A DNA stretch of 64,000 nucleotides from Jejuia pallidilutea. GTDB lineage: Bacteria > Bacteroidota > Bacteroidia > Flavobacteriales > Flavobacteriaceae. Positions 1 to 64,000 of this stretch are shown piece after piece. The position numbers and the translations under genes are program-made. The notes beneath the pieces are model-generated. The model was not told where the DNA came from. It saw only the letters and a list, made by a program, of their open reading frames with translations, and made no database searches. The stretch spans positions 1 to 64,000 of the forward strand of contig NZ_PVEO01000006.1 in NCBI RefSeq assembly GCF_002973595.1, written 5' to 3'. How positions within the stretch are numbered: the stretch's first letter is position 1; every line of letters starts with the position of its first letter.

Positions 1-12
1 AGCTCTAAAACT

Positions 13-46
13 AAAAAAAACAAGACTTGGAAGTAACCAAATCTTG
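13..46 (-). terminator. Rho-independent terminator of the polysaccharide operon
   Basis: Inverted repeat CAAGA-C-TTGG (21-30) and CCAA-A-TCTTG (37-46) with a 6-nt loop and one internal C/A mismatch. Read on the minus strand the hairpin is followed by eight U residues (complement of 13-20). It lies about 110 bp beyond the stop of the last minus-strand gene and would end that operon. The plus-strand side also has a short T tract (48-52), so it may work both ways. Positions 47-155 hold nothing else that I recognise. Confidence 0.65.
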
Positions 47-155
47 CTTTTTATATTTTGATGCTCGTAATCAAGCTATTTTCTGAATGTGCCTTAAGAG
101 CCTTTAAATACAAAATTTTAAGCCTAAGGTGGTTTTGCAATTTTTTATTTGGTAG

Positions 156-2306
156 CTATTTCTGGGATATATTTAACAATCTATCGCATTTACTAAAGCT
201 AATACCACTCTTATAGTTTATGTTTTTCAGAACTTCTTTTTCGTCAACCTTATTTAGCCAATCTATATAAACTTTTGCTATGTTAGCTCCTGCTTCATGA
301 GAGAACGGATATCCGCCACCAAACCTAAGGTTTAATTCTAAAATATACAATGTATCGTTTACCAAAAAAGCATCTACATCCATATTGCCAATATGTTTTA
401 GATGGCTTCCTAATATTTGTCCAACCTCATCAAAAGCAGGTTTAATAACAGATTCTGCTTTATCTGTCTCTCCAGATCTCATAGCTAGTTTTTCCCTAGC
501 AAAGGTGCCAAAATAGTTACCTTCAAAATCATTCACTACATCTAAGCCAAATTCTACACCTTCAATTTTTTCTTGAATTAATATAGCATTATTAATATCT
601 TTTTCACTGGCATTTTTAAGTATGGATCTTTTTAGTTTTAATTTTTGTAGTTTATAGCTTAGAAGCAGTTCATCTAAAGTTTCAGGTATTTCAATGCCTA
701 TGGATCCACTTCCCCAACGTGGTTTTAATACTAGAGGGAATTTTAAAATACCAGCTTCTATAGCTGCCATAGCTTTATCTAAATCTATGTAAGTTTTGGG
801 GGAATTTAGTCCTATTTCTTCTAAGAATTTGAAGGTCTTCCACTTATCAAAACCAATAGAAATAACCTCTTCACTGGATACAATAACTTTAGTATTTTTA
901 TTTTCAAGTAAATTTTTGTGCTTTGCCAATATTGGTAGTTCTAAATCATTTAAAGAGATGATTGCAGTAACTTTGTAGGTATCAACTATTTCTTTAATTT
1001 TAGAGATGTAACCATCATCGTAAATACTGGGTACTTCTATAGCAATATCGGCATCTATTAGAGCAGGAGCATTTAATTCTTTATCTACAGCTATAATATG
1101 GCCATCACCATGTAATGCTTCTTTAAAATAATTAATTAAATAGTTGCGCCTTCCAGCACACGTAAATAGTATATTTTGTTTCATAGTATTTTTTTCGTCA
1201 ATTGTTTTTTTTCTTTCTCCATAAAGAGGAAAAAATGTTTTAGAATCTTTAATATCATCCAAAGCATTAGTATATTCAACATTAATTTCGTTGATTAAAC
1301 GGTTGTATATAGGTTGGTTAATTATTTTTCTCCCTGTGTAAAAAACGTCATCCTTATCTAAAGGGAAAAACGATTTTTTGTAATGATATAAACCGTCTCC
1401 ATTTACTCTACCACCACCCAAAACATAATATTTTTTTTTGTGTTCTATGGCCCATTTCATAACTTCAATCTTTAAGAAGTCGTTAGGTCTCATGTTAAAG
1501 TATTCAGCATGAGTGCCTCCTAAATGCGAATACAACGTATCATTATCAATTAAAATAAGTTCAGCAGAAATAGCCACGTCATCTTTAAATATTAATACCA
1601 GTATTGTATCGTCTGGATTGTTATTTATTAAATTTTCAAAATAAAATTTCGTGTAATAATAATTGGTTGCGGCGTTATTTCTATTTAGCGATTTTATATA
1701 AATATCGTGAAACTTTTCAATGCTATCTGAATCAATATTTTCAGTATATATTTTGGCTTTTAAATTGTATTTTAGGGATTTACGATAGTTGTTTCTAACT
1801 TTTTGTTTAAAGTTTGTCCATAATGTTTCAAAATCTACTAATTCTCCTTTTACGTTATCTAACGTAGGTATTAAATGCCCAGTGTAGTGTTTGTAGTTTT
1901 CGCACAAGTTAAAACGAATGAATTCTGTGACCACATTATTACTTTTGTACCATTGATCTACCTTATTCCAAAAAAATAAGTTTTCTTCTTTGGAATTTAA
2001 TGCACAGAAAAGCGGACCGCCATATCCGTAAGGCGATGAAGCATCAAAATAATCAGAATCGCTAGTGTTGCATGTGCCGTAATCATTTATTTTTTTTAAA
2101 TAAATAGGCATAAAGGCAATTAAAGTATCTTCTCTTAAAAGTATAAAATAGATAAAGTTTTTTTGTGCAAGGGAACTTATATACTCATGAGAATAAAATA
2201 TATTGGCATTTTTAATTTTGCTTAGATTCTGTTTGTAAATAGATATATCGGCTTCATTTTTAACCTTAATACACCCAAATTTATATTTGTCTTCTATTAA
2301 TTGCAT
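156..2306 (-). CDS. FemAB/GNAT-like N-acyltransferase fused to an ATP-grasp ligase
   Basis: The 716-residue protein has two parts. Residues 1-374 look like a FemAB/GNAT-type acyltransferase (PF13480-like), with SPYGYGGPL at 91-99, a basic RNNYRKSLK at 171-179 and LGGGRVNGDGLYHYKKSF at 296-313, the glycine-rich end typical of this group. Residues 375-716 form an ATP-grasp enzyme of the carbamoyl-phosphate-synthase-like type: FTCAGRRNYL (381-390), FPLVLKPRWGSGSIG (523-537, Lys528 as likely ATP ligand) and LELNLRFGGG (656-665, metal-binding Glu and Asn). Met375 begins exactly where free-standing ATP-grasp proteins of this type begin, so this looks like two genes joined in frame. It is the last gene of the operon. 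The likely role is joining an amino or acyl group to a sugar or carrier, with ATP used for activation. The substrate is unknown. Confidence 0.75.
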   Translation of the reverse strand: MQLIEDKYKFGCIKVKNEADISIYKQNLSKIKNANIFYSHEYISSLAQKNFIYFILLREDTLIAFMPIYLKKINDYGTCNTSDSDYFDASSPYGYGGPLFCALNSKEENLFFWNKVDQWYKSNNVVTEFIRFNLCENYKHYTGHLIPTLDNVKGELVDFETLWTNFKQKVRNNYRKSLKYNLKAKIYTENIDSDSIEKFHDIYIKSLNRNNAATNYYYTKFYFENLINNNPDDTILVLIFKDDVAISAELILIDNDTLYSHLGGTHAEYFNMRPNDFLKIEVMKWAIEHKKKYYVLGGGRVNGDGLYHYKKSFFPLDKDDVFYTGRKIINQPIYNRLINEINVEYTNALDDIKDSKTFFPLYGERKKTIDEKNTMKQNILFTCAGRRNYLINYFKEALHGDGHIIAVDKELNAPALIDADIAIEVPSIYDDGYISKIKEIVDTYKVTAIISLNDLELPILAKHKNLLENKNTKVIVSSEEVISIGFDKWKTFKFLEEIGLNSPKTYIDLDKAMAAIEAGILKFPLVLKPRWGSGSIGIEIPETLDELLLSYKLQKLKLKRSILKNASEKDINNAILIQEKIEGVEFGLDVVNDFEGNYFGTFAREKLAMRSGETDKAESVIKPAFDEVGQILGSHLKHIGNMDVDAFLVNDTLYILELNLRFGGGYPFSHEAGANIAKVYIDWLNKVDEKEVLKNINYKSGISFSKCDRLLNISQK

Positions 2307-2314
2307 TGCTCTAT

Positions 2315-2583
2315 TTATGTAGATTTTATTGTTCTTGTAAACACAGGCATATTAGTGCCTAAGCTGTTGTTTAGCCCAGTTGGGGTTATAGTTCGATTAA
2401 TAGTTGGAAAAATAATTTCAAACAATTTTTCGTTTTTTTCAGGACGTTGCTGAAAGAAAAATGGCTTCTCATTATTAGTTGTCATTCCGCAAATAATTAT
2501 CATAATAAAAATAGGTATAATAATAGGAAAACTATTATTGCCGACAGAAAATTAAATATTCGTTTAATGCTTTGATGCTTCAT
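2315..2583 (-). pseudogene. Decayed pglC-like sugar transferase remnant
   Basis: From an ATG at 2583 the first frame reads KHQSIKRIFNFLSAI and then a hydrophobic stretch, like the N terminus of the intact PglC at 3249-3863 (YQSFFKRLLDLLAAI). It stops at a TGA near 2501. A shift of frame near 2510-2520 restores the family sequence: PIFIMIII, then KPFFFQQRPEKNEKLFEII, matching PFFVQKRPGKDEKIFSIV in the intact paralogue. After that the similarity fades, and the catalytic Asp-Glu, PRPL and PGITG motifs are all missing before the stop at 2315. It is therefore frameshifted and truncated. It sits directly upstream of the FemAB/ATP-grasp gene and is read in the same direction. Confidence 0.7.
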
Positions 2584-2662
2584 TAAAGTAAAGGTAAAGT
2601 AGGCTTTAATAATTGCCTATATTTTACGTTTAAACGTTATTATTTTTGATGAGCCACATTTT

Positions 2663-3271
2663 TTATTTATCTAATTTTTCAAGGTGTAGTTTTTCAATTT
2701 CTGAAATAGTTTTTAAAACTATTTTTTTTCCTTTTTTAGCAAATTTGGGGTAAAGTGTTTCAAAGTTATCATTTTTGCTCACTTTAATGGCACGTTGGCA
2801 AAGAATAATACCTTCATCTACCTTATCGTCAATTATATGGGTTGTAATTCCTGTTATTTTTACACCATAATCCAGGGCATCTTGTATAGCAGTTTTGGTG
2901 GCTAAAAAACTTGGGAATAACGACGGGTGAATGTTAATGATTTTATTGGGAAATGCTTTCAACATCGGTTCTTTTATGATGTATTTAAAATTTAGCATAA
3001 AAATATAATCGATGTTTCTTTTTTTTATTTCTAGGGTTAACTGTTCCTGATAGCTCAACAAGTTTGGGAAATTTCGCTTAATTAGCTGCAAAGTTTCTAT
3101 ACCATGTTTTTCGGCATAATCTTTAGCGCCACAAGGTTCTTCCTCATAAATAACCAAATTTATAGTGGAGTTGGCCAATTTTCCTTTGGTGTAAGCTTTA
3201 ATAGTGTCTTTTGCGTTTCTTCCCCAACCGGTTACTAAAATAGCCCATTTAATGTTTTGATCTAATTGCAT
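2663..3271 (-). CDS. PurN-like formyltransferase, probable sugar N-formyltransferase
   Basis: The 202-residue protein belongs to the formyltransferase family (PF00551), which uses N10-formyl-tetrahydrofolate. The N-terminal VTGWGRNAKD (13-22) corresponds to the nucleotide/substrate-binding loop. The catalytic Asn-x-His is NIHPSLFPS (Asn113, His115), and the conserved Asp is in DDKVDEG (Asp152). It is close to the length of PurN (about 212). The context argues against purine synthesis: the gene starts inside the 3' end of pglC (23-nt overlap, so probably coupled translation) and lies in a glycan operon. In the bacillosamine pathway the gene beside pglC is usually the acetyltransferase pglD, so a 4-amino-sugar N-formyl transfer is a reasonable inference. 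The exact acceptor cannot be read from the sequence. Confidence 0.75.
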   Translation of the reverse strand: MQLDQNIKWAILVTGWGRNAKDTIKAYTKGKLANSTINLVIYEEEPCGAKDYAEKHGIETLQLIKRNFPNLLSYQEQLTLEIKKRNIDYIFMLNFKYIIKEPMLKAFPNKIINIHPSLFPSFLATKTAIQDALDYGVKITGITTHIIDDKVDEGIILCQRAIKVSKNDNFETLYPKFAKKGKKIVLKTISEIEKLHLEKLDK

Positions 3272-3863
3272 CTAAATCTTGAATAACTGAATTTGGATTT
3301 ACCACTACATCTTTTGAAGTGATTACTTTTTGAATGGTTTTTATAAAAATTTTAAAATCTAAACTAAAACTTAAATGTTCAACATATTCAATATCTTTAC
3401 TTAGTCTATCGTTCCAGTTTAATATATTTCTTCCAGAGATTTGAGCTAAACCTGTAATACCAGGCCTAATTGAATGTCTTTTTTTCTCTGTTTTAGAGTA
3501 GTAGGGTAGGTACCTAATTAAAAGTGGCCTAGGCCCTATAAAACTCATATCGCCTTTTATAATATTTATAAGTTGTGGCAGCTCATCTAATGATGTTTTT
3601 CTTACCAGTTTGCCAATAGCGGTTAAACGTTCACCATCCGGTAACAAATTTCCATTTTTGTCTGTCTTATCAGTCATCGTTTTAAATTTTACGATACTGA
3701 ATATTTTTTCGTCCTTTCCTGGGCGTTTTTGTACAAAAAAGGGCGTGCCTTTATTTGCTACAGCTAATATGAATAGCAAAATTATAAAAATAGGCGACAC
3801 CATAAACAACGCAAATATAGCTGCCAAAAGGTCTAGTAATCGCTTAAAAAAGGATTGATACAT
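3249..3863 (-). CDS. pglC: Phosphoglycosyl transferase, PglC-like
   Basis: A 204-residue monotopic membrane enzyme of the bacterial sugar transferase family (PF02397). It moves a sugar-1-phosphate from a UDP-sugar to undecaprenyl phosphate. The N-terminal hydrophobic helix carries Ser23-Pro24, the break that makes the re-entrant membrane helix in Campylobacter PglC. The catalytic dyad is Asp93-Glu94 in SLDELPQL, the same numbering as in that enzyme. Also present are KFKTM (59-63), GDMSF, GPRPLL (110-115) and RPGITGLAQISGRN (133-146). The length also matches PglC (about 200). Its likely donor is the UDP-diamino-trideoxy sugar made by PglF and PglE encoded at 30-33 kb. It lies between the carrier-protein gene (24-nt gap) and the formyltransferase gene. 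Confidence 0.85.
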   Translation of the reverse strand: MYQSFFKRLLDLLAAIFALFMVSPIFIILLFILAVANKGTPFFVQKRPGKDEKIFSIVKFKTMTDKTDKNGNLLPDGERLTAIGKLVRKTSLDELPQLINIIKGDMSFIGPRPLLIRYLPYYSKTEKKRHSIRPGITGLAQISGRNILNWNDRLSKDIEYVEHLSFSLDFKIFIKTIQKVITSKDVVVNPNSVIQDLDAIRSKH

Positions 3864-3887
3864 TATACAATATAAGGTTATTTATGT

Positions 3888-4142
3888 TTAGCTATGTATT
3901 GCATTTAGTTCTTTATCAATAGCTTTTATTAAATCTCCTACGGTATCCATATTCATTAAATCCATAAGTTTGAATTTGATATTAAAGGATTTTTCAATAT
4001 CGCTAATAATCATCATGTGCGTTATAGATTCCCATCCATCTACATCATTAGCCGTAGTCGATTCAGTTAAAGTAAAATTATTGTGCTCTAAAACTCTGCT
4101 AAAAGATGTGGTAACCTTGTTTAAAATGTCTTGGTTTTTCAT
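3888..4142 (-). CDS. Acyl carrier protein
   Basis: An 84-residue acidic four-helix carrier protein (PP-binding family). The phosphopantetheine attachment site is Ser39 in VDGWESITHM, a form of the usual DSL motif with Glu before the serine. It overlaps the adenylation-enzyme gene by 4 nt (ATGA), so the two are translationally coupled and most likely work together: the enzyme activates an acid and loads it on this carrier, as DltA loads DltC. The receiving acyltransferase is probably one of the GNAT-like products nearby (5695-6792 or 156-2306). It is not the fatty-acid ACP, since it sits in a glycan operon. Confidence 0.85.
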   Translation of the reverse strand: MKNQDILNKVTTSFSRVLEHNNFTLTESTTANDVDGWESITHMMIISDIEKSFNIKFKLMDLMNMDTVGDLIKAIDKELNAIHS

Positions 4143-5629
4143 GAGTAAAATGTGTTTCGTAATTGTTTTCTATCTATTTTGCCATTAATGCTGTGAGGGA
4201 TATTGTCAATAAATCGTATTTGTGTAGGCACCATATAATTGGGCAATTTTTCTTTTAAATAATTTATGATGTGTTCATACTTAAAAGTATCAGATTCTAT
4301 GATTAAATATAATTCATTATTACCAGAACTATTATCAATATCCAATACTACAAAATTATGATTTGTAATTACCTTTTTAACATGGTATTCAACTTCACCT
4401 AGCTCAACCCTATACCCTCTAATTTTCACCTGGAAATCAGCTCTTCCCACATACAGATAGTCGCCATCTTCATCTTTTATACATAAATCGCCTGTTTTAT
4501 AAAACCGTTCATTACTACCGTTTATGTCATAATAGAAGAAACTAGACTTATTTTTTTCTTCATTATTCCAATAACCGGGAGTTATTTGAGGACCTGCCAA
4601 ACAAAGTTCTCCTGGTATGCCAATGGGTACTTCTTTGTTTTGTTTATCAACAACAAGATATAAGGTGTCTTTTTGTGGTGTACCAATAGATATAACACCA
4701 TTGTATGCTTTAGTATGATTTTCTTTGTGGTAAGGATAAAAACCACTATACACAGTGAATTCTGTTGGGCCGTAGTAATTAAATATTTTACAATTAGGAA
4801 GACAATCGCTCCATGCTTTAGCAATATCTTCATGTAGGGCACCACCTCCAAAACTACAATATCTAACCGATGTAGCATTAATTTCTGGGAAGTATGGGCG
4901 TAAATAGTTAATAATGGAGGGCACCATTGTAAGTACTGTAAGGTGTTGTTCTTGAAGCAGTTTAAAAATATAAAAGTATTTTATCTTTCCTTTGGGAATA
5001 GTATAGATACAAGATCCTGCTAAAAAAGGAAATAGATATGTGACTACAGAAAAATCAAAAGTTAACTCAAACATCTGTAGGCATTTGTCTGTATTATTCA
5101 GATTAAATGTTGGTTCTGCATCAATAGCATTTACTAAAGCTTGCACATTATTAAAGGTAATGGGAACGCCTTTGGGTACACCCGTAGTTCCTGAGGTAAA
5201 TAGTATATATGCTAATGCTTCACCATCTACACTTTTAGGGGTTAAATTTATGTTTGCATTTTGTTTTTCTCTCGTATTAATAACATTGAAGTTATCGTAT
5301 ACATTGGTAGTTGAAGAATTTAAAATATATTTGGTTTCGGTAAGTCTAAATATTTCTAAATTTCTTTCTAGAGGAAATTCTGGGTTAACAGGAACGTAAG
5401 CTTTACCTTCTAACCATAACGCTATAATTGATGCATAGGTTTCAATATCATCATTTGTAACTAAACCTATAAGCTTTTCTTCAAATGGAATTGTGTTTTC
5501 AATAGCGTGCCTTATGTTGCTTATACATAGGGCAAATGTTTTGTAAGAGTAGTACCGATTATTAATAAATAACGCATTGCAATCTTGGTTATGCAATATA
5601 GATTCAGTTATTTTTTTTATGTAATCCAT
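4139..5629 (-). CDS. Amino-acid adenylation enzyme, DltA-like
   Basis: A 496-residue stand-alone adenylation domain of the ANL superfamily. Core motifs are all present: A3 LFTSGTTGVPKG (143-154), A5 YYGPTE (285-290), A7 YKTGDL (377-382), A8 GRADFQVKIRGYRVELGE (395-412) and the A10 lysine in NGKIDRK (Lys484). The protein should use ATP to make an acyl-adenylate and pass it to the phosphopantetheine arm of the carrier encoded directly after it. The size and the lack of condensation or thioesterase domains fit a DltA-like single-module loader. The substrate, perhaps an amino acid, cannot be predicted with confidence. The inference is amino-acyl or acyl decoration of the polysaccharide. Confidence 0.85.
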   Translation of the reverse strand: MDYIKKITESILHNQDCNALFINNRYYSYKTFALCISNIRHAIENTIPFEEKLIGLVTNDDIETYASIIALWLEGKAYVPVNPEFPLERNLEIFRLTETKYILNSSTTNVYDNFNVINTREKQNANINLTPKSVDGEALAYILFTSGTTGVPKGVPITFNNVQALVNAIDAEPTFNLNNTDKCLQMFELTFDFSVVTYLFPFLAGSCIYTIPKGKIKYFYIFKLLQEQHLTVLTMVPSIINYLRPYFPEINATSVRYCSFGGGALHEDIAKAWSDCLPNCKIFNYYGPTEFTVYSGFYPYHKENHTKAYNGVISIGTPQKDTLYLVVDKQNKEVPIGIPGELCLAGPQITPGYWNNEEKNKSSFFYYDINGSNERFYKTGDLCIKDEDGDYLYVGRADFQVKIRGYRVELGEVEYHVKKVITNHNFVVLDIDNSSGNNELYLIIESDTFKYEHIINYLKEKLPNYMVPTQIRFIDNIPHSINGKIDRKQLRNTFYS

Positions 5630-5694
5630 TTGAAATTTAAATTTTAAATATCGACGCTTTTTTTAAAAATTCATTGCTTCTAAAGCAGCCAATA

Positions 5695-6792
5695 CTAGGC
5701 AAAATTTCCATCCCTATCATTAATAACAGCATTTTCAAAATCAATATTCATAGCGTTATGTGCTAGGGCATAAAGTTTACGCTTATCTGTATACAGGTTA
5801 ACAAATTTCTTTTTAATATACTTTCCAAGAGTTTCATTTTCAGTTTGCAGGTTTGTTGCTTTTGTTTGTATAACATTTTCCATTAAAGCATCTGCACATG
5901 CTTCTAAATACTCGTCTTTAACTATAAAGTAACGCACCATGGCTTCTTTTCCTCTTACTAAGAATGAAGTGAAACCAATTATATGCCCTTCTTTTTTTAT
6001 AATGTAGCTTATGTTGTAAACCCTTTTGTAAATAGTACTTAGCAAACAATTATGAGGGTATTTATCTCGAATAGGTGCATTTGTATATTGGTTATTATCT
6101 ATTTGCCAACTAATATATGCTTTAGATTTAGGTATGAGGTCTTTCTCGCAAAACGGACTTAAAAATTGCCAAAGATTTTCGTCTATACATGATACGTACT
6201 CGTAAGTAAGAGGTTTTGTGTTTTTCTTTGTTTTAAAAGCATTAAAAACCGATACAAAACTTAGCGAAACACTATCTATAGCTTTTACTACTCCTTTTAT
6301 ATGTTTAAGACTACTAATTTTACTTAAAAGAATATTAGCATCTAAATTAAAAATAATATAATAACGTGTTCTATGGGCAAACTCTGTAAAAGGTTGTTTT
6401 CTATAGTACGCTTCAATGTCTTTTCCAAGAAATTTCACCACTGCTTTGTTATTTACAGCATTCATAGCAATACTCATGGTATAGGTGGGTAGAATAGAAT
6501 CTTTGTACTTATCTGAAATCCACCAACGTCTACTCCAAAATATTTTTTCGGTTCCAGATTTAGTTTTAATAAAATCTGGGACTAAAAAAATAAAAGAAAT
6601 AACAGTTTGGTTTTCGGTACCTATAATAGCACAAACATCATTATTGTCTATCCTATCATTTCTAAGCACCCAACTCGCTTTACTTTTAGAAAAGGGGATG
6701 TTCTTGGTATCGGTACTCCAATATGTATTATTCGCAATAGCATCGCGCAATTCTTCTTTGGTTAAAGAAGTAATTTTAATATCCTCTCCCAT
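5695..6792 (-). CDS. GNAT-like protein, possible acyltransferase
   Basis: I recognise only the general fold. This 365-residue protein has features of the GNAT/FemAB superfamily: an N-terminal half with FWSRRWWISDKY near residues 85-96, and a C-terminal GNAT-like stretch with YIIKKEGHIIGFTSFLVRG around 263-281. It has no signal peptide or membrane helix and is therefore probably cytoplasmic. It lies 65 bp upstream of the adenylation gene on the same strand. A natural guess is that it takes the acyl group from the carrier protein and places it on a sugar nucleotide or lipid-linked sugar. That function is inferred from the neighbourhood and could be wrong. Confidence 0.5.
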   Translation of the reverse strand: MGEDIKITSLTKEELRDAIANNTYWSTDTKNIPFSKSKASWVLRNDRIDNNDVCAIIGTENQTVISFIFLVPDFIKTKSGTEKIFWSRRWWISDKYKDSILPTYTMSIAMNAVNNKAVVKFLGKDIEAYYRKQPFTEFAHRTRYYIIFNLDANILLSKISSLKHIKGVVKAIDSVSLSFVSVFNAFKTKKNTKPLTYEYVSCIDENLWQFLSPFCEKDLIPKSKAYISWQIDNNQYTNAPIRDKYPHNCLLSTIYKRVYNISYIIKKEGHIIGFTSFLVRGKEAMVRYFIVKDEYLEACADALMENVIQTKATNLQTENETLGKYIKKKFVNLYTDKRKLYALAHNAMNIDFENAVINDRDGNFA

Positions 6793-6868
6793 TATTATTG
6801 TTATAGCAAACGCATTTTATAAATGCTTTGTAAAATTAAAATAATCTACGTTTCAAAAGCTATTTTTC

Positions 6869-8023
6869 CTACGAAAGGCTATTATATTCTTTAAGAAGGG
6901 CGTTCCAAACTTCTTTACGCTCATAGTTGGCAACAATTAGTTTTCTGGATGCCTTTCCCATGGCTATTGCTGTATCTTTATTCGAATAAATTTCTACCAT
7001 TGCATCATACAATGCTTGTTGGTTTTTTACAGGGATAACAATACCGTTTTCCTTGTTTTGAATAATTTCATTGCAACCGTTAATATTAGAAACAATACTT
7101 ACCAATTCCATAGCAGCAGCCTGCATTACAACATTAGGAAAGCCTTCTCGATAGCTGGGAAAGGTTAGTGCGTTTGCTATAGAGAAGTAGGGTCTAACAT
7201 CATCAACCCAACCCGTAGTTATTATATTTTTATTAGAATTTATTGTAGCTTCAGTTTCAGGCAATAACGGGTCTAGTTCTTTTTCATATCCGCCTACTAA
7301 TAAAAGTTTAATATCGTTATGGGTTTTATTAAGTTTAGAAAAAGCACTTATTAGCTCGTTAAGTCCTTTGTCTGTAACGAGTCTTCCTACAAAAATGAAT
7401 ACAAAATTATTGTTAGGGATATTTAATTTATTTCTTAGATCTTTTTTAAAATCATCAGTAAAAAGCGTAGGGTTGAAATGATTGGTATCTATTCCGTTAG
7501 AACTACCTTTACCTATAACCTTAAGTTTGTTTTTTGAAGTGAATTTTTGCTCTAAAATAATATCTACTAATCCATAGGAATTTGGATAAATTTTAGTTGC
7601 GCAACTATAAGTTATTTTTTCTACAGTGTTAAGTATAAGGCGTTTAAATCCTGTTGCTTCAACTAAAGGTAAACCTGCAATAGTATGTAATCTATGAGGT
7701 ACCCTTGCTAATAAGGCTGCTAACATGCTTAATGTGCCTGCTTTGGGTGTATGGGAATGTACAATAAATGGTTGTTCTTTTTTAAAAATTTTATAGAGTT
7801 TCCAAACCGCTTTAAGATCTTTTATTGGTGTTATTTTTCTTGTCATTTCAACAGGAATAACCCTTACACCTTCGTCGTCATTAATTTTTTGTAAACTGCC
7901 TTTAATTCCTTTGGATGATATGCCAACAACCTCAAAATATTGAGACATGAATTTCAGTTGCCCTGTAAGTAGTCCACCTAAGGATTTAGGAACAGTTGTA
8001 ACTCTAATTATTTTCTTTTTCAT
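6869..8023 (-). CDS. Glycosyltransferase family 4
   Basis: GT-B fold glycosyltransferase, 384 residues from the ATG at 8023. A longer frame reaches 8080, but the ATG at 8023 lies 2 nt after the upstream asnB stop and begins with MKKKIIRVTTVPKSLGG, the usual start of this family, so I chose it. The C-terminal half holds FIFVGRLVTDKGLNEL and the nucleotide-sugar site with the E-x7-E motif in EGFPNVVMQAAAME. It is a cytoplasmic retaining enzyme that probably adds one sugar of the repeat unit. HSHTPKAGTLSMLAA matches GT4 proteins of the EpsD/PglA type. The sugar specificity is unknown. Confidence 0.85.
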   Translation of the reverse strand: MKKKIIRVTTVPKSLGGLLTGQLKFMSQYFEVVGISSKGIKGSLQKINDDEGVRVIPVEMTRKITPIKDLKAVWKLYKIFKKEQPFIVHSHTPKAGTLSMLAALLARVPHRLHTIAGLPLVEATGFKRLILNTVEKITYSCATKIYPNSYGLVDIILEQKFTSKNKLKVIGKGSSNGIDTNHFNPTLFTDDFKKDLRNKLNIPNNNFVFIFVGRLVTDKGLNELISAFSKLNKTHNDIKLLLVGGYEKELDPLLPETEATINSNKNIITTGWVDDVRPYFSIANALTFPSYREGFPNVVMQAAAMELVSIVSNINGCNEIIQNKENGIVIPVKNQQALYDAMVEIYSNKDTAIAMGKASRKLIVANYERKEVWNALLKEYNSLS

Positions 8024-8025
8024 TT

Positions 8026-9936
8026 TTAGAGGCGCTTGTAAATATTGTGGTACCACTTTTGAAAACAATAGAATGTCCACACTTTAAACGTATTATCTTC
8101 TTTTCCTGAAATATGATTTTTAACTAAATTGATAATATTATCTACATGGAAAATGTTTTGATCTATTAATTCGTTTTCAGTAATGTAGCTTTCTAATTCA
8201 GCCCTAAGGCTAGATTTTAACCAATCGCCAACAGGAGCACCAAAACCACTTTTGCTTTTGTCTAGAAAATCTTTAGGAAACTGATCTCTAAATGCTTCCT
8301 TGAGAATATATTTCTTGTTCCAGCCCTTCATTAAAAAATCTTCTGGTAACGTATTGGTATAATTCCAAACCTTTTTATTTAGAAAAGGTGCCCTACATTC
8401 CAAGGAATTTAGCATACTGGTTCTATCTACTTTAACAAGCATGTCGCCTTCAAGACTGGTAACTTTATCAATTAACCTAAAATCGGTTAAGGTTTTAGGG
8501 TGGGTTATACCTGTATCCTTTTTGTAAACATCGAATAAATCATCATTCAAATATTTAGGCAAAAGAAATGCGCCAAGGGTATTTTTTTGAAAGCCCAAGG
8601 ACAAAATATCCCAATAATAATCACCACCGTTATAATCAATAGAATTTAGTAATCTTTTAATTTTAAATCTTTTACCTCTTTTATCGCTAGATGTTTTTAA
8701 TAGAGGAGAAGTAACATTTTTTACAAAACCGTGAAACCCTTTGGGCACTACATTAGTATATTTTGTATTTAATTTGCCAATATAGTATTTGTTGTACCCT
8801 CCAAAAACTTCGTCACCACCATCACCTGTTAATGCAACTTTAACATGATTCTTGGTTCTGTTTGAAACTAAATAGGTTGGGAGTGAAGAGGAATCAGAAA
8901 AGGGCTCATCAAAATTTAATAATATCTTATTTACATCCTCTGCAAGATCTTTTTCGTTAATGATAAATTCGTGGTGATTACTGTTGATGAGTTTTGCTAC
9001 AACTCTAGATTTATCACTTTCATCATAAGATTTTTTTTCAAAACCTATTGAAAACGTATCTATAGGCGTGGAAGAAAATTGCGATAAACATAGGGAAACT
9101 ACCGAGGAATCTACACCTCCAGAAAGAAAGGTGCCAATAGGGACATCAGACACAGCTCTACTGGTAACACTTTCATACATTAAATCTCTTACGTTTTTTT
9201 TAGCTTCATCAAACGAAACATCAATTTTTGGTGTGGCATTATTGGTTTCTTTTTCTATTTGATGGATTGAAAAGGTGTTGTTCTCTACATCATATGCTAT
9301 GTAGTGATTTTGTTTAAGCTTGTGTATGTTTTCATAGATAGTATATGGTGCGGGAATGTAAGTAAGCCTAAAGTATAAATTTAAGCCCTTACTATTTAGT
9401 TGTGGTTTTTTATCTATTACATTAATTACGGACTTAAGCTCTGAAGCCCAAATAAATTGAGTGTCGCTCTTGTAATAATACAATGGTTTTTCACCAAAAA
9501 AGTCTCTAGCTATGTATACTTTGTTTTTGTTTTTATCGTAGATGCTAAAACCAAACATACCATCAAGCTCTTTAAATGCGTCTACCCCAAATTTTTCGTA
9601 GAGTTTTAAAATAACTTCGGTATCACTGGTGGTGTTAAACGTTACCCCTAGTTTTTTTAGTTTTTCTTTTAGCTCACGATAATTATATATTTCACCATTA
9701 AAAACAATAACGATGCTTTTATCATCAGAAAAAATGGGTTGTTTACCAGAACTTAAATCGATAATAGAGAGTCTTCTCATAGCCATACCCAAGGTTGAGG
9801 ATGCTGTATTCTCGCAAAAAAAGCCATCTTCATCTGGCCCTCGGTGAAAGATTAAATCATTCATTTTTGAGAGAAGCCCTTTTACCTTTTGTTCGTTTTG
9901 GTTATGTAATGCTATATAGCCGTTAATTCCGCACAT
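8026..9936 (-). CDS. asnB: Glutamine-dependent asparagine synthase-like amidotransferase
   Basis: A 636-residue protein with an N-terminal class II glutaminase (nucleophile Cys2 in MCGINGY; RRLSIIDL at 54-61; FNGEIYNY at 79-86) and a C-terminal synthetase domain with the ATP pyrophosphatase loop SGGVDSS (272-278) and GDGGDEVFGGY. It releases ammonia from glutamine and uses ATP to amidate a carboxylate. In O-antigen loci, members such as WbpS are thought to amidate uronic acids. UDP-uronic acid genes at 23.6-27.3 kb make that likely here. A second, distinct copy lies at 12134-13972. The gene overlaps the neighbouring glycosyltransferase gene by 14 nt. Confidence 0.9.
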   Translation of the reverse strand: MCGINGYIALHNQNEQKVKGLLSKMNDLIFHRGPDEDGFFCENTASSTLGMAMRRLSIIDLSSGKQPIFSDDKSIVIVFNGEIYNYRELKEKLKKLGVTFNTTSDTEVILKLYEKFGVDAFKELDGMFGFSIYDKNKNKVYIARDFFGEKPLYYYKSDTQFIWASELKSVINVIDKKPQLNSKGLNLYFRLTYIPAPYTIYENIHKLKQNHYIAYDVENNTFSIHQIEKETNNATPKIDVSFDEAKKNVRDLMYESVTSRAVSDVPIGTFLSGGVDSSVVSLCLSQFSSTPIDTFSIGFEKKSYDESDKSRVVAKLINSNHHEFIINEKDLAEDVNKILLNFDEPFSDSSSLPTYLVSNRTKNHVKVALTGDGGDEVFGGYNKYYIGKLNTKYTNVVPKGFHGFVKNVTSPLLKTSSDKRGKRFKIKRLLNSIDYNGGDYYWDILSLGFQKNTLGAFLLPKYLNDDLFDVYKKDTGITHPKTLTDFRLIDKVTSLEGDMLVKVDRTSMLNSLECRAPFLNKKVWNYTNTLPEDFLMKGWNKKYILKEAFRDQFPKDFLDKSKSGFGAPVGDWLKSSLRAELESYITENELIDQNIFHVDNIINLVKNHISGKEDNTFKVWTFYCFQKWYHNIYKRL

Positions 9937-11086
9937 TGTTGTTTTCGTTTAAATAGAAGTTTTGTAGGTTTTTTGCATTTTCATGAATATCATATCCGCC
10001 TTCTTTTATATTATTAAGCGTATTTTTTCTATCGTAGTCCAGATTGCTAATTACGATATTTGCCCACTCCGTTTCTGGTGTGTCAAGATTTACATAGGTA
10101 ACAAGGCCGGTTATGTTTACTTCTTTGGTAACCGTACTTGAGGTAACTATTTTTAAACCAGATGCTTGGGCTTCTACAACTGTTACAGGAAGACCTTCGT
10201 AAAGCGATGGAAATAAAAACAAGTCGAAACCTTGTAATAATTCGGGTATATTGTCTCTAAGCCCTAAAAAATGCACCTGTTTTTCTATTCCTAAATTGGC
10301 AACTTCCTTTTCTATTTTTGGTTTTAGGTTACCATCGCCAATTAAAACTAGTACACAGTTATTATCTTGTTTATAAACCTCATAAAAAATCTTAAGTAAG
10401 AAAAAATGATTTTTTTGTTCGTTAAAACGACCAACATGCCCAATAACTTTTTTACCATTTAAATTAAGCTCTTGCTTAATCTTTTTTGCTTTTTCTGGGT
10501 TGTAAGTAAACACAGAAGCATTTATGGCATTATTAATAACAGTAACGCTTTGTTTGTTTTTTTCTCCATAAAGCCAATCTCCAGCTTTTTGACCACATGC
10601 AAAGTAATGGGTGGCAACTTTTTTAACCCTTTGTCTTATAAGCGACTGTATGGTGTCTTTTAATGTTGCTTTTATATCGGTATTCTTCTTAAATATCTTT
10701 TGTAATACTGTAGCCTCAACGGCAAGATGGCTGTGGGCAATTCTAATTGGTATATTTTTGTTTTTAGCAATTCCTAATATAATGCTACTTAAAGCATTTA
10801 AATGAGAATGAACAATAGTATATTCTGGGTGTTCATTAAAAAAAACGTTTAGCCGCTTCTTATACTTAACATAGTTTTGTGGTGCTATTGCAGGCATTCT
10901 ATAAATTTTACCACCAAGAGACTCTATTTCATCATCAAAAAAACCACGTTCTTCCCTATGTAATAAAAAATCAAATTGAATTTTAGTTCTGTCTACATGC
11001 CTATAATAATTCATTATCATAGTTTCTGCACCGCCAAGATTCATAATTGTTAAAACCTGTAAAATTCTAGTAGGTTGTTGCTCCAT
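9923..11086 (-). CDS. Glycosyltransferase family 4 (EpsF-like)
   Basis: A 387-residue GT-B enzyme. The N-terminal acceptor domain starts ILQVLTIMNLGGAETMIM, characteristic of EpsF-type capsule and exopolysaccharide transferases, and has FDFLLHREERGFFDDEI. The donor domain has GHVGRFNEQKNHFFLL and the E-x7-E signature in EGLPVTVVEAQASG. No membrane segment is visible, so it acts on the cytoplasmic face of the membrane on a lipid-linked acceptor. Its 3' end overlaps the asnB start by 14 nt and its start lies 2 nt from the stop of the preceding GT4 gene, so the three genes form one tightly packed transcript. Confidence 0.85.
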   Translation of the reverse strand: MEQQPTRILQVLTIMNLGGAETMIMNYYRHVDRTKIQFDFLLHREERGFFDDEIESLGGKIYRMPAIAPQNYVKYKKRLNVFFNEHPEYTIVHSHLNALSSIILGIAKNKNIPIRIAHSHLAVEATVLQKIFKKNTDIKATLKDTIQSLIRQRVKKVATHYFACGQKAGDWLYGEKNKQSVTVINNAINASVFTYNPEKAKKIKQELNLNGKKVIGHVGRFNEQKNHFFLLKIFYEVYKQDNNCVLVLIGDGNLKPKIEKEVANLGIEKQVHFLGLRDNIPELLQGFDLFLFPSLYEGLPVTVVEAQASGLKIVTSSTVTKEVNITGLVTYVNLDTPETEWANIVISNLDYDRKNTLNNIKEGGYDIHENAKNLQNFYLNENNNVRN

Positions 11087-11088
11087 AA

Positions 11089-12147
11089 TTAAGTAAATAG
11101 TGCTTCGTATTGTTTAATAATGGTTTCTTCGTTAAATTTTGTGGCAACAGATGCTCTTATATCTTTAGGTTTCAAAGATAATCTATTGTTTAAATAGTGA
11201 AGATATTCTTCTTCGTTTTCCACTAAATATCCGTTAACTTGATGCTGTAGTATTTCTTTAGTCCCTCCGGGTACGTTAAATGCTAAAACAGGTGTGCCTA
11301 CAAAGCAACTTTCTAAAACTGTATTTGGAAAACCTTCAACATAGGACCCTTGAAGGAAGAGGTCGCTTTCAGAAATATACTTTGAGACGTCTTTAGTAAA
11401 TGGTATTTGTGTTATACTATCCCTTAAGTTATAGCGTTCTATAGCGTCATTAATTTTTTCTTTATAAGGGCCATCACCAATTATAGTGTAATGAAAATTA
11501 AAATTTAGCTTAGCAAGTAGTTTTAAAACTCTTAGTTGCCCTTTTTCTTTGCTCAACCTGCCCACAGTAATAAACTTAACAACACCATCATTATTTTTAG
11601 TGCTGTTTTTTAAAGCAATAGACTGTGTTATGGGGTTGTTTATTATTGTAATTTTATGTTCTGGAATGTTAAACATATCTATAAAATCTTTTGCCATATC
11701 TTTGGATTGACACACTACCATATCAATCTGTTTGTAGGCTTTAAGGGCTAAAGTTGAATACATACTTTTATGTTCAGATTGATTGTGTATTTTACTCATT
11801 TGCGATACCACACTTGCTTCTCTTATAATAAATGTTGTTTTCTTAAAAACCGGTGCCATTAGCCCCATTACGGTATTTAAATGCCCTATGGAACTTAGCA
11901 CATAATCTGGCTTATTTTTTAGTAAAAAAAAGAAAATACTGGGAACTGCTGTAAACACTCTGCTTTTTTCTAGGAATTTTACACGTATGCCTTTAATTGC
12001 ATAGGCAGCATCTTTTTTGTAACCAGTAACTAGTAGGGTACTCTCAAATTTAGCATTGTTTATGTTTTGAGCAACAAAAGACATAACACGTTCTGCGCCA
12101 CCAGCCGTTAGCGTAGGTAATACAAAGAGTACTTTAGTTTTTTTCAT
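11089..12147 (-). CDS. Glycosyltransferase family 4
   Basis: GT-B enzyme of 352 residues from the ATG at 12147. The open frame reaches 12198, and an ATG at 12153 two codons earlier is equally possible, but the family start KKTKVLFVLPTLTAGGAERV supports this region. The start overlaps the end of the upstream asnB by about 14 nt. The donor domain shows FITVGRLSKEKGQLRVL and the E-x7-E motif in EGFPNTVLESCFVG. The N-terminal LTAGGAERV loop is typical of GT4 enzymes that extend undecaprenyl-linked glycans. It probably adds a sugar of the repeat unit, and its specificity cannot be told from sequence. Confidence 0.85.
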   Translation of the reverse strand: MKKTKVLFVLPTLTAGGAERVMSFVAQNINNAKFESTLLVTGYKKDAAYAIKGIRVKFLEKSRVFTAVPSIFFFLLKNKPDYVLSSIGHLNTVMGLMAPVFKKTTFIIREASVVSQMSKIHNQSEHKSMYSTLALKAYKQIDMVVCQSKDMAKDFIDMFNIPEHKITIINNPITQSIALKNSTKNNDGVVKFITVGRLSKEKGQLRVLKLLAKLNFNFHYTIIGDGPYKEKINDAIERYNLRDSITQIPFTKDVSKYISESDLFLQGSYVEGFPNTVLESCFVGTPVLAFNVPGGTKEILQHQVNGYLVENEEEYLHYLNNRLSLKPKDIRASVATKFNEETIIKQYEALFT

Positions 12148-13972
12148 ATTCATTTTTTGGGTAAAAACCAAACTCTTCATACCATTTTCGCAAAACATAT
12201 AATTTCCAAACGTTAGTTTTAAAATCAGCTTTACCTGTCATATGATCACTTAAGCGCTGCTTAAATTTTTTAATATCTAAATTTGGTACAAAATTTAAAA
12301 AGTCATCATCTAAATTTAACATTATTTCTTCTTTTAGTTCATTTCTCATCCATTTGCCTAGTGGAATACTAAACCCTTTTTTGGGTTGATCAAAAACTTC
12401 TTCTGGTATGTACTCACTCAAAATATCTCTTAGTATTTTTTTTCTAACACCATTCCTAAACCTATAATTAACGGGTAAAGTTCTTGCTTTTTCTACTACT
12501 CTGTAGTCTAAAAATGGACTTCTAACCTCAACAGAATAAGCCATACTTGCTCTATCAACTTTAACATTACTATCATTTTCAAGCCATAATTTTATATTTA
12601 AATCTGCTGCCCGTTGTAAAAAATGCGTAGCAGTTTTCTTAAAATTAGTATAATGTTTAAGCCATTCAGTAAATCTATTTTTTTGGAAGCTATCGTATCC
12701 TGTAAAATGGCCTATGATGTATTGATTAATATCTTTTGTAACAAATAATTTTTCAGGTATAGCTTTTTGGGTCAATATTCTAATCAATGACAGGCCTTTA
12801 ATCTTTATTATGAGTTTTCTTAAAGATATAGGCAATAGAAAAATTATTTTATTTTTTTTCAAAAAGGAGAAGTAGTTATAACCCAAGAAACTTTCGTCAC
12901 CCCCATCACCAGAAAGCGCTACAGTTACATGTTGTTTGGTTACAGAGTTTAACAATAACGATGGTAAACCTGAACTGTCTGCAAAGGGTTCGTCATAAAC
13001 TTCAATGTATTTAGGTATCATATTTAATACATCTTCAATTTTACACATAATTGTGGTGTGGTTTGTTTTTAAAAACCCTGCATATTGCTCTGCTACTTTG
13101 CTTTCGTCATACTTAGGATCTTCAAAGCCAATTGAGAAAGTATTTATTTTGTTTTTGGATATTTCTGCAGCAATTCCAGATACTAACGCCGAATCAATAC
13201 CTCCTGACAAAAAGGATCCAATAGGTACATCTGATCTTAATCTTATTTTTACCGCATCTCTTAATAGGTCGTGGACTTGCTGTTTAGCTTCTTCATAAGA
13301 GGCTTTAGTTAATTTAACTTCTTTTAGGTCCCAAAATGCATGTGTAGTTAATTGATTTTTATTCAAATCAATCACCATGTAATTTCCTGGTGGAAGTTTG
13401 TAAACATGTTCTATGGCAGAGTATGGGCTAGGGATATAACCTGTGTCTAGATATATACTTATTGCTTTGTTATTTACAGTGCTTTTTTCATTAATTAACG
13501 GTCTTAATTGGCTGCAAATTTCAAATTTACCATCATTCCAATAATAATAAAATGGTTTTACACCCAATCTATCTCTTGAAGAAAAAATGGTGTTTTTTTC
13601 TTTGTCGTATATAGAGAAGGCAAACATACCATTCGTTTTGTCTAAAACATATTTGCCCCATTCATAATATCCTTTTAGTAATACTTCAGTGTCGCTTTCG
13701 GTCTCAAATTCATAACCCAGATTTACCAGTTCATCTTTTATATCTTCATAGTTATATATTTCTCCATTGTACGTAAGGGATAAGTTTTTATAGATCATAG
13801 GTTGATTCGATCTAATATTTAAATCAAGAATGGAAAGTCTTAAATGCCCTAAAGTAATATTATTAATTTTAGTTACTCCAATATTATCAGGACCTCTAAA
13901 ATTAATTTCTCTTAATTTCTTTTTAATTCTATCTTCTTTATAATCTATATTGGTTATATATATGCCACACAT
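12134..13972 (-). CDS. asnB: Second asparagine synthase-like amidotransferase
   Basis: A 612-residue glutamine-dependent amidotransferase with the same two-domain layout as the paralogue at 8026-9936: nucleophile Cys2 (MCGIYIT), NFRGPDNIG (24-32), LRLSILDL (44-51), YNGEIYNY (68-75), and synthetase loop SGGIDSA (256-262) with SGDGGDESFLGYN. The two differ throughout, so this is an old paralogue or a separate acquisition, not a recent duplicate. It likely amidates a carboxyl group on a different sugar or intermediate. Asparagine biosynthesis is less likely given its place between the polymerase-like gene (8-nt gap) and a GT4 gene. Confidence 0.88.
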   Translation of the reverse strand: MCGIYITNIDYKEDRIKKKLREINFRGPDNIGVTKINNITLGHLRLSILDLNIRSNQPMIYKNLSLTYNGEIYNYEDIKDELVNLGYEFETESDTEVLLKGYYEWGKYVLDKTNGMFAFSIYDKEKNTIFSSRDRLGVKPFYYYWNDGKFEICSQLRPLINEKSTVNNKAISIYLDTGYIPSPYSAIEHVYKLPPGNYMVIDLNKNQLTTHAFWDLKEVKLTKASYEEAKQQVHDLLRDAVKIRLRSDVPIGSFLSGGIDSALVSGIAAEISKNKINTFSIGFEDPKYDESKVAEQYAGFLKTNHTTIMCKIEDVLNMIPKYIEVYDEPFADSSGLPSLLLNSVTKQHVTVALSGDGGDESFLGYNYFSFLKKNKIIFLLPISLRKLIIKIKGLSLIRILTQKAIPEKLFVTKDINQYIIGHFTGYDSFQKNRFTEWLKHYTNFKKTATHFLQRAADLNIKLWLENDSNVKVDRASMAYSVEVRSPFLDYRVVEKARTLPVNYRFRNGVRKKILRDILSEYIPEEVFDQPKKGFSIPLGKWMRNELKEEIMLNLDDDFLNFVPNLDIKKFKQRLSDHMTGKADFKTNVWKLYVLRKWYEEFGFYPKNEYEKN

Positions 13973-13980
13973 AAGTTTTT

Positions 13981-15111
13981 TTAGGTTAATTGAGTTGTTA
14001 AGGTTACTTCTTCAGTTTTGAAATTATCTTTTAGTGCTTTAATTTGATATTGTATCCACATGGCTGTTATAGGAAAAACATGATGATAAAAGAAGCCATG
14101 ATCTGCCATTAGGACAGCTACCAATCCAATGGTCATCATAAATAAATGCGGAGCTTTATCAAAATACCTATAAGAATAAATTAATAAATAAATAAAATAA
14201 AATGTGAAAATTAAAAATGCTATTATCCCTGCTTCACCCATTACCATTAAAAAAGAATTATGAACGCCAACACCAGCACTAGCAATATGACCACCTTGAA
14301 AGAAATGATACCCATTTCCAAAAAAAGGTTTGTCATAAATTTTATCATAATATAGGCTCCAAGTATCTGCCCTAGAATCTTGAGTTAATCCTTTTGCCGC
14401 AGTTTTGTCATTGTTTATTAGTGCTTCAAATTCATTTATTCTTTTTGTGTTTAGCTGTAACACTTCCTTCGTAGAAAAAATGAATATAACCACGGCTATC
14501 CCGTAAATAAATATCTTCACATTTTTTATACTAATCTTAACTGATAGTAAATTTAAAAGTACCCATAATACTACAAATGTCCTAGAAAAGGTCATTAAGC
14601 CACCAACACTAGAAACTAGTGTTTTACTAGTCTTTATCAAACCTTTCTGATAATAAAAAGTTAGAGCAAAAGATATTATTGCTATAAAACCAGCAGAGTT
14701 TGGGTTAAAATAAAAGCCGCTATACCTGCCATAGTCATTAGCAAAAAGTATAGGATGTAAAATGACGGTAAGAGATCCGATGGCAAAAAAATATGAAAAC
14801 TCCCTTACTGAAGTGTTCTTCACTAGTTCATATCCCGTGATTACTATAATAAAAAATTTAATCGCTAAAAATGCAAACTCTTTAAGTGGCCACTGACTTT
14901 GAAAACTAGAAATCAAGTAATAGGAAACTGCAATTAATAGCATTGGTTTATTTAGTGCTCCTCTTTCTCTTAAAAATAAATAATAAATTATGAGCAATAA
15001 GAAGACAGCATAACTTGATATTGTACCCATGGCAGAACCTAAATTTCTAACGATTACTTCAGGAATGTTCAATACGATTAGTGCTAATATGATATATTTT
15101 AAAATTTTCAT
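13981..15111 (-). CDS. O-antigen polymerase/ligase-like membrane protein
   Basis: A 376-residue inner-membrane protein with about ten hydrophobic helices, including clusters near residues 5-50, 70-110, 125-150 and 290-345. It matches the Wzy_C/O-antigen ligase family: the periplasmic loop contains DSRADTWSLYYDKIYDKP, then FGNGYHFFQGG, and GVHNSFLMVMGEAGI, where the His-Asn and following Leu form the family signature. In this locus, which also has Wzx and Wzc, it is probably the Wzy polymerase that joins repeat units on the periplasmic side. A WaaL-type ligase cannot be excluded, since the two families look alike. Its stop is 8 nt from the asnB start. Confidence 0.75.
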   Translation of the reverse strand: MKILKYIILALIVLNIPEVIVRNLGSAMGTISSYAVFLLLIIYYLFLRERGALNKPMLLIAVSYYLISSFQSQWPLKEFAFLAIKFFIIVITGYELVKNTSVREFSYFFAIGSLTVILHPILFANDYGRYSGFYFNPNSAGFIAIISFALTFYYQKGLIKTSKTLVSSVGGLMTFSRTFVVLWVLLNLLSVKISIKNVKIFIYGIAVVIFIFSTKEVLQLNTKRINEFEALINNDKTAAKGLTQDSRADTWSLYYDKIYDKPFFGNGYHFFQGGHIASAGVGVHNSFLMVMGEAGIIAFLIFTFYFIYLLIYSYRYFDKAPHLFMMTIGLVAVLMADHGFFYHHVFPITAMWIQYQIKALKDNFKTEEVTLTTQLT

Positions 15112-15115
15112 ATCA

Positions 15116-16204
15116 TCAAATTAAATCTTTTATTAAGAATTCCCATTTTTTGCTCACCTCGTCTACATGGTACTGTTTAGATTTTTCTTTAGCATATTTT
15201 GAAAAGTTATACCTTAATTTTTCATCGTTAATTAATAAATTTAATTTTTTGTGTAATAGGTCGAAGTCATCAACAGGTACTAAGTATCCATTTCTACCTT
15301 CATCAATCAATTCAGAAGGGCCTGATGGACAATTTGTTGAAACACATGGTAAACCAAAATATAAAGCTTCAATTAACGCATTGGGAAAACCTTCTGATTT
15401 AGACGTAAAAGCAAATATTTTAGCTCTATTATAATAATAATCAGGATTGTTTATTCTACCAGTAAATATTACTCTATCATATATATTTAGCTTTTTAGCT
15501 AAGGCTTCATATTCGGTTCGTTTATTACCATCCCCAACTAAAACAAGTTTCCAATCGGTTAAGTTCAATTTAGAAAAAGCCTTGAGTAGGGTGTCTTGAG
15601 ATTTATTTTCGTCTAATCTAGCAACGTATAAAATGATGTTTTCTTTTTTCACGTAAGAGTCTCTTTTTTCCGTTAAATCCTTGGAGAGAGGATTTGGTAA
15701 AACCTTTAATTTGTCTTTTTTTATAAATGCGTAAAACTGTTTACTTAGTTGAGTTTGTACTACTAAGTAATTACATAACGGATATGTTAAATACCTAATT
15801 GTTTTCCAAAACCAATTTAATTGGTTTACATATGGATTAGATCTATCACTTATAATACAAGGTATTTTGTTAGACTTAGCGCTTAGTACAGTTAGTATAT
15901 TGCTAGTGGTTGTAAATCCAATTAAACAATCAATTTTGTTGTTTTTTGTATAGGATGAAATTACGTTATAGGTTTTGTAATTATTTTTAAATGCTTGATA
16001 AAGGTTTGTACTTTTTAGTAAGTACTCTGAACAATTATGAATAATTATTCTTTCATCCACATTGTATAATATATTACTTTCTTTATATAAAAGTATTAAA
16101 TGTATATTGTATTTACATATTAGTTTGTTAGCTAAAGAAACCACAACGCGTTCTGCTCCCCCCGGACCCAAACTAGGAATTACAAAACCTATTTTTTTTT
16201 TCAT
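15116..16204 (-). CDS. Glycosyltransferase family 4
   Basis: A 362-residue GT-B enzyme that starts KKKIGFVIPSLGPGGAERV, the family's N-terminal loop. IISDRSNPYVNQLNWFWK in the middle of the acceptor domain resembles the GT4 enzymes of the PglJ/PglH type. The donor half has LYVARLDENKSQDTLL and the E-x7-E motif in EGFPNALIEALYFG, then CPSGPSELIDEGRNGYLV. It lies 4 nt after its upstream GT2 neighbour and 4 nt before the polymerase-like gene. The sugar and linkage are unknown. Confidence 0.87.
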   Translation of the reverse strand: MKKKIGFVIPSLGPGGAERVVVSLANKLICKYNIHLILLYKESNILYNVDERIIIHNCSEYLLKSTNLYQAFKNNYKTYNVISSYTKNNKIDCLIGFTTTSNILTVLSAKSNKIPCIISDRSNPYVNQLNWFWKTIRYLTYPLCNYLVVQTQLSKQFYAFIKKDKLKVLPNPLSKDLTEKRDSYVKKENIILYVARLDENKSQDTLLKAFSKLNLTDWKLVLVGDGNKRTEYEALAKKLNIYDRVIFTGRINNPDYYYNRAKIFAFTSKSEGFPNALIEALYFGLPCVSTNCPSGPSELIDEGRNGYLVPVDDFDLLHKKLNLLINDEKLRYNFSKYAKEKSKQYHVDEVSKKWEFLIKDLI

Positions 16205-16208
16205 CTCT

Positions 16209-17147
16209 TTAGTTTTGATAAATTTTTAATATTAATTGAAATAATTTAACAGGTAAAATCTTTGCAAGTCTTAATTGTAAATATTTATTTGCTAAATGAT
16301 AATTCTTTTCTATAATAGATTTTAATTTTTTTCTATGTCTGTAATCATCGTCTAAATTATTGTTGATATTTAATAACTTATAGTTATACAATACGATTTC
16401 TAATAAAAAATCTAAGGCTATTTGTTTTAGTTCTTCATCTTTTTCTTGATTTCTTACCATATCTTCAAGATGCAGTGCAGCATCTACAGTATCTAAAGTT
16501 TTTAGTCTATAACCACCACGTGTTATACTTACTCCACCTATAAAATAGTTATACAAAGGAGCACTTGTATAGGCTATTTTATTTATGTTTTTAAAAACGT
16601 CTAGAGTAAAATAAACATCTTCAGAATTTTTCCCTTCAACAAAAGTTATATCTTCAATAATTTTCTTTTTATAAAGCCTTCTCCAAACGGAGAATTGTTG
16701 ATTAGTAATAATTCGTTTTAAGGCACTTAACCGGTCTTCAATATTTAATTTGCCATGGCGATTTATATTGTCTTCAACGTCTAAGGATTTTAAAATACCA
16801 CATTCCACAACATCAATATTTTCGTTTTGGATTAAATTCATCATTCTTTCAAACATATCGTATTCAATCCAGTCGTCACTATCAACAAAACCTACAAATT
16901 CTCCAGTTGCTCTTTTTAATCCAGAGTTTCTCGCTCCACTTAAGCCTTTATTCTTTTGGTGAATTACTAAAATCCTATCATCCTTTGAAGCATAATCATC
17001 ACATATCTCGCCTGAATTATCAGTTGCACCATCGTTTATTAGTATAATTTCTAAATTAGTATAGGTTTGATTAAGAATAGAATGCATACACCTGTGCAAA
17101 TATTGTTCGACGTTGTAAACGGGTATAATGATGCTGATTTTTTGCAT
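16209..17147 (-). CDS. Glycosyltransferase family 2
   Basis: A 312-residue inverting GT-A enzyme. The start ISIIIPVYNVEQYLHRCMHS and ILINDGATDNSGEICDDYA are the nucleotide-binding region. GFVDSDDWIEYDMF contains the D-x-D type metal site at about residues 93-97. The C-terminal third, with the conserved Trp in FSVWRRLYKK and EDVYFTLDVF, is the EpsJ-like form common in capsule clusters. It lies 4 nt after wzx. It probably adds one sugar to the lipid-linked repeat unit at the cytoplasmic membrane face. Confidence 0.87.
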   Translation of the reverse strand: MQKISIIIPVYNVEQYLHRCMHSILNQTYTNLEIILINDGATDNSGEICDDYASKDDRILVIHQKNKGLSGARNSGLKRATGEFVGFVDSDDWIEYDMFERMMNLIQNENIDVVECGILKSLDVEDNINRHGKLNIEDRLSALKRIITNQQFSVWRRLYKKKIIEDITFVEGKNSEDVYFTLDVFKNINKIAYTSAPLYNYFIGGVSITRGGYRLKTLDTVDAALHLEDMVRNQEKDEELKQIALDFLLEIVLYNYKLLNINNNLDDDYRHRKKLKSIIEKNYHLANKYLQLRLAKILPVKLFQLILKIYQN

Positions 17148-17151
17148 TTTA

Positions 17152-18693
17152 TTATTTTTTTAATTGTTTTACCATATTCAAAGCTCTTCTACTAAGGTCC
17201 CTAAAGCCTTTATTGAGAATATATAGTATAGGTACATATGTAATTACAGTTAAAAAGCTAATTTTTAAGGCATAAATTATTAACTGGAAGAATGTATTGA
17301 GGTTCTCATTTGAAATAAAATGTTTGATAAATAAATCTATAATATAATAGCTCAAAATTAAACTAGTCATTAATTTTAAATTTCCCTTCCAATACACCCC
17401 AAAATTAGTTTTAAATCCTGCTTTGTATAAAAAGTACGGTTTCCAAATTACTACAATTAGAATTAAGCTACACAATGTACCTAACATTATTCCTGATATA
17501 CCCCATAATTTTCCAAATATTATTGAAACTCCCAAGTTCAATAGCATTTCAACGATTGGCGCCCAAGTATCAGAAAACAATCCATATGCGTTTTTGAAAT
17601 TTTCGACAGGTACTCTAACTTGTGAAATTAAAAAATTAACTATCATTAAAACAAGTACAAGTTGGTTGAGTATGTACTTTTCGCCTAGCCATAATTTAAT
17701 AAAAGGTTCAAATAAATAAAAAATGCATATTGAAACTACACCTCCAATTAAATACCTTATAGACATTAATTCCCAGAATATTTTATTAATATTTTCTTTA
17801 TTATTCTCGGCAACTAAATTCCCGATACTTGCTCCACTACCTTTAAAAAAACTATTTAATAGGTTGTTGATTTGACCGAAAATTAATTGATAATTTCCAA
17901 AGTATGCAACACTTTTTGCATTAATAATAGAGAAAATAAGTAGTTGATCTGTACTTCCTAAAACAAAAGCACTTATTTTATGTACAAATGTTTGTTTTAT
18001 TTTTTTTGTTAAAGATTTAAACTCTCCAAGTAATTCTTTTGATCCTTTTGAACTAATTAAAAGCCATGGATATTCTTTACTAACCTTTCTTCTTAGTATG
18101 AATGCATAAATAGTTGAAAAGAATAATTCTAGAAAAATCCAAACAAAAAAGCTTTGTGTATAATATGCTAAAAATGTTTGAAGAATGAGTCTGATTATAT
18201 TTATGGACTGGAAGTAAGAGGTTACTACATATGCCTTTTGATCCGCTTCAAGCAAAATTAAGTGGTAGTTGTAGAAATAACTTATTAGAGAAGATGCTAA
18301 GAATGAGTAAAAAGCAAAATAAATTATGGGCAACGATATATTCGTTTCAGTAAATATTATTGGAAAGAAAAAAGAAACAATAACACCACCGATCAGAATT
18401 AAATACCCAATTTTTTTATAAATAAAACCAACTAAAGCGATAATTTTATTTATTTCATTATTATTTTTATCGAAAAGCGGTTTATAAAGAGCAAAACCTA
18501 CAGCGGTTCCTATACCTAATTCAGCTAAATTAAGAAATCCAAGAATACTCCTTAATGTAGCGGTGATGCCCATAAACTCATCTCCTAAATATTGTAAAAA
18601 ATATTTTCTGGAGAAAAAATGTACAAATACGACAATTGAATAAAAAAATAATCCAACTCTAGCATTTTTTAAGGTTTTAGCAACTCTAGACAT
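17152..18693 (-). CDS. wzx: Wzx-type polysaccharide flippase
   Basis: A 513-residue polytopic membrane protein of the MOP/PST superfamily with about 12-14 hydrophobic helices across its whole length. The N terminus has the pattern of flippases: RVAKTLKNARVGLFFYS, then FLQYLGDEFMGITATLRSIL and LNLAELGIGTAVGFALYKPL. It should turn the lipid-linked repeat unit from the cytoplasmic to the periplasmic face before polymerisation. It is the first clear gene of the minus-strand run toward 156, with gaps mostly below 80 bp downstream, so a promoter is expected in 18694-19080. Confidence 0.85.
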   Translation of the reverse strand: MSRVAKTLKNARVGLFFYSIVVFVHFFSRKYFLQYLGDEFMGITATLRSILGFLNLAELGIGTAVGFALYKPLFDKNNNEINKIIALVGFIYKKIGYLILIGGVIVSFFFPIIFTETNISLPIIYFAFYSFLASSLISYFYNYHLILLEADQKAYVVTSYFQSINIIRLILQTFLAYYTQSFFVWIFLELFFSTIYAFILRRKVSKEYPWLLISSKGSKELLGEFKSLTKKIKQTFVHKISAFVLGSTDQLLIFSIINAKSVAYFGNYQLIFGQINNLLNSFFKGSGASIGNLVAENNKENINKIFWELMSIRYLIGGVVSICIFYLFEPFIKLWLGEKYILNQLVLVLMIVNFLISQVRVPVENFKNAYGLFSDTWAPIVEMLLNLGVSIIFGKLWGISGIMLGTLCSLILIVVIWKPYFLYKAGFKTNFGVYWKGNLKLMTSLILSYYIIDLFIKHFISNENLNTFFQLIIYALKISFLTVITYVPILYILNKGFRDLSRRALNMVKQLKK

Positions 18694-19080
18694 TTTTTGA
18701 GGATTAGTTTTTAATTTCTATCTACTAGGTTCAAAATATTTATTAATCCAAGGAATGCTGTCTATTATAATTAATGGAAGGTATTTGATCATTGGGACGT
18801 AGGTATATTAATAGCTAGGCAAATATGAAAAAAATAAATTTAAAAGTTCAAATTAATATATTAAGGTTTTATTTTTTCCGATAAACTTCAATTTGATCAT
18901 TAATATTATTAGAACAATACAATTTACTAGTTTAAATATTTATTAATTTACAGCAACTGATTTATAGGATTAATAAAACTTTCGTTTGATTTATTAACAA
19001 ATATTCTGGTGGTAATTGGTTCCAAATATTCATGAAAACACTCGAAAGTCAGTAAACGAAATGATAAATCATCGAAAGAA
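18694..19080. other. Intergenic region upstream of wzx
   Basis: 387 bp, very AT-rich. It must carry the promoter of the wzx-to-156 run, but I see no convincing minus-strand TAnnTTTG box. The part nearest wzx (18718-18807) holds a short remnant reading frame, described separately. Near its other end an imperfect inverted repeat pairs the segment near 18978-18995 with 19064-19079 (CTTTCG...TGATTTAT type). It has no T tract and I do not call it a terminator. Confidence 0.5.
18718..18807 (-). pseudogene. Possible C-terminal remnant of an unknown gene
   Basis: The minus strand between in-frame stops at 18808-18810 and 18718-18720 encodes about 29 residues, including the segment KYLPLIIIDSIPWINKYFEP. 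The composition (Pro, Trp, paired aromatics, few rare codons) looks like a real protein tail and not random AT-rich DNA. It includes an ATG at 18792 but is too short to be a likely gene on its own. It ends 24 bp before the wzx start and could be what remains of a gene once in front of wzx. I cannot assign it to a family. Confidence 0.25.
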
Positions 19081-20061
19081 TCAAAACTCTCCATTAGTTA
19101 GTTTGTAAAACTTTTCAAGATATTTATTTAAAAGAACAGCAAAAGTTAACGTAAGAATAAAGCAAATAATGGGATTAATGACTTGTATTTTATTAAAAAC
19201 TTCAATCGATAACAAATATTGATTCACTTTATCTATTAGAACATAAATAAATGGGTGATAAAGATAAATCCATAATGAGTATTTAAGCCCTAGTCTTGAA
19301 ATGCTATTATCTTTTATTCTTATTTTAATGGCAATTAAAAAAACAGAAATAGCAACTATTATTGTTCCAATAAGTAACTCATGATTAAATAAACTATAAC
19401 CAAAATTGACGTTAAAAATATAAGCCTCAAAATATTGAATTGTAAATCCTAGAAAAACAGTTAAAACTAATAAGCTTATATTTATTTTTCTTGTTAATTT
19501 CTCGTTTTTAGAAAAGAATATCCCTAATTGCATTAATGGTATGCAAAGCAAAAATCGAGGTAATTCATAATTTAAAGAAATTTTGATAAGGTTATCATAA
19601 GAGTCAAAAAATAGTGCCCCAAAAATAATAAGTATTGCAATAATAGGAACAAAATTAGCTTTATTAATTTTATGCATATACCAGAAAAAAATATATCCAA
19701 ATATTAAAGAACCTACAAACCACAAATGAATAAAAGTTCCAGTTAGTATATTGCTAATATCAAAATAAAAATAATGTAAAATAATATTGATAGGCATGTA
19801 TACTATACTCGCAACTATTAAAATAGATATTAATTTCTTTAAATTGTTTTCAATAGTGAATAACGGAATTCCTTTATTTTTTTGTATTTTCTTTCCTAAG
19901 AAGAAACCACTACAGATAAAAAAAAACGGAACTGCCCACCTTGCACTTAATCTCAGATAACTAACATGTTCTGCAGACAAATCTCCATACTTAGTATGTA
20001 CTAGGAGTATGAAAAATGCAGCCACTAAACGAAAAAAATCTACAAAATTATATCTGATCAT
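19081..20061 (-). CDS. Acyltransferase family 3 membrane protein
   Basis: A 326-residue integral membrane acyltransferase (PF01757, as in OafA/NolL/WecH). About ten hydrophobic helices are visible. The N-terminal signature is present: RYNFVDFFRLVAAFFILLVH with His22, then RWAVPFFFICSGFFLGKK (residues 41-58), with the conserved Arg and Phe-rich helix. The enzyme probably moves an acetyl or similar group from the cytoplasm to a glycan hydroxyl or amine. It stands alone, 387 bp upstream of wzx and divergent from the lyase gene, so it may be its own unit. It could O-acetylate the same polysaccharide, in addition to the MBOAT pair at 27.5-29.8 kb. Confidence 0.82.
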   Translation of the reverse strand: MIRYNFVDFFRLVAAFFILLVHTKYGDLSAEHVSYLRLSARWAVPFFFICSGFFLGKKIQKNKGIPLFTIENNLKKLISILIVASIVYMPINIILHYFYFDISNILTGTFIHLWFVGSLIFGYIFFWYMHKINKANFVPIIAILIIFGALFFDSYDNLIKISLNYELPRFLLCIPLMQLGIFFSKNEKLTRKINISLLVLTVFLGFTIQYFEAYIFNVNFGYSLFNHELLIGTIIVAISVFLIAIKIRIKDNSISRLGLKYSLWIYLYHPFIYVLIDKVNQYLLSIEVFNKIQVINPIICFILTLTFAVLLNKYLEKFYKLTNGEF

Positions 20062-20283
20062 TATAACAAAAGATTTATACTAGTCTTAAATGACAAATTA
20101 ACAATTTATTTTGCTAATCTTAAATTAGGTTAAATTAAATACCTGATTTTAGTTTTTAAAACCGACTTTAAATAGTAGTAATTAAAATAGTGTTGAAGAA
20201 AATTTAAAAGTGATAGAGTTTCGAGCTGAAAGACTTTAAATAATATTTTTAGAAGTGTTTGGGCGATAAAACGTAGAGGGACT

Positions 20284-20308
20284 GTTAATAAGCTTATAAG
20301 TTATTAAC
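20284..20308. promoter_or_regulatory. Inverted repeat, possible operator or hairpin
   Basis: GTTAATAA (20284-20291) is the exact reverse complement of TTATTAAC (20301-20308). The 9 bp between them contain a second self-complementary element, CTTATAAG. Nested symmetry of this kind is common in regulator binding sites, though AT-rich DNA makes short palindromes by chance. It lies in the divergent region between the acyltransferase and lyase genes. Confidence 0.35.
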
Positions 20309-20528
20309 AATTAGTAGAATATCGAATTCTTTTGTCAACATAAGTATACAAATACAGCTATTTCTTCTAAATTTGCTAACGTCAAAATTTTGGTGTAGTC
20401 AAAGTGATTCCAAATGTTTTGTACAAAAAATTTGTTATGGAAGCATATTTAAAAAGTCCATAATTAAATTTCTCACGTATCATTATAGATGGTAATTAAA
20501 ATATTATTATAAAATTGACGTCTAACCT

Positions 20529-20602
20529 AAAAAAATGTATTTTATCGATAGGTGTAGGATTTTTTAGTGTTTTTTGTCGAAAAAAAATGTATTATATCGT
20601 TA
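20529..20602 (+). repeat. Pair of 22-bp direct repeats 52 bp apart
   Basis: Positions 20529-20550 and 20581-20602 match at 20 of 22 bases (consensus AAAAAAATGTATTnTATCG, then nTA). The start-to-start distance is 52 bp, about five helical turns, so two proteins bound here would lie on the same face of the DNA. The second copy ends 62 bp before the lyase ATG. They look like paired regulator sites for the lyase promoter. Slippage of poly-A cannot explain the shared non-A part. Confidence 0.5.
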
Positions 20603-20664
20603 TTATCATAGTTAATTATTAATTTCGTAGTAAATACTAATTCCCCCAAATCAATTATAACGTA

Positions 20665-22281
20665 ATGAAGAAAACATTCAAACCTACAAAAAAACAATTT
20701 TTTTTCATGTTAACTCTATTCTTATCTTTATCTCTGTTTCTATCATGTAACAATGAAGATTTAATGCTTGAATCTGAACAGGTTATTGAAGAAGAAGATA
20801 CTCCTGTTCAAGAAGAGCCTGAAGAGCCTGAAGAGCCTGAAGAGCCTGAAGAGCCGGTAGAAGAGCAATCAGATATAGTTCTAGATGAAGTTGTATCCAC
20901 GACTTTAAAAGCATTCCCAAAAGCTGAGGGTGCAGGGGCTCAAGCTACAGGTGGTAGAGGAGGAGTTGTTTTGCATGTTACGACTCTTACGGATGGAGAT
21001 CAAAAAGGCACATTGAGATGGGCTCTTTCACAGACTTATCCGAGAATAGTTGTTTTTGATGTTTCAGGAACAATAAAATTAAACAGTTATCTTTTCATTG
21101 ATGATCGTAACAATAACCTAACTGTTGCAGGTCAAACTGCACCAGAAGGAGGTATTACCATTGAAGGACCAACAGTGGGCTTCTGGTCAATGAATAACGT
21201 AATTTTGAGATACATTAGATTTGTTAATACAAGTTATTTTGATTTGGGTCTTAAAGGGGCGGCTTTTACTGGTTCAGGATCAAATAATATTATTTTAGAT
21301 CATTGCTCTTTTAGATATAGCGTTGGAACTTCTTGCGTTGCCTTTCAAGATGATAATGATCAAAAGGATGGACAAGGTAATGTAACAGTTCAACGTTCAA
21401 TAATAGGAGATGCCAGTACGGGTATGCTAATAGGTGCAATAGCAACTAATGATAGTAGGTCAAGTCTTGCAGGTGATAACAGTGTTCTTGATAATTTATT
21501 CATAAATATATCGCATAGATTTCCCAATGTTTCTGGAAATGGAAGATCTGAAATTATTAACAATGTAGTTTATAATTATTTGCATAGATTAACTAGCGTT
21601 TTTAATGAGAGCAAAGTTAATATAATTGGTAATTATTATAAAGGGGGAGCTACATCTTATGCAGAATATGGTGGAAACTTTCAATTAGGTACTTATATTA
21701 ATGCTAGTAGTTTTAATAGTCCTCAAGCTTATATATCTAATAATATAATTAAAGATAATTTCAATGATTTAAAACCAGGAGCGGATAATTGGAATAATGT
21801 AGTTTTATGGTTTGAATGGAATAAGACTACTTCAGATTTCAATAGAGAACAATTTAAAATGGATAAAATGCCAGATTTAGGGCCCATTTCCATTGAAAGC
21901 CCTGAAGATGCATATTTATCAGTAATTGAAGATGTTGGTGCAAATAAAACTTTAACAGAGACGGGTTCATATGTTTTTTACTTAGATAGTGTTGATGATA
22001 TGTATATTAGAGATGTGAAAAACGGAGGGAGAGATTCTATTGACCCGAATAGCACTTATAATTATAGAGATAATACGGATAGATCTCAGTTAATTTATCC
22101 AGAACTACCAACCAATAGTCGAAATTCAGACTATGATACAGATGGTGATGGAATGCCTGATATATGGGAATCGGCTATGGGTTTGAACCCAATGATAGAT
22201 GATAGTAAAGACGATTTAGATGGTGACGGCTATACAAATGTAGAAGAGTTTCTAAATTTGATAGATTTAGAAAAAAAATAG
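20665..22281 (+). CDS. Surface lipoprotein, pectate-lyase-like polysaccharide lyase
   Basis: A 538-residue lipoprotein. Lys-rich start, hydrophobic helix and lipobox LFLSC put the lipidated Cys at residue 28. The next residues (NNEDLMLESE) are acidic, as in lipoproteins sent to the outer face of the outer membrane in Bacteroidota. A Glu-Glu-Pro repeat linker (about 48-65) follows. Residues about 84-430 form a right-handed beta-helix of the PL1 type: FPKAEGAGAQATGGRGG, then VFDVSGTIKL, VAGQTAPEGGITIEG, NVILRYIRF and LDHCSFRYS. The tail has calcium-binding-like DTDGDGMPDIWE and DLDGDGYTNVEEF (about 491-530). It probably cuts an acidic polysaccharide, perhaps the one made by this locus. It is transcribed against its neighbours. 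Confidence 0.8.
   Translation: MKKTFKPTKKQFFFMLTLFLSLSLFLSCNNEDLMLESEQVIEEEDTPVQEEPEEPEEPEEPEEPVEEQSDIVLDEVVSTTLKAFPKAEGAGAQATGGRGGVVLHVTTLTDGDQKGTLRWALSQTYPRIVVFDVSGTIKLNSYLFIDDRNNNLTVAGQTAPEGGITIEGPTVGFWSMNNVILRYIRFVNTSYFDLGLKGAAFTGSGSNNIILDHCSFRYSVGTSCVAFQDDNDQKDGQGNVTVQRSIIGDASTGMLIGAIATNDSRSSLAGDNSVLDNLFINISHRFPNVSGNGRSEIINNVVYNYLHRLTSVFNESKVNIIGNYYKGGATSYAEYGGNFQLGTYINASSFNSPQAYISNNIIKDNFNDLKPGADNWNNVVLWFEWNKTTSDFNREQFKMDKMPDLGPISIESPEDAYLSVIEDVGANKTLTETGSYVFYLDSVDDMYIRDVKNGGRDSIDPNSTYNYRDNTDRSQLIYPELPTNSRNSDYDTDGDGMPDIWESAMGLNPMIDDSKDDLDGDGYTNVEEFLNLIDLEKK
20812..20856 (+). repeat. Five 9-bp tandem repeats coding Glu-Glu-Pro
   Basis: GAAGAGCCT repeated four times, with a fifth copy ending in G. 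It encodes the acidic linker between the lipidated Cys and the lyase domain. Near-perfect DNA identity means copy number can change by slippage without shifting the reading frame, so linker length may vary between strains. Confidence 0.8.
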
Positions 22282-22460
22282 TTCTTTCATTAAAAAAAGT
22301 GAAGAGTAAGTAAAAGAATGAACGAGAGTTTGATGGAGATATTTAAGTATATTTTTATTGCGAATAGATAATTTTAATTTTAAAATAGTACTAACCCTAA
22401 ACTTACACAGATTTTAGGATAGTGTCTTTAAAATAGATATCTTTCAAATAAAAATTAGAC

Positions 22461-23519
22461 TTAATTATTATTTAATCTAAAAATATTATTTATTGTGTTG
22501 AATATCATAATATCAGGTCTTAAATTTAGATTATAATATTCAAAGTTGGAAAACATCATTTTTCTTATTGCATTCTTATCTTCTAATAGATCATCAATAA
22601 TTTTGATTAATTGTGAAGCTGAGTTAAATTCAAGATAGTTTTTATTCAATTTAAAATCACCAGGAACCTCATAATGAAGCTTTTCAGTAATTATAGCTCT
22701 AGATGCGGCCACATATTCACCAAATTTCCAACCAATAGAATTATGTAATCCAGTGGTAGCAATACAAATAGTACTTCTTTTCATTAAGGAAATATAATTA
22801 TCTCGATTAGTAAACTCGAAAGGTAACAAATATTCTCTCTTCAAAACAGTACGGGAATATTCATCTTCGAATATACCTCCTAAAAATCGATCCTTATATA
22901 TTTCTTTTAACTTCTTAACTATTTCAATTCTAAAACTGTTAATAGTTTCACGTTGTTTTTCACTTTCTTTTGTTTTTGCAAGCCTAGGATTCCATAACCT
23001 TGCGGAAAAAAGAATATTAACTTCATTCAACTCTATATCTGGAAAATGAGATAATTGATTAGCATCTAAGCTATTAGTGTTAATTTTAAATAGACTTATA
23101 ATTAGTTTTTGTTTTTTGAGAAAAGATAGTACACTGTTTTTTAAACTCTTATTTCCTAAATAATTATAACTAACACCAAAATTTAGTCCTAATGGGTGAA
23201 CCGCAAAATTACTCTCGCCATCTAATAAACTTGAAAAACTTCTTTTGAAGTAATGATGACATTTAAAATGATTTAAGAAATAACTAATGTTATCCGATTC
23301 ATTACTATCTATCCAATTTAACCCATCTAAAGTGTCATAATAAACTACAATTTGTTTATTAAGTACAACTTTGATAACAGGCTTATTAATGAGTTCTGGT
23401 ATGTTTTCGGCTTCGGTAAATTCTAAGCATATAATATTTTTTTTGTGTAATTCTTGAAAACCTGCATATAATTGATACAAGTGTGGTATATTTTTATATT
23501 CAACTAGGCAATTAATCAT
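22461..23519 (-). CDS. Glycosyltransferase-like protein
   Basis: A 352-residue protein that I recognise only weakly. The C-terminal half resembles GT-B enzymes of the PF13524 kind: VNILFSARLWNPRLAK, then RSTICIATTGLHNSIGWKFGEYVAASRAII near 260-290 and a final FNSASQLIKIIDDLLEDK, where a donor-binding Glu would lie in KFGEY. The N-terminal half has no clear match. No signal peptide or membrane helix is seen. It follows tviB on the minus strand after 92 bp and is probably the last gene of the 27276-22461 unit. It faces the lyase gene tail to tail. Confidence 0.55.
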   Translation of the reverse strand: MINCLVEYKNIPHLYQLYAGFQELHKKNIICLEFTEAENIPELINKPVIKVVLNKQIVVYYDTLDGLNWIDSNESDNISYFLNHFKCHHYFKRSFSSLLDGESNFAVHPLGLNFGVSYNYLGNKSLKNSVLSFLKKQKLIISLFKINTNSLDANQLSHFPDIELNEVNILFSARLWNPRLAKTKESEKQRETINSFRIEIVKKLKEIYKDRFLGGIFEDEYSRTVLKREYLLPFEFTNRDNYISLMKRSTICIATTGLHNSIGWKFGEYVAASRAIITEKLHYEVPGDFKLNKNYLEFNSASQLIKIIDDLLEDKNAIRKMMFSNFEYYNLNLRPDIMIFNTINNIFRLNNN

Positions 23520-23611
23520 ATCACAAAAATTAAGTTTATTAAAATACTATCAACAAAAAGTTATACTAGTTACAATATTGAAAAACTTTATTTTTTAATT
23601 AATCGTAAATA

Positions 23612-24892
23612 TTATAACCTACCATCAATACTTCCAGTTAAAACACCTTTAACATCATAAATGATACCTTTATCATTTAGTAAACTATTGAGATTAATAT
23701 CTAGAAATTCTTTGTGAGCTACGGTTAGTACTATAGCATCAAATTTACCATCAGGTAATTTTTGTACTGTGTTAAGACCGTATTCATGCATAACTTCATC
23801 TGGGTTTGCCCAAGGATCATAAATTGTAGGATCAGTACCATAAGATTTTAATTCGTTGATAACATCAACAGCTTTAGTATTTCTTACGTCTGGACAATTT
23901 TCCTTAAAAGTAATGCCTAAAATCAAGATTTTTGCACCTTTTATTTTAATATCCTTTTTTATCATGAGTTTAACTACCTCAGCAGCAACATAATTCCCCA
24001 TACCGTCATTAACTCTACGTCCTGCTAAAATAATCTCAGGGTGATACCCAACTTCCTGCGCTTTTTGAGCCAAATAATAAGGGTCTACACCAATACAATG
24101 CCCACCTACCAAACCAGGTTTAAATGGCAAAAAGTTCCATTTTGTACCTGCTGCCTCAAGTACAGAATGTGTATCAATATCCATTAGGTTGAATATTTTA
24201 GCTAGCTCGTTAACAAAGGCAATATTAATATCGCGTTGTGAATTTTCAATTACTTTTGCTGCTTCGGCGACTTTAATAGTAGGCGCAAGGTGTGTGCCAG
24301 CGGTAATAACATTTTTATATAAATTGTTTACTTTTTCACCTATTTCTGGTGTGGAGCCTGCAGTAACTTTTAAAATTTTGTCTACAGTATGCAATTTATC
24401 TCCTGGATTAATACGTTCTGGTGAGTATCCTGCAAAAAAGTCCTTATTGTATGCTAAGCCACTAACTTTTTCTAAAACAGGTATGCATTCATCTTCTGTA
24501 ACCCCAGGGTAAACAGTAGATTCGTAAATAACGATATCGCCTTTTTTTAAAACTTTTCCAACAGTTTCACTAGATTTATAAAGTGGTGTTAAATCTGGTC
24601 TATTATTTTTATCGATTGGTGTTGGAACTGTTACAACATAATAATTACAATCTTTTATATCCTCTAGATTTGAAGAACACATCAAGCCATTCCCATCATT
24701 ATTTTCTGTCTTTAAAACAGCTTTTAAAACATCAGACTCTACTTCTAGGGTCGCATCAATACCTTTTGATAGTTCGTTAACTCTGTTTTGGTTGATGTCA
24801 AAACCTACAACATTGTACTTCGTTGCAAAAAGTCTAGCTAATGGAAGGCCAACATAGCCCAACCCAATTACTGCAATTTTATCTGTATTCAT
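23612..24892 (-). CDS. tviB: UDP-N-acetyl-hexosamine 6-dehydrogenase (TviB/WbpA-like)
   Basis: A 426-residue UDP-sugar dehydrogenase. The NAD-binding loop is [13 protein letters not shown] (10-22). VTVPTPID marks the UDP-sugar dehydrogenase family, followed by YESTVYPG. The catalytic Cys is in [16 protein letters not shown], the form used by enzymes acting on N-acetylated sugars such as TviB and WbpA/WbpO. It oxidises C6 to a carboxylate, giving UDP-GlcNAcA or UDP-GalNAcA. The third partner of this pair, a TviC-like epimerase, is encoded two genes upstream. The 10-nt gap to ugd points to one transcript. Confidence 0.88.
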
Positions 24893-24902
24893 AATTTATT
24901 AA

Positions 24903-26282
24903 TTATTGACCAATGGCATGATATTCAAATCCAATGGCATTCATTTCGTCTTTGTTTAATAAGTTTCTACCATCAAAAATAAAGGCAGGTTTTTTCATTT
25001 TATTGTAAATTGCTTTCCAATCATAGGATTTAAATTCATCCCATTCTGTTAAAACAGCTACAGCATGAGCATCTTTTACAGCTTCGTAAGGATCTTGATG
25101 ACATTCCGTAGCACTTTTATTCTCTTTTTCAGTTCTGGTATTTAAGTAATTTAAATCTATCAATACCTTTTCGCAAGGTACTTTAGGATCGAAAATAGAA
25201 ATTTGAGCCTGTTCACTTAGTAAGTGGTCTGCAACATAAATTGCAGCAGACTCTCTAGTATCGTTGGTATCCTTTTTAAAAGCCCAACCAAGTATTGCTA
25301 TTTTTTTTCCTGAAACAGTATTATATAAGGTTTTAATTAATCGATCAGCAAATCTTCTTTTTTGATGGTCGTTCATAATAATAACTTGTTCCCAGTAATC
25401 GGCAACTTCATTGAGGTCATAGCTTCTAGCAATGTAGACTAAATTTAAAATGTCTTTTTGAAAACAGGAACCACCAAAACCAACAGAAGCTTTTAGGAAT
25501 TTTGGTCCTATTCTAGAATCTAATCCTATTGCTTTGGCTACTTCGTTTACATCTGCACCAGTTTGCTCACACAATTCTGAAATTGAATTTATAGAAGATA
25601 CGCGTTGCGCCAAAAACGCATTAGCAGTGAGTTTTGATAATTCTGAGGACCACAAGTTAGTACGCAAAATTTTATCATCAGGCACCCAAGAGCCATAAAC
25701 ACTTGCTAAGCTCTCAATAGCATCAATAGATTCACCTCCTATTAAAACACGATCGGGGTACAGTAAATCGTTTACAGCTGTACCTTCAGCCAAAAATTCA
25801 GGATTAGAAAGGATATGAAAATTAATTTTGTTACCAGTATGGTGCAAAATACTTTTAATAGCCTCAGCAGTTCGTACTGGTAAAGTAGATTTTTCAACAA
25901 CTATTTTATCGGTTTTAGCTACATCAGCAATATTTCTGGCGCATAATTCTATATACTTTAAATCCGCAGCCATACCTTTTCCTTTACCGTATGTTTTAGT
26001 GGGTGTGTTTACCGAGATGAATATCATCTCAGATTCATCAATGGCTTTATCAATCTCTGTAGAAAAGAATAAATTCTTGTGTCGAGTTTCTTGCACAATC
26101 TCCGCTAGTCCAGGTTCGTAAATAGGAAGCTTAGATACATCTTCATCATTCCAAGCGGCAATTCTATCTGCGTTTATATCTACGATTGTTACTTTAATGT
26201 TTGGGTTTTTTTTGGCAATTACCGCCATAGTAGGACCACCAACATAACCAGCCCCAATACAACAAATTTTTGTTATATTCAT
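24903..26282 (-). CDS. ugd: UDP-glucose 6-dehydrogenase
   Basis: A 459-residue enzyme converting UDP-glucose to UDP-glucuronic acid with two NAD+. The frame is open to 26318, but the ATG at 26282 ([16 protein letters not shown]) places the dinucleotide fold at the very start as in the family, and leaves 10 bp after the upstream stop, so I use it. [21 protein letters not shown] is the eukaryote-like form of the active-site region. [13 protein letters not shown] and the catalytic Cys in [11 protein letters not shown] are present. It supplies glucuronic acid beside the TviB product, so the polymer may hold two kinds of uronic acid. Confidence 0.9.
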
Positions 26283-26292
26283 TTTGATTTTA

Positions 26293-27276
26293 TTATAGAT
26301 TTTTCCAATACCAACCAACAGCCTCTTTTATGCCATCGTTAATATTGTATTTTGGGTTGTAGTTTAATAATCTTTTTGCTTTCTCTACAGAGGCTAAGGA
26401 ATGGGGAATATCGCCAACTCTATTTTCACGGTGTTTTATTGCAACGTTTTTAATAGCATCATCAAACTCGGAAAGATGTTTTTTTAGTAATTCGGTTAGC
26501 TCTAATAATGTAGTTCTATCTCCATAAGCAACATTGTACACCGTGTTAAGAGCGTCTTCATTATTAGTGGTTATCGCAAGCATATTCATTTGAACAACAT
26601 TATCAATATACGTAAAGTCTCTTGAGTAGCTGCCATCTCCATTAATTACAGGTGATTCGTGGTTGATGAACTGCTTTACAAAAAGGGGGATTACTGCTGC
26701 ATAAGCGCCATTGGGGTCTTGTCTTTTACCAAAAACGTTAAAATAACGTAAACCTATAGTATCTAGACCATAAGCTTTGTTAAAAATATCTGCATAAAGC
26801 TCATTCACATATTTTGTTATGGCATAAGGCGATAATGGTTTGCCTATAACGTCCTCTACTTTTGGTAATGCCTCGTGGTCTCCGTAGGTAGAAGAACTGG
26901 CGGCATAAACAAACCGCTTAACTTTAGCATCTCTAGCAGCAACCAACATATTTAAAAAACCAGATACATTTACGTCGTTTGTGGTTATGGGGTCTTTAAT
27001 TGAGCGTGGGACTGAACCTAATGCAGCTTGATGTAATACAAAATCTACACCCTTACAAGCGTTATGGCAATCGTCTAAATTTCTAATATCACCTTCTACT
27101 AGTTTAAAATTTTCATTACTTAAAAAAGGTGTAATATTTTCTCTTCTTCCAGTAGAAAAATTATCTAAACAAACAGTTTTTATGTTATTAGAAAGGAGGG
27201 TTTCACATAGATTAGAACCTATAAAGCCAGCACCTCCAGTAACTAATACGGTTTTGTTTCGTATTTTTTCAAACAT
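26293..27276 (-). CDS. tviC: UDP-N-acetylglucosamine 4-epimerase (TviC/WbpP-like)
   Basis: A 327-residue extended SDR enzyme. The NAD loop is GGAGFIG (14-20), with GDIRN (62-66) and [14 protein letters not shown] (83-96), the last being typical of WbpP/TviC 4-epimerases for N-acetylated sugars. The catalytic residues are the Ser in AASSST (125-130) and Tyr151/Lys155 in [25 protein letters not shown] follows. It interconverts UDP-GlcNAc and UDP-GalNAc (or the uronic acids). It is the first gene of this minus-strand unit, divergent from the MBOAT gene across 227 bp. Confidence 0.88.
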
Positions 27277-27503
27277 TATGATTTGGGTTTAATTTAATAG
27301 CTCCGGCAAATATGTAAAAAAAAAACTAAACCTTAGGTATTATTATACTAACGATGTGTTTTTTACGATAAACATCACTAATTTGTTTTTTTTTGCAGCT
27401 TAATCGATAAAAATGTTCATTTATCTTTTTAGCAAAGGTATCGGTAGTTTATTATGAATTATATTTCTAATTTCGCAACCTTTGAATAACAGGTTTTTAA
27501 ACT

Positions 27504-28904
27504 ATGATATTTAACTCCCTTGCTTTTTTAATTTTTTTTCCAATAGTGTTTTTACTATACTGGTTAATACCAAAAGAAAAATATAAAATTCAAAATATAT
27601 TATTACTTGTAGCTAGTTATGTGTTTTACGGCTGGTGGGATTGGAGGTTTTTATCTCTTATAGCTTTTTCTACAATTATAGATTATATTTTAGGCTTGAA
27701 GATTTCGACAAGTGTTTCTAGAAAGAGAACATTTTTGGTTTTAAGTTTGGTGTCTAACTTAGGGCTTTTGGCTATTTTTAAATACTTTAACTTTTTTATC
27801 GATTCTTGGATAGCTTTCTGGCAGCTATTTGGATACCAAATGTCTCCATCGACTATTAATATCATATTACCTGTAGGCATTTCGTTTTACACATTTCAAA
27901 CCATGTCGTATTCAATAGATATTTATAGAGGAGATTTAAAGCCAACCAAAAACTTTATCAATTTTGCTACGTTTGTGAGTTTATTTCCTCAATTGGTTGC
28001 TGGTCCTATAGAAAGAGCCTCAAATTTGATACCTCAAATAGCTAAGCGTAGAGTATGGGATCATAAAAGGTTTATGGATGGTGCTTTTCAAATCTTGGTT
28101 GGTTTTTTTCGCAAGGTGGTAGTTGCAGATGCCATAGGCACCGTTATTGATGGCATATACAATGCACCAGATATTCACAATGCATCTAGTATTGTAATGG
28201 CTGTTGTTTTATACTCGTTTCAGATTTATTTTGATTTTAGTGGTTATTCTGATATTGCTATAGGAACAGCTAAACTCCTAGGATTTGATTTTAAAAGAAA
28301 CTTTAATCTTCCTTATTTTTCTGTCTCTATAACTGAATTTTGGAGACGATGGCATATTTCACTTTCAGGATGGCTTAGAGATTACTTATACATTCCGCTA
28401 GGTGGAAATAGAAGAGGCATTAAAATGCAATATAGAAACCTTTTTATAACAATGCTTTTAGGGGGTCTTTGGCATGGGAGTTCTTGGAATTTTGTAATTT
28501 GGGGGGGTATTCATGGGGTATTGTTAGGTCTCGAAAAAAGATTTGATTTAGTACCTAAAAACTATAATTTTTTTAAGAACATACTAATATTTTTAATTGT
28601 ATCTTTAATATGGATTTTTTTTAGAGCCCTAAATTTTAATGATTCCTCAATAATTTTTATAAAACTTTTTACAGGGGAATACTTAATGCCCTATATTGGT
28701 GATTTAAACAGTTTAACAAAATTGCTTTATGGCTTGATTCTCGCGTTGATGTTTGATATAGTTTTATTTAGAAGAAATATACCGCTTGAAAATTTTGGAT
28801 CTACACTGAGTAAAACAAATTTTATTATCATATCAAACTTTATTTTGATAAATATTGTTTTGTTTTTCTCAAGCTCGAATAATTTTATTTATTTTCAATT
28901 TTAA
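27504..28904 (+). CDS. MBOAT O-acyltransferase (AlgI-like)
   Basis: A 466-residue membrane-bound O-acyltransferase with about ten hydrophobic helices. The family signature is complete: RRWHISLSGWLRDYLYIPLGG, MLLGGLWHGSSWNFVIWGG, catalytic His324 and conserved His337. It brings acyl groups (usually acetyl) across the inner membrane for transfer to a polysaccharide, like AlgI in alginate acetylation. Its stop codon TAA is followed at once by the ATG of the SGNH-like gene, the expected AlgJ/AlgX partner, so the two are coupled. It is first in the plus-strand unit that ends with wzc. Confidence 0.88.
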   Translation: MIFNSLAFLIFFPIVFLLYWLIPKEKYKIQNILLLVASYVFYGWWDWRFLSLIAFSTIIDYILGLKISTSVSRKRTFLVLSLVSNLGLLAIFKYFNFFIDSWIAFWQLFGYQMSPSTINIILPVGISFYTFQTMSYSIDIYRGDLKPTKNFINFATFVSLFPQLVAGPIERASNLIPQIAKRRVWDHKRFMDGAFQILVGFFRKVVVADAIGTVIDGIYNAPDIHNASSIVMAVVLYSFQIYFDFSGYSDIAIGTAKLLGFDFKRNFNLPYFSVSITEFWRRWHISLSGWLRDYLYIPLGGNRRGIKMQYRNLFITMLLGGLWHGSSWNFVIWGGIHGVLLGLEKRFDLVPKNYNFFKNILIFLIVSLIWIFFRALNFNDSSIIFIKLFTGEYLMPYIGDLNSLTKLLYGLILALMFDIVLFRRNIPLENFGSTLSKTNFIIISNFILINIVLFFSSSNNFIYFQF

Positions 28905-29828
28905 ATGAAAAAATCTTTAAACATATTCATAATTTTTAGCCTTGTTTTTTTAATTACTGATAGGTTGGTGGGCAGTGGTATTGAATTGATAGAAAAGAAA
29001 GTTTATACAGGACAAAGTGTTGGTAAGGTAAATCAATTCATATCTGTAAAAGATTCAGTGGATTTAATAGTTTTTGGGAGTTCTCGTGCGAGCCATCATG
29101 TAGATGCTAAGGTTTTAAACGATAAATCTTACAACATGGGCGTTGATGGAACAAGAATTGGCTATTGCGCCGCACTTATCTCTAGCCTAAAAAAGAAAAA
29201 GCAAATTATACTTGTACATATAGACCCCATAACCCTTTTTGGGGGTGATTATGCAGGTAATGATGTTCTGTCTTTATTATCTCTTTCTTCAAGAAATGAG
29301 GATGTTAAAAACATAATTAAAGAAATTTATCCTGGCGAAATTTTTTTATCAGAAGCTTTTAAATGTTATAGTTACAACGGGAAGTTGTTTGGAATACTTA
29401 AGAATTATTTTAAACCAAGTTATAATTATTTAGAGTATGATGGTTTTGATCCATTGTACCCAACTAATGGACAAAAAGAAATTTTTAGAAAAATTATTTT
29501 AAATACAGATTTAGCTTTATTTAAAAATAACTCTGCTTCTGATTATCCTAACGCTATAACAGATAAATTTATATCGATAATTAAAAAAAAATGTGAAGAC
29601 AATAACTCAAAGTTAATATTCTTTACTTCTCCCACTATGAAAAAAAACAGTGATGAATTGTCTTTAAAAACTAAAGTATATTTTGATTCAAGAGATATTG
29701 AATATTTTGATTTTTCTAATTTGCAAGAAGTAAAGGAGTATGATAATTGGAAGGACTTTACACATTTATCCTATCAGGGAGCACAAGCATTTACCAAAGC
29801 ACTAAGTAAACGCATTTATAATAATTAG
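28905..29828 (+). CDS. SGNH-type O-acetylation partner of the MBOAT protein
   Basis: A 307-residue protein with an N-terminal membrane anchor (4-22) and a periplasmic domain. The likely SGNH catalytic residues are the Ser in FGSSRASHH (57-65) and Asp284/His287 in KDFTHLSYQG. This is the layout of AlgJ/AlgX/DltD-like proteins that receive an acetyl group from an MBOAT partner and place it on the glycan. Overall identity to named families cannot be judged here, so the call rests on motifs and on the ATG that directly follows the MBOAT stop. Confidence 0.65.
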   Translation: MKKSLNIFIIFSLVFLITDRLVGSGIELIEKKVYTGQSVGKVNQFISVKDSVDLIVFGSSRASHHVDAKVLNDKSYNMGVDGTRIGYCAALISSLKKKKQIILVHIDPITLFGGDYAGNDVLSLLSLSSRNEDVKNIIKEIYPGEIFLSEAFKCYSYNGKLFGILKNYFKPSYNYLEYDGFDPLYPTNGQKEIFRKIILNTDLALFKNNSASDYPNAITDKFISIIKKKCEDNNSKLIFFTSPTMKKNSDELSLKTKVYFDSRDIEYFDFSNLQEVKEYDNWKDFTHLSYQGAQAFTKALSKRIYNN

Positions 29829-30266
29829 TGTAATTAGTGTTTTTGGTAAAAATGGAATTAATTTACAGTCTATACCTTTGATATTTACACAAGTTTAATA
29901 TCAATATATTCGACAACATGCAAAGAATCTCCACAAAAATATAGCAGGCTGTATTTAGCCGATTTTAAATATGCTTTTGGCGAAATAAACGGTTTGTTAC
30001 CTATTTGAACTAAAACAATTACTAAATTTACACCCACAATACAAGATTAAATTGATTAATAGCAAAGTTTTGATTTAATTAAGTTGTTGTATAGATGCTA
30101 GCCGTAATCCCTCTCATTGGCCACGTATTAAAGTGCATCCAACTTTAAATCAAGTTTATAAATTTTGAATGTTAATTATTGATTTTGTTGTCTTCTTCAC
30201 CGAGGGGGATTTCATAAACAATATTTTATAACGTGTTAATTGCTTTTTAAGAGGATTAATTATACA
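29829..30266. other. Intergenic region upstream of pglE
   Basis: 438 bp between the SGNH-like and aminotransferase genes. A TAnnTTTG match (TACCTTTG, 29873-29880) is present, but I see no well-spaced upstream TTG partner. The stretch 30080-30170 is less AT-rich than the rest and has a short open frame (24 residues) without a recognisable match, perhaps a trace of lost coding DNA. A separate promoter for the pglE-pglF-wza-wzc part is plausible. Confidence 0.45.
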
Positions 30267-31400
30267 ATGTTGACAAAAACAAAAATTTATTTATCATCAC
30301 CTCATATGGGAGGCATGGAGCAACGGTTTGTTGAAGAAGCTTTCAACACTAACTGGATAGCGCCATTAGGTCCCAATGTAAATGGTTTTGAGCACGATAT
30401 AGCCAAATATCTAGGAGGTAATCATCAAGTAGCCGTATTAAGTTCTGGTACTGCTTCCATACACATGGCTTTAGAATTGTTGGGTGTTACAAGGGGAGAC
30501 GAAGTATTATGCCAAAGCTTTACATTTTCTGCTTCAGCAAACCCAATTATGTACCAAGGTGCAACTCCTGTATTTATTGATAGTGAAAAAGATACTTGGA
30601 ACATGTCTCCTGAACTTCTTGAAATTGCTATTAAGGACAGAATTGAAAACTATAAAAAGCCAAAGGCCATAATTGCTGTACACTTATATGGCATGCCATA
30701 TAAAGCCAAGGAAATTTCAGAAATATCAAAAAAATACGATATTCCTGTTATAGAAGATAGTGCAGAGGCATTTGGTAGTACTTATTTTAATACACCTTGT
30801 GGTACGCTTGGTAAATTTGGTGTATTGTCATTTAATGGTAACAAGATCATTACCACTTCAGGTGGGGGCGCTCTTGTTACTAAAACAATTGAAGAAAAAA
30901 ACAGCGCAGTTCATCTATCAACGCAAGCTAGGGATGAGGCACCACATTACGAACACTCTAAAGTTGGTTATAATTACAGAATGAGTAATGTTGTTGCGGG
31001 CATTGGTAGAGGCCAAATGTTGGTGCTAGATGATAGAGTAGCGGCTAGAAGGCAGAATTACGATTTTTATAAAACACATCTAGAAGGTTTTAAGGACATA
31101 GAATTCTTGGATGAACCTTATGGCTTTTTCTCTAATAGGTGGTTAACATGTATTAAAACGAGTTCTTTTGAACTACGTGAACAAATTAGATTAAATTTAT
31201 TAGAACAAGATATAGAATCTAGACCACTTTGGAAGCCTATGCACATGCAACCTGTTTTTAAAGACTTTTTGCATTTTACAAATGGAACTTCTGAAGATTT
31301 ATTTGAAAAAGGACTTTGCTTACCAAGCGGGTCTGATTTAACTAAAAACGACCTGAATAGAATATTACATATTATATCAGCAACCCTCAAGAATATCTAA
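30267..31400 (+). CDS. pglE: PLP-dependent UDP-4-keto-sugar aminotransferase (PglE-like)
   Basis: A 377-residue DegT/DnrJ/EryC1/StrS aminotransferase. The frame extends to a TTG at 30240, but the ATG at 30267 gives LTKTKIYLSSPHMGGMEQ, the normal family start. PLP-binding residues include SSGTASIHMALE and Lys193 in SFNGNKIITTSGGG. TQARDEAPHYEHSKVGYNYR and SRPLWKPMHMQPVFK follow closely the pattern I know from Campylobacter PglE. It should turn the 4-keto-6-deoxy product of PglF (encoded next) into UDP-2-acetamido-4-amino-2,4,6-trideoxy-glucose. The usual third enzyme, PglD, is missing from this window. Confidence 0.87.
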   Translation: MLTKTKIYLSSPHMGGMEQRFVEEAFNTNWIAPLGPNVNGFEHDIAKYLGGNHQVAVLSSGTASIHMALELLGVTRGDEVLCQSFTFSASANPIMYQGATPVFIDSEKDTWNMSPELLEIAIKDRIENYKKPKAIIAVHLYGMPYKAKEISEISKKYDIPVIEDSAEAFGSTYFNTPCGTLGKFGVLSFNGNKIITTSGGGALVTKTIEEKNSAVHLSTQARDEAPHYEHSKVGYNYRMSNVVAGIGRGQMLVLDDRVAARRQNYDFYKTHLEGFKDIEFLDEPYGFFSNRWLTCIKTSSFELREQIRLNLLEQDIESRPLWKPMHMQPVFKDFLHFTNGTSEDLFEKGLCLPSGSDLTKNDLNRILHIISATLKNI

Positions 31401-31424
31401 CATACATATTTAAAACTCTCACTT

Positions 31425-33386
31425 ATGATTAAGAATTACTTTACCTATTACTCACAGAAATTTGCCTCTAGGTGGCTTGTTTTTGGTATAGATTTGGCGA
31501 TTGTTCTGGCTACTTTCTTTATAGCCTATTTCGTGAGATTTAACTTTACATTAAACTTCGATTTAAATCAATTTTTTATTCAAGTACCTATATTATTAGC
31601 CATAGCTTCGCTTAGCTTTTTAGTGGTTGGATCTTTTAAAAGTGTTATTCGCCATACTGGTTTTACAGATGTAGTTAATGTTTTTAAAGCGGTAGCGTTA
31701 ATGGCATTTTTAACTACACTAATAATATTAATAAATACAGCAACTAATTTTATTCCAGGTTTTACAATTCCAAAATCAATTATAGTATTTCATGCACTGT
31801 TAAGTTTTGTAGCACTTTGTGGATGTAGGTTAGTTTTTAAAATTGCGTACAATCACTTAAAATGTACGTTAATAGACACTAGAAATGTGATGATTTACGG
31901 TGCAGGGGATTCTGGTATCGTTACTTACAATGCATTAATAAACAACACAAAAGTAAATTATAATACGTTGTTTTTTATTGATGATGATGTTAAAAAGCGA
32001 GGTAAGTTAATTAATGGTATTAGAATTTTACCATTAAAAGATATTAACGAAACCTTTGTAAAGCATAACAATGTAGACGAAATTATAGTGGCATCTCAAA
32101 GTATTGATACTAGCAATATTATTAGTTTAGTTGATAGTTTGATAGATTTTGATGTTAAAATTAAAAAAGTACCACCAATTGAAGACTGGATTAATGGAGA
32201 GTTTAGTAGTAATCAAATTAAACAATTTGAAATAGAAGACCTATTAGGACGACCTCCTATAAATATTGATAATCCTAATTTATTGAATGAGTTTAATGGT
32301 GAAACTGTTTTAGTAACTGGGGCTGCAGGGTCAATAGGCAGTGAGTTGGTAAAGCAATTATCAAACTTTAATCTAAAAAAATTAATTCTTGTAGATCAAG
32401 CAGAGTCTGCTCTGTACGATGTGCAACAAGATTTAAAACGCGATGGTAAATACAACTATACTGCCATAGTAGCCGACATACGGGACGGTCTAAGGATAGA
32501 CAGCATTTTTCAAAAAGAAAAGCCTACAATGGTGTTTCATGCAGCAGCATATAAGCATGTACCATTAATGGAAAAATCGCCTTATGAAGCTATTAAAATT
32601 AATGTAAATGGCACCAAGTTGTTAGCAGATACAGCCTCTAGATATAATGTTAAAAAGTTTGTATTTGTCTCTACTGATAAAGCAGTAAACCCAACCAGCG
32701 TAATGGGTGCAACTAAAAGAATGGCCGAAATGTACATTTCATGCCTTCAAAAGGAAAGTAAAACTAAGTTTATTACTACTAGGTTTGGTAATGTTTTAGG
32801 GTCTAATGGTTCTGTTATACCATTGTTTAAAAAGCAAATTGAAAAAGGCGGCCCATTAACATTAACACATAAAGAAATTACGCGTTATTTTATGACAATT
32901 CCTGAGGCTGCTCAATTAGTTTTAGAGGCAGGTACTATGGGCAAAGGCGGGGAGATTTTTATATTTGATATGGGTGAATCTGTAAAAATTTACGATTTAG
33001 CTAAAAATATGATAAAACTTTCTGGTCTAAAATTCCCAGAGGATATTGATATTGAAATAACAGGCTTGAGACCGGGTGAGAAATTATATGAAGAATTGCT
33101 AGCTAATGGTGAAAATACGCTTTCAACATATCATAAAAAAATATTAATAAGCAAAACCAGAGAATTAGATTACGAAAATGTTAAAGCCGAAATCGAGGAG
33201 CTTTGTATCACAAATCGTTTCCAAAACAATAACATTGTTTTAAAAATGAAAAATTTAATACCTGAATATAAATCCAATAATTCAGATTATGAAAGATTCG
33301 ATAAACGCGTTCAAATTTATAAAAAAGCTAAAAATTTAATTTCTAAGGAGAGAAGCTTAGATAAAAAATCTTCGGTTAATTTATAA
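31425..33386 (+). CDS. pglF: UDP-GlcNAc 4,6-dehydratase, membrane form (PglF/CapD-like)
   Basis: A 653-residue inner-membrane enzyme. Four N-terminal helices (about 17-150) anchor it. A first Rossmann segment, MIYGAGDSGIV (about 160), is followed by the catalytic NAD-binding domain with GAAGSIGS (299-306). The active-site region STDKAVNPTSVMGATKRMAE has the Met-x-x-x-Lys form used by PglF instead of Tyr-x-x-x-Lys, and GLRPGEKLYEELL lies near the end. It makes UDP-2-acetamido-2,6-dideoxy-4-hexulose for PglE. It starts 24 bp after pglE. A shorter soluble relative is encoded at 38999-40066. Confidence 0.88.
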   Translation: MIKNYFTYYSQKFASRWLVFGIDLAIVLATFFIAYFVRFNFTLNFDLNQFFIQVPILLAIASLSFLVVGSFKSVIRHTGFTDVVNVFKAVALMAFLTTLIILINTATNFIPGFTIPKSIIVFHALLSFVALCGCRLVFKIAYNHLKCTLIDTRNVMIYGAGDSGIVTYNALINNTKVNYNTLFFIDDDVKKRGKLINGIRILPLKDINETFVKHNNVDEIIVASQSIDTSNIISLVDSLIDFDVKIKKVPPIEDWINGEFSSNQIKQFEIEDLLGRPPINIDNPNLLNEFNGETVLVTGAAGSIGSELVKQLSNFNLKKLILVDQAESALYDVQQDLKRDGKYNYTAIVADIRDGLRIDSIFQKEKPTMVFHAAAYKHVPLMEKSPYEAIKINVNGTKLLADTASRYNVKKFVFVSTDKAVNPTSVMGATKRMAEMYISCLQKESKTKFITTRFGNVLGSNGSVIPLFKKQIEKGGPLTLTHKEITRYFMTIPEAAQLVLEAGTMGKGGEIFIFDMGESVKIYDLAKNMIKLSGLKFPEDIDIEITGLRPGEKLYEELLANGENTLSTYHKKILISKTRELDYENVKAEIEELCITNRFQNNNIVLKMKNLIPEYKSNNSDYERFDKRVQIYKKAKNLISKERSLDKKSSVNL

Positions 33387-33440
33387 AAGATATATATAAT
33401 TCTAATTACTTTATTCTATTTTAGCTCCAAATAACATCTA

Positions 33441-34223
33441 ATGTGTATTCTTTTGTATTTTAAAGGTATTAAGAACCCAGTTTTTATTTATGGAATATTA
33501 ATTTTTTTAATGTTTTCTTGTGGGTCTAGTAAGAAAGTCGTGTATTTTCAAAATGCTAAGGATTTTGAGACTATGGTTGATACTGATACATTTGTACCCA
33601 AGTTTAAGGTGAATGACATTGTTAGTATTAATGTTTCGGCATTTGACCCCGAGACCGTAAGGCCTTTCAGTTTATATGCAGGAAATCCCAATGTTGGTCG
33701 TGCTGAAGCTATAGATTACTTAGTTGACATTGATGGAAATATTGATTTTCCTGTTTTAGGAAAAATTAAGTTATTAGGTTTAACAGTTGAAGAAGCTAAA
33801 GACTTGTTCAAAGATAAGTTAAAAGATTATTTAAAGGATCCCATAATAAATATCAGAATTCTAAATTTTCGAATATCTATATTAGGTGAAGTCAGAAGAC
33901 CTGGTGTTTATTCTGTTTCTGGTGAAAGAATTACTATCTTAGAGGCGATTGGTATGGCTGGAGATCTAACTATTAAGGGTAAGAGAGAAAATATAATGGT
34001 GATCAGAGATTTTAATGGGGCTAAAACATATTCTAGAATAGATTTAACTAGTAAGGAAATTTTTAATTCGCCTGTATACTATTTAACCCAAAATGATGTT
34101 GTTTACGTACAGCCAAACAAATCAGCTGTAAGTTCTGCATTTATAGATTCTAGGACTTCTACTGCAATATCTGTAGCTTCCATTTTAATCACATCAACAA
34201 TTATTTTGTTAACACGAAATTAA
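33441..34223 (+). CDS. wza: Wza-like polysaccharide export lipoprotein
   Basis: A 260-residue outer-membrane export protein (Poly_export plus SLBB domains). The signal helix ends in the lipobox FLMFSC, lipidated Cys27. Then come VVYFQNAKDFE, the export domain with DIVSINVSAFDPE and DYLVDIDGNIDFPVLGKI, and an SLBB repeat with SILGEVRRPGVYSVSGERIT. A C-terminal hydrophobic helix (about 237-255) would span the outer membrane. It forms the exit pore with Wzc. Residues after the Cys (GSSKK) lack the acidic surface signal seen in the lyase, as expected for a periplasm-facing lipoprotein. Eight bases separate it from wzc. Confidence 0.9.
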   Translation: MCILLYFKGIKNPVFIYGILIFLMFSCGSSKKVVYFQNAKDFETMVDTDTFVPKFKVNDIVSINVSAFDPETVRPFSLYAGNPNVGRAEAIDYLVDIDGNIDFPVLGKIKLLGLTVEEAKDLFKDKLKDYLKDPIINIRILNFRISILGEVRRPGVYSVSGERITILEAIGMAGDLTIKGKRENIMVIRDFNGAKTYSRIDLTSKEIFNSPVYYLTQNDVVYVQPNKSAVSSAFIDSRTSTAISVASILITSTIILLTRN

Positions 34224-34231
34224 TTTTAGTT

Positions 34232-36610
34232 ATGTTGGGAAATCAGAATAAAAATCAAGGAGACTTCAATTTAAAAAAACACATAACCACATACACTCGA
34301 CATTGGATTTGGTTTATTTTAAGTTGTATTATTTGTTTTACGTTAGCTTTTTTCAAGTTAAGATATACAACTCCAGAATACAATGCCTATGCTAAAATAA
34401 TGATATTAGACGAGGAGAATTCTTCTGCTCCAGCTAATAACGTGTTGAAAGATTTAAAAAAATTCTCTGGTGGCAATAATACAAAGGTAGAAGACGAAAT
34501 AGAGGTTTTAAAATCTAGGAGTTTAATGGAGAGTGTTGTAAAAAAGTTAGATTTAAATATTCAGTATTCTATCGAGGGAAGGTTTCACAATACACAATTC
34601 TTCCCAAATTCAAAATCCCCGATCAAAATCAATTTCATAGAATCAGACTCTATAGTCTATTCATCTAAGCTAAGTATTAATTTAGAAATTATTTCTAACA
34701 CAGATTTTAATTATAACTTTAAAAAAGATGAACCACTCCAAAAAGGATCTTTTGGTAGAAGTATTGATTCTTCAATTGGAAGTTTAGTAGTTACTCCTAG
34801 AGAAAAAGATATTTCTGCTTATATAGGACAAAGAATATTCGTTAACATAAATCCAACTTATAAAATAGCTGAATGGTATTCTGGAAAAGTAGCAGTAGCT
34901 CAAGCGGCTGAATTTTCTAAAATAATAAATTTATCTTTAAATGACGCTTCTCCTTTAAAAGCGAAAATGGTAATTGATACTCTTATTGCAGAATATAATA
35001 GAATGTCTATTAGGGAGAAAAATAAAAAAGCTAAAAATACTGCTGATTTTATTGATGAAAGGGTAAACCTTATTGCATCAGATTTATCAGAAGCAGATGA
35101 TAAAATTGAGCAGTTTAAAACTGGTAATAAGCTAACTAATATTGTTTCAGAAGCTGATTTATATATAAAATCTAATGCACAAGCAGAGAGAGATTTAGAT
35201 GCAAAAAGAACTGAATTAAACAAGTTAAATTATGTAAAGAATATTATTGATGAAGATGATTCTTCATTTTCTCGTATCCCTGAGAATATAGGTTTTGAAA
35301 ATAACTCAACGAATTTAACAGCCCAAAAATACAACGAGCTTTTAGGAGATAGAGATAGATTATTGAAAAGCTCTAACGAGAAAAATCCTGTAATAGTAAA
35401 TTTAGATCAACAGCTTGAGAATCTAAAAAATAGTTTAAGGCAAAGTATTGATAATTCTTACAAATCTATTTCTTTTGAAATAAGAAGTCTAGAAAACACT
35501 TCTAGTAAACTTAATTCAAAAATATTTGCAGTACCAGGTCAAGTTAGAAAGTCTAGAGATATTGAAAGAGAACAAGCAACAAAAGAATCTTTGTATCTTT
35601 ATCTTTTAGAAAAACGAGAAGAAGCTGCAATTTCTTTAACATCAACTTCTCCAAATGCTCAAATTATTGATAATGCATATGGAAGTGGTATGCCCGTATC
35701 TCCAAAGAAAAGTATAGTATATCTTGCATCAATTATATTGGGTTTGTTAATTCCATTTGGAATAATATACACAAAAGACTTTTTAGATAATAAAGTTCAT
35801 AATAAAGAGGATTTAGTCAACACTTTACAAGGTATAACCGTTCTTGGTGAAATACCAAGATTAACAAAAAGAGATAAGCTACTTATTGAAAAAAACGATC
35901 GTTCAATTTTATCTGAATCTTTTAGAATTATTAGAACAAACGCCGATTATATTCGTAAAGGTAGAAAAGTTGAAAATTACAATAATGTAATTTTTGTTAC
36001 ATCTACTATAAATGGCGAAGGTAAATCGTTTTTTAGTATGAATATGGCTTTAACTATGGCAAATACAGGAAAAAAAGTTTTAGTTATTGGAGCAGATGTA
36101 AGAAATCCACAGATTTTCCCAGCTATAAAAAAAGCATTGAACACTAAAGAAATAAAGAATGGACTCACTGAATTTTTGGTTGATGATACCATTAACGTAA
36201 AAGACGTGGTAAATACACATTTAATAAACGATATTAAGGTAGATGTTTTATTATCTGGTAAAGTACCACCTAATCCTGCTGAGTTATTAATGGGCGATAG
36301 GGTTAAGGAGTTGTTCGATAACGTATCGCAAGAATACGATTACGTAATTGTAGATACAGCCCCTTCAATGCTAGTTACCGATACTATATTAATTAGTCAG
36401 TATGCTGGACACACCATATATCTTACAAGAGCAAATTATACTGAGAAAGAGATATTAAATTTTGCTAAAGAATTACACGACGATAAGAAATTGAATGGTA
36501 TGATGTTAGTGGTAAACGATGTTAAACAATCAAACTTTGGCTATGGTGCCAAATACGGGTACTATGGAACACCACCAAAAAAACGATGGTTTTCATTTGG
36601 AAAATCATAA
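34232..36610 (+). CDS. wzc: Wzc-like tyrosine autokinase for polysaccharide export
   Basis: A 792-residue polysaccharide copolymerase and BY-kinase. Residues about 20-40 and 490-510 are membrane helices flanking a large periplasmic coiled-coil region. The C-terminal kinase has Walker A STINGEGKSFF (Lys598), Walker A' VLVIGADVRNP and Walker B YVIVDTAPS (Asp708). The tail has a tyrosine cluster, GYGAKYGYYG (Tyr771, 775, 777, 778), where autophosphorylation occurs in this family and cycles export. It is the last gene of the plus-strand unit and ends 5 bp before a strong hairpin terminator. Confidence 0.92.
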   Translation: MLGNQNKNQGDFNLKKHITTYTRHWIWFILSCIICFTLAFFKLRYTTPEYNAYAKIMILDEENSSAPANNVLKDLKKFSGGNNTKVEDEIEVLKSRSLMESVVKKLDLNIQYSIEGRFHNTQFFPNSKSPIKINFIESDSIVYSSKLSINLEIISNTDFNYNFKKDEPLQKGSFGRSIDSSIGSLVVTPREKDISAYIGQRIFVNINPTYKIAEWYSGKVAVAQAAEFSKIINLSLNDASPLKAKMVIDTLIAEYNRMSIREKNKKAKNTADFIDERVNLIASDLSEADDKIEQFKTGNKLTNIVSEADLYIKSNAQAERDLDAKRTELNKLNYVKNIIDEDDSSFSRIPENIGFENNSTNLTAQKYNELLGDRDRLLKSSNEKNPVIVNLDQQLENLKNSLRQSIDNSYKSISFEIRSLENTSSKLNSKIFAVPGQVRKSRDIEREQATKESLYLYLLEKREEAAISLTSTSPNAQIIDNAYGSGMPVSPKKSIVYLASIILGLLIPFGIIYTKDFLDNKVHNKEDLVNTLQGITVLGEIPRLTKRDKLLIEKNDRSILSESFRIIRTNADYIRKGRKVENYNNVIFVTSTINGEGKSFFSMNMALTMANTGKKVLVIGADVRNPQIFPAIKKALNTKEIKNGLTEFLVDDTINVKDVVNTHLINDIKVDVLLSGKVPPNPAELLMGDRVKELFDNVSQEYDYVIVDTAPSMLVTDTILISQYAGHTIYLTRANYTEKEILNFAKELHDDKKLNGMMLVVNDVKQSNFGYGAKYGYYGTPPKKRWFSFGKS

Positions 36611-36614
36611 AAAC

Positions 36615-36650
36615 AAAAACGCCCGTTACACTAGTTTAACGGGCGTTTTT
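36615..36650. terminator. Bidirectional terminator between wzc and aroB
   Basis: A perfect 14-bp inverted repeat: AAAAACGCCCGTTA (36615-36628) and TAACGGGCGTTTTT (36637-36650), with an 8-nt loop. It has a GC core with an A tract on one side and a T tract on the other, so it can end transcripts from both directions. It marks the end of the main polysaccharide locus. Confidence 0.93.
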
Positions 36651-36668
36651 GTATCATATACTCATTGC

Positions 36669-37736
36669 TTATTCTAGGTAAAATTGAAAGGCTTCTATAA
36701 TAAGAGATTCTTCTACTAAGCAATCAATTTTTGTTTTCCCTATATCTTCTAGTAAAACAAAATTTATATTACCATGTGAGTTCTTTTTATCGTACTTAAG
36801 GAGTTCTAGTATTGGTTTGTAATCACTGTCTTCAAACTCAACTTTACCGTAATACTTTCGCAGTAACGTTTTAATGCTTTGTGTTTTTTGTTGAGGAAAA
36901 CCAACTAATTTTTCAGATATGTAGAGTGCTAGCACCATGCCTATGGCTATAGCTTCACCATGTAATAAATCGGTTTTATGTGTATTGCTTAAAAAATAAG
37001 ATTCTATGGCGTGTCCTAATGTGTGTCCGAAATTTAAGGTTTTTCTCAATCCATTTTCAAACGGGTCTGCATCTACTACAGCTTTTTTTATAAGTACAGA
37101 TTCATAAATTAAAGCATCTAGATCCTTTAATGTTAATTCAGAAAAATTGGTAAATTTATTCCAATAAGTTTCATTGCTTATTAATCCATGTTTTAGCATT
37201 TCAGCTAATCCAGACCGCATTTGTTCCGGTGGTAACGTATCTAAAAACTTAGTATCTATTAACACCATGTCTGGGGTGCTTATAACGCCTATTTGGTTTT
37301 TTAAGGTACCCAAGTCAACTCCTGTTTTTCCACCAACCGATGCATCTACCATGGCTAATAATGAGGTTGGAATGTTAATGTAGGCAATACCTCTTTTAAA
37401 TGTAGACGCTACAAAACCACCCAAATCTGTAACCACACCGCCTCCAATATTTATTAACAAACTCTTTCTGTCGCCATCTAACTCTGACAAAGAATTCCAA
37501 ACGCCAACGCATGTATCTATAGTTTTATGTATTTCTCCAGCTTCAATTTCTATAACCTCAATATTGTTCGCATGTTCTAAATTAGAAAGAAAGTAAGGCA
37601 AACAACACTCGTGGGTATTACTATCAACAAGAATAAATATTTTAGAAAAATTATGCTGTTTTATGTGCTGGTTTATAGCGGGGTAGCCTGCTTTATTAAA
37701 ATGAATAATGCCGTTATTTGCTGTTATGGAATCCAT
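36669..37736 (-). CDS. aroB: 3-dehydroquinate synthase
   Basis: A 355-residue shikimate-pathway enzyme that converts DAHP to 3-dehydroquinate using NAD+ and a divalent metal. Seen motifs: GGGVVTDLGGFVASTFKRG (96-114), TSLLAMVDASVGGKTGVD with the conserved Lys, KNQIG, and the metal-binding region with LNFGHTLGHAIES and LLHGEAIAIGM (His ligands). The length fits the family. It is a core gene, divergent from the proline dehydrogenase gene, and separates the polysaccharide locus from what follows. Confidence 0.95.
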   Translation of the reverse strand: MDSITANNGIIHFNKAGYPAINQHIKQHNFSKIFILVDSNTHECCLPYFLSNLEHANNIEVIEIEAGEIHKTIDTCVGVWNSLSELDGDRKSLLINIGGGVVTDLGGFVASTFKRGIAYINIPTSLLAMVDASVGGKTGVDLGTLKNQIGVISTPDMVLIDTKFLDTLPPEQMRSGLAEMLKHGLISNETYWNKFTNFSELTLKDLDALIYESVLIKKAVVDADPFENGLRKTLNFGHTLGHAIESYFLSNTHKTDLLHGEAIAIGMVLALYISEKLVGFPQQKTQSIKTLLRKYYGKVEFEDSDYKPILELLKYDKKNSHGNINFVLLEDIGKTKIDCLVEESLIIEAFQFYLE

Positions 37737-37785
37737 AAATATATTTGCTTATTTCGAATGCGAAATTAAGGAGATTTTAACAAAA

Positions 37786-37812
37786 TTGGTAGTCTGAGTA
37801 TAATTATATTTG
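37786..37812 (+). promoter_or_regulatory. Promoter of the proline dehydrogenase gene
   Basis: TATATTTG (37805-37812) fits the Bacteroidota -7 box TAnnTTTG, with TTG at 37786-37788 16 bp upstream as a -33 element. A start point near 37819 follows. The GTG at 37812 is inside the -7 box and so would not be in the mRNA, which decides for the ATG at 37827. Confidence 0.6.
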
Positions 37813-37826
37813 TGAAAAATATTGGA

Positions 37827-39002
37827 ATGATTAATAGGAATACCTTTGATGATACTAAGATAGCGTTTAGTCTTAAAAATGATTCTGAACTAGAGCGCGC
37901 TTATTTTTTATTTAAAATGATATCTGTTGAACCTTTGGTGAGAATAGGTAAAGTTGCTACTAATTTTGCCATTAAAGCTAATTTGCCAATAGAAGGTTTA
38001 ATTAGGGCTACTGTTTTCGATCATTTTTGTGGTGGAGTTAACGAGGAAGACTGCCTACCGGTGATTAATAAAATGTATGAAAAAGGAGTAAGTTCTGTTT
38101 TAGATTATTCTGTAGAAGGTAAGGAGAGTGAAAAGGAATTTGATAATGCCTTAAAAACCGTACTAAATATTATAGAATTTGCCAAAGCTTTAGATGCTAT
38201 ACCTATTGCGGTTTTTAAACCCTCAGGTTTTGGTCGTTTTAAATTATATGAAAAGAAAAATAATGGTGTAGATTTAAATGCAGATGAATTGAAAGAATGG
38301 GAGCGGGTAGAGGCAAGATTCGAAGCGGTTTGCAAAAAAGCTAAAGCTTATGATGTAGCAGTTTTAATTGATGCCGAGGAAAGTTGGATACAAGATGCCG
38401 TTGATGCTTTGGTAACCAAGATGATGAAAATTTATAATACTGAAAAACCAATAGTTTTTAATACACTACAAATGTATAGGCACGATAGAATGGCTTTTTT
38501 AAAAAAGGAGCATGCTATGGCTAAAAGAGAAGGCTACTATTTAGGTTACAAGTTAGTAAGAGGCGCCTACATGGAAAAAGAAAACGATAGGGCAAAGGAA
38601 AAAAAGTACGAGTCGCCAATTTGTAAAAGTAAGCAGGCTACCGACGAAAATTTTAATGACGCCTTACAATATATGATTAATCATTTAGACTGCATGTCTA
38701 TTTTTGCAGGTACGCATAATGAGAATAGCTCTTACTTGCTAATGGAGCTAATGGAAGAAAAACATATTTTAAATAACGATCCGCGAATTTGGTTTGGACA
38801 ACTATATGGTATGAGCGATCATATTAGTTTTAATCTATCGCATTTAGGCTATAATGTAGCGAAATATATGCCATTTGGCCCCGTAAAGGATGTTATGCCG
38901 TATTTAATAAGGCGTGCTGAAGAAAACACCTCGGTAGCAGGACAAACAGGAAGGGAACTTGCTTTAATTAAAAAAGAAAAAGAAAGACGTAAAAACGCTT
39001 AA
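37827..39002 (+). CDS. Proline dehydrogenase
   Basis: A 391-residue FAD enzyme of the PRODH family that oxidises proline to pyrroline-5-carboxylate. Core segments include ALDAIPIAVFKPSGFGR, VLIDAEESWIQDAVD, YKLVRGAYMEKEND (substrate/FAD Arg and Lys), FAGTHNENS, and YMPFGPVKDVMPYLIRRAEEN with the conserved Arg pair of the active site. It is a single-function form, without the P5C dehydrogenase domain of PutA. A GTG at 37812 would add five residues but lies in the promoter box. Its stop overlaps the convergent CapD-like gene's stop (TTAA shared). Confidence 0.9.
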   Translation: MINRNTFDDTKIAFSLKNDSELERAYFLFKMISVEPLVRIGKVATNFAIKANLPIEGLIRATVFDHFCGGVNEEDCLPVINKMYEKGVSSVLDYSVEGKESEKEFDNALKTVLNIIEFAKALDAIPIAVFKPSGFGRFKLYEKKNNGVDLNADELKEWERVEARFEAVCKKAKAYDVAVLIDAEESWIQDAVDALVTKMMKIYNTEKPIVFNTLQMYRHDRMAFLKKEHAMAKREGYYLGYKLVRGAYMEKENDRAKEKKYESPICKSKQATDENFNDALQYMINHLDCMSIFAGTHNENSSYLLMELMEEKHILNNDPRIWFGQLYGMSDHISFNLSHLGYNVAKYMPFGPVKDVMPYLIRRAEENTSVAGQTGRELALIKKEKERRKNA

Positions 39003-40066
39003 GTAGTGCACATTTCTAAAAGAATTTCTCTCAAGTCATCAATATGTGTAGAATTATGTACTTTATAAAGTTTTTCTAGATTAGGGCTTAGCGCTTTTTT
39101 GTTTTCTATAAATAATATATCGCTTTCATCAGAAGGTATTAACGTTTCATAATCATTTATAATCGTTTCATGAAGTTTCTCTCCTTGGGACAATTCAGAA
39201 ACTTCAATTTTAGTTGTTGCACTTTTTTTAAAAATAGCAATTAGCGCATTTGCTAGATCTATTATTTTAATGGGTTCTCCCATGTTAAAAGACACTTTAC
39301 TATAGCCAGACATATTTAATTTTGATAATTTTAAAATTAAGCAGTACGCTTTGTCTTTATCTATAAACAGTCGTGTAGCATCTTTGTTGGTAATTGTTAT
39401 TTGCTCGCCTTTATTAAGCTGTTTTATAAATAAAGGAACTACGGAACCATTGGATCCAAATATGTTACCAAACCTAGCCGAAATAAATTTAGTTGGTGTT
39501 GCATGTTTATCCAAACCCAACAAGTAATTTTCTGCAATACATTTAGTCATACCCATTATACCCACTGGGTTTACGGCTTTATCGGTAGAAATGAAAATAA
39601 ACCGTTTTGAATTATAACTTAAGGCTAGTTCAGAGAGTGTTTTTGTGGCAAAAATATTAGTTTTAATGGCTTCAAAAGCATTATTTTCTACTATAGAAAC
39701 GTGTTTACAGGCTGCTGTATGATAAATAAGAGTAGGTCTATATGTTTCAAAAATATGTGTGATACGCGGTTTATCTTTTACATCAGCTATTACAAACGCT
39801 ATATCTTTTGTAGTTTTGGTATCTACATCTTGCTTTAAAAAAAACAGAGGCGTCTCCGCATTATCAATTAAAATGAGTTTTTTAAATTTACAATGTATTA
39901 ATTGATGCGTTAAACCGCTGCCAATAGATCCTGCAGCTCCTGTTATTAGAATTGTTTCTTCTGAAAAATCGTATTGGTTATTTTTATGAACTATTGGACT
40001 ACTAGAATTTAGAAGTCCAGAGTTTTCCAATAATTGTTTTATCCTTTTAAAAATAAGGGCATCCAT
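38999..40066 (-). CDS. Short CapD-like nucleotide-sugar dehydratase/epimerase
   Basis: A 355-residue soluble relative of PglF/CapD. The NAD-binding loop is ITGAAGSIGSG (36-46), and then come VIADVKD, HTAACKHVSIVENNAFEA and the active-site segment STDKAVNPVGIMGMTKCIAE with the Met-x-x-x-Lys form. SQGEKLHETI replaces the usual RPGEKLYEE, so the Arg-Pro before Gly is lost. No N-terminal membrane helices are present. It is followed by a sugar transferase gene upstream (40133-40726), a pair that may start a second glycan. The substrate is probably UDP-GlcNAc or a similar UDP-sugar. Confidence 0.8.
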   Translation of the reverse strand: MDALIFKRIKQLLENSGLLNSSSPIVHKNNQYDFSEETILITGAAGSIGSGLTHQLIHCKFKKLILIDNAETPLFFLKQDVDTKTTKDIAFVIADVKDKPRITHIFETYRPTLIYHTAACKHVSIVENNAFEAIKTNIFATKTLSELALSYNSKRFIFISTDKAVNPVGIMGMTKCIAENYLLGLDKHATPTKFISARFGNIFGSNGSVVPLFIKQLNKGEQITITNKDATRLFIDKDKAYCLILKLSKLNMSGYSKVSFNMGEPIKIIDLANALIAIFKKSATTKIEVSELSQGEKLHETIINDYETLIPSDESDILFIENKKALSPNLEKLYKVHNSTHIDDLREILLEMCTT

Positions 40067-40132
40067 TAAGATAAATTATTATAGTACATGGAAAAGTATT
40101 AATAATACGATATTCCAAGGTCGTTAAAATAA

Positions 40133-40726
40133 TTACTTAGCTACAACCCTATATATTGTTATAAATATTAGTTTTAAATCTAATAGAAAATTTCTTTTTT
40201 TAAGGTAAAGCTTGTTAAAACGAAGTTTATCAGGAATAATGGAATTTATAAAATAATCCTCTGGATCTTTAGCTTTTTTCAACAACTCTACTTCATTTCT
40301 ATATTCTAAGGAGGCAAGCCCAGTTATACCAGGTCTTAGTTTAAAAATCACTAAATCTTCAGGTTTATAAAAGTTTACATAATATCTTAACTCTGGTCTG
40401 GGGCCTACAAAACTCATATCTCCCTTAATAATATTTATAAGTTGTGGAAACTCATCAATTTTATATTTTCTTAAAAAAAATCCAACTTTGGTAACTCTAG
40501 CGTCGTTATCCCCTATAGTTAATAATCCCTTTTTTTGAGATTTAACAAACATGGTTCTAAACTTATAAATTTTAAATGTTTTTTGATGTTGTCCAACACG
40601 TTCCTGGATAAACAAAACAGGACCTTTAGAATCGATTTTAATACTAATTGCAATGAGTAATAGGAGCGGAAAGAGTACAACTAAACCTAGTAATGCAAAA
40701 ACAAAATCGAATACGCGTTTTATCAT
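40133..40726 (-). CDS. Second initiating sugar transferase
   Basis: A 197-residue monotopic phosphoglycosyl transferase (PF02397). N-terminal helix with Phe19-Pro20 as the membrane break; KFRTM (55-59); catalytic dyad Asp91-Glu92 in KIDEFPQL; GDMSFVGPRPELRYYV; LRPGITGLASLEYRNE. ASLEYRNE in place of AQISGRN marks a subgroup different from the PglC at 3249-3863, so the UDP-sugar used is probably different. It overlaps the small protein gene upstream by 4 nt (ATGA) and precedes the CapD-like gene by 66 bp. Confidence 0.85.
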   Translation of the reverse strand: MIKRVFDFVFALLGLVVLFPLLLLIAISIKIDSKGPVLFIQERVGQHQKTFKIYKFRTMFVKSQKKGLLTIGDNDARVTKVGFFLRKYKIDEFPQLINIIKGDMSFVGPRPELRYYVNFYKPEDLVIFKLRPGITGLASLEYRNEVELLKKAKDPEDYFINSIIPDKLRFNKLYLKKRNFLLDLKLIFITIYRVVAK

Positions 40727-41082
40727 TTTTGAAAGGATACATTTAGTATTTTAACAATACTATCACAATTTTCAACAGATATTTCAATGTCTTTTTCGTT
40801 CAGTTTATTCTCAATTATGTAAATGCCGCAAGGTTCTTGCCTTGGAGTGCTTTTAGAAAAGTTTATATCTCCAGATTTTAGCAACGCACTAATATTAGCG
40901 CTGTCTAAAACGTTTAGGATAGTGTTTGAATATTTAAAAGGTTTGGAGTTGATATTTTTTAAAACCCTTGCTTCAGGGCCGTAGGCACAGGACGTTTTTT
41001 TTCCGTTCAAAAAAAAAGCCAAAATAATTAACCCTAGTGAAAATCCGCCTAAGTAGTAGCCTATGCGCTGTATTAGTTTCAT
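40723..41082 (-). CDS. DUF4258-like small membrane-anchored protein
   Basis: A 119-residue protein with an N-terminal membrane helix (about 8-26, GYYLGGFSLGLIILAFFL) followed by GKKTSCAYGPEARVLKNI and a small domain containing EPCGIYIIENKL. The arrangement resembles flavobacterial proteins annotated DUF4258, which I recall only in outline. Two Cys residues (32 and about 85) lie outside the membrane. It lies between ald and the sugar transferase gene, overlapping the latter by 4 nt. No function is known to me. Confidence 0.55.
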   Translation of the reverse strand: MKLIQRIGYYLGGFSLGLIILAFFLNGKKTSCAYGPEARVLKNINSKPFKYSNTILNVLDSANISALLKSGDINFSKSTPRQEPCGIYIIENKLNEKDIEISVENCDSIVKILNVSFQK

Positions 41083-41110
41083 TTAAAATAGTTGCGTTGG
41101 GTATGGCAGA

Positions 41111-42310
41111 TTAAAAAATTAAAAGGTTTATATCGCTGTGTTTTAAATCAAACCATTCACCAACAGATTTGTTTGTTAGAATACCGTGGTAAAAGTACAA
41201 CCCATTTTTTAAACCTTTATCAAATCTTAAAGAATTTTCTATACCACCGTCTTCGGCAATTTTCATTAAATAAGGTGTAAAAATATTGCTTATAGAAATT
41301 GAGGCACTTCTGGAATACCGGGCAGGTATATTGGGCACACAATAATGTATTACCCCATGTTTAACAAATGTTGGTTCTATATGCGATGTTACCTCACTAG
41401 TTTCAAAACAGCCACCCATATCAATACTCACATCAATTACTACAGCACCTTTTTTCATGTTCTGAACCATACTTTCAGTAACCACTATTGGTGCTCTGTT
41501 AATGCCTCTTACGGCGCCAATAACGACATCGCATCGCTTTAAGGCTTTCAGCAGATTTTTAGGTTGAATAGTTGAAGTAAATAACGATCTTCCTAAGTTA
41601 GTTTGAATACGCCTAAGTTTAGAGATAGAATTATCAAACACCTTAATACCAGCACCAAGCCCAATAGCACTTCTTGCAGCATATTCGCCAACAGTACCTG
41701 CACCCAAAATAACAACCTCAATAGGTGGTACGCCACTAATATTGCCTAACATTAAACCAGCACTATCTTTTCCTTTTGATAATAATTCTGATGCTATCAA
41801 TACAGATGCAGTACCAGCAATTTCACTTAACGAGCGAACCGCAGGATAAGTGCCAGCTTCATCTTTTATAAATTCGAATGCTAAGGCAGTAATGCGTTTG
41901 GCAGCTAGCGTTTCAAAATACTTTTTGGTTTGTGTTTTTAGTTGCAAAGCTGAAATTAATATTGCTTGCGGGTTCATAAGTTTTATTTGCTCCAAACTTG
42001 GTGGTTCCACTTTAAGCACCATGGGGCAAGCATATACCTTAGATGTATCGCTAGAAATTTCTGCCCCTGCCTCACTATAATCTTTATCACTAAATCTCGC
42101 CCCTTTACCCGCGCCAGATTCCATTAATACTTTATGGCCATTACTTACTAAAGCAGAGACAGCATCTGGTGTTAAGCATATACGGTTTTCTTGGTAGGTT
42201 GTTTCTTTAGGAACACCTATAAAAAGTTGGCGCTTATGCTTAAAAATTTCTAGTTTTTCTTCTTGGGGAAGTAGTTGTTGCTTTGTAAAGGGCGACAAGG
42301 ATTGCGACAT
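41111..42310 (-). CDS. ald: Alanine dehydrogenase
   Basis: A 399-residue NAD-dependent L-alanine dehydrogenase that interconverts alanine with pyruvate and ammonia. Motifs: VPKETTYQENRICLTPDAV (34-52) with substrate-binding Arg, the NAD fold VVILGAGTVGEYAARSA, and PIVVTESMVQNMKKGAVVID with the following IDMGGCFETSE. It carries about 30 more residues at the N terminus than the 371-residue Bacillus type. A similar extension is usual in this group as far as I recall. It is a core metabolic gene preceding the small DUF4258-like gene. Confidence 0.87.
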   Translation of the reverse strand: MSQSLSPFTKQQLLPQEEKLEIFKHKRQLFIGVPKETTYQENRICLTPDAVSALVSNGHKVLMESGAGKGARFSDKDYSEAGAEISSDTSKVYACPMVLKVEPPSLEQIKLMNPQAILISALQLKTQTKKYFETLAAKRITALAFEFIKDEAGTYPAVRSLSEIAGTASVLIASELLSKGKDSAGLMLGNISGVPPIEVVILGAGTVGEYAARSAIGLGAGIKVFDNSISKLRRIQTNLGRSLFTSTIQPKNLLKALKRCDVVIGAVRGINRAPIVVTESMVQNMKKGAVVIDVSIDMGGCFETSEVTSHIEPTFVKHGVIHYCVPNIPARYSRSASISISNIFTPYLMKIAEDGGIENSLRFDKGLKNGLYFYHGILTNKSVGEWFDLKHSDINLLIF

Positions 42311-42471
42311 GGTTAATAGTATTTAATAAAATTGAAATTACAAATATTTTTGGGTTTACAAATGTTTTGAATACTAATTATTTATCAATCTAAAATATGA
42401 GTAGTTGGCTTGTAAGAAATTATTTTAAACACAATACGGTATTCGCATATCATTTTTTAATTTAATTATCA

Positions 42472-42479
42472 TAGTTTTG
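42472..42479 (+). promoter_or_regulatory. Promoter -7 box of the TonB-type receptor gene
   Basis: TAGTTTTG fits TAnnTTTG. A start point near 42486 lies downstream of the TTG at 42482, so the receptor must begin at the ATG at 42497. I see no clear -33 TTG. Confidence 0.45.
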
Positions 42480-42496
42480 TATTGTACATATTGCTT

Positions 42497-44923
42497 ATGC
42501 CTACAAAGTTTATATCTCTTTTTTTATTGCTATTATCTTTTTTAGGATTCTCTCAAACCTATACGGTTGAAGGGATTGTAAAAGACCAAGCGTATACCCC
42601 CATAGCCTATGCTAATATTATCTTGGAGGATGCTGAAAATGAGAATTTATTATTAGGCACCACTACAGACGAACAAGGTTTTTTTAAGTTTAATGATCTA
42701 AAACCTAAAGTTTATAATTTGACAATAAGTTTTTTGGGGTTCGAAAAATTTTCAACCAAAATAAACTTACTCGGTAATGTAAATTTAAAAACGGTAATTC
42801 TAGAAGAGCAAAAAGAAACGCTTGATGCTGTTGTAGTATCAGCAAAACGCCCTACAGTAAAGCGTTTAGTAGACCGTCTTGTTTTTAATGTTGAAAATTC
42901 TACACTTTCTAATAGTAATGTGTTAGATGTGCTTAAGCATACACCGGGTGTTATTGTAAGAGATGGCTCTATTTCTGTAAAAAACACACCTCCTGTGGTT
43001 TATATTAACGACAGAAGGGTGCATCTGTCGGCTGATGAAGTACAGCAATTATTAGAAGGAACTCCCGCTAATAATATAAAATCTATAGAGGTTATTACAA
43101 ATCCGCCTGCTAAGTACGATGCCGAAGGTGGTGCGGTTCTTAATATAAAAACTAGTAAAAACATTATTGCAGGCTACCATGGGAGTGTTTTTGGTAGTTA
43201 TAACCAAGGATTTCAATTTCCTAAGTACGCCTTAGGTACCAGTCATTTTTTTAAATCACAAAAATTGACTGCCTATATAAACTATAACATAAGTCCACGA
43301 AAGGATTTTAGAAATAATTTAGAGGACATTAATTTTATTGAAAATAACAACACAGTATCTAGTTGGGAGACAGATTATAATAGGGATAGAGAGTCTGCCA
43401 ACCAAAATATAACGGGTACCATAAACTACGATTTTAACGATAAAAACAGCTTAAACTTTTCTGCAAACACTTTAATAGCACCAAGAGCGAATTCTATAAC
43501 CAGTGTGAATAGTTTAACCGAAGTTTTTGGAGCTAGTAAAGTATTAGATTCTTCGTTTAGAACATTGAATAATTTGGTTTCAGAAAAATTTAACCTTGCG
43601 TTTTCGCTAGGATATATTCATAAATTTGAAAGAGAAGATGAGCAAATTTCAATAGATTTACATCATACTAGTTATGATTTTTCTGAATTTCAGAATGTAG
43701 ATACAGACTATTTTTTACCACAAGCATCTTCGTCTTTTAGAGAAAATAGGTTTCAAACATTTTCCAATCAGAATATTCAACTAACCACAGGGCAAATAGA
43801 TTATGTCCTACCATCTGATAATGGTTCTGTGTTTGAAGCTGGTATAAAGGCCGTTAGTATAAATTCAGATAACGTTTTAGACCAATTTTTATTTAATAAT
43901 GGTAATAGGGAAGAAGATATAAACAATTCTGATATTTTTATTTACGATGAAAAAAATTATGCAGGATATGTAAGTTATGAAAAAGACTGGGAACAATGGA
44001 GTTTAAAGGCAGGCTTAAGAGTAGAGCGGACTGAAACCAAAGGGGAGTCGTTATTATCTAATTCAATAAATACCAATAATTACACGAATTTATTTCCTTC
44101 GTTTTATGTGTTGAATAGACTAAAAAATGATGACGAAATATATCTTAGTTACAATAAACGTATCTATAGACCAAGGTATAGAGAGTTAAATCCTTTTAAA
44201 TATTACTTAAATGATAATGCCTATATAACAGGAGACCCAGGTTTACTGCCCGAAATAGATGATAGTTTTATTTTAGGATACACTATAAATAGTACCTATA
44301 CTTTTGAACTCTATTATCGTTATGAAAAAAATCCAACCTTAGAGCTACCTATTCAAGATAACGAAAACAGATTGCTTAAAAATATATTTACCAATATAGA
44401 CCATAACGAATCTTATGGCTTAGATTTTACAACATATACAGGTATTACCAAGAGCTGGAATCTTTATGTGTTATCGTCTTTGTTTTATTATGAAAACAAC
44501 TTTTTTGCAGTTGGTACAAATAATGAACTTGTAAGTAATGAAAGATGGTCTGTATATGCAAACGTTATAAATTATTTTAGTTTCCTAGAGGATAATAGTT
44601 TAACCGCCGATATTGGTGTAGACTATATTAGTTCTTTATTTTTAGGCCCAAGTGAAATAAGCGGAAGGTTAGGGGTAGATATTAATGTAAACAAAACATT
44701 TTGGAATAATAGAGCCTCGTTAAACATAGGTGTAAGAGACCTATTTAACACAAGAAATTTTACACAAACCACAAAATACTTAAACCAAGATTGGTTTGTT
44801 GATAGCAATATGGAAAACAGGCTATTAGTAGTTGGGTTTAATTATAAATTTGGCAACTACAGGCTTAATGTTAAGAAAGACGATATAGACCTAATTGAGC
44901 GCGATAGATTAGAAAAAGAATAA
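42497..44923 (+). CDS. TonB-dependent receptor, outer-membrane beta-barrel family
   Basis: An 808-residue outer-membrane protein. A signal peptide (1-20, ending GFSQ) leads to a carboxypeptidase-regulatory-like domain (EGIVKDQAYTPIAYANIIL, about 24-110), a plug domain (KHTPGVIVRDGSISVKN; VVYINDRRVHLS) and a long barrel (about 220-800) of the PF14905 type with many Tyr/Asn-rich strands. The final strand ends FNYKFGN, followed by an acidic tail. It probably takes up a ligand with TonB-ExbBD energy. No SusD partner lies beside it, so glycan uptake is not supported. The start ATG is decided by the upstream promoter box. Confidence 0.85.
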   Translation: MPTKFISLFLLLLSFLGFSQTYTVEGIVKDQAYTPIAYANIILEDAENENLLLGTTTDEQGFFKFNDLKPKVYNLTISFLGFEKFSTKINLLGNVNLKTVILEEQKETLDAVVVSAKRPTVKRLVDRLVFNVENSTLSNSNVLDVLKHTPGVIVRDGSISVKNTPPVVYINDRRVHLSADEVQQLLEGTPANNIKSIEVITNPPAKYDAEGGAVLNIKTSKNIIAGYHGSVFGSYNQGFQFPKYALGTSHFFKSQKLTAYINYNISPRKDFRNNLEDINFIENNNTVSSWETDYNRDRESANQNITGTINYDFNDKNSLNFSANTLIAPRANSITSVNSLTEVFGASKVLDSSFRTLNNLVSEKFNLAFSLGYIHKFEREDEQISIDLHHTSYDFSEFQNVDTDYFLPQASSSFRENRFQTFSNQNIQLTTGQIDYVLPSDNGSVFEAGIKAVSINSDNVLDQFLFNNGNREEDINNSDIFIYDEKNYAGYVSYEKDWEQWSLKAGLRVERTETKGESLLSNSINTNNYTNLFPSFYVLNRLKNDDEIYLSYNKRIYRPRYRELNPFKYYLNDNAYITGDPGLLPEIDDSFILGYTINSTYTFELYYRYEKNPTLELPIQDNENRLLKNIFTNIDHNESYGLDFTTYTGITKSWNLYVLSSLFYYENNFFAVGTNNELVSNERWSVYANVINYFSFLEDNSLTADIGVDYISSLFLGPSEISGRLGVDINVNKTFWNNRASLNIGVRDLFNTRNFTQTTKYLNQDWFVDSNMENRLLVVGFNYKFGNYRLNVKKDDIDLIERDRLEKE

Positions 44924-44951
44924 TGATTTGTACATTATAATTTAGTATGCT

Positions 44952-45497
44952 CTAAAAATATTGCTTAATTTTTTCCCAGAAGTTTTTTGGGGATATTTTA
45001 AATTCCGCTTCAAGTTCCTCAAGCGATTTAGAAGCTTCATTTATTTTATTAAAAATTCTAGCTCTTATCAAATATATAGAAGGTACAATAATAGCCATGA
45101 TTGGAATCATATAATAAAAATGCATTTCATCAAATACTCCAGCTCCATCATTATATATAGATATTATTTGATAAATATACATAAAAATTGGAACTATTAA
45201 TGCATGGTACCACCAATGTCTATTGGTGAAAAACCAAATTAGTAATAACATCAGAGGTACAGCTTTACCAGTAAAAATCCACATAGCATAATTAGCTGAT
45301 TCCCAATCCCCACTATCATAAGAAAATAAAAAAGTGTTCCAAACTCTTTCGTTTGGAACACTCTGGTATAAATTGAATAGGAAAGGAGTAACAGCTAACA
45401 ATGTAGCTATAATACTACCTAATACTAAACTTTTTTTACTAACCTTTGGTTGGGATTTTACCAAGTTTTCTTTCAATTTTTGCTGTCTGTTCTTCAT
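44952..45497 (-). CDS. Conserved four-helix membrane protein of unknown function
   Basis: A 181-residue protein from the ATG at 45497 (the TTG at 45506 gives three more residues). Four hydrophobic helices are visible: near 28-46, 78-92, 95-115 and 130-150. WWYHALIVPIFMYIYQ and DEMHFYYMIPIMAII are notable for aromatic and His residues. The N terminus is very basic, and the C terminus has a charged segment (KSLEELEAEF). I cannot assign a family. The start overlaps the end of a small secreted-peptide gene by 59 bp in another frame, so the two are probably on one transcript and translationally coupled. Confidence 0.65.
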   Translation of the reverse strand: MKNRQQKLKENLVKSQPKVSKKSLVLGSIIATLLAVTPFLFNLYQSVPNERVWNTFLFSYDSGDWESANYAMWIFTGKAVPLMLLLIWFFTNRHWWYHALIVPIFMYIYQIISIYNDGAGVFDEMHFYYMIPIMAIIVPSIYLIRARIFNKINEASKSLEELEAEFKISPKNFWEKIKQYF

Positions 45498-45582
45498 TTT
45501 GATCAAATGAGTTAGCTGTATTAGCTAAAAACAACATACCTCCGAAAATTGCTGCTGCAATTACATACTTTTTAATTTTCAT
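45439..45582 (-). CDS. Small secreted peptide, 47 residues
   Basis: A short reading frame, ATG at 45582 to TAG at 45439. The protein starts with MKIKKYVIAAAIFGG and continues FLANTANS, a clear signal-peptide pattern with AxS-like cleavage near residue 24. A charged mature part of about 23 residues, rich in Glu, Lys and Gln and ending KIPTKG, follows. A TAnnTTTG box on the same strand at 45614-45621 is well placed for it, and an AAAG stretch precedes the ATG. The last 59 bp overlap the membrane-protein gene in another frame. The length and the overlap make it easy for annotation to miss. The function is unknown. Confidence 0.6.
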   Translation of the reverse strand: MKIKKYVIAAAIFGGMLFLANTANSFDQNEEQTAKIERKLGKIPTKG

Positions 45583-45613
45583 TTCTTTAAGGGATTTAAT
45601 TAATTAATTATCC

Positions 45614-45621
45614 CAAATGTA
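45614..45621 (-). promoter_or_regulatory. Promoter -7 box of the small-peptide gene
   Basis: TACATTTG read on the minus strand fits TAnnTTTG. It would start RNA near 45607, giving a leader of about 25 nt to the ATG at 45582. Confidence 0.5.
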
Positions 45622-45779
45622 TATAATGACTACGATAGCGAATGTGCTAAAATGTTAAAATTATGTTAAAAACGCTGTTTTTTAAAATTCTTGCTGTGGC
45701 TTTCCCGTAATCTTAATTAAAAAGTGGAAGTTATGTTGGTTTATGCATATAATTTTTGCTTTTCGCTTAAATTTATATT

Positions 45780-46196
45780 TTAATTTTTTACTTTAATTGT
45801 TCTTAGATGCTTCGTTTTTTCTTCTAAAAAAACTTCAGAAAAATCATTTTCTAAAATAGGCTTAATTACATCTGGCCATTCTATTATAATCCAATTTCCT
45901 GAGTACAAATACTCTTCAATACCAAAACTATAGGCTTCTTCAATATCTTGTATTCTATACAAATCAAAATGATATAGCAAACCATCTTTAATTTTGTACT
46001 CATTTACAATTGAAAAGGTTGGACTACTAACATCATCTTCACCGCCTAAAGCTTTAGTTATGCTTTTTACAAGTGTAGTTTTTCCAACTCCCATTGCACC
46101 TTGCAATAAAACAATTTTAGAATCTAAAATGTTAATTAGCTTTTCTGCGACTTCATTCGCTTCATGTAAAGCATAGGTTGTGTTCAATTCCTCCAT
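45780..46196 (-). CDS. tsaE: tRNA threonylcarbamoyladenosine synthesis ATPase
   Basis: A 138-residue P-loop ATPase, part of the TsaB-TsaD-TsaE complex that makes t6A37 in tRNAs reading ANN codons. Walker A is GAMGVGKTTL (33-42). DDVSSPTFSIVNEY is the family's switch segment, and YHFDLYRI and the final IEWPDV complete the pattern. The length is typical (about 135-155). It lies 84 bp downstream of porX on the same strand. Confidence 0.93.
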   Translation of the reverse strand: MEELNTTYALHEANEVAEKLINILDSKIVLLQGAMGVGKTTLVKSITKALGGEDDVSSPTFSIVNEYKIKDGLLYHFDLYRIQDIEEAYSFGIEEYLYSGNWIIIEWPDVIKPILENDFSEVFLEEKTKHLRTIKVKN

Positions 46197-46280
46197 TCAA
46201 TTATAAGCAATATTACATATAAAATTTTAAAAAAACTAATAAAAAGTGTATTTCGTCGATGTTTTTTGTATTACAAAGAT

Positions 46281-47828
46281 TTATTTAGGGTTAAAGACTA
46301 CAAAAGGGATTATCATTTCTTCTAAAGATACACCACCGTGTTGGTAAGTATTTCTGTAATAGCTTACATAGTGATTGTAATTATTTGGGTAAGCAAAAAA
46401 CAAATCTCCTTTGGCAAAAATAAAAGAACTACTCATATTTATACTAGGCAAATGTATATCTTTTGGGCTATCTGCTAGTAGCACGTCTTTTTTATCAAAA
46501 GTTAAGCTTCTACCAGTTTTATAACGCAGATTTAAACTGGTATCTCTATCTCCAATAACCTTAGATGGGTTTTTTACGTTTATGGTACCATGATCTGTCG
46601 TTAAAATAAGTTTAAAGCCTAAGTGTTGCGCTTGTTGTATCATTTCTAAAAGCGGTGAGTTTTTAAACCAACTTAAGGTAAGCGATCTGTACGCTTTATC
46701 GTTAGAGGCTAATTCTTTTACAACTTCCATTTCGGTTTTAGAATGCGATAGCATATCTACAAAATTGTATACCACAACAGTTAAGTCGTTGTTTTTTAAA
46801 GATTTAAAATTATCTACTAATTTCTTGCCATTTTTTAAATTAGTTATTTTATGGTATTCGTAGTTTAAGTGCGTTAATCCTAACCGTTGCATTTGTGTAT
46901 CTAAAAAATCTGCTTCATGTAAATTTTTCCCACCTTCATCAGTATCGTTTTTCCAATATTGCGGATATAATTTTTCCATTTCACTAGGCATCAACCCAGA
47001 AAAAATAGCGTTTCTGGCATACTGGGTTGCTGTTGGTAAAATACTAAAGAAAGCACTTTCTTGTTCCTTTTTGTAGTAATTGTTAATAATGGGCTCAAAA
47101 ACTTTCCATTGGTCGTACCTTAAATTATCTACTACAACCAAAAGCGTAGGTTGTTCGTTACTTAATTGGGGCACTATTTTTTCCTTAAATAAGGTATGCG
47201 ACATTATTGGAGCACGAGCGTCTCTACTAAACCAATTGGGATAATTTTTATCTATAAATTTCCCAAATTGGATGTTAGCCTCTGTTTTTTGTGATTCTAA
47301 AATTTCGAACATACCAGCATCTTCAATATCCTCTAACTGAATTTCCCAATAGATTAATTTCTGATAAAGATTAACCCAATCTTCATAGGAGTTTACCATG
47401 GCCAAATCCATAGCTATTTTTCTAAATTCTTGTTGATAATTGGATGTTGTTTTTTCAGAAACTAATCTAGAATGGTCTAAATTCTTTTTTAAACTCAGTA
47501 AAATTTGGTTAGGATTTACAGGTTTTATTAAATAATCGGCAATTTTATTGCCAATAGCTTCTTCCATAATATACTCTTCCTCGCTCTTAGTAATCATTAC
47601 TACAGGAATACTATCTTTTTTTTCCTTTATTTCGTTTAGTGTTTCTAGACCAGTAAGCCCTGGCATATTCTCGTCAAGAAAAACAATATCAAAATTATTA
47701 TCTTCAATAATATCTATAGCTTCGGTACCGCTATTGCATGTTGTTACCTTATAATTTTTCTTTTCAAGAAATAAAATATGGGGTTTTAGTAAATCTATTT
47801 CGTCATCAACCCAAAGTATATTAATCAT
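46281..47828 (-). CDS. porX: Response regulator PorX with PglZ domain
   Basis: A 515-residue regulator of the type IX secretion system. The receiver domain (1-120) has Asp8/Asp9, phospho-acceptor Asp52 in FLDENMPGLTG, Thr80 and Lys102. The C-terminal part (about 210-515) is the alkaline-phosphatase-like PglZ domain, with metal ligands in VVDNLRYDQW and TTDHGTINVKN. In Porphyromonas PorX works with PorY and a sigma factor, and the PglZ part is reported to be a zinc phosphodiesterase. Its presence suggests that this organism has type IX secretion and perhaps gliding. It is divergent from the HD gene, with a palindrome between them. Confidence 0.92.
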   Translation of the reverse strand: MINILWVDDEIDLLKPHILFLEKKNYKVTTCNSGTEAIDIIEDNNFDIVFLDENMPGLTGLETLNEIKEKKDSIPVVMITKSEEEYIMEEAIGNKIADYLIKPVNPNQILLSLKKNLDHSRLVSEKTTSNYQQEFRKIAMDLAMVNSYEDWVNLYQKLIYWEIQLEDIEDAGMFEILESQKTEANIQFGKFIDKNYPNWFSRDARAPIMSHTLFKEKIVPQLSNEQPTLLVVVDNLRYDQWKVFEPIINNYYKKEQESAFFSILPTATQYARNAIFSGLMPSEMEKLYPQYWKNDTDEGGKNLHEADFLDTQMQRLGLTHLNYEYHKITNLKNGKKLVDNFKSLKNNDLTVVVYNFVDMLSHSKTEMEVVKELASNDKAYRSLTLSWFKNSPLLEMIQQAQHLGFKLILTTDHGTINVKNPSKVIGDRDTSLNLRYKTGRSLTFDKKDVLLADSPKDIHLPSINMSSSFIFAKGDLFFAYPNNYNHYVSYYRNTYQHGGVSLEEMIIPFVVFNPK

Positions 47829-47852
47829 GTTGTTTCTATTTTATGTTGCGAT

Positions 47853-47867
47853 GTCCAAATTTTGGAC
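47853..47867. promoter_or_regulatory. Perfect palindrome between porX and the HD gene
   Basis: GTCCAAA-T-TTTGGAC is a 7-bp perfect inverted repeat about one central base, in the middle of an 83-bp divergent promoter region. It lies 10 bp upstream of the HD gene's -7 box and 25 bp before the porX ATG, where a dimeric regulator could affect both genes. Confidence 0.5.
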
Positions 47868-47877
47868 TTCATATATT

Positions 47878-47885
47878 TATATTTG
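47878..47885 (+). promoter_or_regulatory. Promoter -7 box of the HD hydrolase gene
   Basis: TATATTTG fits TAnnTTTG and would start RNA near 47892, about 20 nt before the TTG start codon at 47912. Confidence 0.5.
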
Positions 47886-47911
47886 TAAAAAATAATGTAA
47901 ACATTTAAAGC

Positions 47912-49123
47912 TTGAATAAACTTAAAATATTAAACGACCCAATTTACGGATTTATTACCATTCCAAATTCGTTAATTTTCGATCTTATTCAGCATAAATA
48001 TTTTCAACGCTTAAGGCGAATTACGCAAATGGGTATGTCTTATTTGGTGTACCCTGGTGCACACCATACAAGATTTCACCATGCTATTGGCTGTGTATAT
48101 TTAATGCAAAAGGCGGTGAATGTGCTTCGTTATAAAGGGGTTACAATATCTAAAGAAGAAGAGGAAGCACTTTATATTGCCATTTTGTTACACGATATTG
48201 GCCATGGGCCATTTTCGCATGCTATGGAACACAGTATTGTAAATGGTGTGTCTCACGAGCAAATTTCGTTGCTATTTATGGAACGTTTAAATGAAGAATT
48301 TAACGGAAGTTTAACGCTAGCCATTAACATATTTAAGGGAAAATACGAACGTTCTTTTATGTGTCAACTTATTTCCAGTCAACTGGATATTGACAGGGCA
48401 GACTATTTAAAACGCGATAGTTTTTACACAGGAGTTGCCGAGGGCAATGTAAATAGCGAGCGTTTAATTACCATGCTTAATGTAGTAGATGATAATTTAG
48501 TTGTAGAGGAAAAGGGCATTTACAGTGTTGAAAAATTTATAATTGCCCGCCGTTTTATGTATTGGCAGGTGTATTTGCATAAAACCGGTTTGGTTGCCGA
48601 ACAACTATTAATGCGTGTGTTATCTAGAGCCAAGGAATTAACCAAAAAAGGTGTAAGCTTAGATGCTAGTAACGCTTTGAAGTATTTTTTGAATAATGAT
48701 ATTTCTATTGAAAATTTTACAAACACTACGCTCGATATTTTTTACGAGTTAGATGATTACGACATTATTTCTGCCATGAAACTTTGGAAGAATAATGACG
48801 ATTTTGTGTTAAGTAATCTATGCGAAATGATTATAAATAGGGAATTGTTGAAAATTAAAATAAAAAATAAGCCAGTTAAGACAAACAATTTAGAAAAACA
48901 TATAGATAAGTTAGTATCGACTCATAATATTTCTAAAGCAGAAGCAAAATATTTTGTGTTCTCTGGCGACATATACAATCAAGCCTACCAAACTAAAAAG
49001 CAAAACATTAACATATTGCACAAATCTGGAAAAATACAGGATATTGTAAAAGCTACAGATCATTTAAACCTAAAAGCCTTATCAAAACCTGTTACTAAGT
49101 ACTACATATGTCACCCCAAATAA
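47912..49123 (+). CDS. HD-domain phosphohydrolase (SAMHD1/dNTPase-like)
   Basis: A 403-residue protein of the YdhJ/SAMHD1-like HD superfamily. Metal ligands: GAHHTRFHHAIG (about 50-61), ILLHDIGHGPFSHAME (about 92-107) with the HD pair, and the later Asp in SSQLDIDRADYLKRDS. The start is TTG: LKILNDPIYGFITIP follows immediately, as in relatives, and no ATG lies upstream in frame. Such enzymes hydrolyse dNTPs or related nucleotides. The exact substrate is not known. It forms a unit of its own between porX and lpxD. Confidence 0.85.
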   Translation: MNKLKILNDPIYGFITIPNSLIFDLIQHKYFQRLRRITQMGMSYLVYPGAHHTRFHHAIGCVYLMQKAVNVLRYKGVTISKEEEEALYIAILLHDIGHGPFSHAMEHSIVNGVSHEQISLLFMERLNEEFNGSLTLAINIFKGKYERSFMCQLISSQLDIDRADYLKRDSFYTGVAEGNVNSERLITMLNVVDDNLVVEEKGIYSVEKFIIARRFMYWQVYLHKTGLVAEQLLMRVLSRAKELTKKGVSLDASNALKYFLNNDISIENFTNTTLDIFYELDDYDIISAMKLWKNNDDFVLSNLCEMIINRELLKIKIKNKPVKTNNLEKHIDKLVSTHNISKAEAKYFVFSGDIYNQAYQTKKQNINILHKSGKIQDIVKATDHLNLKALSKPVTKYYICHPK

Positions 49124-49213
49124 ATGGTATAGGTTATAATTTGTGTTTTAAAATTGTTTACAATCGTAGAATATCTTAAATAACAGCACGTTATAACTTT
49201 GGTACATTTTTCC

Positions 49214-49221
49214 TATTTTTG
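49214..49221 (+). promoter_or_regulatory. Possible -7 box of the lpxD unit
   Basis: TATTTTTG fits TAnnTTTG and would give a leader of about 28 nt to the lpxD GTG. A second match, TAACTTTG, lies just upstream (49194-49201). Neither has a well-spaced TTG. Confidence 0.35.
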
Positions 49222-49255
49222 CTCAAATTAATAAAATACAACTAACTCAACACGT

Positions 49256-50281
49256 GTGAAATTCACAGCACAACAAATAGCAGATATTTTAGAAGGAGAT
49301 ATTGTTGGAGATGCAAATATTAAAGTATCAAAACTTGCAAAAATTGAAGAAGGTGTAGAAGGGTCTTTAACCTTTTTGGCAAATCCCAAATACACCTCTT
49401 ATATTTATTCCACTAAAGCTTCAATTACTATAGTTAACAAAACTTTTGAACCTGAAGAAAATATTAAAACTACCTTAATTAAGGTAGAGGATGCTTACAA
49501 ATCGTTTTCTAAACTTTTAGAATATTACAATCAAGTTAAACTTAATAAGTTTGGAGTAGAACAACCATCGTTTATAGCAGAGTCTTCCTCTCATGGAGCT
49601 CATATTTACATTGGCGCGTTTTCCTATATTGGAGAAAATGTAAAAATAGGCGATAATGTAAAAATATTTCCTAATTCATACATTGGCGATAATGTAAAAA
49701 TCGGGGACAATACTATAGTTTTTGCGGGCTCAAAAATATATTCAGAATGTATAATAGGCAATAATTGCGTTATTAATTCTGGTGCAATTATAGGAGCCGA
49801 TGGTTTTGGTTTTGCACCAAACGAAAAGGGCGAATACCAAAAGGTACCACAAACAGGCAATGTTATTTTAGAGGATTTTGTTGATGTAGGCGCAGCTACA
49901 ACCATAGATAGGGCCACTTTGGGTTCTACCATTATACGAAGAGGCGTTAAACTAGATAACCAAATTCAAATAGCACATAATGTTGAAATTGGCAAAAACA
50001 CCGTAATTGCAGCACAAACAGGTATAGCAGGTTCAACAAAAATTGGCGAAAATTGTCAAATAGGTGGGCAAGTAGGTATCGTTGGTCACATTGTTATAGG
50101 AAACAATGTTAAAATACAAGCACAATCTGGAATTGGTAGAAATGTAAAAGATAACGAGGTATTACAAGGTTCGCCAGCATTTGCTTACGCAGATTATAAT
50201 AAGTCTTATGTACATTTTAAAAACCTGCCTAAAATGGTCAAAAAATTTAACGATATAGAAAAAAGCTATGGCAATAGTTAA
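49256..50281 (+). CDS. lpxD: UDP-3-O-acylglucosamine N-acyltransferase
   Basis: A 341-residue lipid A enzyme. It moves a hydroxyacyl chain from acyl-ACP to the 2-amine of UDP-3-O-acyl-glucosamine. The N-terminal uridine-binding domain (1-100) is followed by a left-handed beta-helix of hexapeptide repeats (about 110-320). The catalytic His is in [14 protein letters not shown], and GADGFGFAP is also characteristic. The start codon is GTG at 49256. The 3' end overlaps lpxC-fabZ by 14 nt. It is the first gene of the lpxD-lpxCfabZ-lpxA-efp cluster. Confidence 0.95.
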
Positions 50282-51674
50282 TACAGAGAACAAGCAAAAA
50301 ACTATAAAGAATGAAGTGTCGCTAACAGGGGTTGGCTTACACACTGGTAAAAATGTAACTTTAACTTTTAAACCTGCTACTGCTAATTTTGGATTAGCTT
50401 TTAAGCGCGTAGACTTAGAAGGCGCTCCAGTAATTGAAGCCGATGCCAATTATGTAACCAATACACAACGAGGTACCTGTTTAGAAAAAAATGGTGTTGT
50501 TATTCAAACCTCAGAGCATGTACTCGCAGCTCTAGTAGGTTTAGATATTGATAATGCAATAATAGAACTAAACGCTTCTGAACCTCCAATTATGGACGGT
50601 TCTTCTAAATTTTTTATTGAAGCTCTTGAAAAGGCCGGTATTGTAGAATTAGATGCCACAAGAGAAGAGTTTGTAGTTTCTGATGTTATTTCGTACACCG
50701 ATGAAGAAAGTGGCAGTGAAATTTTAGTAATGCCAGCTAAAGAGTATCAAATAACTACGATGGTAGATTTTGGAACTAAAGTTTTAGGAACTCAAAATGC
50801 TACGTTAAACCAGATTTCAGACTTTAAGGATGAAATTGCAAACTCAAGAACTTTTAGTTTTTTACATGAAATTGAAATGCTTTTAGAGCATGGATTAATA
50901 AAAGGGGGAGACTTAAATAATGCTATTGTTTATGTAGATAAACCATTGTCTCCCGAAACCATGGACAAACTGCGTGCTGCTTTTAAGAAAGACAATATTG
51001 CGGTTAAACCCAATGGTATTTTAGATAATTTAACGTTGCACCACCCAAACGAAGCTGCAAGACACAAATTATTGGATGTTCTTGGAGATTTAGCTTTGGT
51101 TGGCACAAGAATTCGTGGAAAAGTAATTGCTAACAAACCAGGGCATTTTGTAAATACCCAATTTGCAAAAAAGCTTTCCAAGCTCATAAAAAACGAGCGT
51201 CGCAATAATGTTCCCAAGATAGATTTGAATCAAGAGCCTTTAATGGATGTTACTCAAATAATGGACATGCTACCTCACAGACAACCTTTCTTGTTATTAG
51301 ATAAGGTTTTTGAACTTACCGACCACCATGTTGTTGGCATGAAGAACGTAACTATGAATGAGGAGTTCTTTAAAGGGCATTTTCCTGGAGCACCTGTAAT
51401 GCCTGGGGTTTTAATAGTTGAAGCCATGGCACAAACAGGCGGTATTTTGGTTTTAAGTACGGTACCAGACCCTGAGAATTATTTAACGTTTTTCATGAAA
51501 ATGGATAAAGTTAAGTTTAAAAGAAAGGTAAGCCCTGGCGATACATTAATTTTTAAATGTTCATTAATTACACCAATACGTAGAGGAATTTGTCATATGC
51601 AAGGTTATGCCTATGCCAATGGTAAATTATGTGCAGAGGCAGAACTAATGGCGCAAATTTCTAAAGTAAAATAA
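50268..51674 (+). CDS. lpxC-fabZ: Bifunctional LpxC deacetylase and FabZ dehydratase
   Basis: A 468-residue fusion typical of Bacteroidota. Residues 1-about 310 are LpxC, the zinc deacetylase that commits UDP-3-O-acyl-GlcNAc to lipid A: zinc ligands His84 ([11 protein letters not shown]), His266 and Asp270 ([10 protein letters not shown]), acid His293. Residues about 325-468 are FabZ, the 3-hydroxyacyl-ACP dehydratase: [14 protein letters not shown], then [20 protein letters not shown] with catalytic His371 and Glu385. The fusion puts lipid A and phospholipid chain flow under the same dose control. It overlaps lpxD by 14 nt. Confidence 0.96.
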
Positions 51675-51688
51675 TTAAAAGGTAAAAC

Positions 51689-52474
51689 ATGAATCAACCG
51701 TTAGCATACGTACACCCAGGTGCAAAAATTGCAAAAAACGTAGTAATTGAGCCATTTACAACAATTCACAACAATGTAGTAATTGGTGAGGGCACATGGA
51801 TAGGCAGTAACGTAACCATAATGGAAGGTGCGCGTATTGGTAAAAACTGTAATATTTTCCCCGGCTCTGTAATTTCTGCTGTCCCCCAAGATTTAAAATA
51901 TAATGATGAGGACACCATTGTTCAAATAGGAGATAATGTAACCATTAGGGAATGTGTAACTATAAACCGCGGTACTGCAGATAGAATGAAAACTGTGGTA
52001 GGTAACAATTGTTTAATAATGGCATATTGCCACATAGCACACGATTGTATTGTGGGTAATAACTGTATTTTTTCTAATAACAGTACACTTGCTGGCCATA
52101 TTACAATTGGAGATTATGTGGTTTTAGCAGGTATGACGGCTGTTCATCAGTTTGTGTCTATTGGTAACCACGCGTTTGTTACAGGTGGTTCTTTGGTAAG
52201 AAAAGATGTGCCTCCGTATGTTAAAGCTGCAAGAGAACCTTTGTCTTACGTAGGTATTAACTCAGTAGGCTTAAGACGAAGAGGGTTTACAACCGATAAA
52301 ATAAGAGAAATTCAGGATATCTTCAGGATATTATATCAAAAAAATTATAACAATACCCAAGCTTCAGAAATTATTGAAGCAGAAATGGAGGCCACTCCAG
52401 AACGTGATGAAATTCTTCAGTTCATTAAGAACTCTCATCGTGGTATTATGAAAGGATATTTTAAATCAAATTAA
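51689..52474 (+). CDS. lpxA: UDP-N-acetylglucosamine acyltransferase
   Basis: A 261-residue lipid A enzyme that adds the first 3-hydroxyacyl chain to UDP-GlcNAc from acyl-ACP. The beta-helix of hexapeptide repeats fills residues 1-180, with catalytic His118 in YCHIAHDCIVGNN and AVPQDLKYNDED. The C-terminal helical part has GLRRRGFTTDKI. The length is typical (about 260). It lies 14 bp after lpxC-fabZ and 4 bp before efp. Confidence 0.95.
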   Translation: MNQPLAYVHPGAKIAKNVVIEPFTTIHNNVVIGEGTWIGSNVTIMEGARIGKNCNIFPGSVISAVPQDLKYNDEDTIVQIGDNVTIRECVTINRGTADRMKTVVGNNCLIMAYCHIAHDCIVGNNCIFSNNSTLAGHITIGDYVVLAGMTAVHQFVSIGNHAFVTGGSLVRKDVPPYVKAAREPLSYVGINSVGLRRRGFTTDKIREIQDIFRILYQKNYNNTQASEIIEAEMEATPERDEILQFIKNSHRGIMKGYFKSN

Positions 52475-52478
52475 ATAA

Positions 52479-53045
52479 ATGGCAACAACATCAGATATAC
52501 GAAACGGATTATGTATTAGGTACAACAATGATATTTACAAAATCATTGAGTTTTTACATGTGAAACCGGGAAAAGGACCAGCATTTGTAAGAACAAAATT
52601 AAAAAGTGTAACCAACGGAAAAGTTATAGATAATACCTTTTCTGCAGGACATAAATTGGATGATGTACGTGTAGAAACTCATAAATTTCAGTATCTATAT
52701 AACGATGGCGAGTTCTACCACTTTATGAATGAAGCAGATTACACACAAATTCGTTTGTTAGAAGCAGCTTTAGACAGACCAGACCTAATGAAAGAAGGTG
52801 AAATAGTTACGGTAATTATTAATTCTGAAGATAACATGCCACTTTCTGTTGAAATGCCAGCAAGTGTTATTTTAGAAGTAACCCATACAGAACCTGGTGT
52901 TAAAGGAAATACAGCAACTAACGCCACAAAACCTGCAACAGTAGAAACTGGCGCTACCGTTAATGTGCCCTTGTTTATTAACGAAGGCGACAAGATTAAA
53001 ATAGAAACCGATAAGGGCACTTATAAAGAGCGCGTTAAGGAATAG
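52479..53045 (+). CDS. efp: Translation elongation factor P
   Basis: A 188-residue EF-P that relieves ribosome stalling at proline runs. The N-terminal KOW-like domain has FLHVKPGKGPAFVRTKLKSV, in which the tip Lys33 or its neighbour is the usual modified or contacting residue. Two OB domains follow, ending with VPLFINEGDKIKIETDKGTY. The length is standard. It lies 4 bp downstream of lpxA. Confidence 0.95.
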   Translation: MATTSDIRNGLCIRYNNDIYKIIEFLHVKPGKGPAFVRTKLKSVTNGKVIDNTFSAGHKLDDVRVETHKFQYLYNDGEFYHFMNEADYTQIRLLEAALDRPDLMKEGEIVTVIINSEDNMPLSVEMPASVILEVTHTEPGVKGNTATNATKPATVETGATVNVPLFINEGDKIKIETDKGTYKERVKE

Positions 53046-53110
53046 TTAAGTGGGGCAGTTCCTATACGTTTTTTACTATAAACTCAAGATAGTCAACTGA
53101 ATACTAATAT

Positions 53111-54064
53111 ATGAAGTTTCCAAAACCACAAACCTTAAAAGAAATTGCGCGATTAATTGATTGCGATTTTGTTGGCGATAAAGATTTTCCCGTATTGGGA
53201 ATGAACGAGATACACGTGGTTCAACCCGGGGATATTGTTTTTGTGGATCATCCAAAGTATTACGATAAGGCGTTACAATCGGCGGCAACAATTGTTTTAA
53301 TTAATAAAAAAGTAGATTGCCCAGAAGGAAAGGCGCTCTTGGTAAGTGACGATCCGTTTAGAGAATTTAATAAGCTCACAGAGTATTTTAAACCTTTTAG
53401 ACCTTCTGATAAAACCATATCGGATACCGCTAAAATTGGTGCAAATACGGTTATTCAGCCAAATTGTTTTATTGGTAATAATGTAACTATTGGTAATAAT
53501 TGTATAATTCATTCTAATGTTAGTATTTATGATGATACAATAATTGGAGATAATGTTACAATTCACGCAGGTACTGTTTTAGGTGCAAATGCCTTTTATT
53601 ACAAGAAGCGGCCGGAAGGTTACGATAGATTAAAATCTGGCGGACGTGTTGTAATAGAAAACAATGTAGACATTGGAGCAGCCTGTACTATAGATAGAGG
53701 TGTTACTGCCGATACGCGAATAGGCGAAGGCTCAAAACTCGATAACCAAATACAAATAGGGCACGATACTGTTTTAGGCAAACAGTGCCTTATAGCATCG
53801 CAAACAGGAATTGCAGGTTGTGTTGTTGTTGAAGATAATGTAACCATGTGGGGGCAGGTAGGTGTTAAAAGTGGGGTTACCATTGCAAAAGGCACAGAGT
53901 TGTTCGCACAATCTGGAGTTAATCAATCTACTCAAGAAAACAAAACGTATTTTGGTACGCCTGCTTACGAAGCTAGGTTAAAGTTTAAGGAAATGGCCTA
54001 TGTTAGAAAAATTCCCGAAATAATAACACAATTAAAAACCCAAGATAAAAATAATGAAAGATAA
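53111..54064 (+). CDS. Second LpxD-like acyltransferase
   Basis: A 317-residue paralogue of LpxD, with N-terminal ARLIDCDFVGDKDFPVLG and hexapeptide repeats from about 110. LDNQIQIGHDTVLGK keeps the catalytic His, but the flanking residues (QIGHD in place of QIAHN) differ from the lpxD at 49256. AFYYKKRPEGYDRLKSG replaces the GADGFGFAP element. Such second copies are common in this group. It may use another acyl chain or sugar nucleotide, or act in another glycolipid pathway. It follows efp by 65 bp. Confidence 0.8.
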   Translation: MKFPKPQTLKEIARLIDCDFVGDKDFPVLGMNEIHVVQPGDIVFVDHPKYYDKALQSAATIVLINKKVDCPEGKALLVSDDPFREFNKLTEYFKPFRPSDKTISDTAKIGANTVIQPNCFIGNNVTIGNNCIIHSNVSIYDDTIIGDNVTIHAGTVLGANAFYYKKRPEGYDRLKSGGRVVIENNVDIGAACTIDRGVTADTRIGEGSKLDNQIQIGHDTVLGKQCLIASQTGIAGCVVVEDNVTMWGQVGVKSGVTIAKGTELFAQSGVNQSTQENKTYFGTPAYEARLKFKEMAYVRKIPEIITQLKTQDKNNER

Positions 54065-54104
54065 AATAAGTTTGGTTTTGCTTTAAAATTCACACTTAAA
54101 AAAT

Positions 54105-54112
54105 TACTTTTG
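54105..54112 (+). promoter_or_regulatory. Promoter -7 box of sucD
   Basis: TACTTTTG fits TAnnTTTG, with TTTTG at 54076-54080 upstream (24-bp spacing, slightly long). It lies 34 bp before the sucD ATG. Confidence 0.5.
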
Positions 54113-54146
54113 TTACACTTAAAATAAAAACGAAAAATTATCACTT

Positions 54147-55019
54147 ATGAGTGTTTTAGTAAATAAAGATTCCAAAATTATAGTACAAGGTTTTACAGGA
54201 AGTGAAGGTACATTTCACGCAGAACAAATGATTGAATATGGCACCAATCTGGTTGGTGGTGTAACTCCAGGAAAAGGCGGTCAGTCCCACTTAGATAAAC
54301 CTGTATTTAACACTGTTAAGGAAGCCGTAGAGCAAGTAGGAGCAGATACTACTATAATTTTTGTACCACCAGCTTTTGCAGCCGATGCTATTATGGAAGC
54401 AGCCGATGCTGGAATTAAGGTTATTATTACTATAACAGAAGGGATTCCTGTTGCAGACATGATTACCGCTTCAAATTACTTAAAAGATAAAGGTTCTAGA
54501 TTAATAGGTCCTAATTGCCCGGGTGTTATTACTCCAGGTGAAGCCAAAGTGGGTATTATGCCAGGGTTTGTATTTAAAAAAGGTAAAGTAGGCATTGTTT
54601 CAAAATCTGGAACCTTAACCTACGAAGCTGCCGACCAAGTTGTAAAACAAGGTTTGGGAATTACAACAGCTATTGGTATTGGAGGCGATCCTATTATAGG
54701 AACTACAACAAAAGAAGCTGTAGAATTATTAATAAACGACCCAGAAACAGAAGCTGTAGTAATGATTGGTGAAATTGGCGGACAACTAGAAGCCGATGCT
54801 GCCAACTGGTACAAATCAAGTGGTAGTAAAAAGCCAATTGTTGGTTTTATCGCTGGTGAAACAGCACCTGCTGGAAGAACTATGGGGCACGCTGGAGCTA
54901 TTGTAGGCGGAAGCGACGATACAGCGCAAGCCAAAAAGAAAATTATGAGAGCATGTGGGATTCATGTAGTAGATTCTCCTGCCGAAATTGGTAAAAAAGT
55001 TGCAGAAGTTTTAAATTAA
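54147..55019 (+). CDS. sucD: Succinyl-CoA synthetase alpha subunit
   Basis: A 290-residue citric acid cycle subunit that binds CoA and carries the phospho-His. Motifs: [50 protein letters not shown] (CoA site), the glycine-rich [11 protein letters not shown], and the phosphorylated His in [12 protein letters not shown]. The length is typical. The beta subunit gene is not nearby, which is usual in this group. A hairpin terminator follows. Confidence 0.96.
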
Positions 55020-55064
55020 AAATAGATACAATTACAAAGGCTATTTACATTTAATAGGCTTGTT

Positions 55065-55096
55065 AAACCTCACGATATTTTGTGAGGTTTTTTTAT
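55065..55096 (+). terminator. Rho-independent terminator after sucD
   Basis: AAACCTCAC (55065-55073) pairs perfectly with GTGAGGTTT (55082-55090) around an 8-nt loop and is followed by a T tract (to about 55094). It begins 46 bp after the sucD stop. Confidence 0.85.
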
Positions 55097-55116
55097 ATCA
55101 AGCAATCAGTATTTAT

Positions 55117-55124
55117 TATATTTG
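55117..55124 (+). promoter_or_regulatory. Promoter -7 box of fabG
   Basis: TATATTTG fits TAnnTTTG. It lies 20 bp past the sucD terminator and 46 bp before the fabG ATG, so fabG has its own promoter. Confidence 0.5.
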
Positions 55125-55170
55125 AATAAATCAATATTTTAAGAAATACACATCAAACTAACTATAACCA

Positions 55171-55917
55171 ATGAAATTATTAGAAGGAAAAACCGCAATT
55201 ATTACTGGAGCAAGTAGAGGCATAGGAAGAGGTATTGCTAAAGTGTTCGCTGAACATGGCGCAAATGTTGCATTTACCTATAGTGCTTCGGTTGAAGCAG
55301 CTAATGCATTAGAAAAAGAATTAAAAGACGCAGGTGTTAATGCTAAAGGCTATCAAAGTAATGCTGCAAGTTATGAAGAAGCCCAAAAACTGGCCGAGGA
55401 CGTACTTAAAGATTTTGGAAGTATAGATGTTTTGGTAAATAATGCAGGTATTACAAAGGATAATTTGTTAATGCGCATGGGAGAAGAAGATTTCGATAAA
55501 GTAATAGAAGTAAATTTAAAGTCTGTTTTTAATATGACGAAAGCTGTACAGCGCACTATGTTAAAGCAGCGTAAGGGTTCTATTATTAATATGAGTTCTG
55601 TGGTTGGCGTAAAAGGTAATGCAGGACAAACCAATTATGCTGCATCCAAAGCAGGAATTATAGGCTTCTCTAAATCCGTAGCTCTAGAACTAGGCTCTAG
55701 AAATATACGTAGTAACGTTATTGCACCTGGTTTTATAGAAACTGAAATGACAGCTAAATTAGATGAAGATGTTGTAAAAGGATGGAGAGCTGGTATCCCT
55801 TTAAAAAGAGGAGGTTCCCCAGAGGACGTTGCCAATGCATGTGTGTTTTTAGCTAGCGATATGAGTGCCTATATTACAGGACAAACGCTTAATGTAGATG
55901 GCGGAATGCTAACTTAA
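55171..55917 (+). CDS. fabG: 3-oxoacyl-ACP reductase
   Basis: A 248-residue classical SDR enzyme. It reduces 3-oxoacyl-ACP with NADPH in fatty acid elongation. Motifs: TGASRGIGRG (12-21), NNAG (90-93), catalytic Ser143, Tyr156 and Lys160 (INMSSVVG; NYAASKAG), and APGFIETEM. The final VFLASDMSAYITGQTLNVDG is diagnostic. It stands between sucD and the vWA-like gene. Confidence 0.93.
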   Translation: MKLLEGKTAIITGASRGIGRGIAKVFAEHGANVAFTYSASVEAANALEKELKDAGVNAKGYQSNAASYEEAQKLAEDVLKDFGSIDVLVNNAGITKDNLLMRMGEEDFDKVIEVNLKSVFNMTKAVQRTMLKQRKGSIINMSSVVGVKGNAGQTNYAASKAGIIGFSKSVALELGSRNIRSNVIAPGFIETEMTAKLDEDVVKGWRAGIPLKRGGSPEDVANACVFLASDMSAYITGQTLNVDGGMLT

Positions 55918-55975
55918 ACATTTTAACTTTTTTGTTTCCTTAAAGTAGGAGCCATATCTAAATATAAAAAAATTA

Positions 55976-58006
55976 ATGGGTACAGAAACTCTTTTACTTA
56001 TTATATTATCTGGAATAATAGCGCTACTTGTAGCGCTATTTCAGTATAAATATAAAGCTAAGTATAAGGGCAAATGGGTGTTGGTATTTACGTTTTTGCG
56101 ATTTCTTTCCGTCTTTGCGATTTTATTATTACTTATAAATCCAAAGTTTACACAGGTTAGCATTTATACCGAAAAGCCTAATCTTGTAGTTGCTGTTGAT
56201 AATTCTAATTCTATAGCATATTTAAAACAAGATAAAAATGCATTATCTATTTTAAATACACTAACGGAACATCCTGAACTAAAAAAAGAATTTGATATAG
56301 ATGTGTTTACTTTTGATGATGTAATAAAAACATCAGATACTATTATTTTTAAATCTAAAGCAAGTAATATAGATAAAGCGCTGCGTGAGCTGTCAAGCAT
56401 TTATAAAAACAAGGTTGCTCCTGTAGTATTAATTTCAGATGGAAATCAAACTTTTGGTAATGATTATTCGGTATCTAACAAGTACACACAACCAATCTAC
56501 CCCATTATTTTAGGAGATACAACTACTTACACAGATTTAAAAATACAGCAAATAAATATTAATAAATACGCATTTTTAAAAAACAAATTTCCTATTGAGG
56601 CTATTTTGGTGTATCAAGGTAATGCCCCAATAAGTACAAAATTCACAATAAACCAAGGTAATTCTGTATTGTATTCAAAAGTTGTTACGTTTTCTAAACA
56701 AGAAAATTCAACAGTAATAAGTTTAACATTACCGGCAAATAGCGTTGGGGTTAAAAGCTTTACAGCTAAATTACAAGCGCTAAAAAGCGAAAAAAACACC
56801 ACTAATAATTCCAAAAACTTTGCTGTAGAAGTTATAGATCAAAAAACAAAAATAGCGCTGGTAAGCGATTTTTCACACCCAGATTTGGGCGCTTTAAAAA
56901 AGAGCATAGAAAGTAACGAACAACGCGCTGTAGAAATTTTAAACCCAATAGATTTTTTAAATAAAAAAAATGATTTTCAATTGGTTATATTGTATCAGCC
57001 AAATAATAAATTTAAAGAAGTTTATGAGGTTTTAAACGCTGAAAACAAAAACAGATTCACAATAGTTGGAGCCAAAACGCAACTAAGTTTTGTTAATAAC
57101 AACTCAAAAGTATTTAACGTTGCACAAACAGGACAAGAAGAAGATTTTCAAGCTATCTTTAATTTAAACTTTTCACCTTTTTTGATAGAAGACATAAATT
57201 TTGAAGATTTTCCACCATTAAAAGGGCCTTTTGGAGATATTTCGTTTACAGTACCCTTTCAAACTTTATTAGGAAAATCTGTTTTGGGAATTTCTAAAAA
57301 CGAACCTTTGCTTGCTACGTTAGAAACCAATAGCAGGAGGGAAGCCGTATTGTTTGGTGAAAATATATGGCAATGGCGAGCACAAAGTTTTTTAAATGAA
57401 ACATCATTTAATCCTTTTGATGATTTTATAGGAAAACTAACCCAGTATTTAGCATCAAATCAACAAAAAAGTAGGCTAACCGTAGATTACGAATCGTTTT
57501 ACACAGGAAGTAATAACATTATTATTAAGGCACAAACTTTCGATAAAAATTATCAATTCGATACAAGGCAATCATTAGAATTAATACTTGAAAACATCAG
57601 TTCAAAAGAAAAAAGTACTACTCCTTTTATTTTAAAAAGTAATAATTATCAAGTAGACTTAAGTGGTTTAGATGCATCAAAGTATAGTTTTACGGTACGT
57701 TCAAAAGGTGAGAACTTATCAAAGTCTGGCAGTTTTGAAGTTTTGGAGTATAACATTGAAGAACAATTTTTAAATGCCGATGTAGCAAAACTAAAACAGT
57801 TGGCGGCCAATACTAGCGGCAAAAGCTATTTTGTAAATAATGTTGATGAACTAATTTCTGAATTAGTGAATAACGAACATTACAAACCCATACAAAAAAG
57901 CAATAAAAATACCGTACCTTTGATAGACTGGAAATACCTATTGGTATTTTTAATTTTAACCTTATCTGCCGAATGGTTTTTAAGGAAATATAACGGATTA
58001 ATTTAA
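55976..58006 (+). CDS. vWA-like membrane protein of unknown function
   Basis: A 676-residue inner-membrane protein with two N-terminal helices (about 5-22 and 34-54), a large periplasmic part and a C-terminal helix (about 651-668) near the cytoplasmic tail RKYNGLI. Residues about 68-200 resemble a von Willebrand A domain, with MIDAS-type VAVDNSNS (72-79) and VVLISDGNQTFGND. The rest is beta-rich and similar in layout to BatA-like or gliding-associated membrane proteins, but I cannot name a family. It ends 10 bp before the prohibitin gene, so the two may be co-transcribed. Confidence 0.65.
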   Translation: MGTETLLLIILSGIIALLVALFQYKYKAKYKGKWVLVFTFLRFLSVFAILLLLINPKFTQVSIYTEKPNLVVAVDNSNSIAYLKQDKNALSILNTLTEHPELKKEFDIDVFTFDDVIKTSDTIIFKSKASNIDKALRELSSIYKNKVAPVVLISDGNQTFGNDYSVSNKYTQPIYPIILGDTTTYTDLKIQQININKYAFLKNKFPIEAILVYQGNAPISTKFTINQGNSVLYSKVVTFSKQENSTVISLTLPANSVGVKSFTAKLQALKSEKNTTNNSKNFAVEVIDQKTKIALVSDFSHPDLGALKKSIESNEQRAVEILNPIDFLNKKNDFQLVILYQPNNKFKEVYEVLNAENKNRFTIVGAKTQLSFVNNNSKVFNVAQTGQEEDFQAIFNLNFSPFLIEDINFEDFPPLKGPFGDISFTVPFQTLLGKSVLGISKNEPLLATLETNSRREAVLFGENIWQWRAQSFLNETSFNPFDDFIGKLTQYLASNQQKSRLTVDYESFYTGSNNIIIKAQTFDKNYQFDTRQSLELILENISSKEKSTTPFILKSNNYQVDLSGLDASKYSFTVRSKGENLSKSGSFEVLEYNIEEQFLNADVAKLKQLAANTSGKSYFVNNVDELISELVNNEHYKPIQKSNKNTVPLIDWKYLLVFLILTLSAEWFLRKYNGLI

Positions 58007-58016
58007 AAAAAGAAAC

Positions 58017-58832
58017 ATGGAAAGATTACCAAAAATAGCATTCCCAATAATAGTGGTTGTTATTATTTTATTTGTATTACTAGCAAAATCTGCAATAACC
58101 ATAGGCTCTGGTGAGGCAGGTGTACTGTATAAAACTTTTGATGGAGGTGTAGTTACAGATGAACCGCCATTAGGGGAAGGCTTTCATATTATTGCACCTT
58201 GGAACAAAGTGTATATTTACGAAGTGCGTCAACAAGAATTGTTCGAGAAAATGCGAGTATTATCATCAAATGGTTTAGAAATTCAAATAGACGGTTCGGC
58301 TTGGTATCAACCTGTATATGACGATTTAGGGAAACTACATCAAACCCTAGGCGAAAATTATTTGCAACGTGTAATACAACCGGCTATTCGTAGTGCCGCA
58401 AGAAGCGTTGTGGGGCGCTATACGCCAGAACAATTGTACTCTACCAAACGAGATGCTATTCAAGATGAGATTTTTGTTGAAACTAAAAAGATTTTAGAAA
58501 AGCAATTTGTACAGCTAAATGAAGTTTTAGTGCGAGATGTTACATTGCCACCAACCATTAAGGAAGCTATTGAGCGCAAGTTAAAGCAAGAACAAGAGTC
58601 TTTGGAATACGAGTTTAGGTTAGTTACCGCTACTAAAGAAGCAGAAAAAGTTAGGATTGAGGCACAAGGAAAAGCAGATGCCAACAGAATTTTAAGTGCA
58701 TCATTAACCGATAAAATTTTGCAGGATAAAGGTATTGATGCTACTATGAAATTATCCGAATCGCCTAACAGTAAAGTTATAGTTATTGGCTCAGGCGATA
58801 GTGGGCTGCCCATTATACTAGGCAATCAATAA
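58017..58832 (+). CDS. Prohibitin/SPFH-family membrane protein
   Basis: A 271-residue SPFH protein with one N-terminal membrane helix (about 8-28). Then comes the band-7 domain: GEAGVLYKTFDGGV, APWNKVYIYEVRQQE, QIDGSAWYQPVYDD and QPAIRSAARSVVGRYTPEQLYS. A coiled-coil-like region rich in Glu, Lys and Arg (about 170-225) leads to a short C-terminal tail. Bacterial prohibitins form large rings in the membrane and associate with protease quality control. It starts 10 bp after the vWA gene. The next gene unit is the his operon. Confidence 0.88.
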   Translation: MERLPKIAFPIIVVVIILFVLLAKSAITIGSGEAGVLYKTFDGGVVTDEPPLGEGFHIIAPWNKVYIYEVRQQELFEKMRVLSSNGLEIQIDGSAWYQPVYDDLGKLHQTLGENYLQRVIQPAIRSAARSVVGRYTPEQLYSTKRDAIQDEIFVETKKILEKQFVQLNEVLVRDVTLPPTIKEAIERKLKQEQESLEYEFRLVTATKEAEKVRIEAQGKADANRILSASLTDKILQDKGIDATMKLSESPNSKVIVIGSGDSGLPIILGNQ

Positions 58833-58932
58833 GTTGTATTTTTCAACTTTATATCTTGTATGGTGAATTTTAAATAAAAAATTATAGCCTTATTTAAGGA
58901 ATAATTAATTGTTCTAAAATTTATTAAGATAA

Positions 58933-58965
58933 TTTGGTGTTTTAACTATAAATTCTTGATATTTG
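58933..58965 (+). promoter_or_regulatory. Promoter of the his operon
   Basis: TTTG at 58933-58936 and GATATTTG at 58958-58965 (one base off TAnnTTTG) with 21-bp spacing. Transcription would start near 58972, about 9 nt before the leader-peptide ATG. Confidence 0.45.
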
Positions 58966-58980
58966 TATCAAATTAAGAAA

Positions 58981-59034
58981 ATGACTTTTACTCAAACACA
59001 TCATCATTTTTACATTTGCTCTCAAGCGAAGTAA
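58981..59034 (+). CDS. hisL: Histidine operon leader peptide
   Basis: A 17-residue open frame, MTFTQTHHHFYICSQAK, ending in TAA at 59032-59034. Three His codons in a row (CAT at 58999-59007) sit in the middle. The peptide lies between a probable promoter and a hairpin terminator and just upstream of hisG, which is the classic arrangement for attenuation: lack of charged tRNA-His stalls the ribosome at the His codons. Chance is unlikely given its position in the only leader of this operon. Confidence 0.85.
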   Translation: MTFTQTHHHFYICSQAK

Positions 59035-59096
59035 AAATGTATTGAGTAAAATCAACATATATTTAAACCCGTTTGAGACTAATCAAGCGGGTTTTT
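58986..59096 (+). promoter_or_regulatory. His operon transcription attenuator
   Basis: Alternative folds can be drawn by eye. (1) A terminator: AAACCCGTTTGA (59065-59076) with TCAAGCGGGTTT (59083-59094), one G-U pair, 6-nt loop, then TT to 59096. (2) A leader hairpin: CATTTTTAC (59005-59013) with GTAAAAATG (59031-59039), inner stem 59015-59020 with 59025-59030, and an outer stem 58986-58995 with 59042-59051. (3) An antiterminator: 59020-59028 with 59070-59078, nine pairs including one G-U, which shares the terminator's 5' arm. A ribosome stalled at the His codons would free 59020-59028, favouring the antiterminator and expression of hisG onward. Confidence 0.8.
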
Positions 59097-59130
59097 CATT
59101 TCAAATTGTAGTGATTACAATTTGGAATAG

Positions 59131-59148
59131 TCCCCACGAAGGTGGGGA
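59131..59148. repeat. Hairpin, possible dispersed palindromic element
   Basis: TCCCCAC-GAAG-GTGGGGA, a 7-bp stem with a 4-nt loop, between the attenuator and hisG. It is much richer in GC than its surroundings and resembles small REP-like palindromes seen between genes in many bacteria. A further imperfect hairpin, CAAATTGTA with TACAATTTG (59102-59124), lies just before it. No T tract follows, so termination is unlikely. Confidence 0.5.
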
Positions 59149-59189
59149 TCTCATCATAAAAGCTAAAACTTAATAGTAAACTATTAAAA

Positions 59190-60047
59190 ATGAGTAAATT
59201 AAGAATTGCAGTGCAAAAATCGGGGCGTCTAAACGAAGACTCCATGAAAATTTTAAAGGATATTGGGATTTCTATAGATAATGGCAAAGACCAATTGAAA
59301 GCTTCAGCAAAAGGATTTCCTGTAGAAGTTTTCTATTTACGAAATGGCGATATACCTCAATATTTAAAAGATGGTGTAGTAGATGCGGCCATTATTGGCG
59401 AGAATGTATTAATAGAAAAAGGAGAAGGCATTGATGTGGTAGAAAAATTAGGTTTTTCTACATGTCGCGTATGTATCGCAGTCCCTAAAACAGATAGTTA
59501 TAAAAGTATTAAAGATTTAGAAGGTAAGCGTATTGCAACATCGTATCCTAATACTGTTAAAATGTATTTAGATAAAAATGGTGTAAACGCAAACCTTCAT
59601 ATTATTAATGGCTCGGTTGAAATTGCACCAAATATTGGGTTGGCAGACGCTATTTGCGATATCGTTTCCAGCGGAAGTACGTTATTTAAAAATAATTTAA
59701 AAGAGGTAGATACTATTTTAAAATCAGAAGCGGTTTTAGCTGTATCACCTAAATTAAACGCTGAAAAACAAGCTATATTAGAAACTATTCAGTTTAGAAT
59801 CAAGTCGGTTTTAAAAGGAAGAAGTTCTAGATATGTATTGCTTAATGCACCTAACGATAAAGTACAAGATATTATAAATGTATTACCTGGAATGAAGAGT
59901 CCAACGGTATTGCCACTAGCACAAGAAGGTTGGAGTTCAGTACATTCTGTGATTAGTAAAAATGAATTTTGGGATGTTATAGACGATTTAAAAGCTAAAG
60001 GCGCACAAGGCATATTAGTATGCCCAATTGAGAAAATGGTGCTTTAG
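59190..60047 (+). CDS. hisG: ATP phosphoribosyltransferase, long form
   Basis: A 285-residue enzyme that catalyses the first step of histidine synthesis, ATP plus PRPP. Motifs: LRIAVQKSGRLNEDS, KRIATSYPNTVKMYLD, and the PRPP loop with DAICDIVSSGSTLFKNNL. Residues about 210-285 form the HisG_C regulatory domain (LNAPNDKVQDIINVLPGM), so this is the long, self-sufficient form controlled by histidine feedback and needing no HisZ. It is the first structural gene after the attenuator. Confidence 0.95.
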   Translation: MSKLRIAVQKSGRLNEDSMKILKDIGISIDNGKDQLKASAKGFPVEVFYLRNGDIPQYLKDGVVDAAIIGENVLIEKGEGIDVVEKLGFSTCRVCIAVPKTDSYKSIKDLEGKRIATSYPNTVKMYLDKNGVNANLHIINGSVEIAPNIGLADAICDIVSSGSTLFKNNLKEVDTILKSEAVLAVSPKLNAEKQAILETIQFRIKSVLKGRSSRYVLLNAPNDKVQDIINVLPGMKSPTVLPLAQEGWSSVHSVISKNEFWDVIDDLKAKGAQGILVCPIEKMVL

Positions 60048-60109
60048 ACCAATTTTTAGCATTCTGCAATGGTTGGAATTGCACTAATTTTGATAAATAA
60101 AAATTACAA

Positions 60110-61393
60110 ATGAAAATTATAGTTAATCCAAATAGAAGTGAGTGGCGCAATATATTAAAACGTCCTACACAAACTGTTGGAGATATAGAGGCTACCGTTA
60201 ATAAAATTTTTGAGGAAGTAGCTCAAAATGGTGATATAGCTATAAAAAACTACACCCAAAAGTTTGATGGAGTAGTTTTAGAGTCTAACCTTGTAACACG
60301 AGATGAAATAGAGCATGCTGTAAAGCAAGTGCCAGAAAATCTTAAAAACGCCATAAAGCAAGCTAAGACGAATATAGAGACGTTTCACAATGTACAAAAA
60401 ACATTAAAAATTGAAATAGAAACTACCAAAGGTGTACACTGTTGGCAAGAAAAACGGCCAATTCAAAAAGTAGGGTTGTACATTCCAGGTGGTACAGCAC
60501 CTTTGTTTTCTACCGTATTAATGTTAGCAATACCAGCACAAATTGCAGGCTGTAAAGAGATTGTATTATGTTCGCCACCAAATAAAAAAGGCGAATTAGC
60601 TCCAGAAATTTTGTTTGCTGCACATTTGTGTGGCGTCACCAAAATTATTAAAGCAGGTGGAATTCAGGCCATAGCGGGTTTAACATTTGGTACAGAAACC
60701 ATACCGCAAGTTTATAAAATTTTTGGCCCAGGCAACCAGTTTGTAACGGTTGCAAAACAAATTGCTACAAAACATGGTGTTGCCATAGATATGCCTGCAG
60801 GCCCTAGTGAGTTATTGGTAGTTGCAGACAAAACAGCGAATGCGGCTTATGTAGCTTCCGATTTGTTAAGTCAAGCCGAACATGGTGTTGATAGCCAAGT
60901 AATTCTGGTATCAACCTCAATGGATGTAATACATTCGGTTTCAGATGAAGTTCAACAGCAATTAGAAGTACTGCCAAGAAAAGCAATTGCACAAAAAGCC
61001 ATAGCAAATTCTAAACTTATTTTTGTTGAAACCGACGATTTGGCTTTAGAATTAATTGATGAATACGGACCGGAACATTACATTATTTGTTGTGAGAATG
61101 AAGATTTGTACGTAAATAATATTAATAACGCAGGTTCTGTTTTTATTGGCGATTATACACCAGAAAGCGCCGGAGATTATGCATCAGGCACTAATCATAC
61201 CTTACCAACAAACGGATTTAGTAAAGCCTATTCGGGAGTAAATTTAGATAGCTTTATGAAGAGTATGACGTTTCAAAAAATATCAAAAGAAGGTATTTTA
61301 AACATAGGTGAGACCATTGAATTAATGGCAGAAGCTGAAGGCTTACAGGCACATAAAAATGCTGTAAGTATTAGGTTAAAAGATTTAAAATAA
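60110..61393 (+). CDS. hisD: Histidinol dehydrogenase
   Basis: A 427-residue zinc enzyme that oxidises histidinol to histidine in two NAD-dependent steps. Motifs: GLYIPGGTAPLFSTVLMLA, IFGPGNQFVTVAKQ, MPAGPSELLV, SQAEHGVDSQVIL (zinc and catalytic His region), and GTNHTLPTNGF. The length is typical. It follows hisG by 62 bp and precedes hisC by 54 bp. Confidence 0.95.
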   Translation: MKIIVNPNRSEWRNILKRPTQTVGDIEATVNKIFEEVAQNGDIAIKNYTQKFDGVVLESNLVTRDEIEHAVKQVPENLKNAIKQAKTNIETFHNVQKTLKIEIETTKGVHCWQEKRPIQKVGLYIPGGTAPLFSTVLMLAIPAQIAGCKEIVLCSPPNKKGELAPEILFAAHLCGVTKIIKAGGIQAIAGLTFGTETIPQVYKIFGPGNQFVTVAKQIATKHGVAIDMPAGPSELLVVADKTANAAYVASDLLSQAEHGVDSQVILVSTSMDVIHSVSDEVQQQLEVLPRKAIAQKAIANSKLIFVETDDLALELIDEYGPEHYIICCENEDLYVNNINNAGSVFIGDYTPESAGDYASGTNHTLPTNGFSKAYSGVNLDSFMKSMTFQKISKEGILNIGETIELMAEAEGLQAHKNAVSIRLKDLK

Positions 61394-61447
61394 TAGAATT
61401 AGAGAACTTTAAAGGTTTTATAAAACCTTTGGGGTTTAGGTAAAAAA

Positions 61448-62482
61448 ATGAATATTAAAGATTTAATACGATCTAACGTAAAAGCATTAAAACCTTATTC
61501 GTCAGCAAGAGATGAATTTCAGGGTGATACTAATAATATGGTGTTTTTAGACGCCAATGAAAATCCGTTTGAGAATGGTGTAAACCGTTATCCAGATCCG
61601 AAACAGCGTAGTGTTAAGGCATTACTTTCTCTAAAAAAGGGTATTCCAGAAGATAATATCCTTCTTGGCAATGGCAGTGACGAAGTTTTAGATTTAATAT
61701 TTAGAGTGTTTTGCGAACCCAATATTGATAACATTATTACACTACCTCCAACCTATGGTATGTATGGTGTGTTGGCAAATATTAATGCTATTGAAAACAG
61801 AAAAATACCATTAACTAAAGCATTTCAACCCAATATTGAAGCCATTACAAGAGCGAAATGTTACAGAACAAAGATTATTTTTATTTGTTCACCAAATAAT
61901 CCAACAGGTAATAGCTTTGCTAAAGGTAAAATAGAATATTTATTGAAAAATTTTGATGGTATTGTAGTGGTTGATGAAGCTTACATCGATTTTTCAAAAT
62001 CAGAAAGTTGGACTAGCAGGTTATCTGAGTTTCCAAATTTAATCGTAACCCAAACCCTATCTAAAGCCTACGGAATGGCTGGGATTCGTCTAGGGATTTG
62101 TTATGCTTCCAAGCAAATAATTTCAGTTTTAAATCGTATAAAACCACCGTATAATGTTAATGCGTTAACGCAGCAAAAAGCGATTTCGCAACTAGAACAA
62201 GACGATGTTATACAAAAACAAGTAGAGCAAATTTTAAAGCAACGAGATATTCTAATTGAGAAATTATCTGAAATTGATTATGTCTCAAAAATATACCCAT
62301 CCGATGCAAATTTTGTGTTAGCAGAAGTAGATGATGCTACAAAACGTTACAATCAGCTCATAGAAAAAGGCATTGTAATACGTAATAGAACCACACAGCC
62401 TGGTTGTGAAAATTGTTTGCGCTTAACGATTGGGACACCAGATGAAAATGAAATTTTAATACATACTTTAAAATCAATCTAA
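61448..62482 (+). CDS. hisC: Histidinol-phosphate aminotransferase
   Basis: A 344-residue class II aminotransferase with PLP. It makes histidinol phosphate from imidazole acetol phosphate using glutamate. Motifs: [56 protein letters not shown], and the PLP lysine in [14 protein letters not shown], plus the final FVLAEVDD and [17 protein letters not shown]. Its stop overlaps the hisB start by one base (TAATG), so translation is coupled. Confidence 0.95.
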
Positions 62483-63621
62483 TGAAAAAAGTATTATTCA
62501 TAGATAGAGACGGCACTTTGGTTTTAGAACCGCCAGTAGATTATCAATTAGATAGTTTAGAAAAGTTGGAGTTCTATCCAAAAGTATTTCAATATATGGC
62601 TAAAATTGCCAGTGAATTAGATTATGAACTGGTTATGGTAACTAACCAAGACGGTTTGGGTACAGATGCGTTTCCAGAAGACAGCTTTTGGCCAGCACAA
62701 AACAAAATTATTGATGCGTTTAAAAAAGAAGGTGTAGCGTTTGCCGCAGTTCATATCGATAAAACCTTTCCTCATGAAAATGCACCTACGCGGAAACCAA
62801 GAACAGGATTATTAACCCAATATTTTGATACAAATAAGTACGATTTACAACATTCTTTTGTATTAGGAGACAGAATTACCGATATGGAATTAGCCAAAAA
62901 CTTGGGCGCAAAAGGTATTTATTTAGCTGAAAATCCCGAGTTAGGAGCAGATGAAATTGAAACATCTAAACAGGAAATTTTAGACTGTATTGCCTTGACA
63001 AGTACCGACTGGAAAGAAATTTACGAGTTTTTAAAGCTTAAAGATCGCGTTGAAGAAATAACACGTAATACTAATGAAACTCAGATATATATAAAATTAA
63101 ACCTTGACGGGTCTGGTAAGAATGATATTGATACTGGCTTGTCGTTTTTCGATCATATGTTAGACCAAATTGGTCGCCACGGTGCGATGGATTTAACCAT
63201 TAAAGTAAATGGCGATTTAGAAGTTGATGAACACCACACCATTGAAGATACCATGATTGCTTTAGGTGAATTATTCAATAAAGCCTTAGGAAATAAATTA
63301 GGTATAGAACGCTATGGTTTCTGTTTACCCATGGACGATTGTTTAGCGCAAGTTGCAGTAGATTTTGGCGGAAGAAATTGGTTAGAATGGGACGCGGAAT
63401 TTAAGCGCGAAAAAATAGGTGATATGCCAACCGAAATGTTTTACCACCTGTTTAAATCGTTTACAGACGGCGCTAAATGTAATTTAAACATAAAAGCAGA
63501 GGGTGTCAACGAGCATCATAAAATAGAAGGAATTTTTAAAGCCTTTGCTAAAGCTATGAAAATGGCTGTAAAACGAGATGCAAATAAAATGTTTTTACCA
63601 AGCACAAAAGGAATGCTATAA
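62482..63621 (+). CDS. hisB: Bifunctional histidinol-phosphatase and imidazoleglycerol-phosphate dehydratase
   Basis: A 379-residue fusion. The N-terminal part (about 1-165) is a HAD phosphatase: nucleophile Asp8 and Asp10 in FIDRDGTLV, and [12 protein letters not shown]. In place of the Cys-rich zinc loop of E. coli HisB it has [16 protein letters not shown], lacking those Cys residues, so it may work without structural zinc. The C-terminal part (about 190-379) is the dehydratase: [31 protein letters not shown], and [17 protein letters not shown], with the metal-binding His residues. It overlaps hisC and hisH by one base each. Confidence 0.95.
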
Positions 63622-64000
63622 TGAAACTAGTAATAATAGATTACGGCGCTGGAAATATAAAAAGTATTCAGTTTGCGTTTAACCGATTAGGATACGAGGC
63701 TGTATTGTCTAAAAATCCTGAAGAGATAGAAGCTGCCGATAAGGTTATTTTCCCGGGTGTGGGAGAAGCAAGTTCAGCAATGAAAATGCTAAAAGAAAGT
63801 GGTTTAGACGAATTGATACCTAAGCTTAAGCAGCCGGTTTTAGGTATTTGCTTGGGCATGCAGTTAATGTGTTTGCACACTGAAGAAGGTAATACTAAAG
63901 GATTGGGTATTTTTCAAACCAAAGTAAAACGCTTTTCTAATAACGTAAAAGTACCACAAATGGGTTGGAACGTGATTAAAGATTTGAAGTCCGATTTATT
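63621..64000 (+). CDS. hisH: Imidazole glycerol phosphate synthase, glutaminase subunit (partial)
   Basis: The first 126 residues, open to the end of the window. The start ATG shares its A with the hisB stop (TAATG). Motifs: VIIDYGAGNIKS (4-15), FPGVGEASSAM (44-54) and the nucleophile Cys77 in GICLGMQLM. It is a class I glutaminase that feeds ammonia to HisF. The rest (His/Glu of the triad) lies beyond 64000, with hisA, hisF and hisIE expected to follow. Confidence 0.95.
   Translation, partial: MKLVIIDYGAGNIKSIQFAFNRLGYEAVLSKNPEEIEAADKVIFPGVGEASSAMKMLKESGLDELIPKLKQPVLGICLGMQLMCLHTEEGNTKGLGIFQTKVKRFSNNVKVPQMGWNVIKDLKSDL

Follow-up and report, generated by a model that had tools for sequence, protein, structure and literature searches.

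A conserved three-gene unit for the probable joining of an amino acid to a sugar in a surface-polysaccharide cluster of a marine flavobacterium

The DNA analyzed here, a 64-kb stretch referred to as the window, carries a surface-polysaccharide cluster of a marine flavobacterium (Table 1). The seven proteins encoded at positions 156–6792 were scanned against Pfam and NCBIfam, and the remainder of the window was scanned in part. A previous sequence-only reading had placed in this region a DltA-like enzyme, a carrier with its Ser39 site, GNAT/FemAB-like proteins, an ATP-grasp fusion, a formyltransferase, and PglC; all of them lie where it put them, on the minus strand. The 4-nt overlap (ATGA) that it described between the adenylation and carrier genes is confirmed in the sequence, and motifs that we take to be A3, A4, A5, A7, A8, and A10 of adenylation enzymes were found by eye. 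The best NCBIfam model for the formyltransferase is PurN (126.7 bits, under the cut-off of 150.1). A broken second PglC gene, absent from the earlier reading, sits between the formyltransferase and FemAB genes.

Table 1. Features of the window discussed in the text, in order of position.
Feature	Coordinates	Strand	Evidence or remark
FemAB-like (FemX fold) and PylC/L-amino-acid-ligase-like ATP-grasp fusion	156..2306	-	Pfam/NCBIfam, model, Foldseek
Remnant of a second PglC, pieces in two frames, middle missing	~2324..2583	-	tblastn with intact H. pacifica gene
PurN-like formyltransferase	2663..3271	-	Formyl_trans_N E 3e-32
PglC-type phosphoglycosyl transferase	3249..3863	-	Bac_transf E 5e-58
Carrier, Ser39 (DGWESIT)	3888..4142	-	PP-binding E 1.7e-5; PDB 2lml E 1.3e-14
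Stand-alone amino-acid adenylation enzyme (loader), mosaic	4139..5629	-	AMP-binding E 6e-55
Adenylation core stretch with pocket, nearer Flaviramulus L016 than H. pacifica	4381..5580	-	
GNATx: twin-GNAT (N-myristoyltransferase-like fold), presumed transferase	5695..6792	-	C-terminal tail DGxFx
GT1 glycosyltransferase-like protein, by look, upstream of the unit	6869..8080	-	
Wzy-like polymerase	13981..15111	-	PF04932
Glycosyltransferase-like proteins, by look	within 13981..18693	-	ORFs
Wzx-like protein, by look	17152..18693	-	no Pfam match
MBOAT, then 307-aa protein (SGNH type by look only, no Pfam match)	27504..29828	+	PF03062 for MBOAT
DegT aminotransferase	30240..31400	+	PF01041 E 1e-85
PglF-like dehydratase	31425..33386	+	PF02719 E 6e-119

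The tightest unit at this locus is GNAT-adenylation-carrier, composed of a protein that we call GNATx, an adenylation enzyme of the amino-acid type, and the carrier, and this core is conserved. Among 397 genomes of the family, GNATx has 25 matches in 23 genomes, and 22 of the matches are strong (E ≤ 1e-115). With adjacency taken from coordinates and gene maps, the carrier is adjacent or shared at all 22 strong matches and the adenylation gene adjoins 21, the other one adjoining a carrier alone. Weak GNATx matches (a second copy in G072, and those in G224, G594, G659, and G711), which have no loader or carrier in the fetched stretches, were set aside. Within the genus, 4 of 12 genomes carry GNATx, and these four are also the ones that carry the adenylation enzyme. 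A search that started from the enzyme gave 88 places (matches above 400 bits, repeated records among them); GNATx lies directly upstream at 68 of these, and at 67 of the 68 the carrier comes next. The linkage counts across the 397 family genomes, the 12 genus genomes, the 88 enzyme places, and the 53 GNATx loci described below show that the gene arrangement is not a matter of chance. We take these three genes to act together as a single functional unit, for which the gene identities, the folds, and the conservation are computed results. The comparison across genomes that the earlier reading had suggested shows the adenylation, carrier, and GNAT genes staying together and the ATP-grasp gene varying. 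The interpretation given in that reading is supported in part: what is borne out is a DltA-like loading step, coupled with a soluble GNAT in a PglC-bearing polysaccharide cluster, whose genes stay together from genome to genome.

The unit also occurs in altered forms. One locus (L119) has a partial duplication, GNATx-AMP-GNATx-AMP-ACP, and another (L125) a GNATx-ACP pair without an enzyme of its own. The enzymes linked to GNATx do not make up a strict clade, because one enzyme inside their clade (L042) has no GNATx in its 4-kb contig and because GNATx is paired at L165 with an enzyme bearing a Dlt-type code. FkbH proteins are of the HAD type and load glyceryl groups. At L166 FkbH, another loader, stands between GNATx and the carrier, in the order GNATx-FkbH-ACP (FkbH 297.9 bits, cut-off 146.65). 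The exchange was seen at this single locus: a search for a second FkbH-type GNATx in 395 genomes of the order gave matches only in the window's own genome and in G220, both with an adenylation enzyme, and in five genus genomes the sole match was G380 itself. FkbH-ACP modules are likewise loader-carrier pairs, found beside GNATx at L166 and beside an MBOAT gene at L117, but their loader is of the HAD type whereas that of the window is an adenylation enzyme.

Neighboring genes were counted at 53 GNATx loci with flanks of at most 10 kb. PglC and FemAB, which had been proposed as companions of the unit, are each present in 52 of them, and relatives of the GT1-like protein (above 400 bits) in 47. 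The formyltransferase and the ATP-grasp ligase, also proposed as members of the set, turn out to be variable, with relatives above 200 bits in 12 and in none of the 53 loci, respectively; stand-alone ATP-grasp genes occur in L119, L122, and L123. DegT is present in 28 loci and PglF in 17, both counts being limited by the flank length, and PglD-like genes occur in 27 of the 53 related loci.

The FemAB–ATP-grasp fusion was found in the window and in no other fetched locus. In Foldseek, the halves of its model (pLDDT 83.2) match FemX (TMt ~0.7) and an ATP-grasp enzyme (2pn1, TMt 0.87), and they have different nearest relatives. In the nearest relative, the same FemAB half is joined to a second FemAB half. 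A 715-aa gene of H. pacifica was considered as the same fusion and rejected, since its second half is another FemAB domain; for this reason the window alone, of all fetched loci, has the fusion. Since FemAB enzymes are amino-acid transferases, the FemX-like fold and the regular presence in the same locus could suggest that the carrier passes the amino acid on to the FemAB domain rather than to GNATx. We consider this improbable: FemAB enzymes use aminoacyl-tRNA, the adenylation enzyme and carrier are adjoined by GNATx and not by FemAB, the FemAB fusion partner changes between loci, and at L035/L162 the unit is present without FemAB or PglC in the fetched stretch.

GNATx itself has no Pfam match above cut-off and none in NCBIfam or PHROGs, and a search of PDB sequences with its profile gave no credible match (best E 0.55). 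At the level of sequence, it has no relative of known function. Its AF2 model (pLDDT 90.7) resembles N-myristoyltransferases and twin-GNAT enzymes in Foldseek (E down to 3e-11), which gives the modeled protein a GNAT fold, the TM score of ~0.5 setting the fold class and not the activity. The C-terminal tail DGxFx is conserved in 66 of 69 distinct relatives. We presume that GNATx is an undescribed type of transferase. A GNAT fold would, however, also suit a reaction in which GNATx adds an acyl group (an acetyl group on the nitrogen, for instance) to the amino acid while this is on the carrier, and FemAB, PglD, or a glycosyltransferase transfers the product to the sugar. The frequency of FemAB-like genes at the GNATx loci agrees with such a scheme, but at L035/L162, where the fetched stretch lacks both FemAB and PglC, the partner would have to lie elsewhere, and we regard the scheme as quite unlikely.

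The adenylation enzyme scores 302.4 bits against TIGR01733, the amino-acid adenylation type, just under the cut-off of 317.4, as compared with 248.7 bits against the DltA model TIGR01734 (cut-off 559.85) and 263.9 bits against NF003417 (cut-off 476). Its pocket code is DFVTSGYVYK, with Gly at the sixth position, which we take to correspond to PheA 301. The Asp and Lys at the two ends of the code are kept in 96 of 96 rows. Four members within the genus (the window, H. pacifica, G773, and G781) have four different codes, from which different amino acids would be predicted, and one clade has the code DATK[IV]GHVCK, presumably close to an Asp code. Loading of the carrier with a fatty acid, which the sequence-only reading had named as the result that would contradict it, is unlikely because the Asp and Lys typical of amino-acid enzymes are retained in the pocket. 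The carrier matches general ACP models, all under cut-off, and these would accommodate a carrier that receives a fatty or hydroxy acid and serves in making lipid or LPS. This role is nevertheless highly improbable in view of the amino-acid type of the enzyme, its conserved Asp and Lys, and the result that no ketosynthase or reductase was found among the seven proteins scanned at 156–6792.

The adenylation gene is a mosaic, and both this structure and the diversity of pockets are computed results. The substrate-choosing core of the window enzyme groups with Flaviramulus/Aquimarina, and its lid, like GNATx, groups with Hyunsoonleella. Ten consecutive 120-base steps along the core stretch are nearer to Flaviramulus than to H. 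pacifica, and the break in the protein falls at residues 408–411 (0 of 5000 permutations). The tree of the lid (Asub) has 91 columns only and is little resolved, with tests at 0.005–0.025. From these sequence comparisons, the amino-acid-choosing part of the enzyme looks as if it had been swapped in from other bacteria. Natural core exchange has been described for NRPS adenylation domains (PMC9205934). There, as in the window, the pocket-bearing core is replaced and the remainder kept, but the setting is an assembly line, whereas the window enzyme is a loader that stands alone within a polysaccharide cluster.

The combination of an amino-acid adenylation enzyme that stands alone and a carrier of its own is shared with DltA/DltC of the Dlt system, which D-alanylates teichoic acids (PMC3783018), and with the Gram-negative dra locus (PMC4448142). 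As in Dlt, the small carrier of the window is separate and lies next to the enzyme. The unit is nevertheless not a Dlt system, which is ruled out by the DltA model score, the pocket, the MBOAT tree, and the genus distribution. The enzyme is far under the DltA cut-off, and its pocket has Gly instead of the Dlt-type Cys at the sixth position, a Cys present in 14 of 17 MBOAT-linked rows as against 1 of 72 GNATx-linked rows; the code of Clostridial enzymes that are followed by MBOAT (L075, L076) is DLMVLCTCAK. DltB (MBOAT) and DltD were looked for in the operon; none of the proteins scanned at 156–6792 is an MBOAT, and the unit has GNATx instead.

A Dlt-like route could still operate, in which the carrier delivers its amino acid to an MBOAT and its partner, the polymer is esterified by these outside the cytoplasmic membrane, and GNATx is accessory. 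The resemblance of the adenylation enzyme to DltA would fit this route, as would the order AMP-ACP-MBOAT followed by an SGNH-like gene (by look; Pfam weak or none) in relatives, L056, L058, L116, and L117 among them, and the matches of both MBOAT types to the DltB model, albeit under cut-off (173.3 and 138.8 of 375). MBOAT genes are present in 45 of the 53 GNATx loci; in L121 and L164 such a gene immediately precedes GNATx, in L123 and L166 it is one gene removed, and delivery to an MBOAT keeps some probability for this reason. The tree argues against it. Eight of its ten carrier-adjacent MBOAT rows form a clade (96 SH-aLRT), with L062 and L068 as a distant pair, and none of the four MBOATs of the window's own genome (one in the window at 27504 on the other strand, two on contig 2, one on contig 7) falls in that clade or pair; the window copy (tree row L108) lies outside the main clade. 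Moreover, 8 of the 12 genus genomes, the window's own included, carry the MBOAT found at the beginning of contig 2 or an orthologue with at least 74% identity to it, and four of these genomes are without the unit. With the distribution of the sixth-position Cys, these results make the route unlikely.

The XrtA/PEP-CTERM set has, by its model names, an acyl-activating ligase (TIGR03098) and a FemAB-like protein (TIGR03019) in a common exopolysaccharide setting, but the window proteins are far under both cut-offs (182.4 of 592.35 and 51.2 of 260.35, respectively). A close parallel has been printed for the O-antigen R-group pathway of F. psychrophilum, which comprises wfpC-G together with pglE, pglF, and wfpB/PglC (PMC6519341). 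In this pathway, acyl-ACP is predicted to decorate UDP-Qui2NAc4N via an N-acyltransferase before the PglC homologue acts, and exchangeable acyl-group genes are tied to antigenic difference. As in the window, a dedicated carrier lies in the polysaccharide cluster, and homologues of PglF, PglE (DegT-family), and PglC, by Pfam family, are in the window too, PglF and DegT on the strand opposite to PglC. However, the F. psychrophilum acyl group is predicted from ketosynthases and a reductase and its transferase is PglD-like, whereas the window has an amino-acid adenylation enzyme and a presumed twin-GNAT transferase, and no PglD match was found at 156–6792. The earlier remark that the layout is not known as a named system is not supported as worded: the F. 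psychrophilum pathway is close, and what is new relative to it is the loader for amino acids, the family of GNATx, and the exchange of the core. A search of the open-access literature, at the level of titles and abstract openings, found no described system of this make-up.

We propose a pathway whose loading chemistry, direction of transfer, acceptor, and order of steps we infer, and in which the three-gene unit probably serves to join an amino acid to a sugar. The adenylation enzyme would activate the amino acid with ATP and load it onto the 4'-phosphopantetheine of the carrier. From there, GNATx would transfer the aminoacyl group onto a cytoplasmic amino-sugar precursor; that aminoacyl-ACP feeds GNATx for glycan decoration is the reading that we favor, with somewhat better than even confidence. 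The acceptor would most likely be a nucleotide-linked 4-amino sugar, for instance UDP-Qui2NAc4N, an assignment that we make tentatively, supplied by the cluster's own PglF/DegT pair, its candidate makers by sequence. PglC would subsequently place the decorated sugar on undecaprenyl phosphate, the polymer would be built by Wzx/Wzy-type machinery, and FemAB, ATP-grasp, and the formyltransferase may add further strain-specific groups. In evolution, the amino acid would change by exchange of the core domain, with the lid, carrier, and GNATx staying in place.

In its widest form, which as a whole is possible but falls short of even confidence, the proposal makes GNATx the founder of an undescribed aminoacyl-carrier:sugar transferase family and part of a combinatorial surface-decoration system. 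Around one carrier type, the loader (adenylation enzyme or FkbH) and the transferase (GNATx or MBOAT) would be swapped, and core-only recombination, its breakpoint close to the A8 hinge, would switch the displayed amino acid and therefore the surface antigen or phage receptor. The core exchange and the four pocket codes in one genus would then serve the study of how the specificity of stand-alone adenylation enzymes changes while the carrier is kept. If true, the proposal would connect the chemistry of surface polysaccharides with the NRPS-type choice of amino acids by way of a compact, self-contained unit that includes a new family of transferases, and it would provide a genetic handle on the amino-acid groups of marine bacterial polysaccharides.

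The 4.11-Mb genome lies in 34 contigs, of which contig 6 supplies the window (bases 1-64,000). We re-identified the window genes in sequence and model scans, and the gene set described in the sequence-only reading proved right. The order on the minus strand is GT1 (a glycosyltransferase-like gene), GNATx (a twin-GNAT protein), the adenylation enzyme, the carrier, whose gene shares a 4-nt overlap with that of the enzyme, PglC, a PurN-like formyltransferase, a broken second PglC and a FemAB-ATP-grasp fusion. A Wzy-like protein, a DegT aminotransferase, a PglF-like dehydratase and an MBOAT lie elsewhere in the window; GT1 and the Wza-, Wzc-, Wzx- and Ugd-like proteins were named by sequence look. 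The two asparagine-synthetase-like genes of the cluster could possibly serve glycan amidation. At another locus, L007, a right-handed beta-helix protein lies near GT1.

Coordinates of features in the window and in related loci (L numbers)
Feature	Location	Strand	Remark
GT1	window 6869-8080	-	
GNATx	window 5695-6792	-	
Adenylation enzyme	window 4139-5629	-	
Carrier	window 3888-4142	-	
Second PglC, remnant	window 2324-2583	-	between formyltransferase and FemAB genes
Second PglC, intact	L055:13064-13672		H. pacifica, same place
Asparagine-synthetase-like genes	window 8026-9936 and 12134-13972		named by sequence look
Weak pectate-lyase match	window 20665-22281	+	within cluster; below cut-off
Core block matched in base identity	window ~4381-5580		closer to L016 than to H. 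pacifica
CapK/PaaK-like gene, two SGNH-MBOAT pairs	L128:96-6492		own genome, contig 2 start; CapK/PaaK-like gene below model cut-offs
GNATx and carrier, overlapping	L125:1960-3338		no adenylation gene between
FkbH-ACP-MBOAT set	L117:13610-17943		immediately after AMP-ACP-MBOAT set
Runs of GNAT/FemAB-like genes	L161:11645-18288; L172:14445-19899; L124:12050-16768		four to six adjacent genes, ~320-400 aa
Ornithine/DAP/arginine-type decarboxylase	L119:4869-6131		adjoins stand-alone relative of window's ATP-grasp domain

A pattern scan for the adenylation enzyme across an 84,980-species collection returned 71 loci, with GNATx beside the enzyme in 53, an MBOAT shortly after it in nine and neither in nine, although two of the last (L062 and L071) have an MBOAT slightly further on. 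GNATx was then used as the query so that relatives would not be chosen via the enzyme. Of 397 family genomes, 23 gave matches, 25 in all, and the enzyme adjoins 21 of the 22 at E <= 1e-115. At the remaining strong match, L125, the carrier alone is adjacent, and a Dlt-type AMP-ACP-MBOAT set lies a few genes upstream. One of the three weaker family matches (genome G380, locus L166) has a GNATx-FkbH-ACP arrangement, FkbH being a HAD-type loader; the stretches fetched for the other two contain neither loader nor carrier. Among 395 phylum genomes there were five matches, three of them weak and with no carrier in the stretches fetched. Within the genus, four of the 12 genomes (own genome counted) have both enzyme and GNATx, and the other eight have neither. 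Compared across genomes, as the sequence-only reading had proposed, GNATx, enzyme and carrier thus stay together, and the loader-carrier-GNATx unit is real and conserved, with an amino-acid type loader.

The pocket prediction, likewise proposed there, gave DFVTSGYVYK for the window, which keeps the amino-acid-type ends. Ten positions were assigned by homology in 96 rows, some from repeated records, and all 96 have both Asp and Lys at the ends. The 72 GNATx-linked rows comprise the window code (52, including the window), DATK[IV]GHVCK (8), DFVVCGSVTK (4), DMVTSAYIYK (3), DFVSSGYIYK (3), DMVICAYIYK (1) and DLVLMCVIYK (1), whereas the 17 MBOAT-linked rows mostly resemble the Clostridial DLMVLCTCAK (L075, L076); Cys occupies the sixth position in 14/17 MBOAT-linked versus 1/72 GNATx-linked rows. 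Four Hyunsoonleella loci, the window counted among them, carry four codes, the other three being DMVICAYIYK (H. pacifica), DFVVCGSVTK (G773) and DATKVGHVCK (G781). In the enzyme tree, 22 GNATx-linked rows form a clade (support 99) with L042, a short contig with no GNATx on it. This tie is strong but not absolute, because L165, added after the tree, has GNATx yet a Dlt-type code and core.

Membership of the Dlt system was rejected: the window enzyme misses the DltA model cut-off by far, its pocket has Gly where the Dlt type has Cys at position six, and the MBOATs of its genome fall outside the carrier-adjacent groups. Delivery of the amino acid from the carrier to an MBOAT is unlikely, though we retain it at a low probability because an MBOAT directly precedes GNATx in L121 and L164 or is separated from it by one gene in L123 and L166, and both MBOAT types give sub-threshold matches to the DltB model. 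Against it, eight of the ten carrier-adjacent MBOAT rows form one clade and two a distant pair, and none of the four MBOATs of the genome belongs to either in the tree. The MBOAT that adjoins the FemAB gene in relatives lies here at the start of contig 2; it has orthologues (at least 74% identity) in 8 of 12 genus genomes, itself counted, four of them without the unit. Contigs 2 and 6 are probably joined at their starts, since H. pacifica has SGNH-MBOAT pairs like those of contig 2 after its FemAB gene.

GNATx itself has no Pfam match over cut-off, nothing in NCBIfam or PHROGs and no credible match among PDB sequences (best E 0.55). Its predicted structure (47 sequences; pLDDT 90.7, pTM 0.88) retrieved N-myristoyltransferases (NMTs), a Kribbella GNAT and VipF in Foldseek, with E down to 3e-11, TM ~0.5 and 10-14% identity among the 50 matches listed. 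GNATx is a predicted transferase family, unnamed in the libraries searched. The C-terminal tail reads DGxFx in 66 and DGxYx in 2 of 69 distinct relatives, and differs from both in the FkbH-linked GNATx. The C-terminal carboxylate is catalytic in NMT, so by analogy this tail may be catalytic too.

The adenylation gene of the window is a mosaic. Window identity to H. pacifica, the nearest relative, is 70% for GNATx, 85% for the carrier and 80% each for GT1 and PglC, versus 39%, 70%, 67% and 54% to Flaviramulus (L016). The adenylation core reverses this pattern (54% versus 78%), while the lid gives 71% and 54%. Of 169 informative residues, H. pacifica is favoured by 24/139 before and 24/30 after residues 408-411, a break matched by 0/5000 permutations; the A8 motif at the core/lid hinge begins at residue 395. 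The window core groups with L016, L051 and L044 (100/99), and its GNATx with H. pacifica (99/95). Tree tests, whose p values flatter because the groups were chosen after quick trees had been seen, reject window plus H. pacifica for the core (p 0.018) and window plus L016 for the lid (p 0.0055) and GNATx (p 9e-99), and, for G773, core with H. pacifica (p 0.001) and lid, a long branch, with L061/L060 (p 0.0245). G773, whose core groups with L061/L060 (100/99) and GNATx with the window and H. pacifica (97/95), looks like a second mosaic case. Base identity picks out the same block, at about 4381-5580. The core now found in H. pacifica may or may not be the original. Passages of PMC9205934 describe core exchange in NRPS adenylation domains; the open-access literature searched by listings yielded no such exchange in a stand-alone enzyme of a polysaccharide locus.

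Neighbour counts at the 53 GNATx loci are lower bounds because flanks were at most 10 kb: PglC and FemAB each occur in at least 52 (PglC in two copies in at least 49), MBOAT in at least 45, an FAD/NAD-type protein in at least 43, DegT in at least 28, PglD and CapK-like genes each in at least 27 and PglF in at least 17. Of the genes whose linkage the sequence-only reading wished to see checked, adenylation, carrier and GNAT keep together but the ATP-grasp does not, its fusion with FemAB being found only in the window among the loci examined; the formyltransferase varies too (at least 12/53). The predicted structure of this fusion is FemX-like in its first half and ATP-grasp in its second; in relatives FemAB stands alone or is fused with PglD (L060, L061), FAD-NAD (L015) or a second FemAB (L055, L161). 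The GNAT/FemAB-like runs stand beside GT1 or GNATx, and their genes could serve one glycan in turn. In L123, a 415-aa gene of unscanned family holds a position like that of the L119 decarboxylase.

Based on the above data, we propose that the amino-acid loader and carrier would form an aminoacyl-ACP, which GNATx would use to acylate an amino-sugar precursor before PglC acts. A similar route in F. psychrophilum, from acyl-ACP through UDP-Qui2NAc4N to PglC, is predicted in PMC6519341, which also reports antigenic differences associated with R-group genes. Loaders and transferases appear to be interchangeable partners of the carrier, since FkbH stands in for the adenylation enzyme beside GNATx in L166 and is paired with an MBOAT in L117. 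The loader-carrier-GNATx unit shows an unusual mode of change and, judged from its sequences, is a predicted new variety of carrier-dependent sugar acylation.
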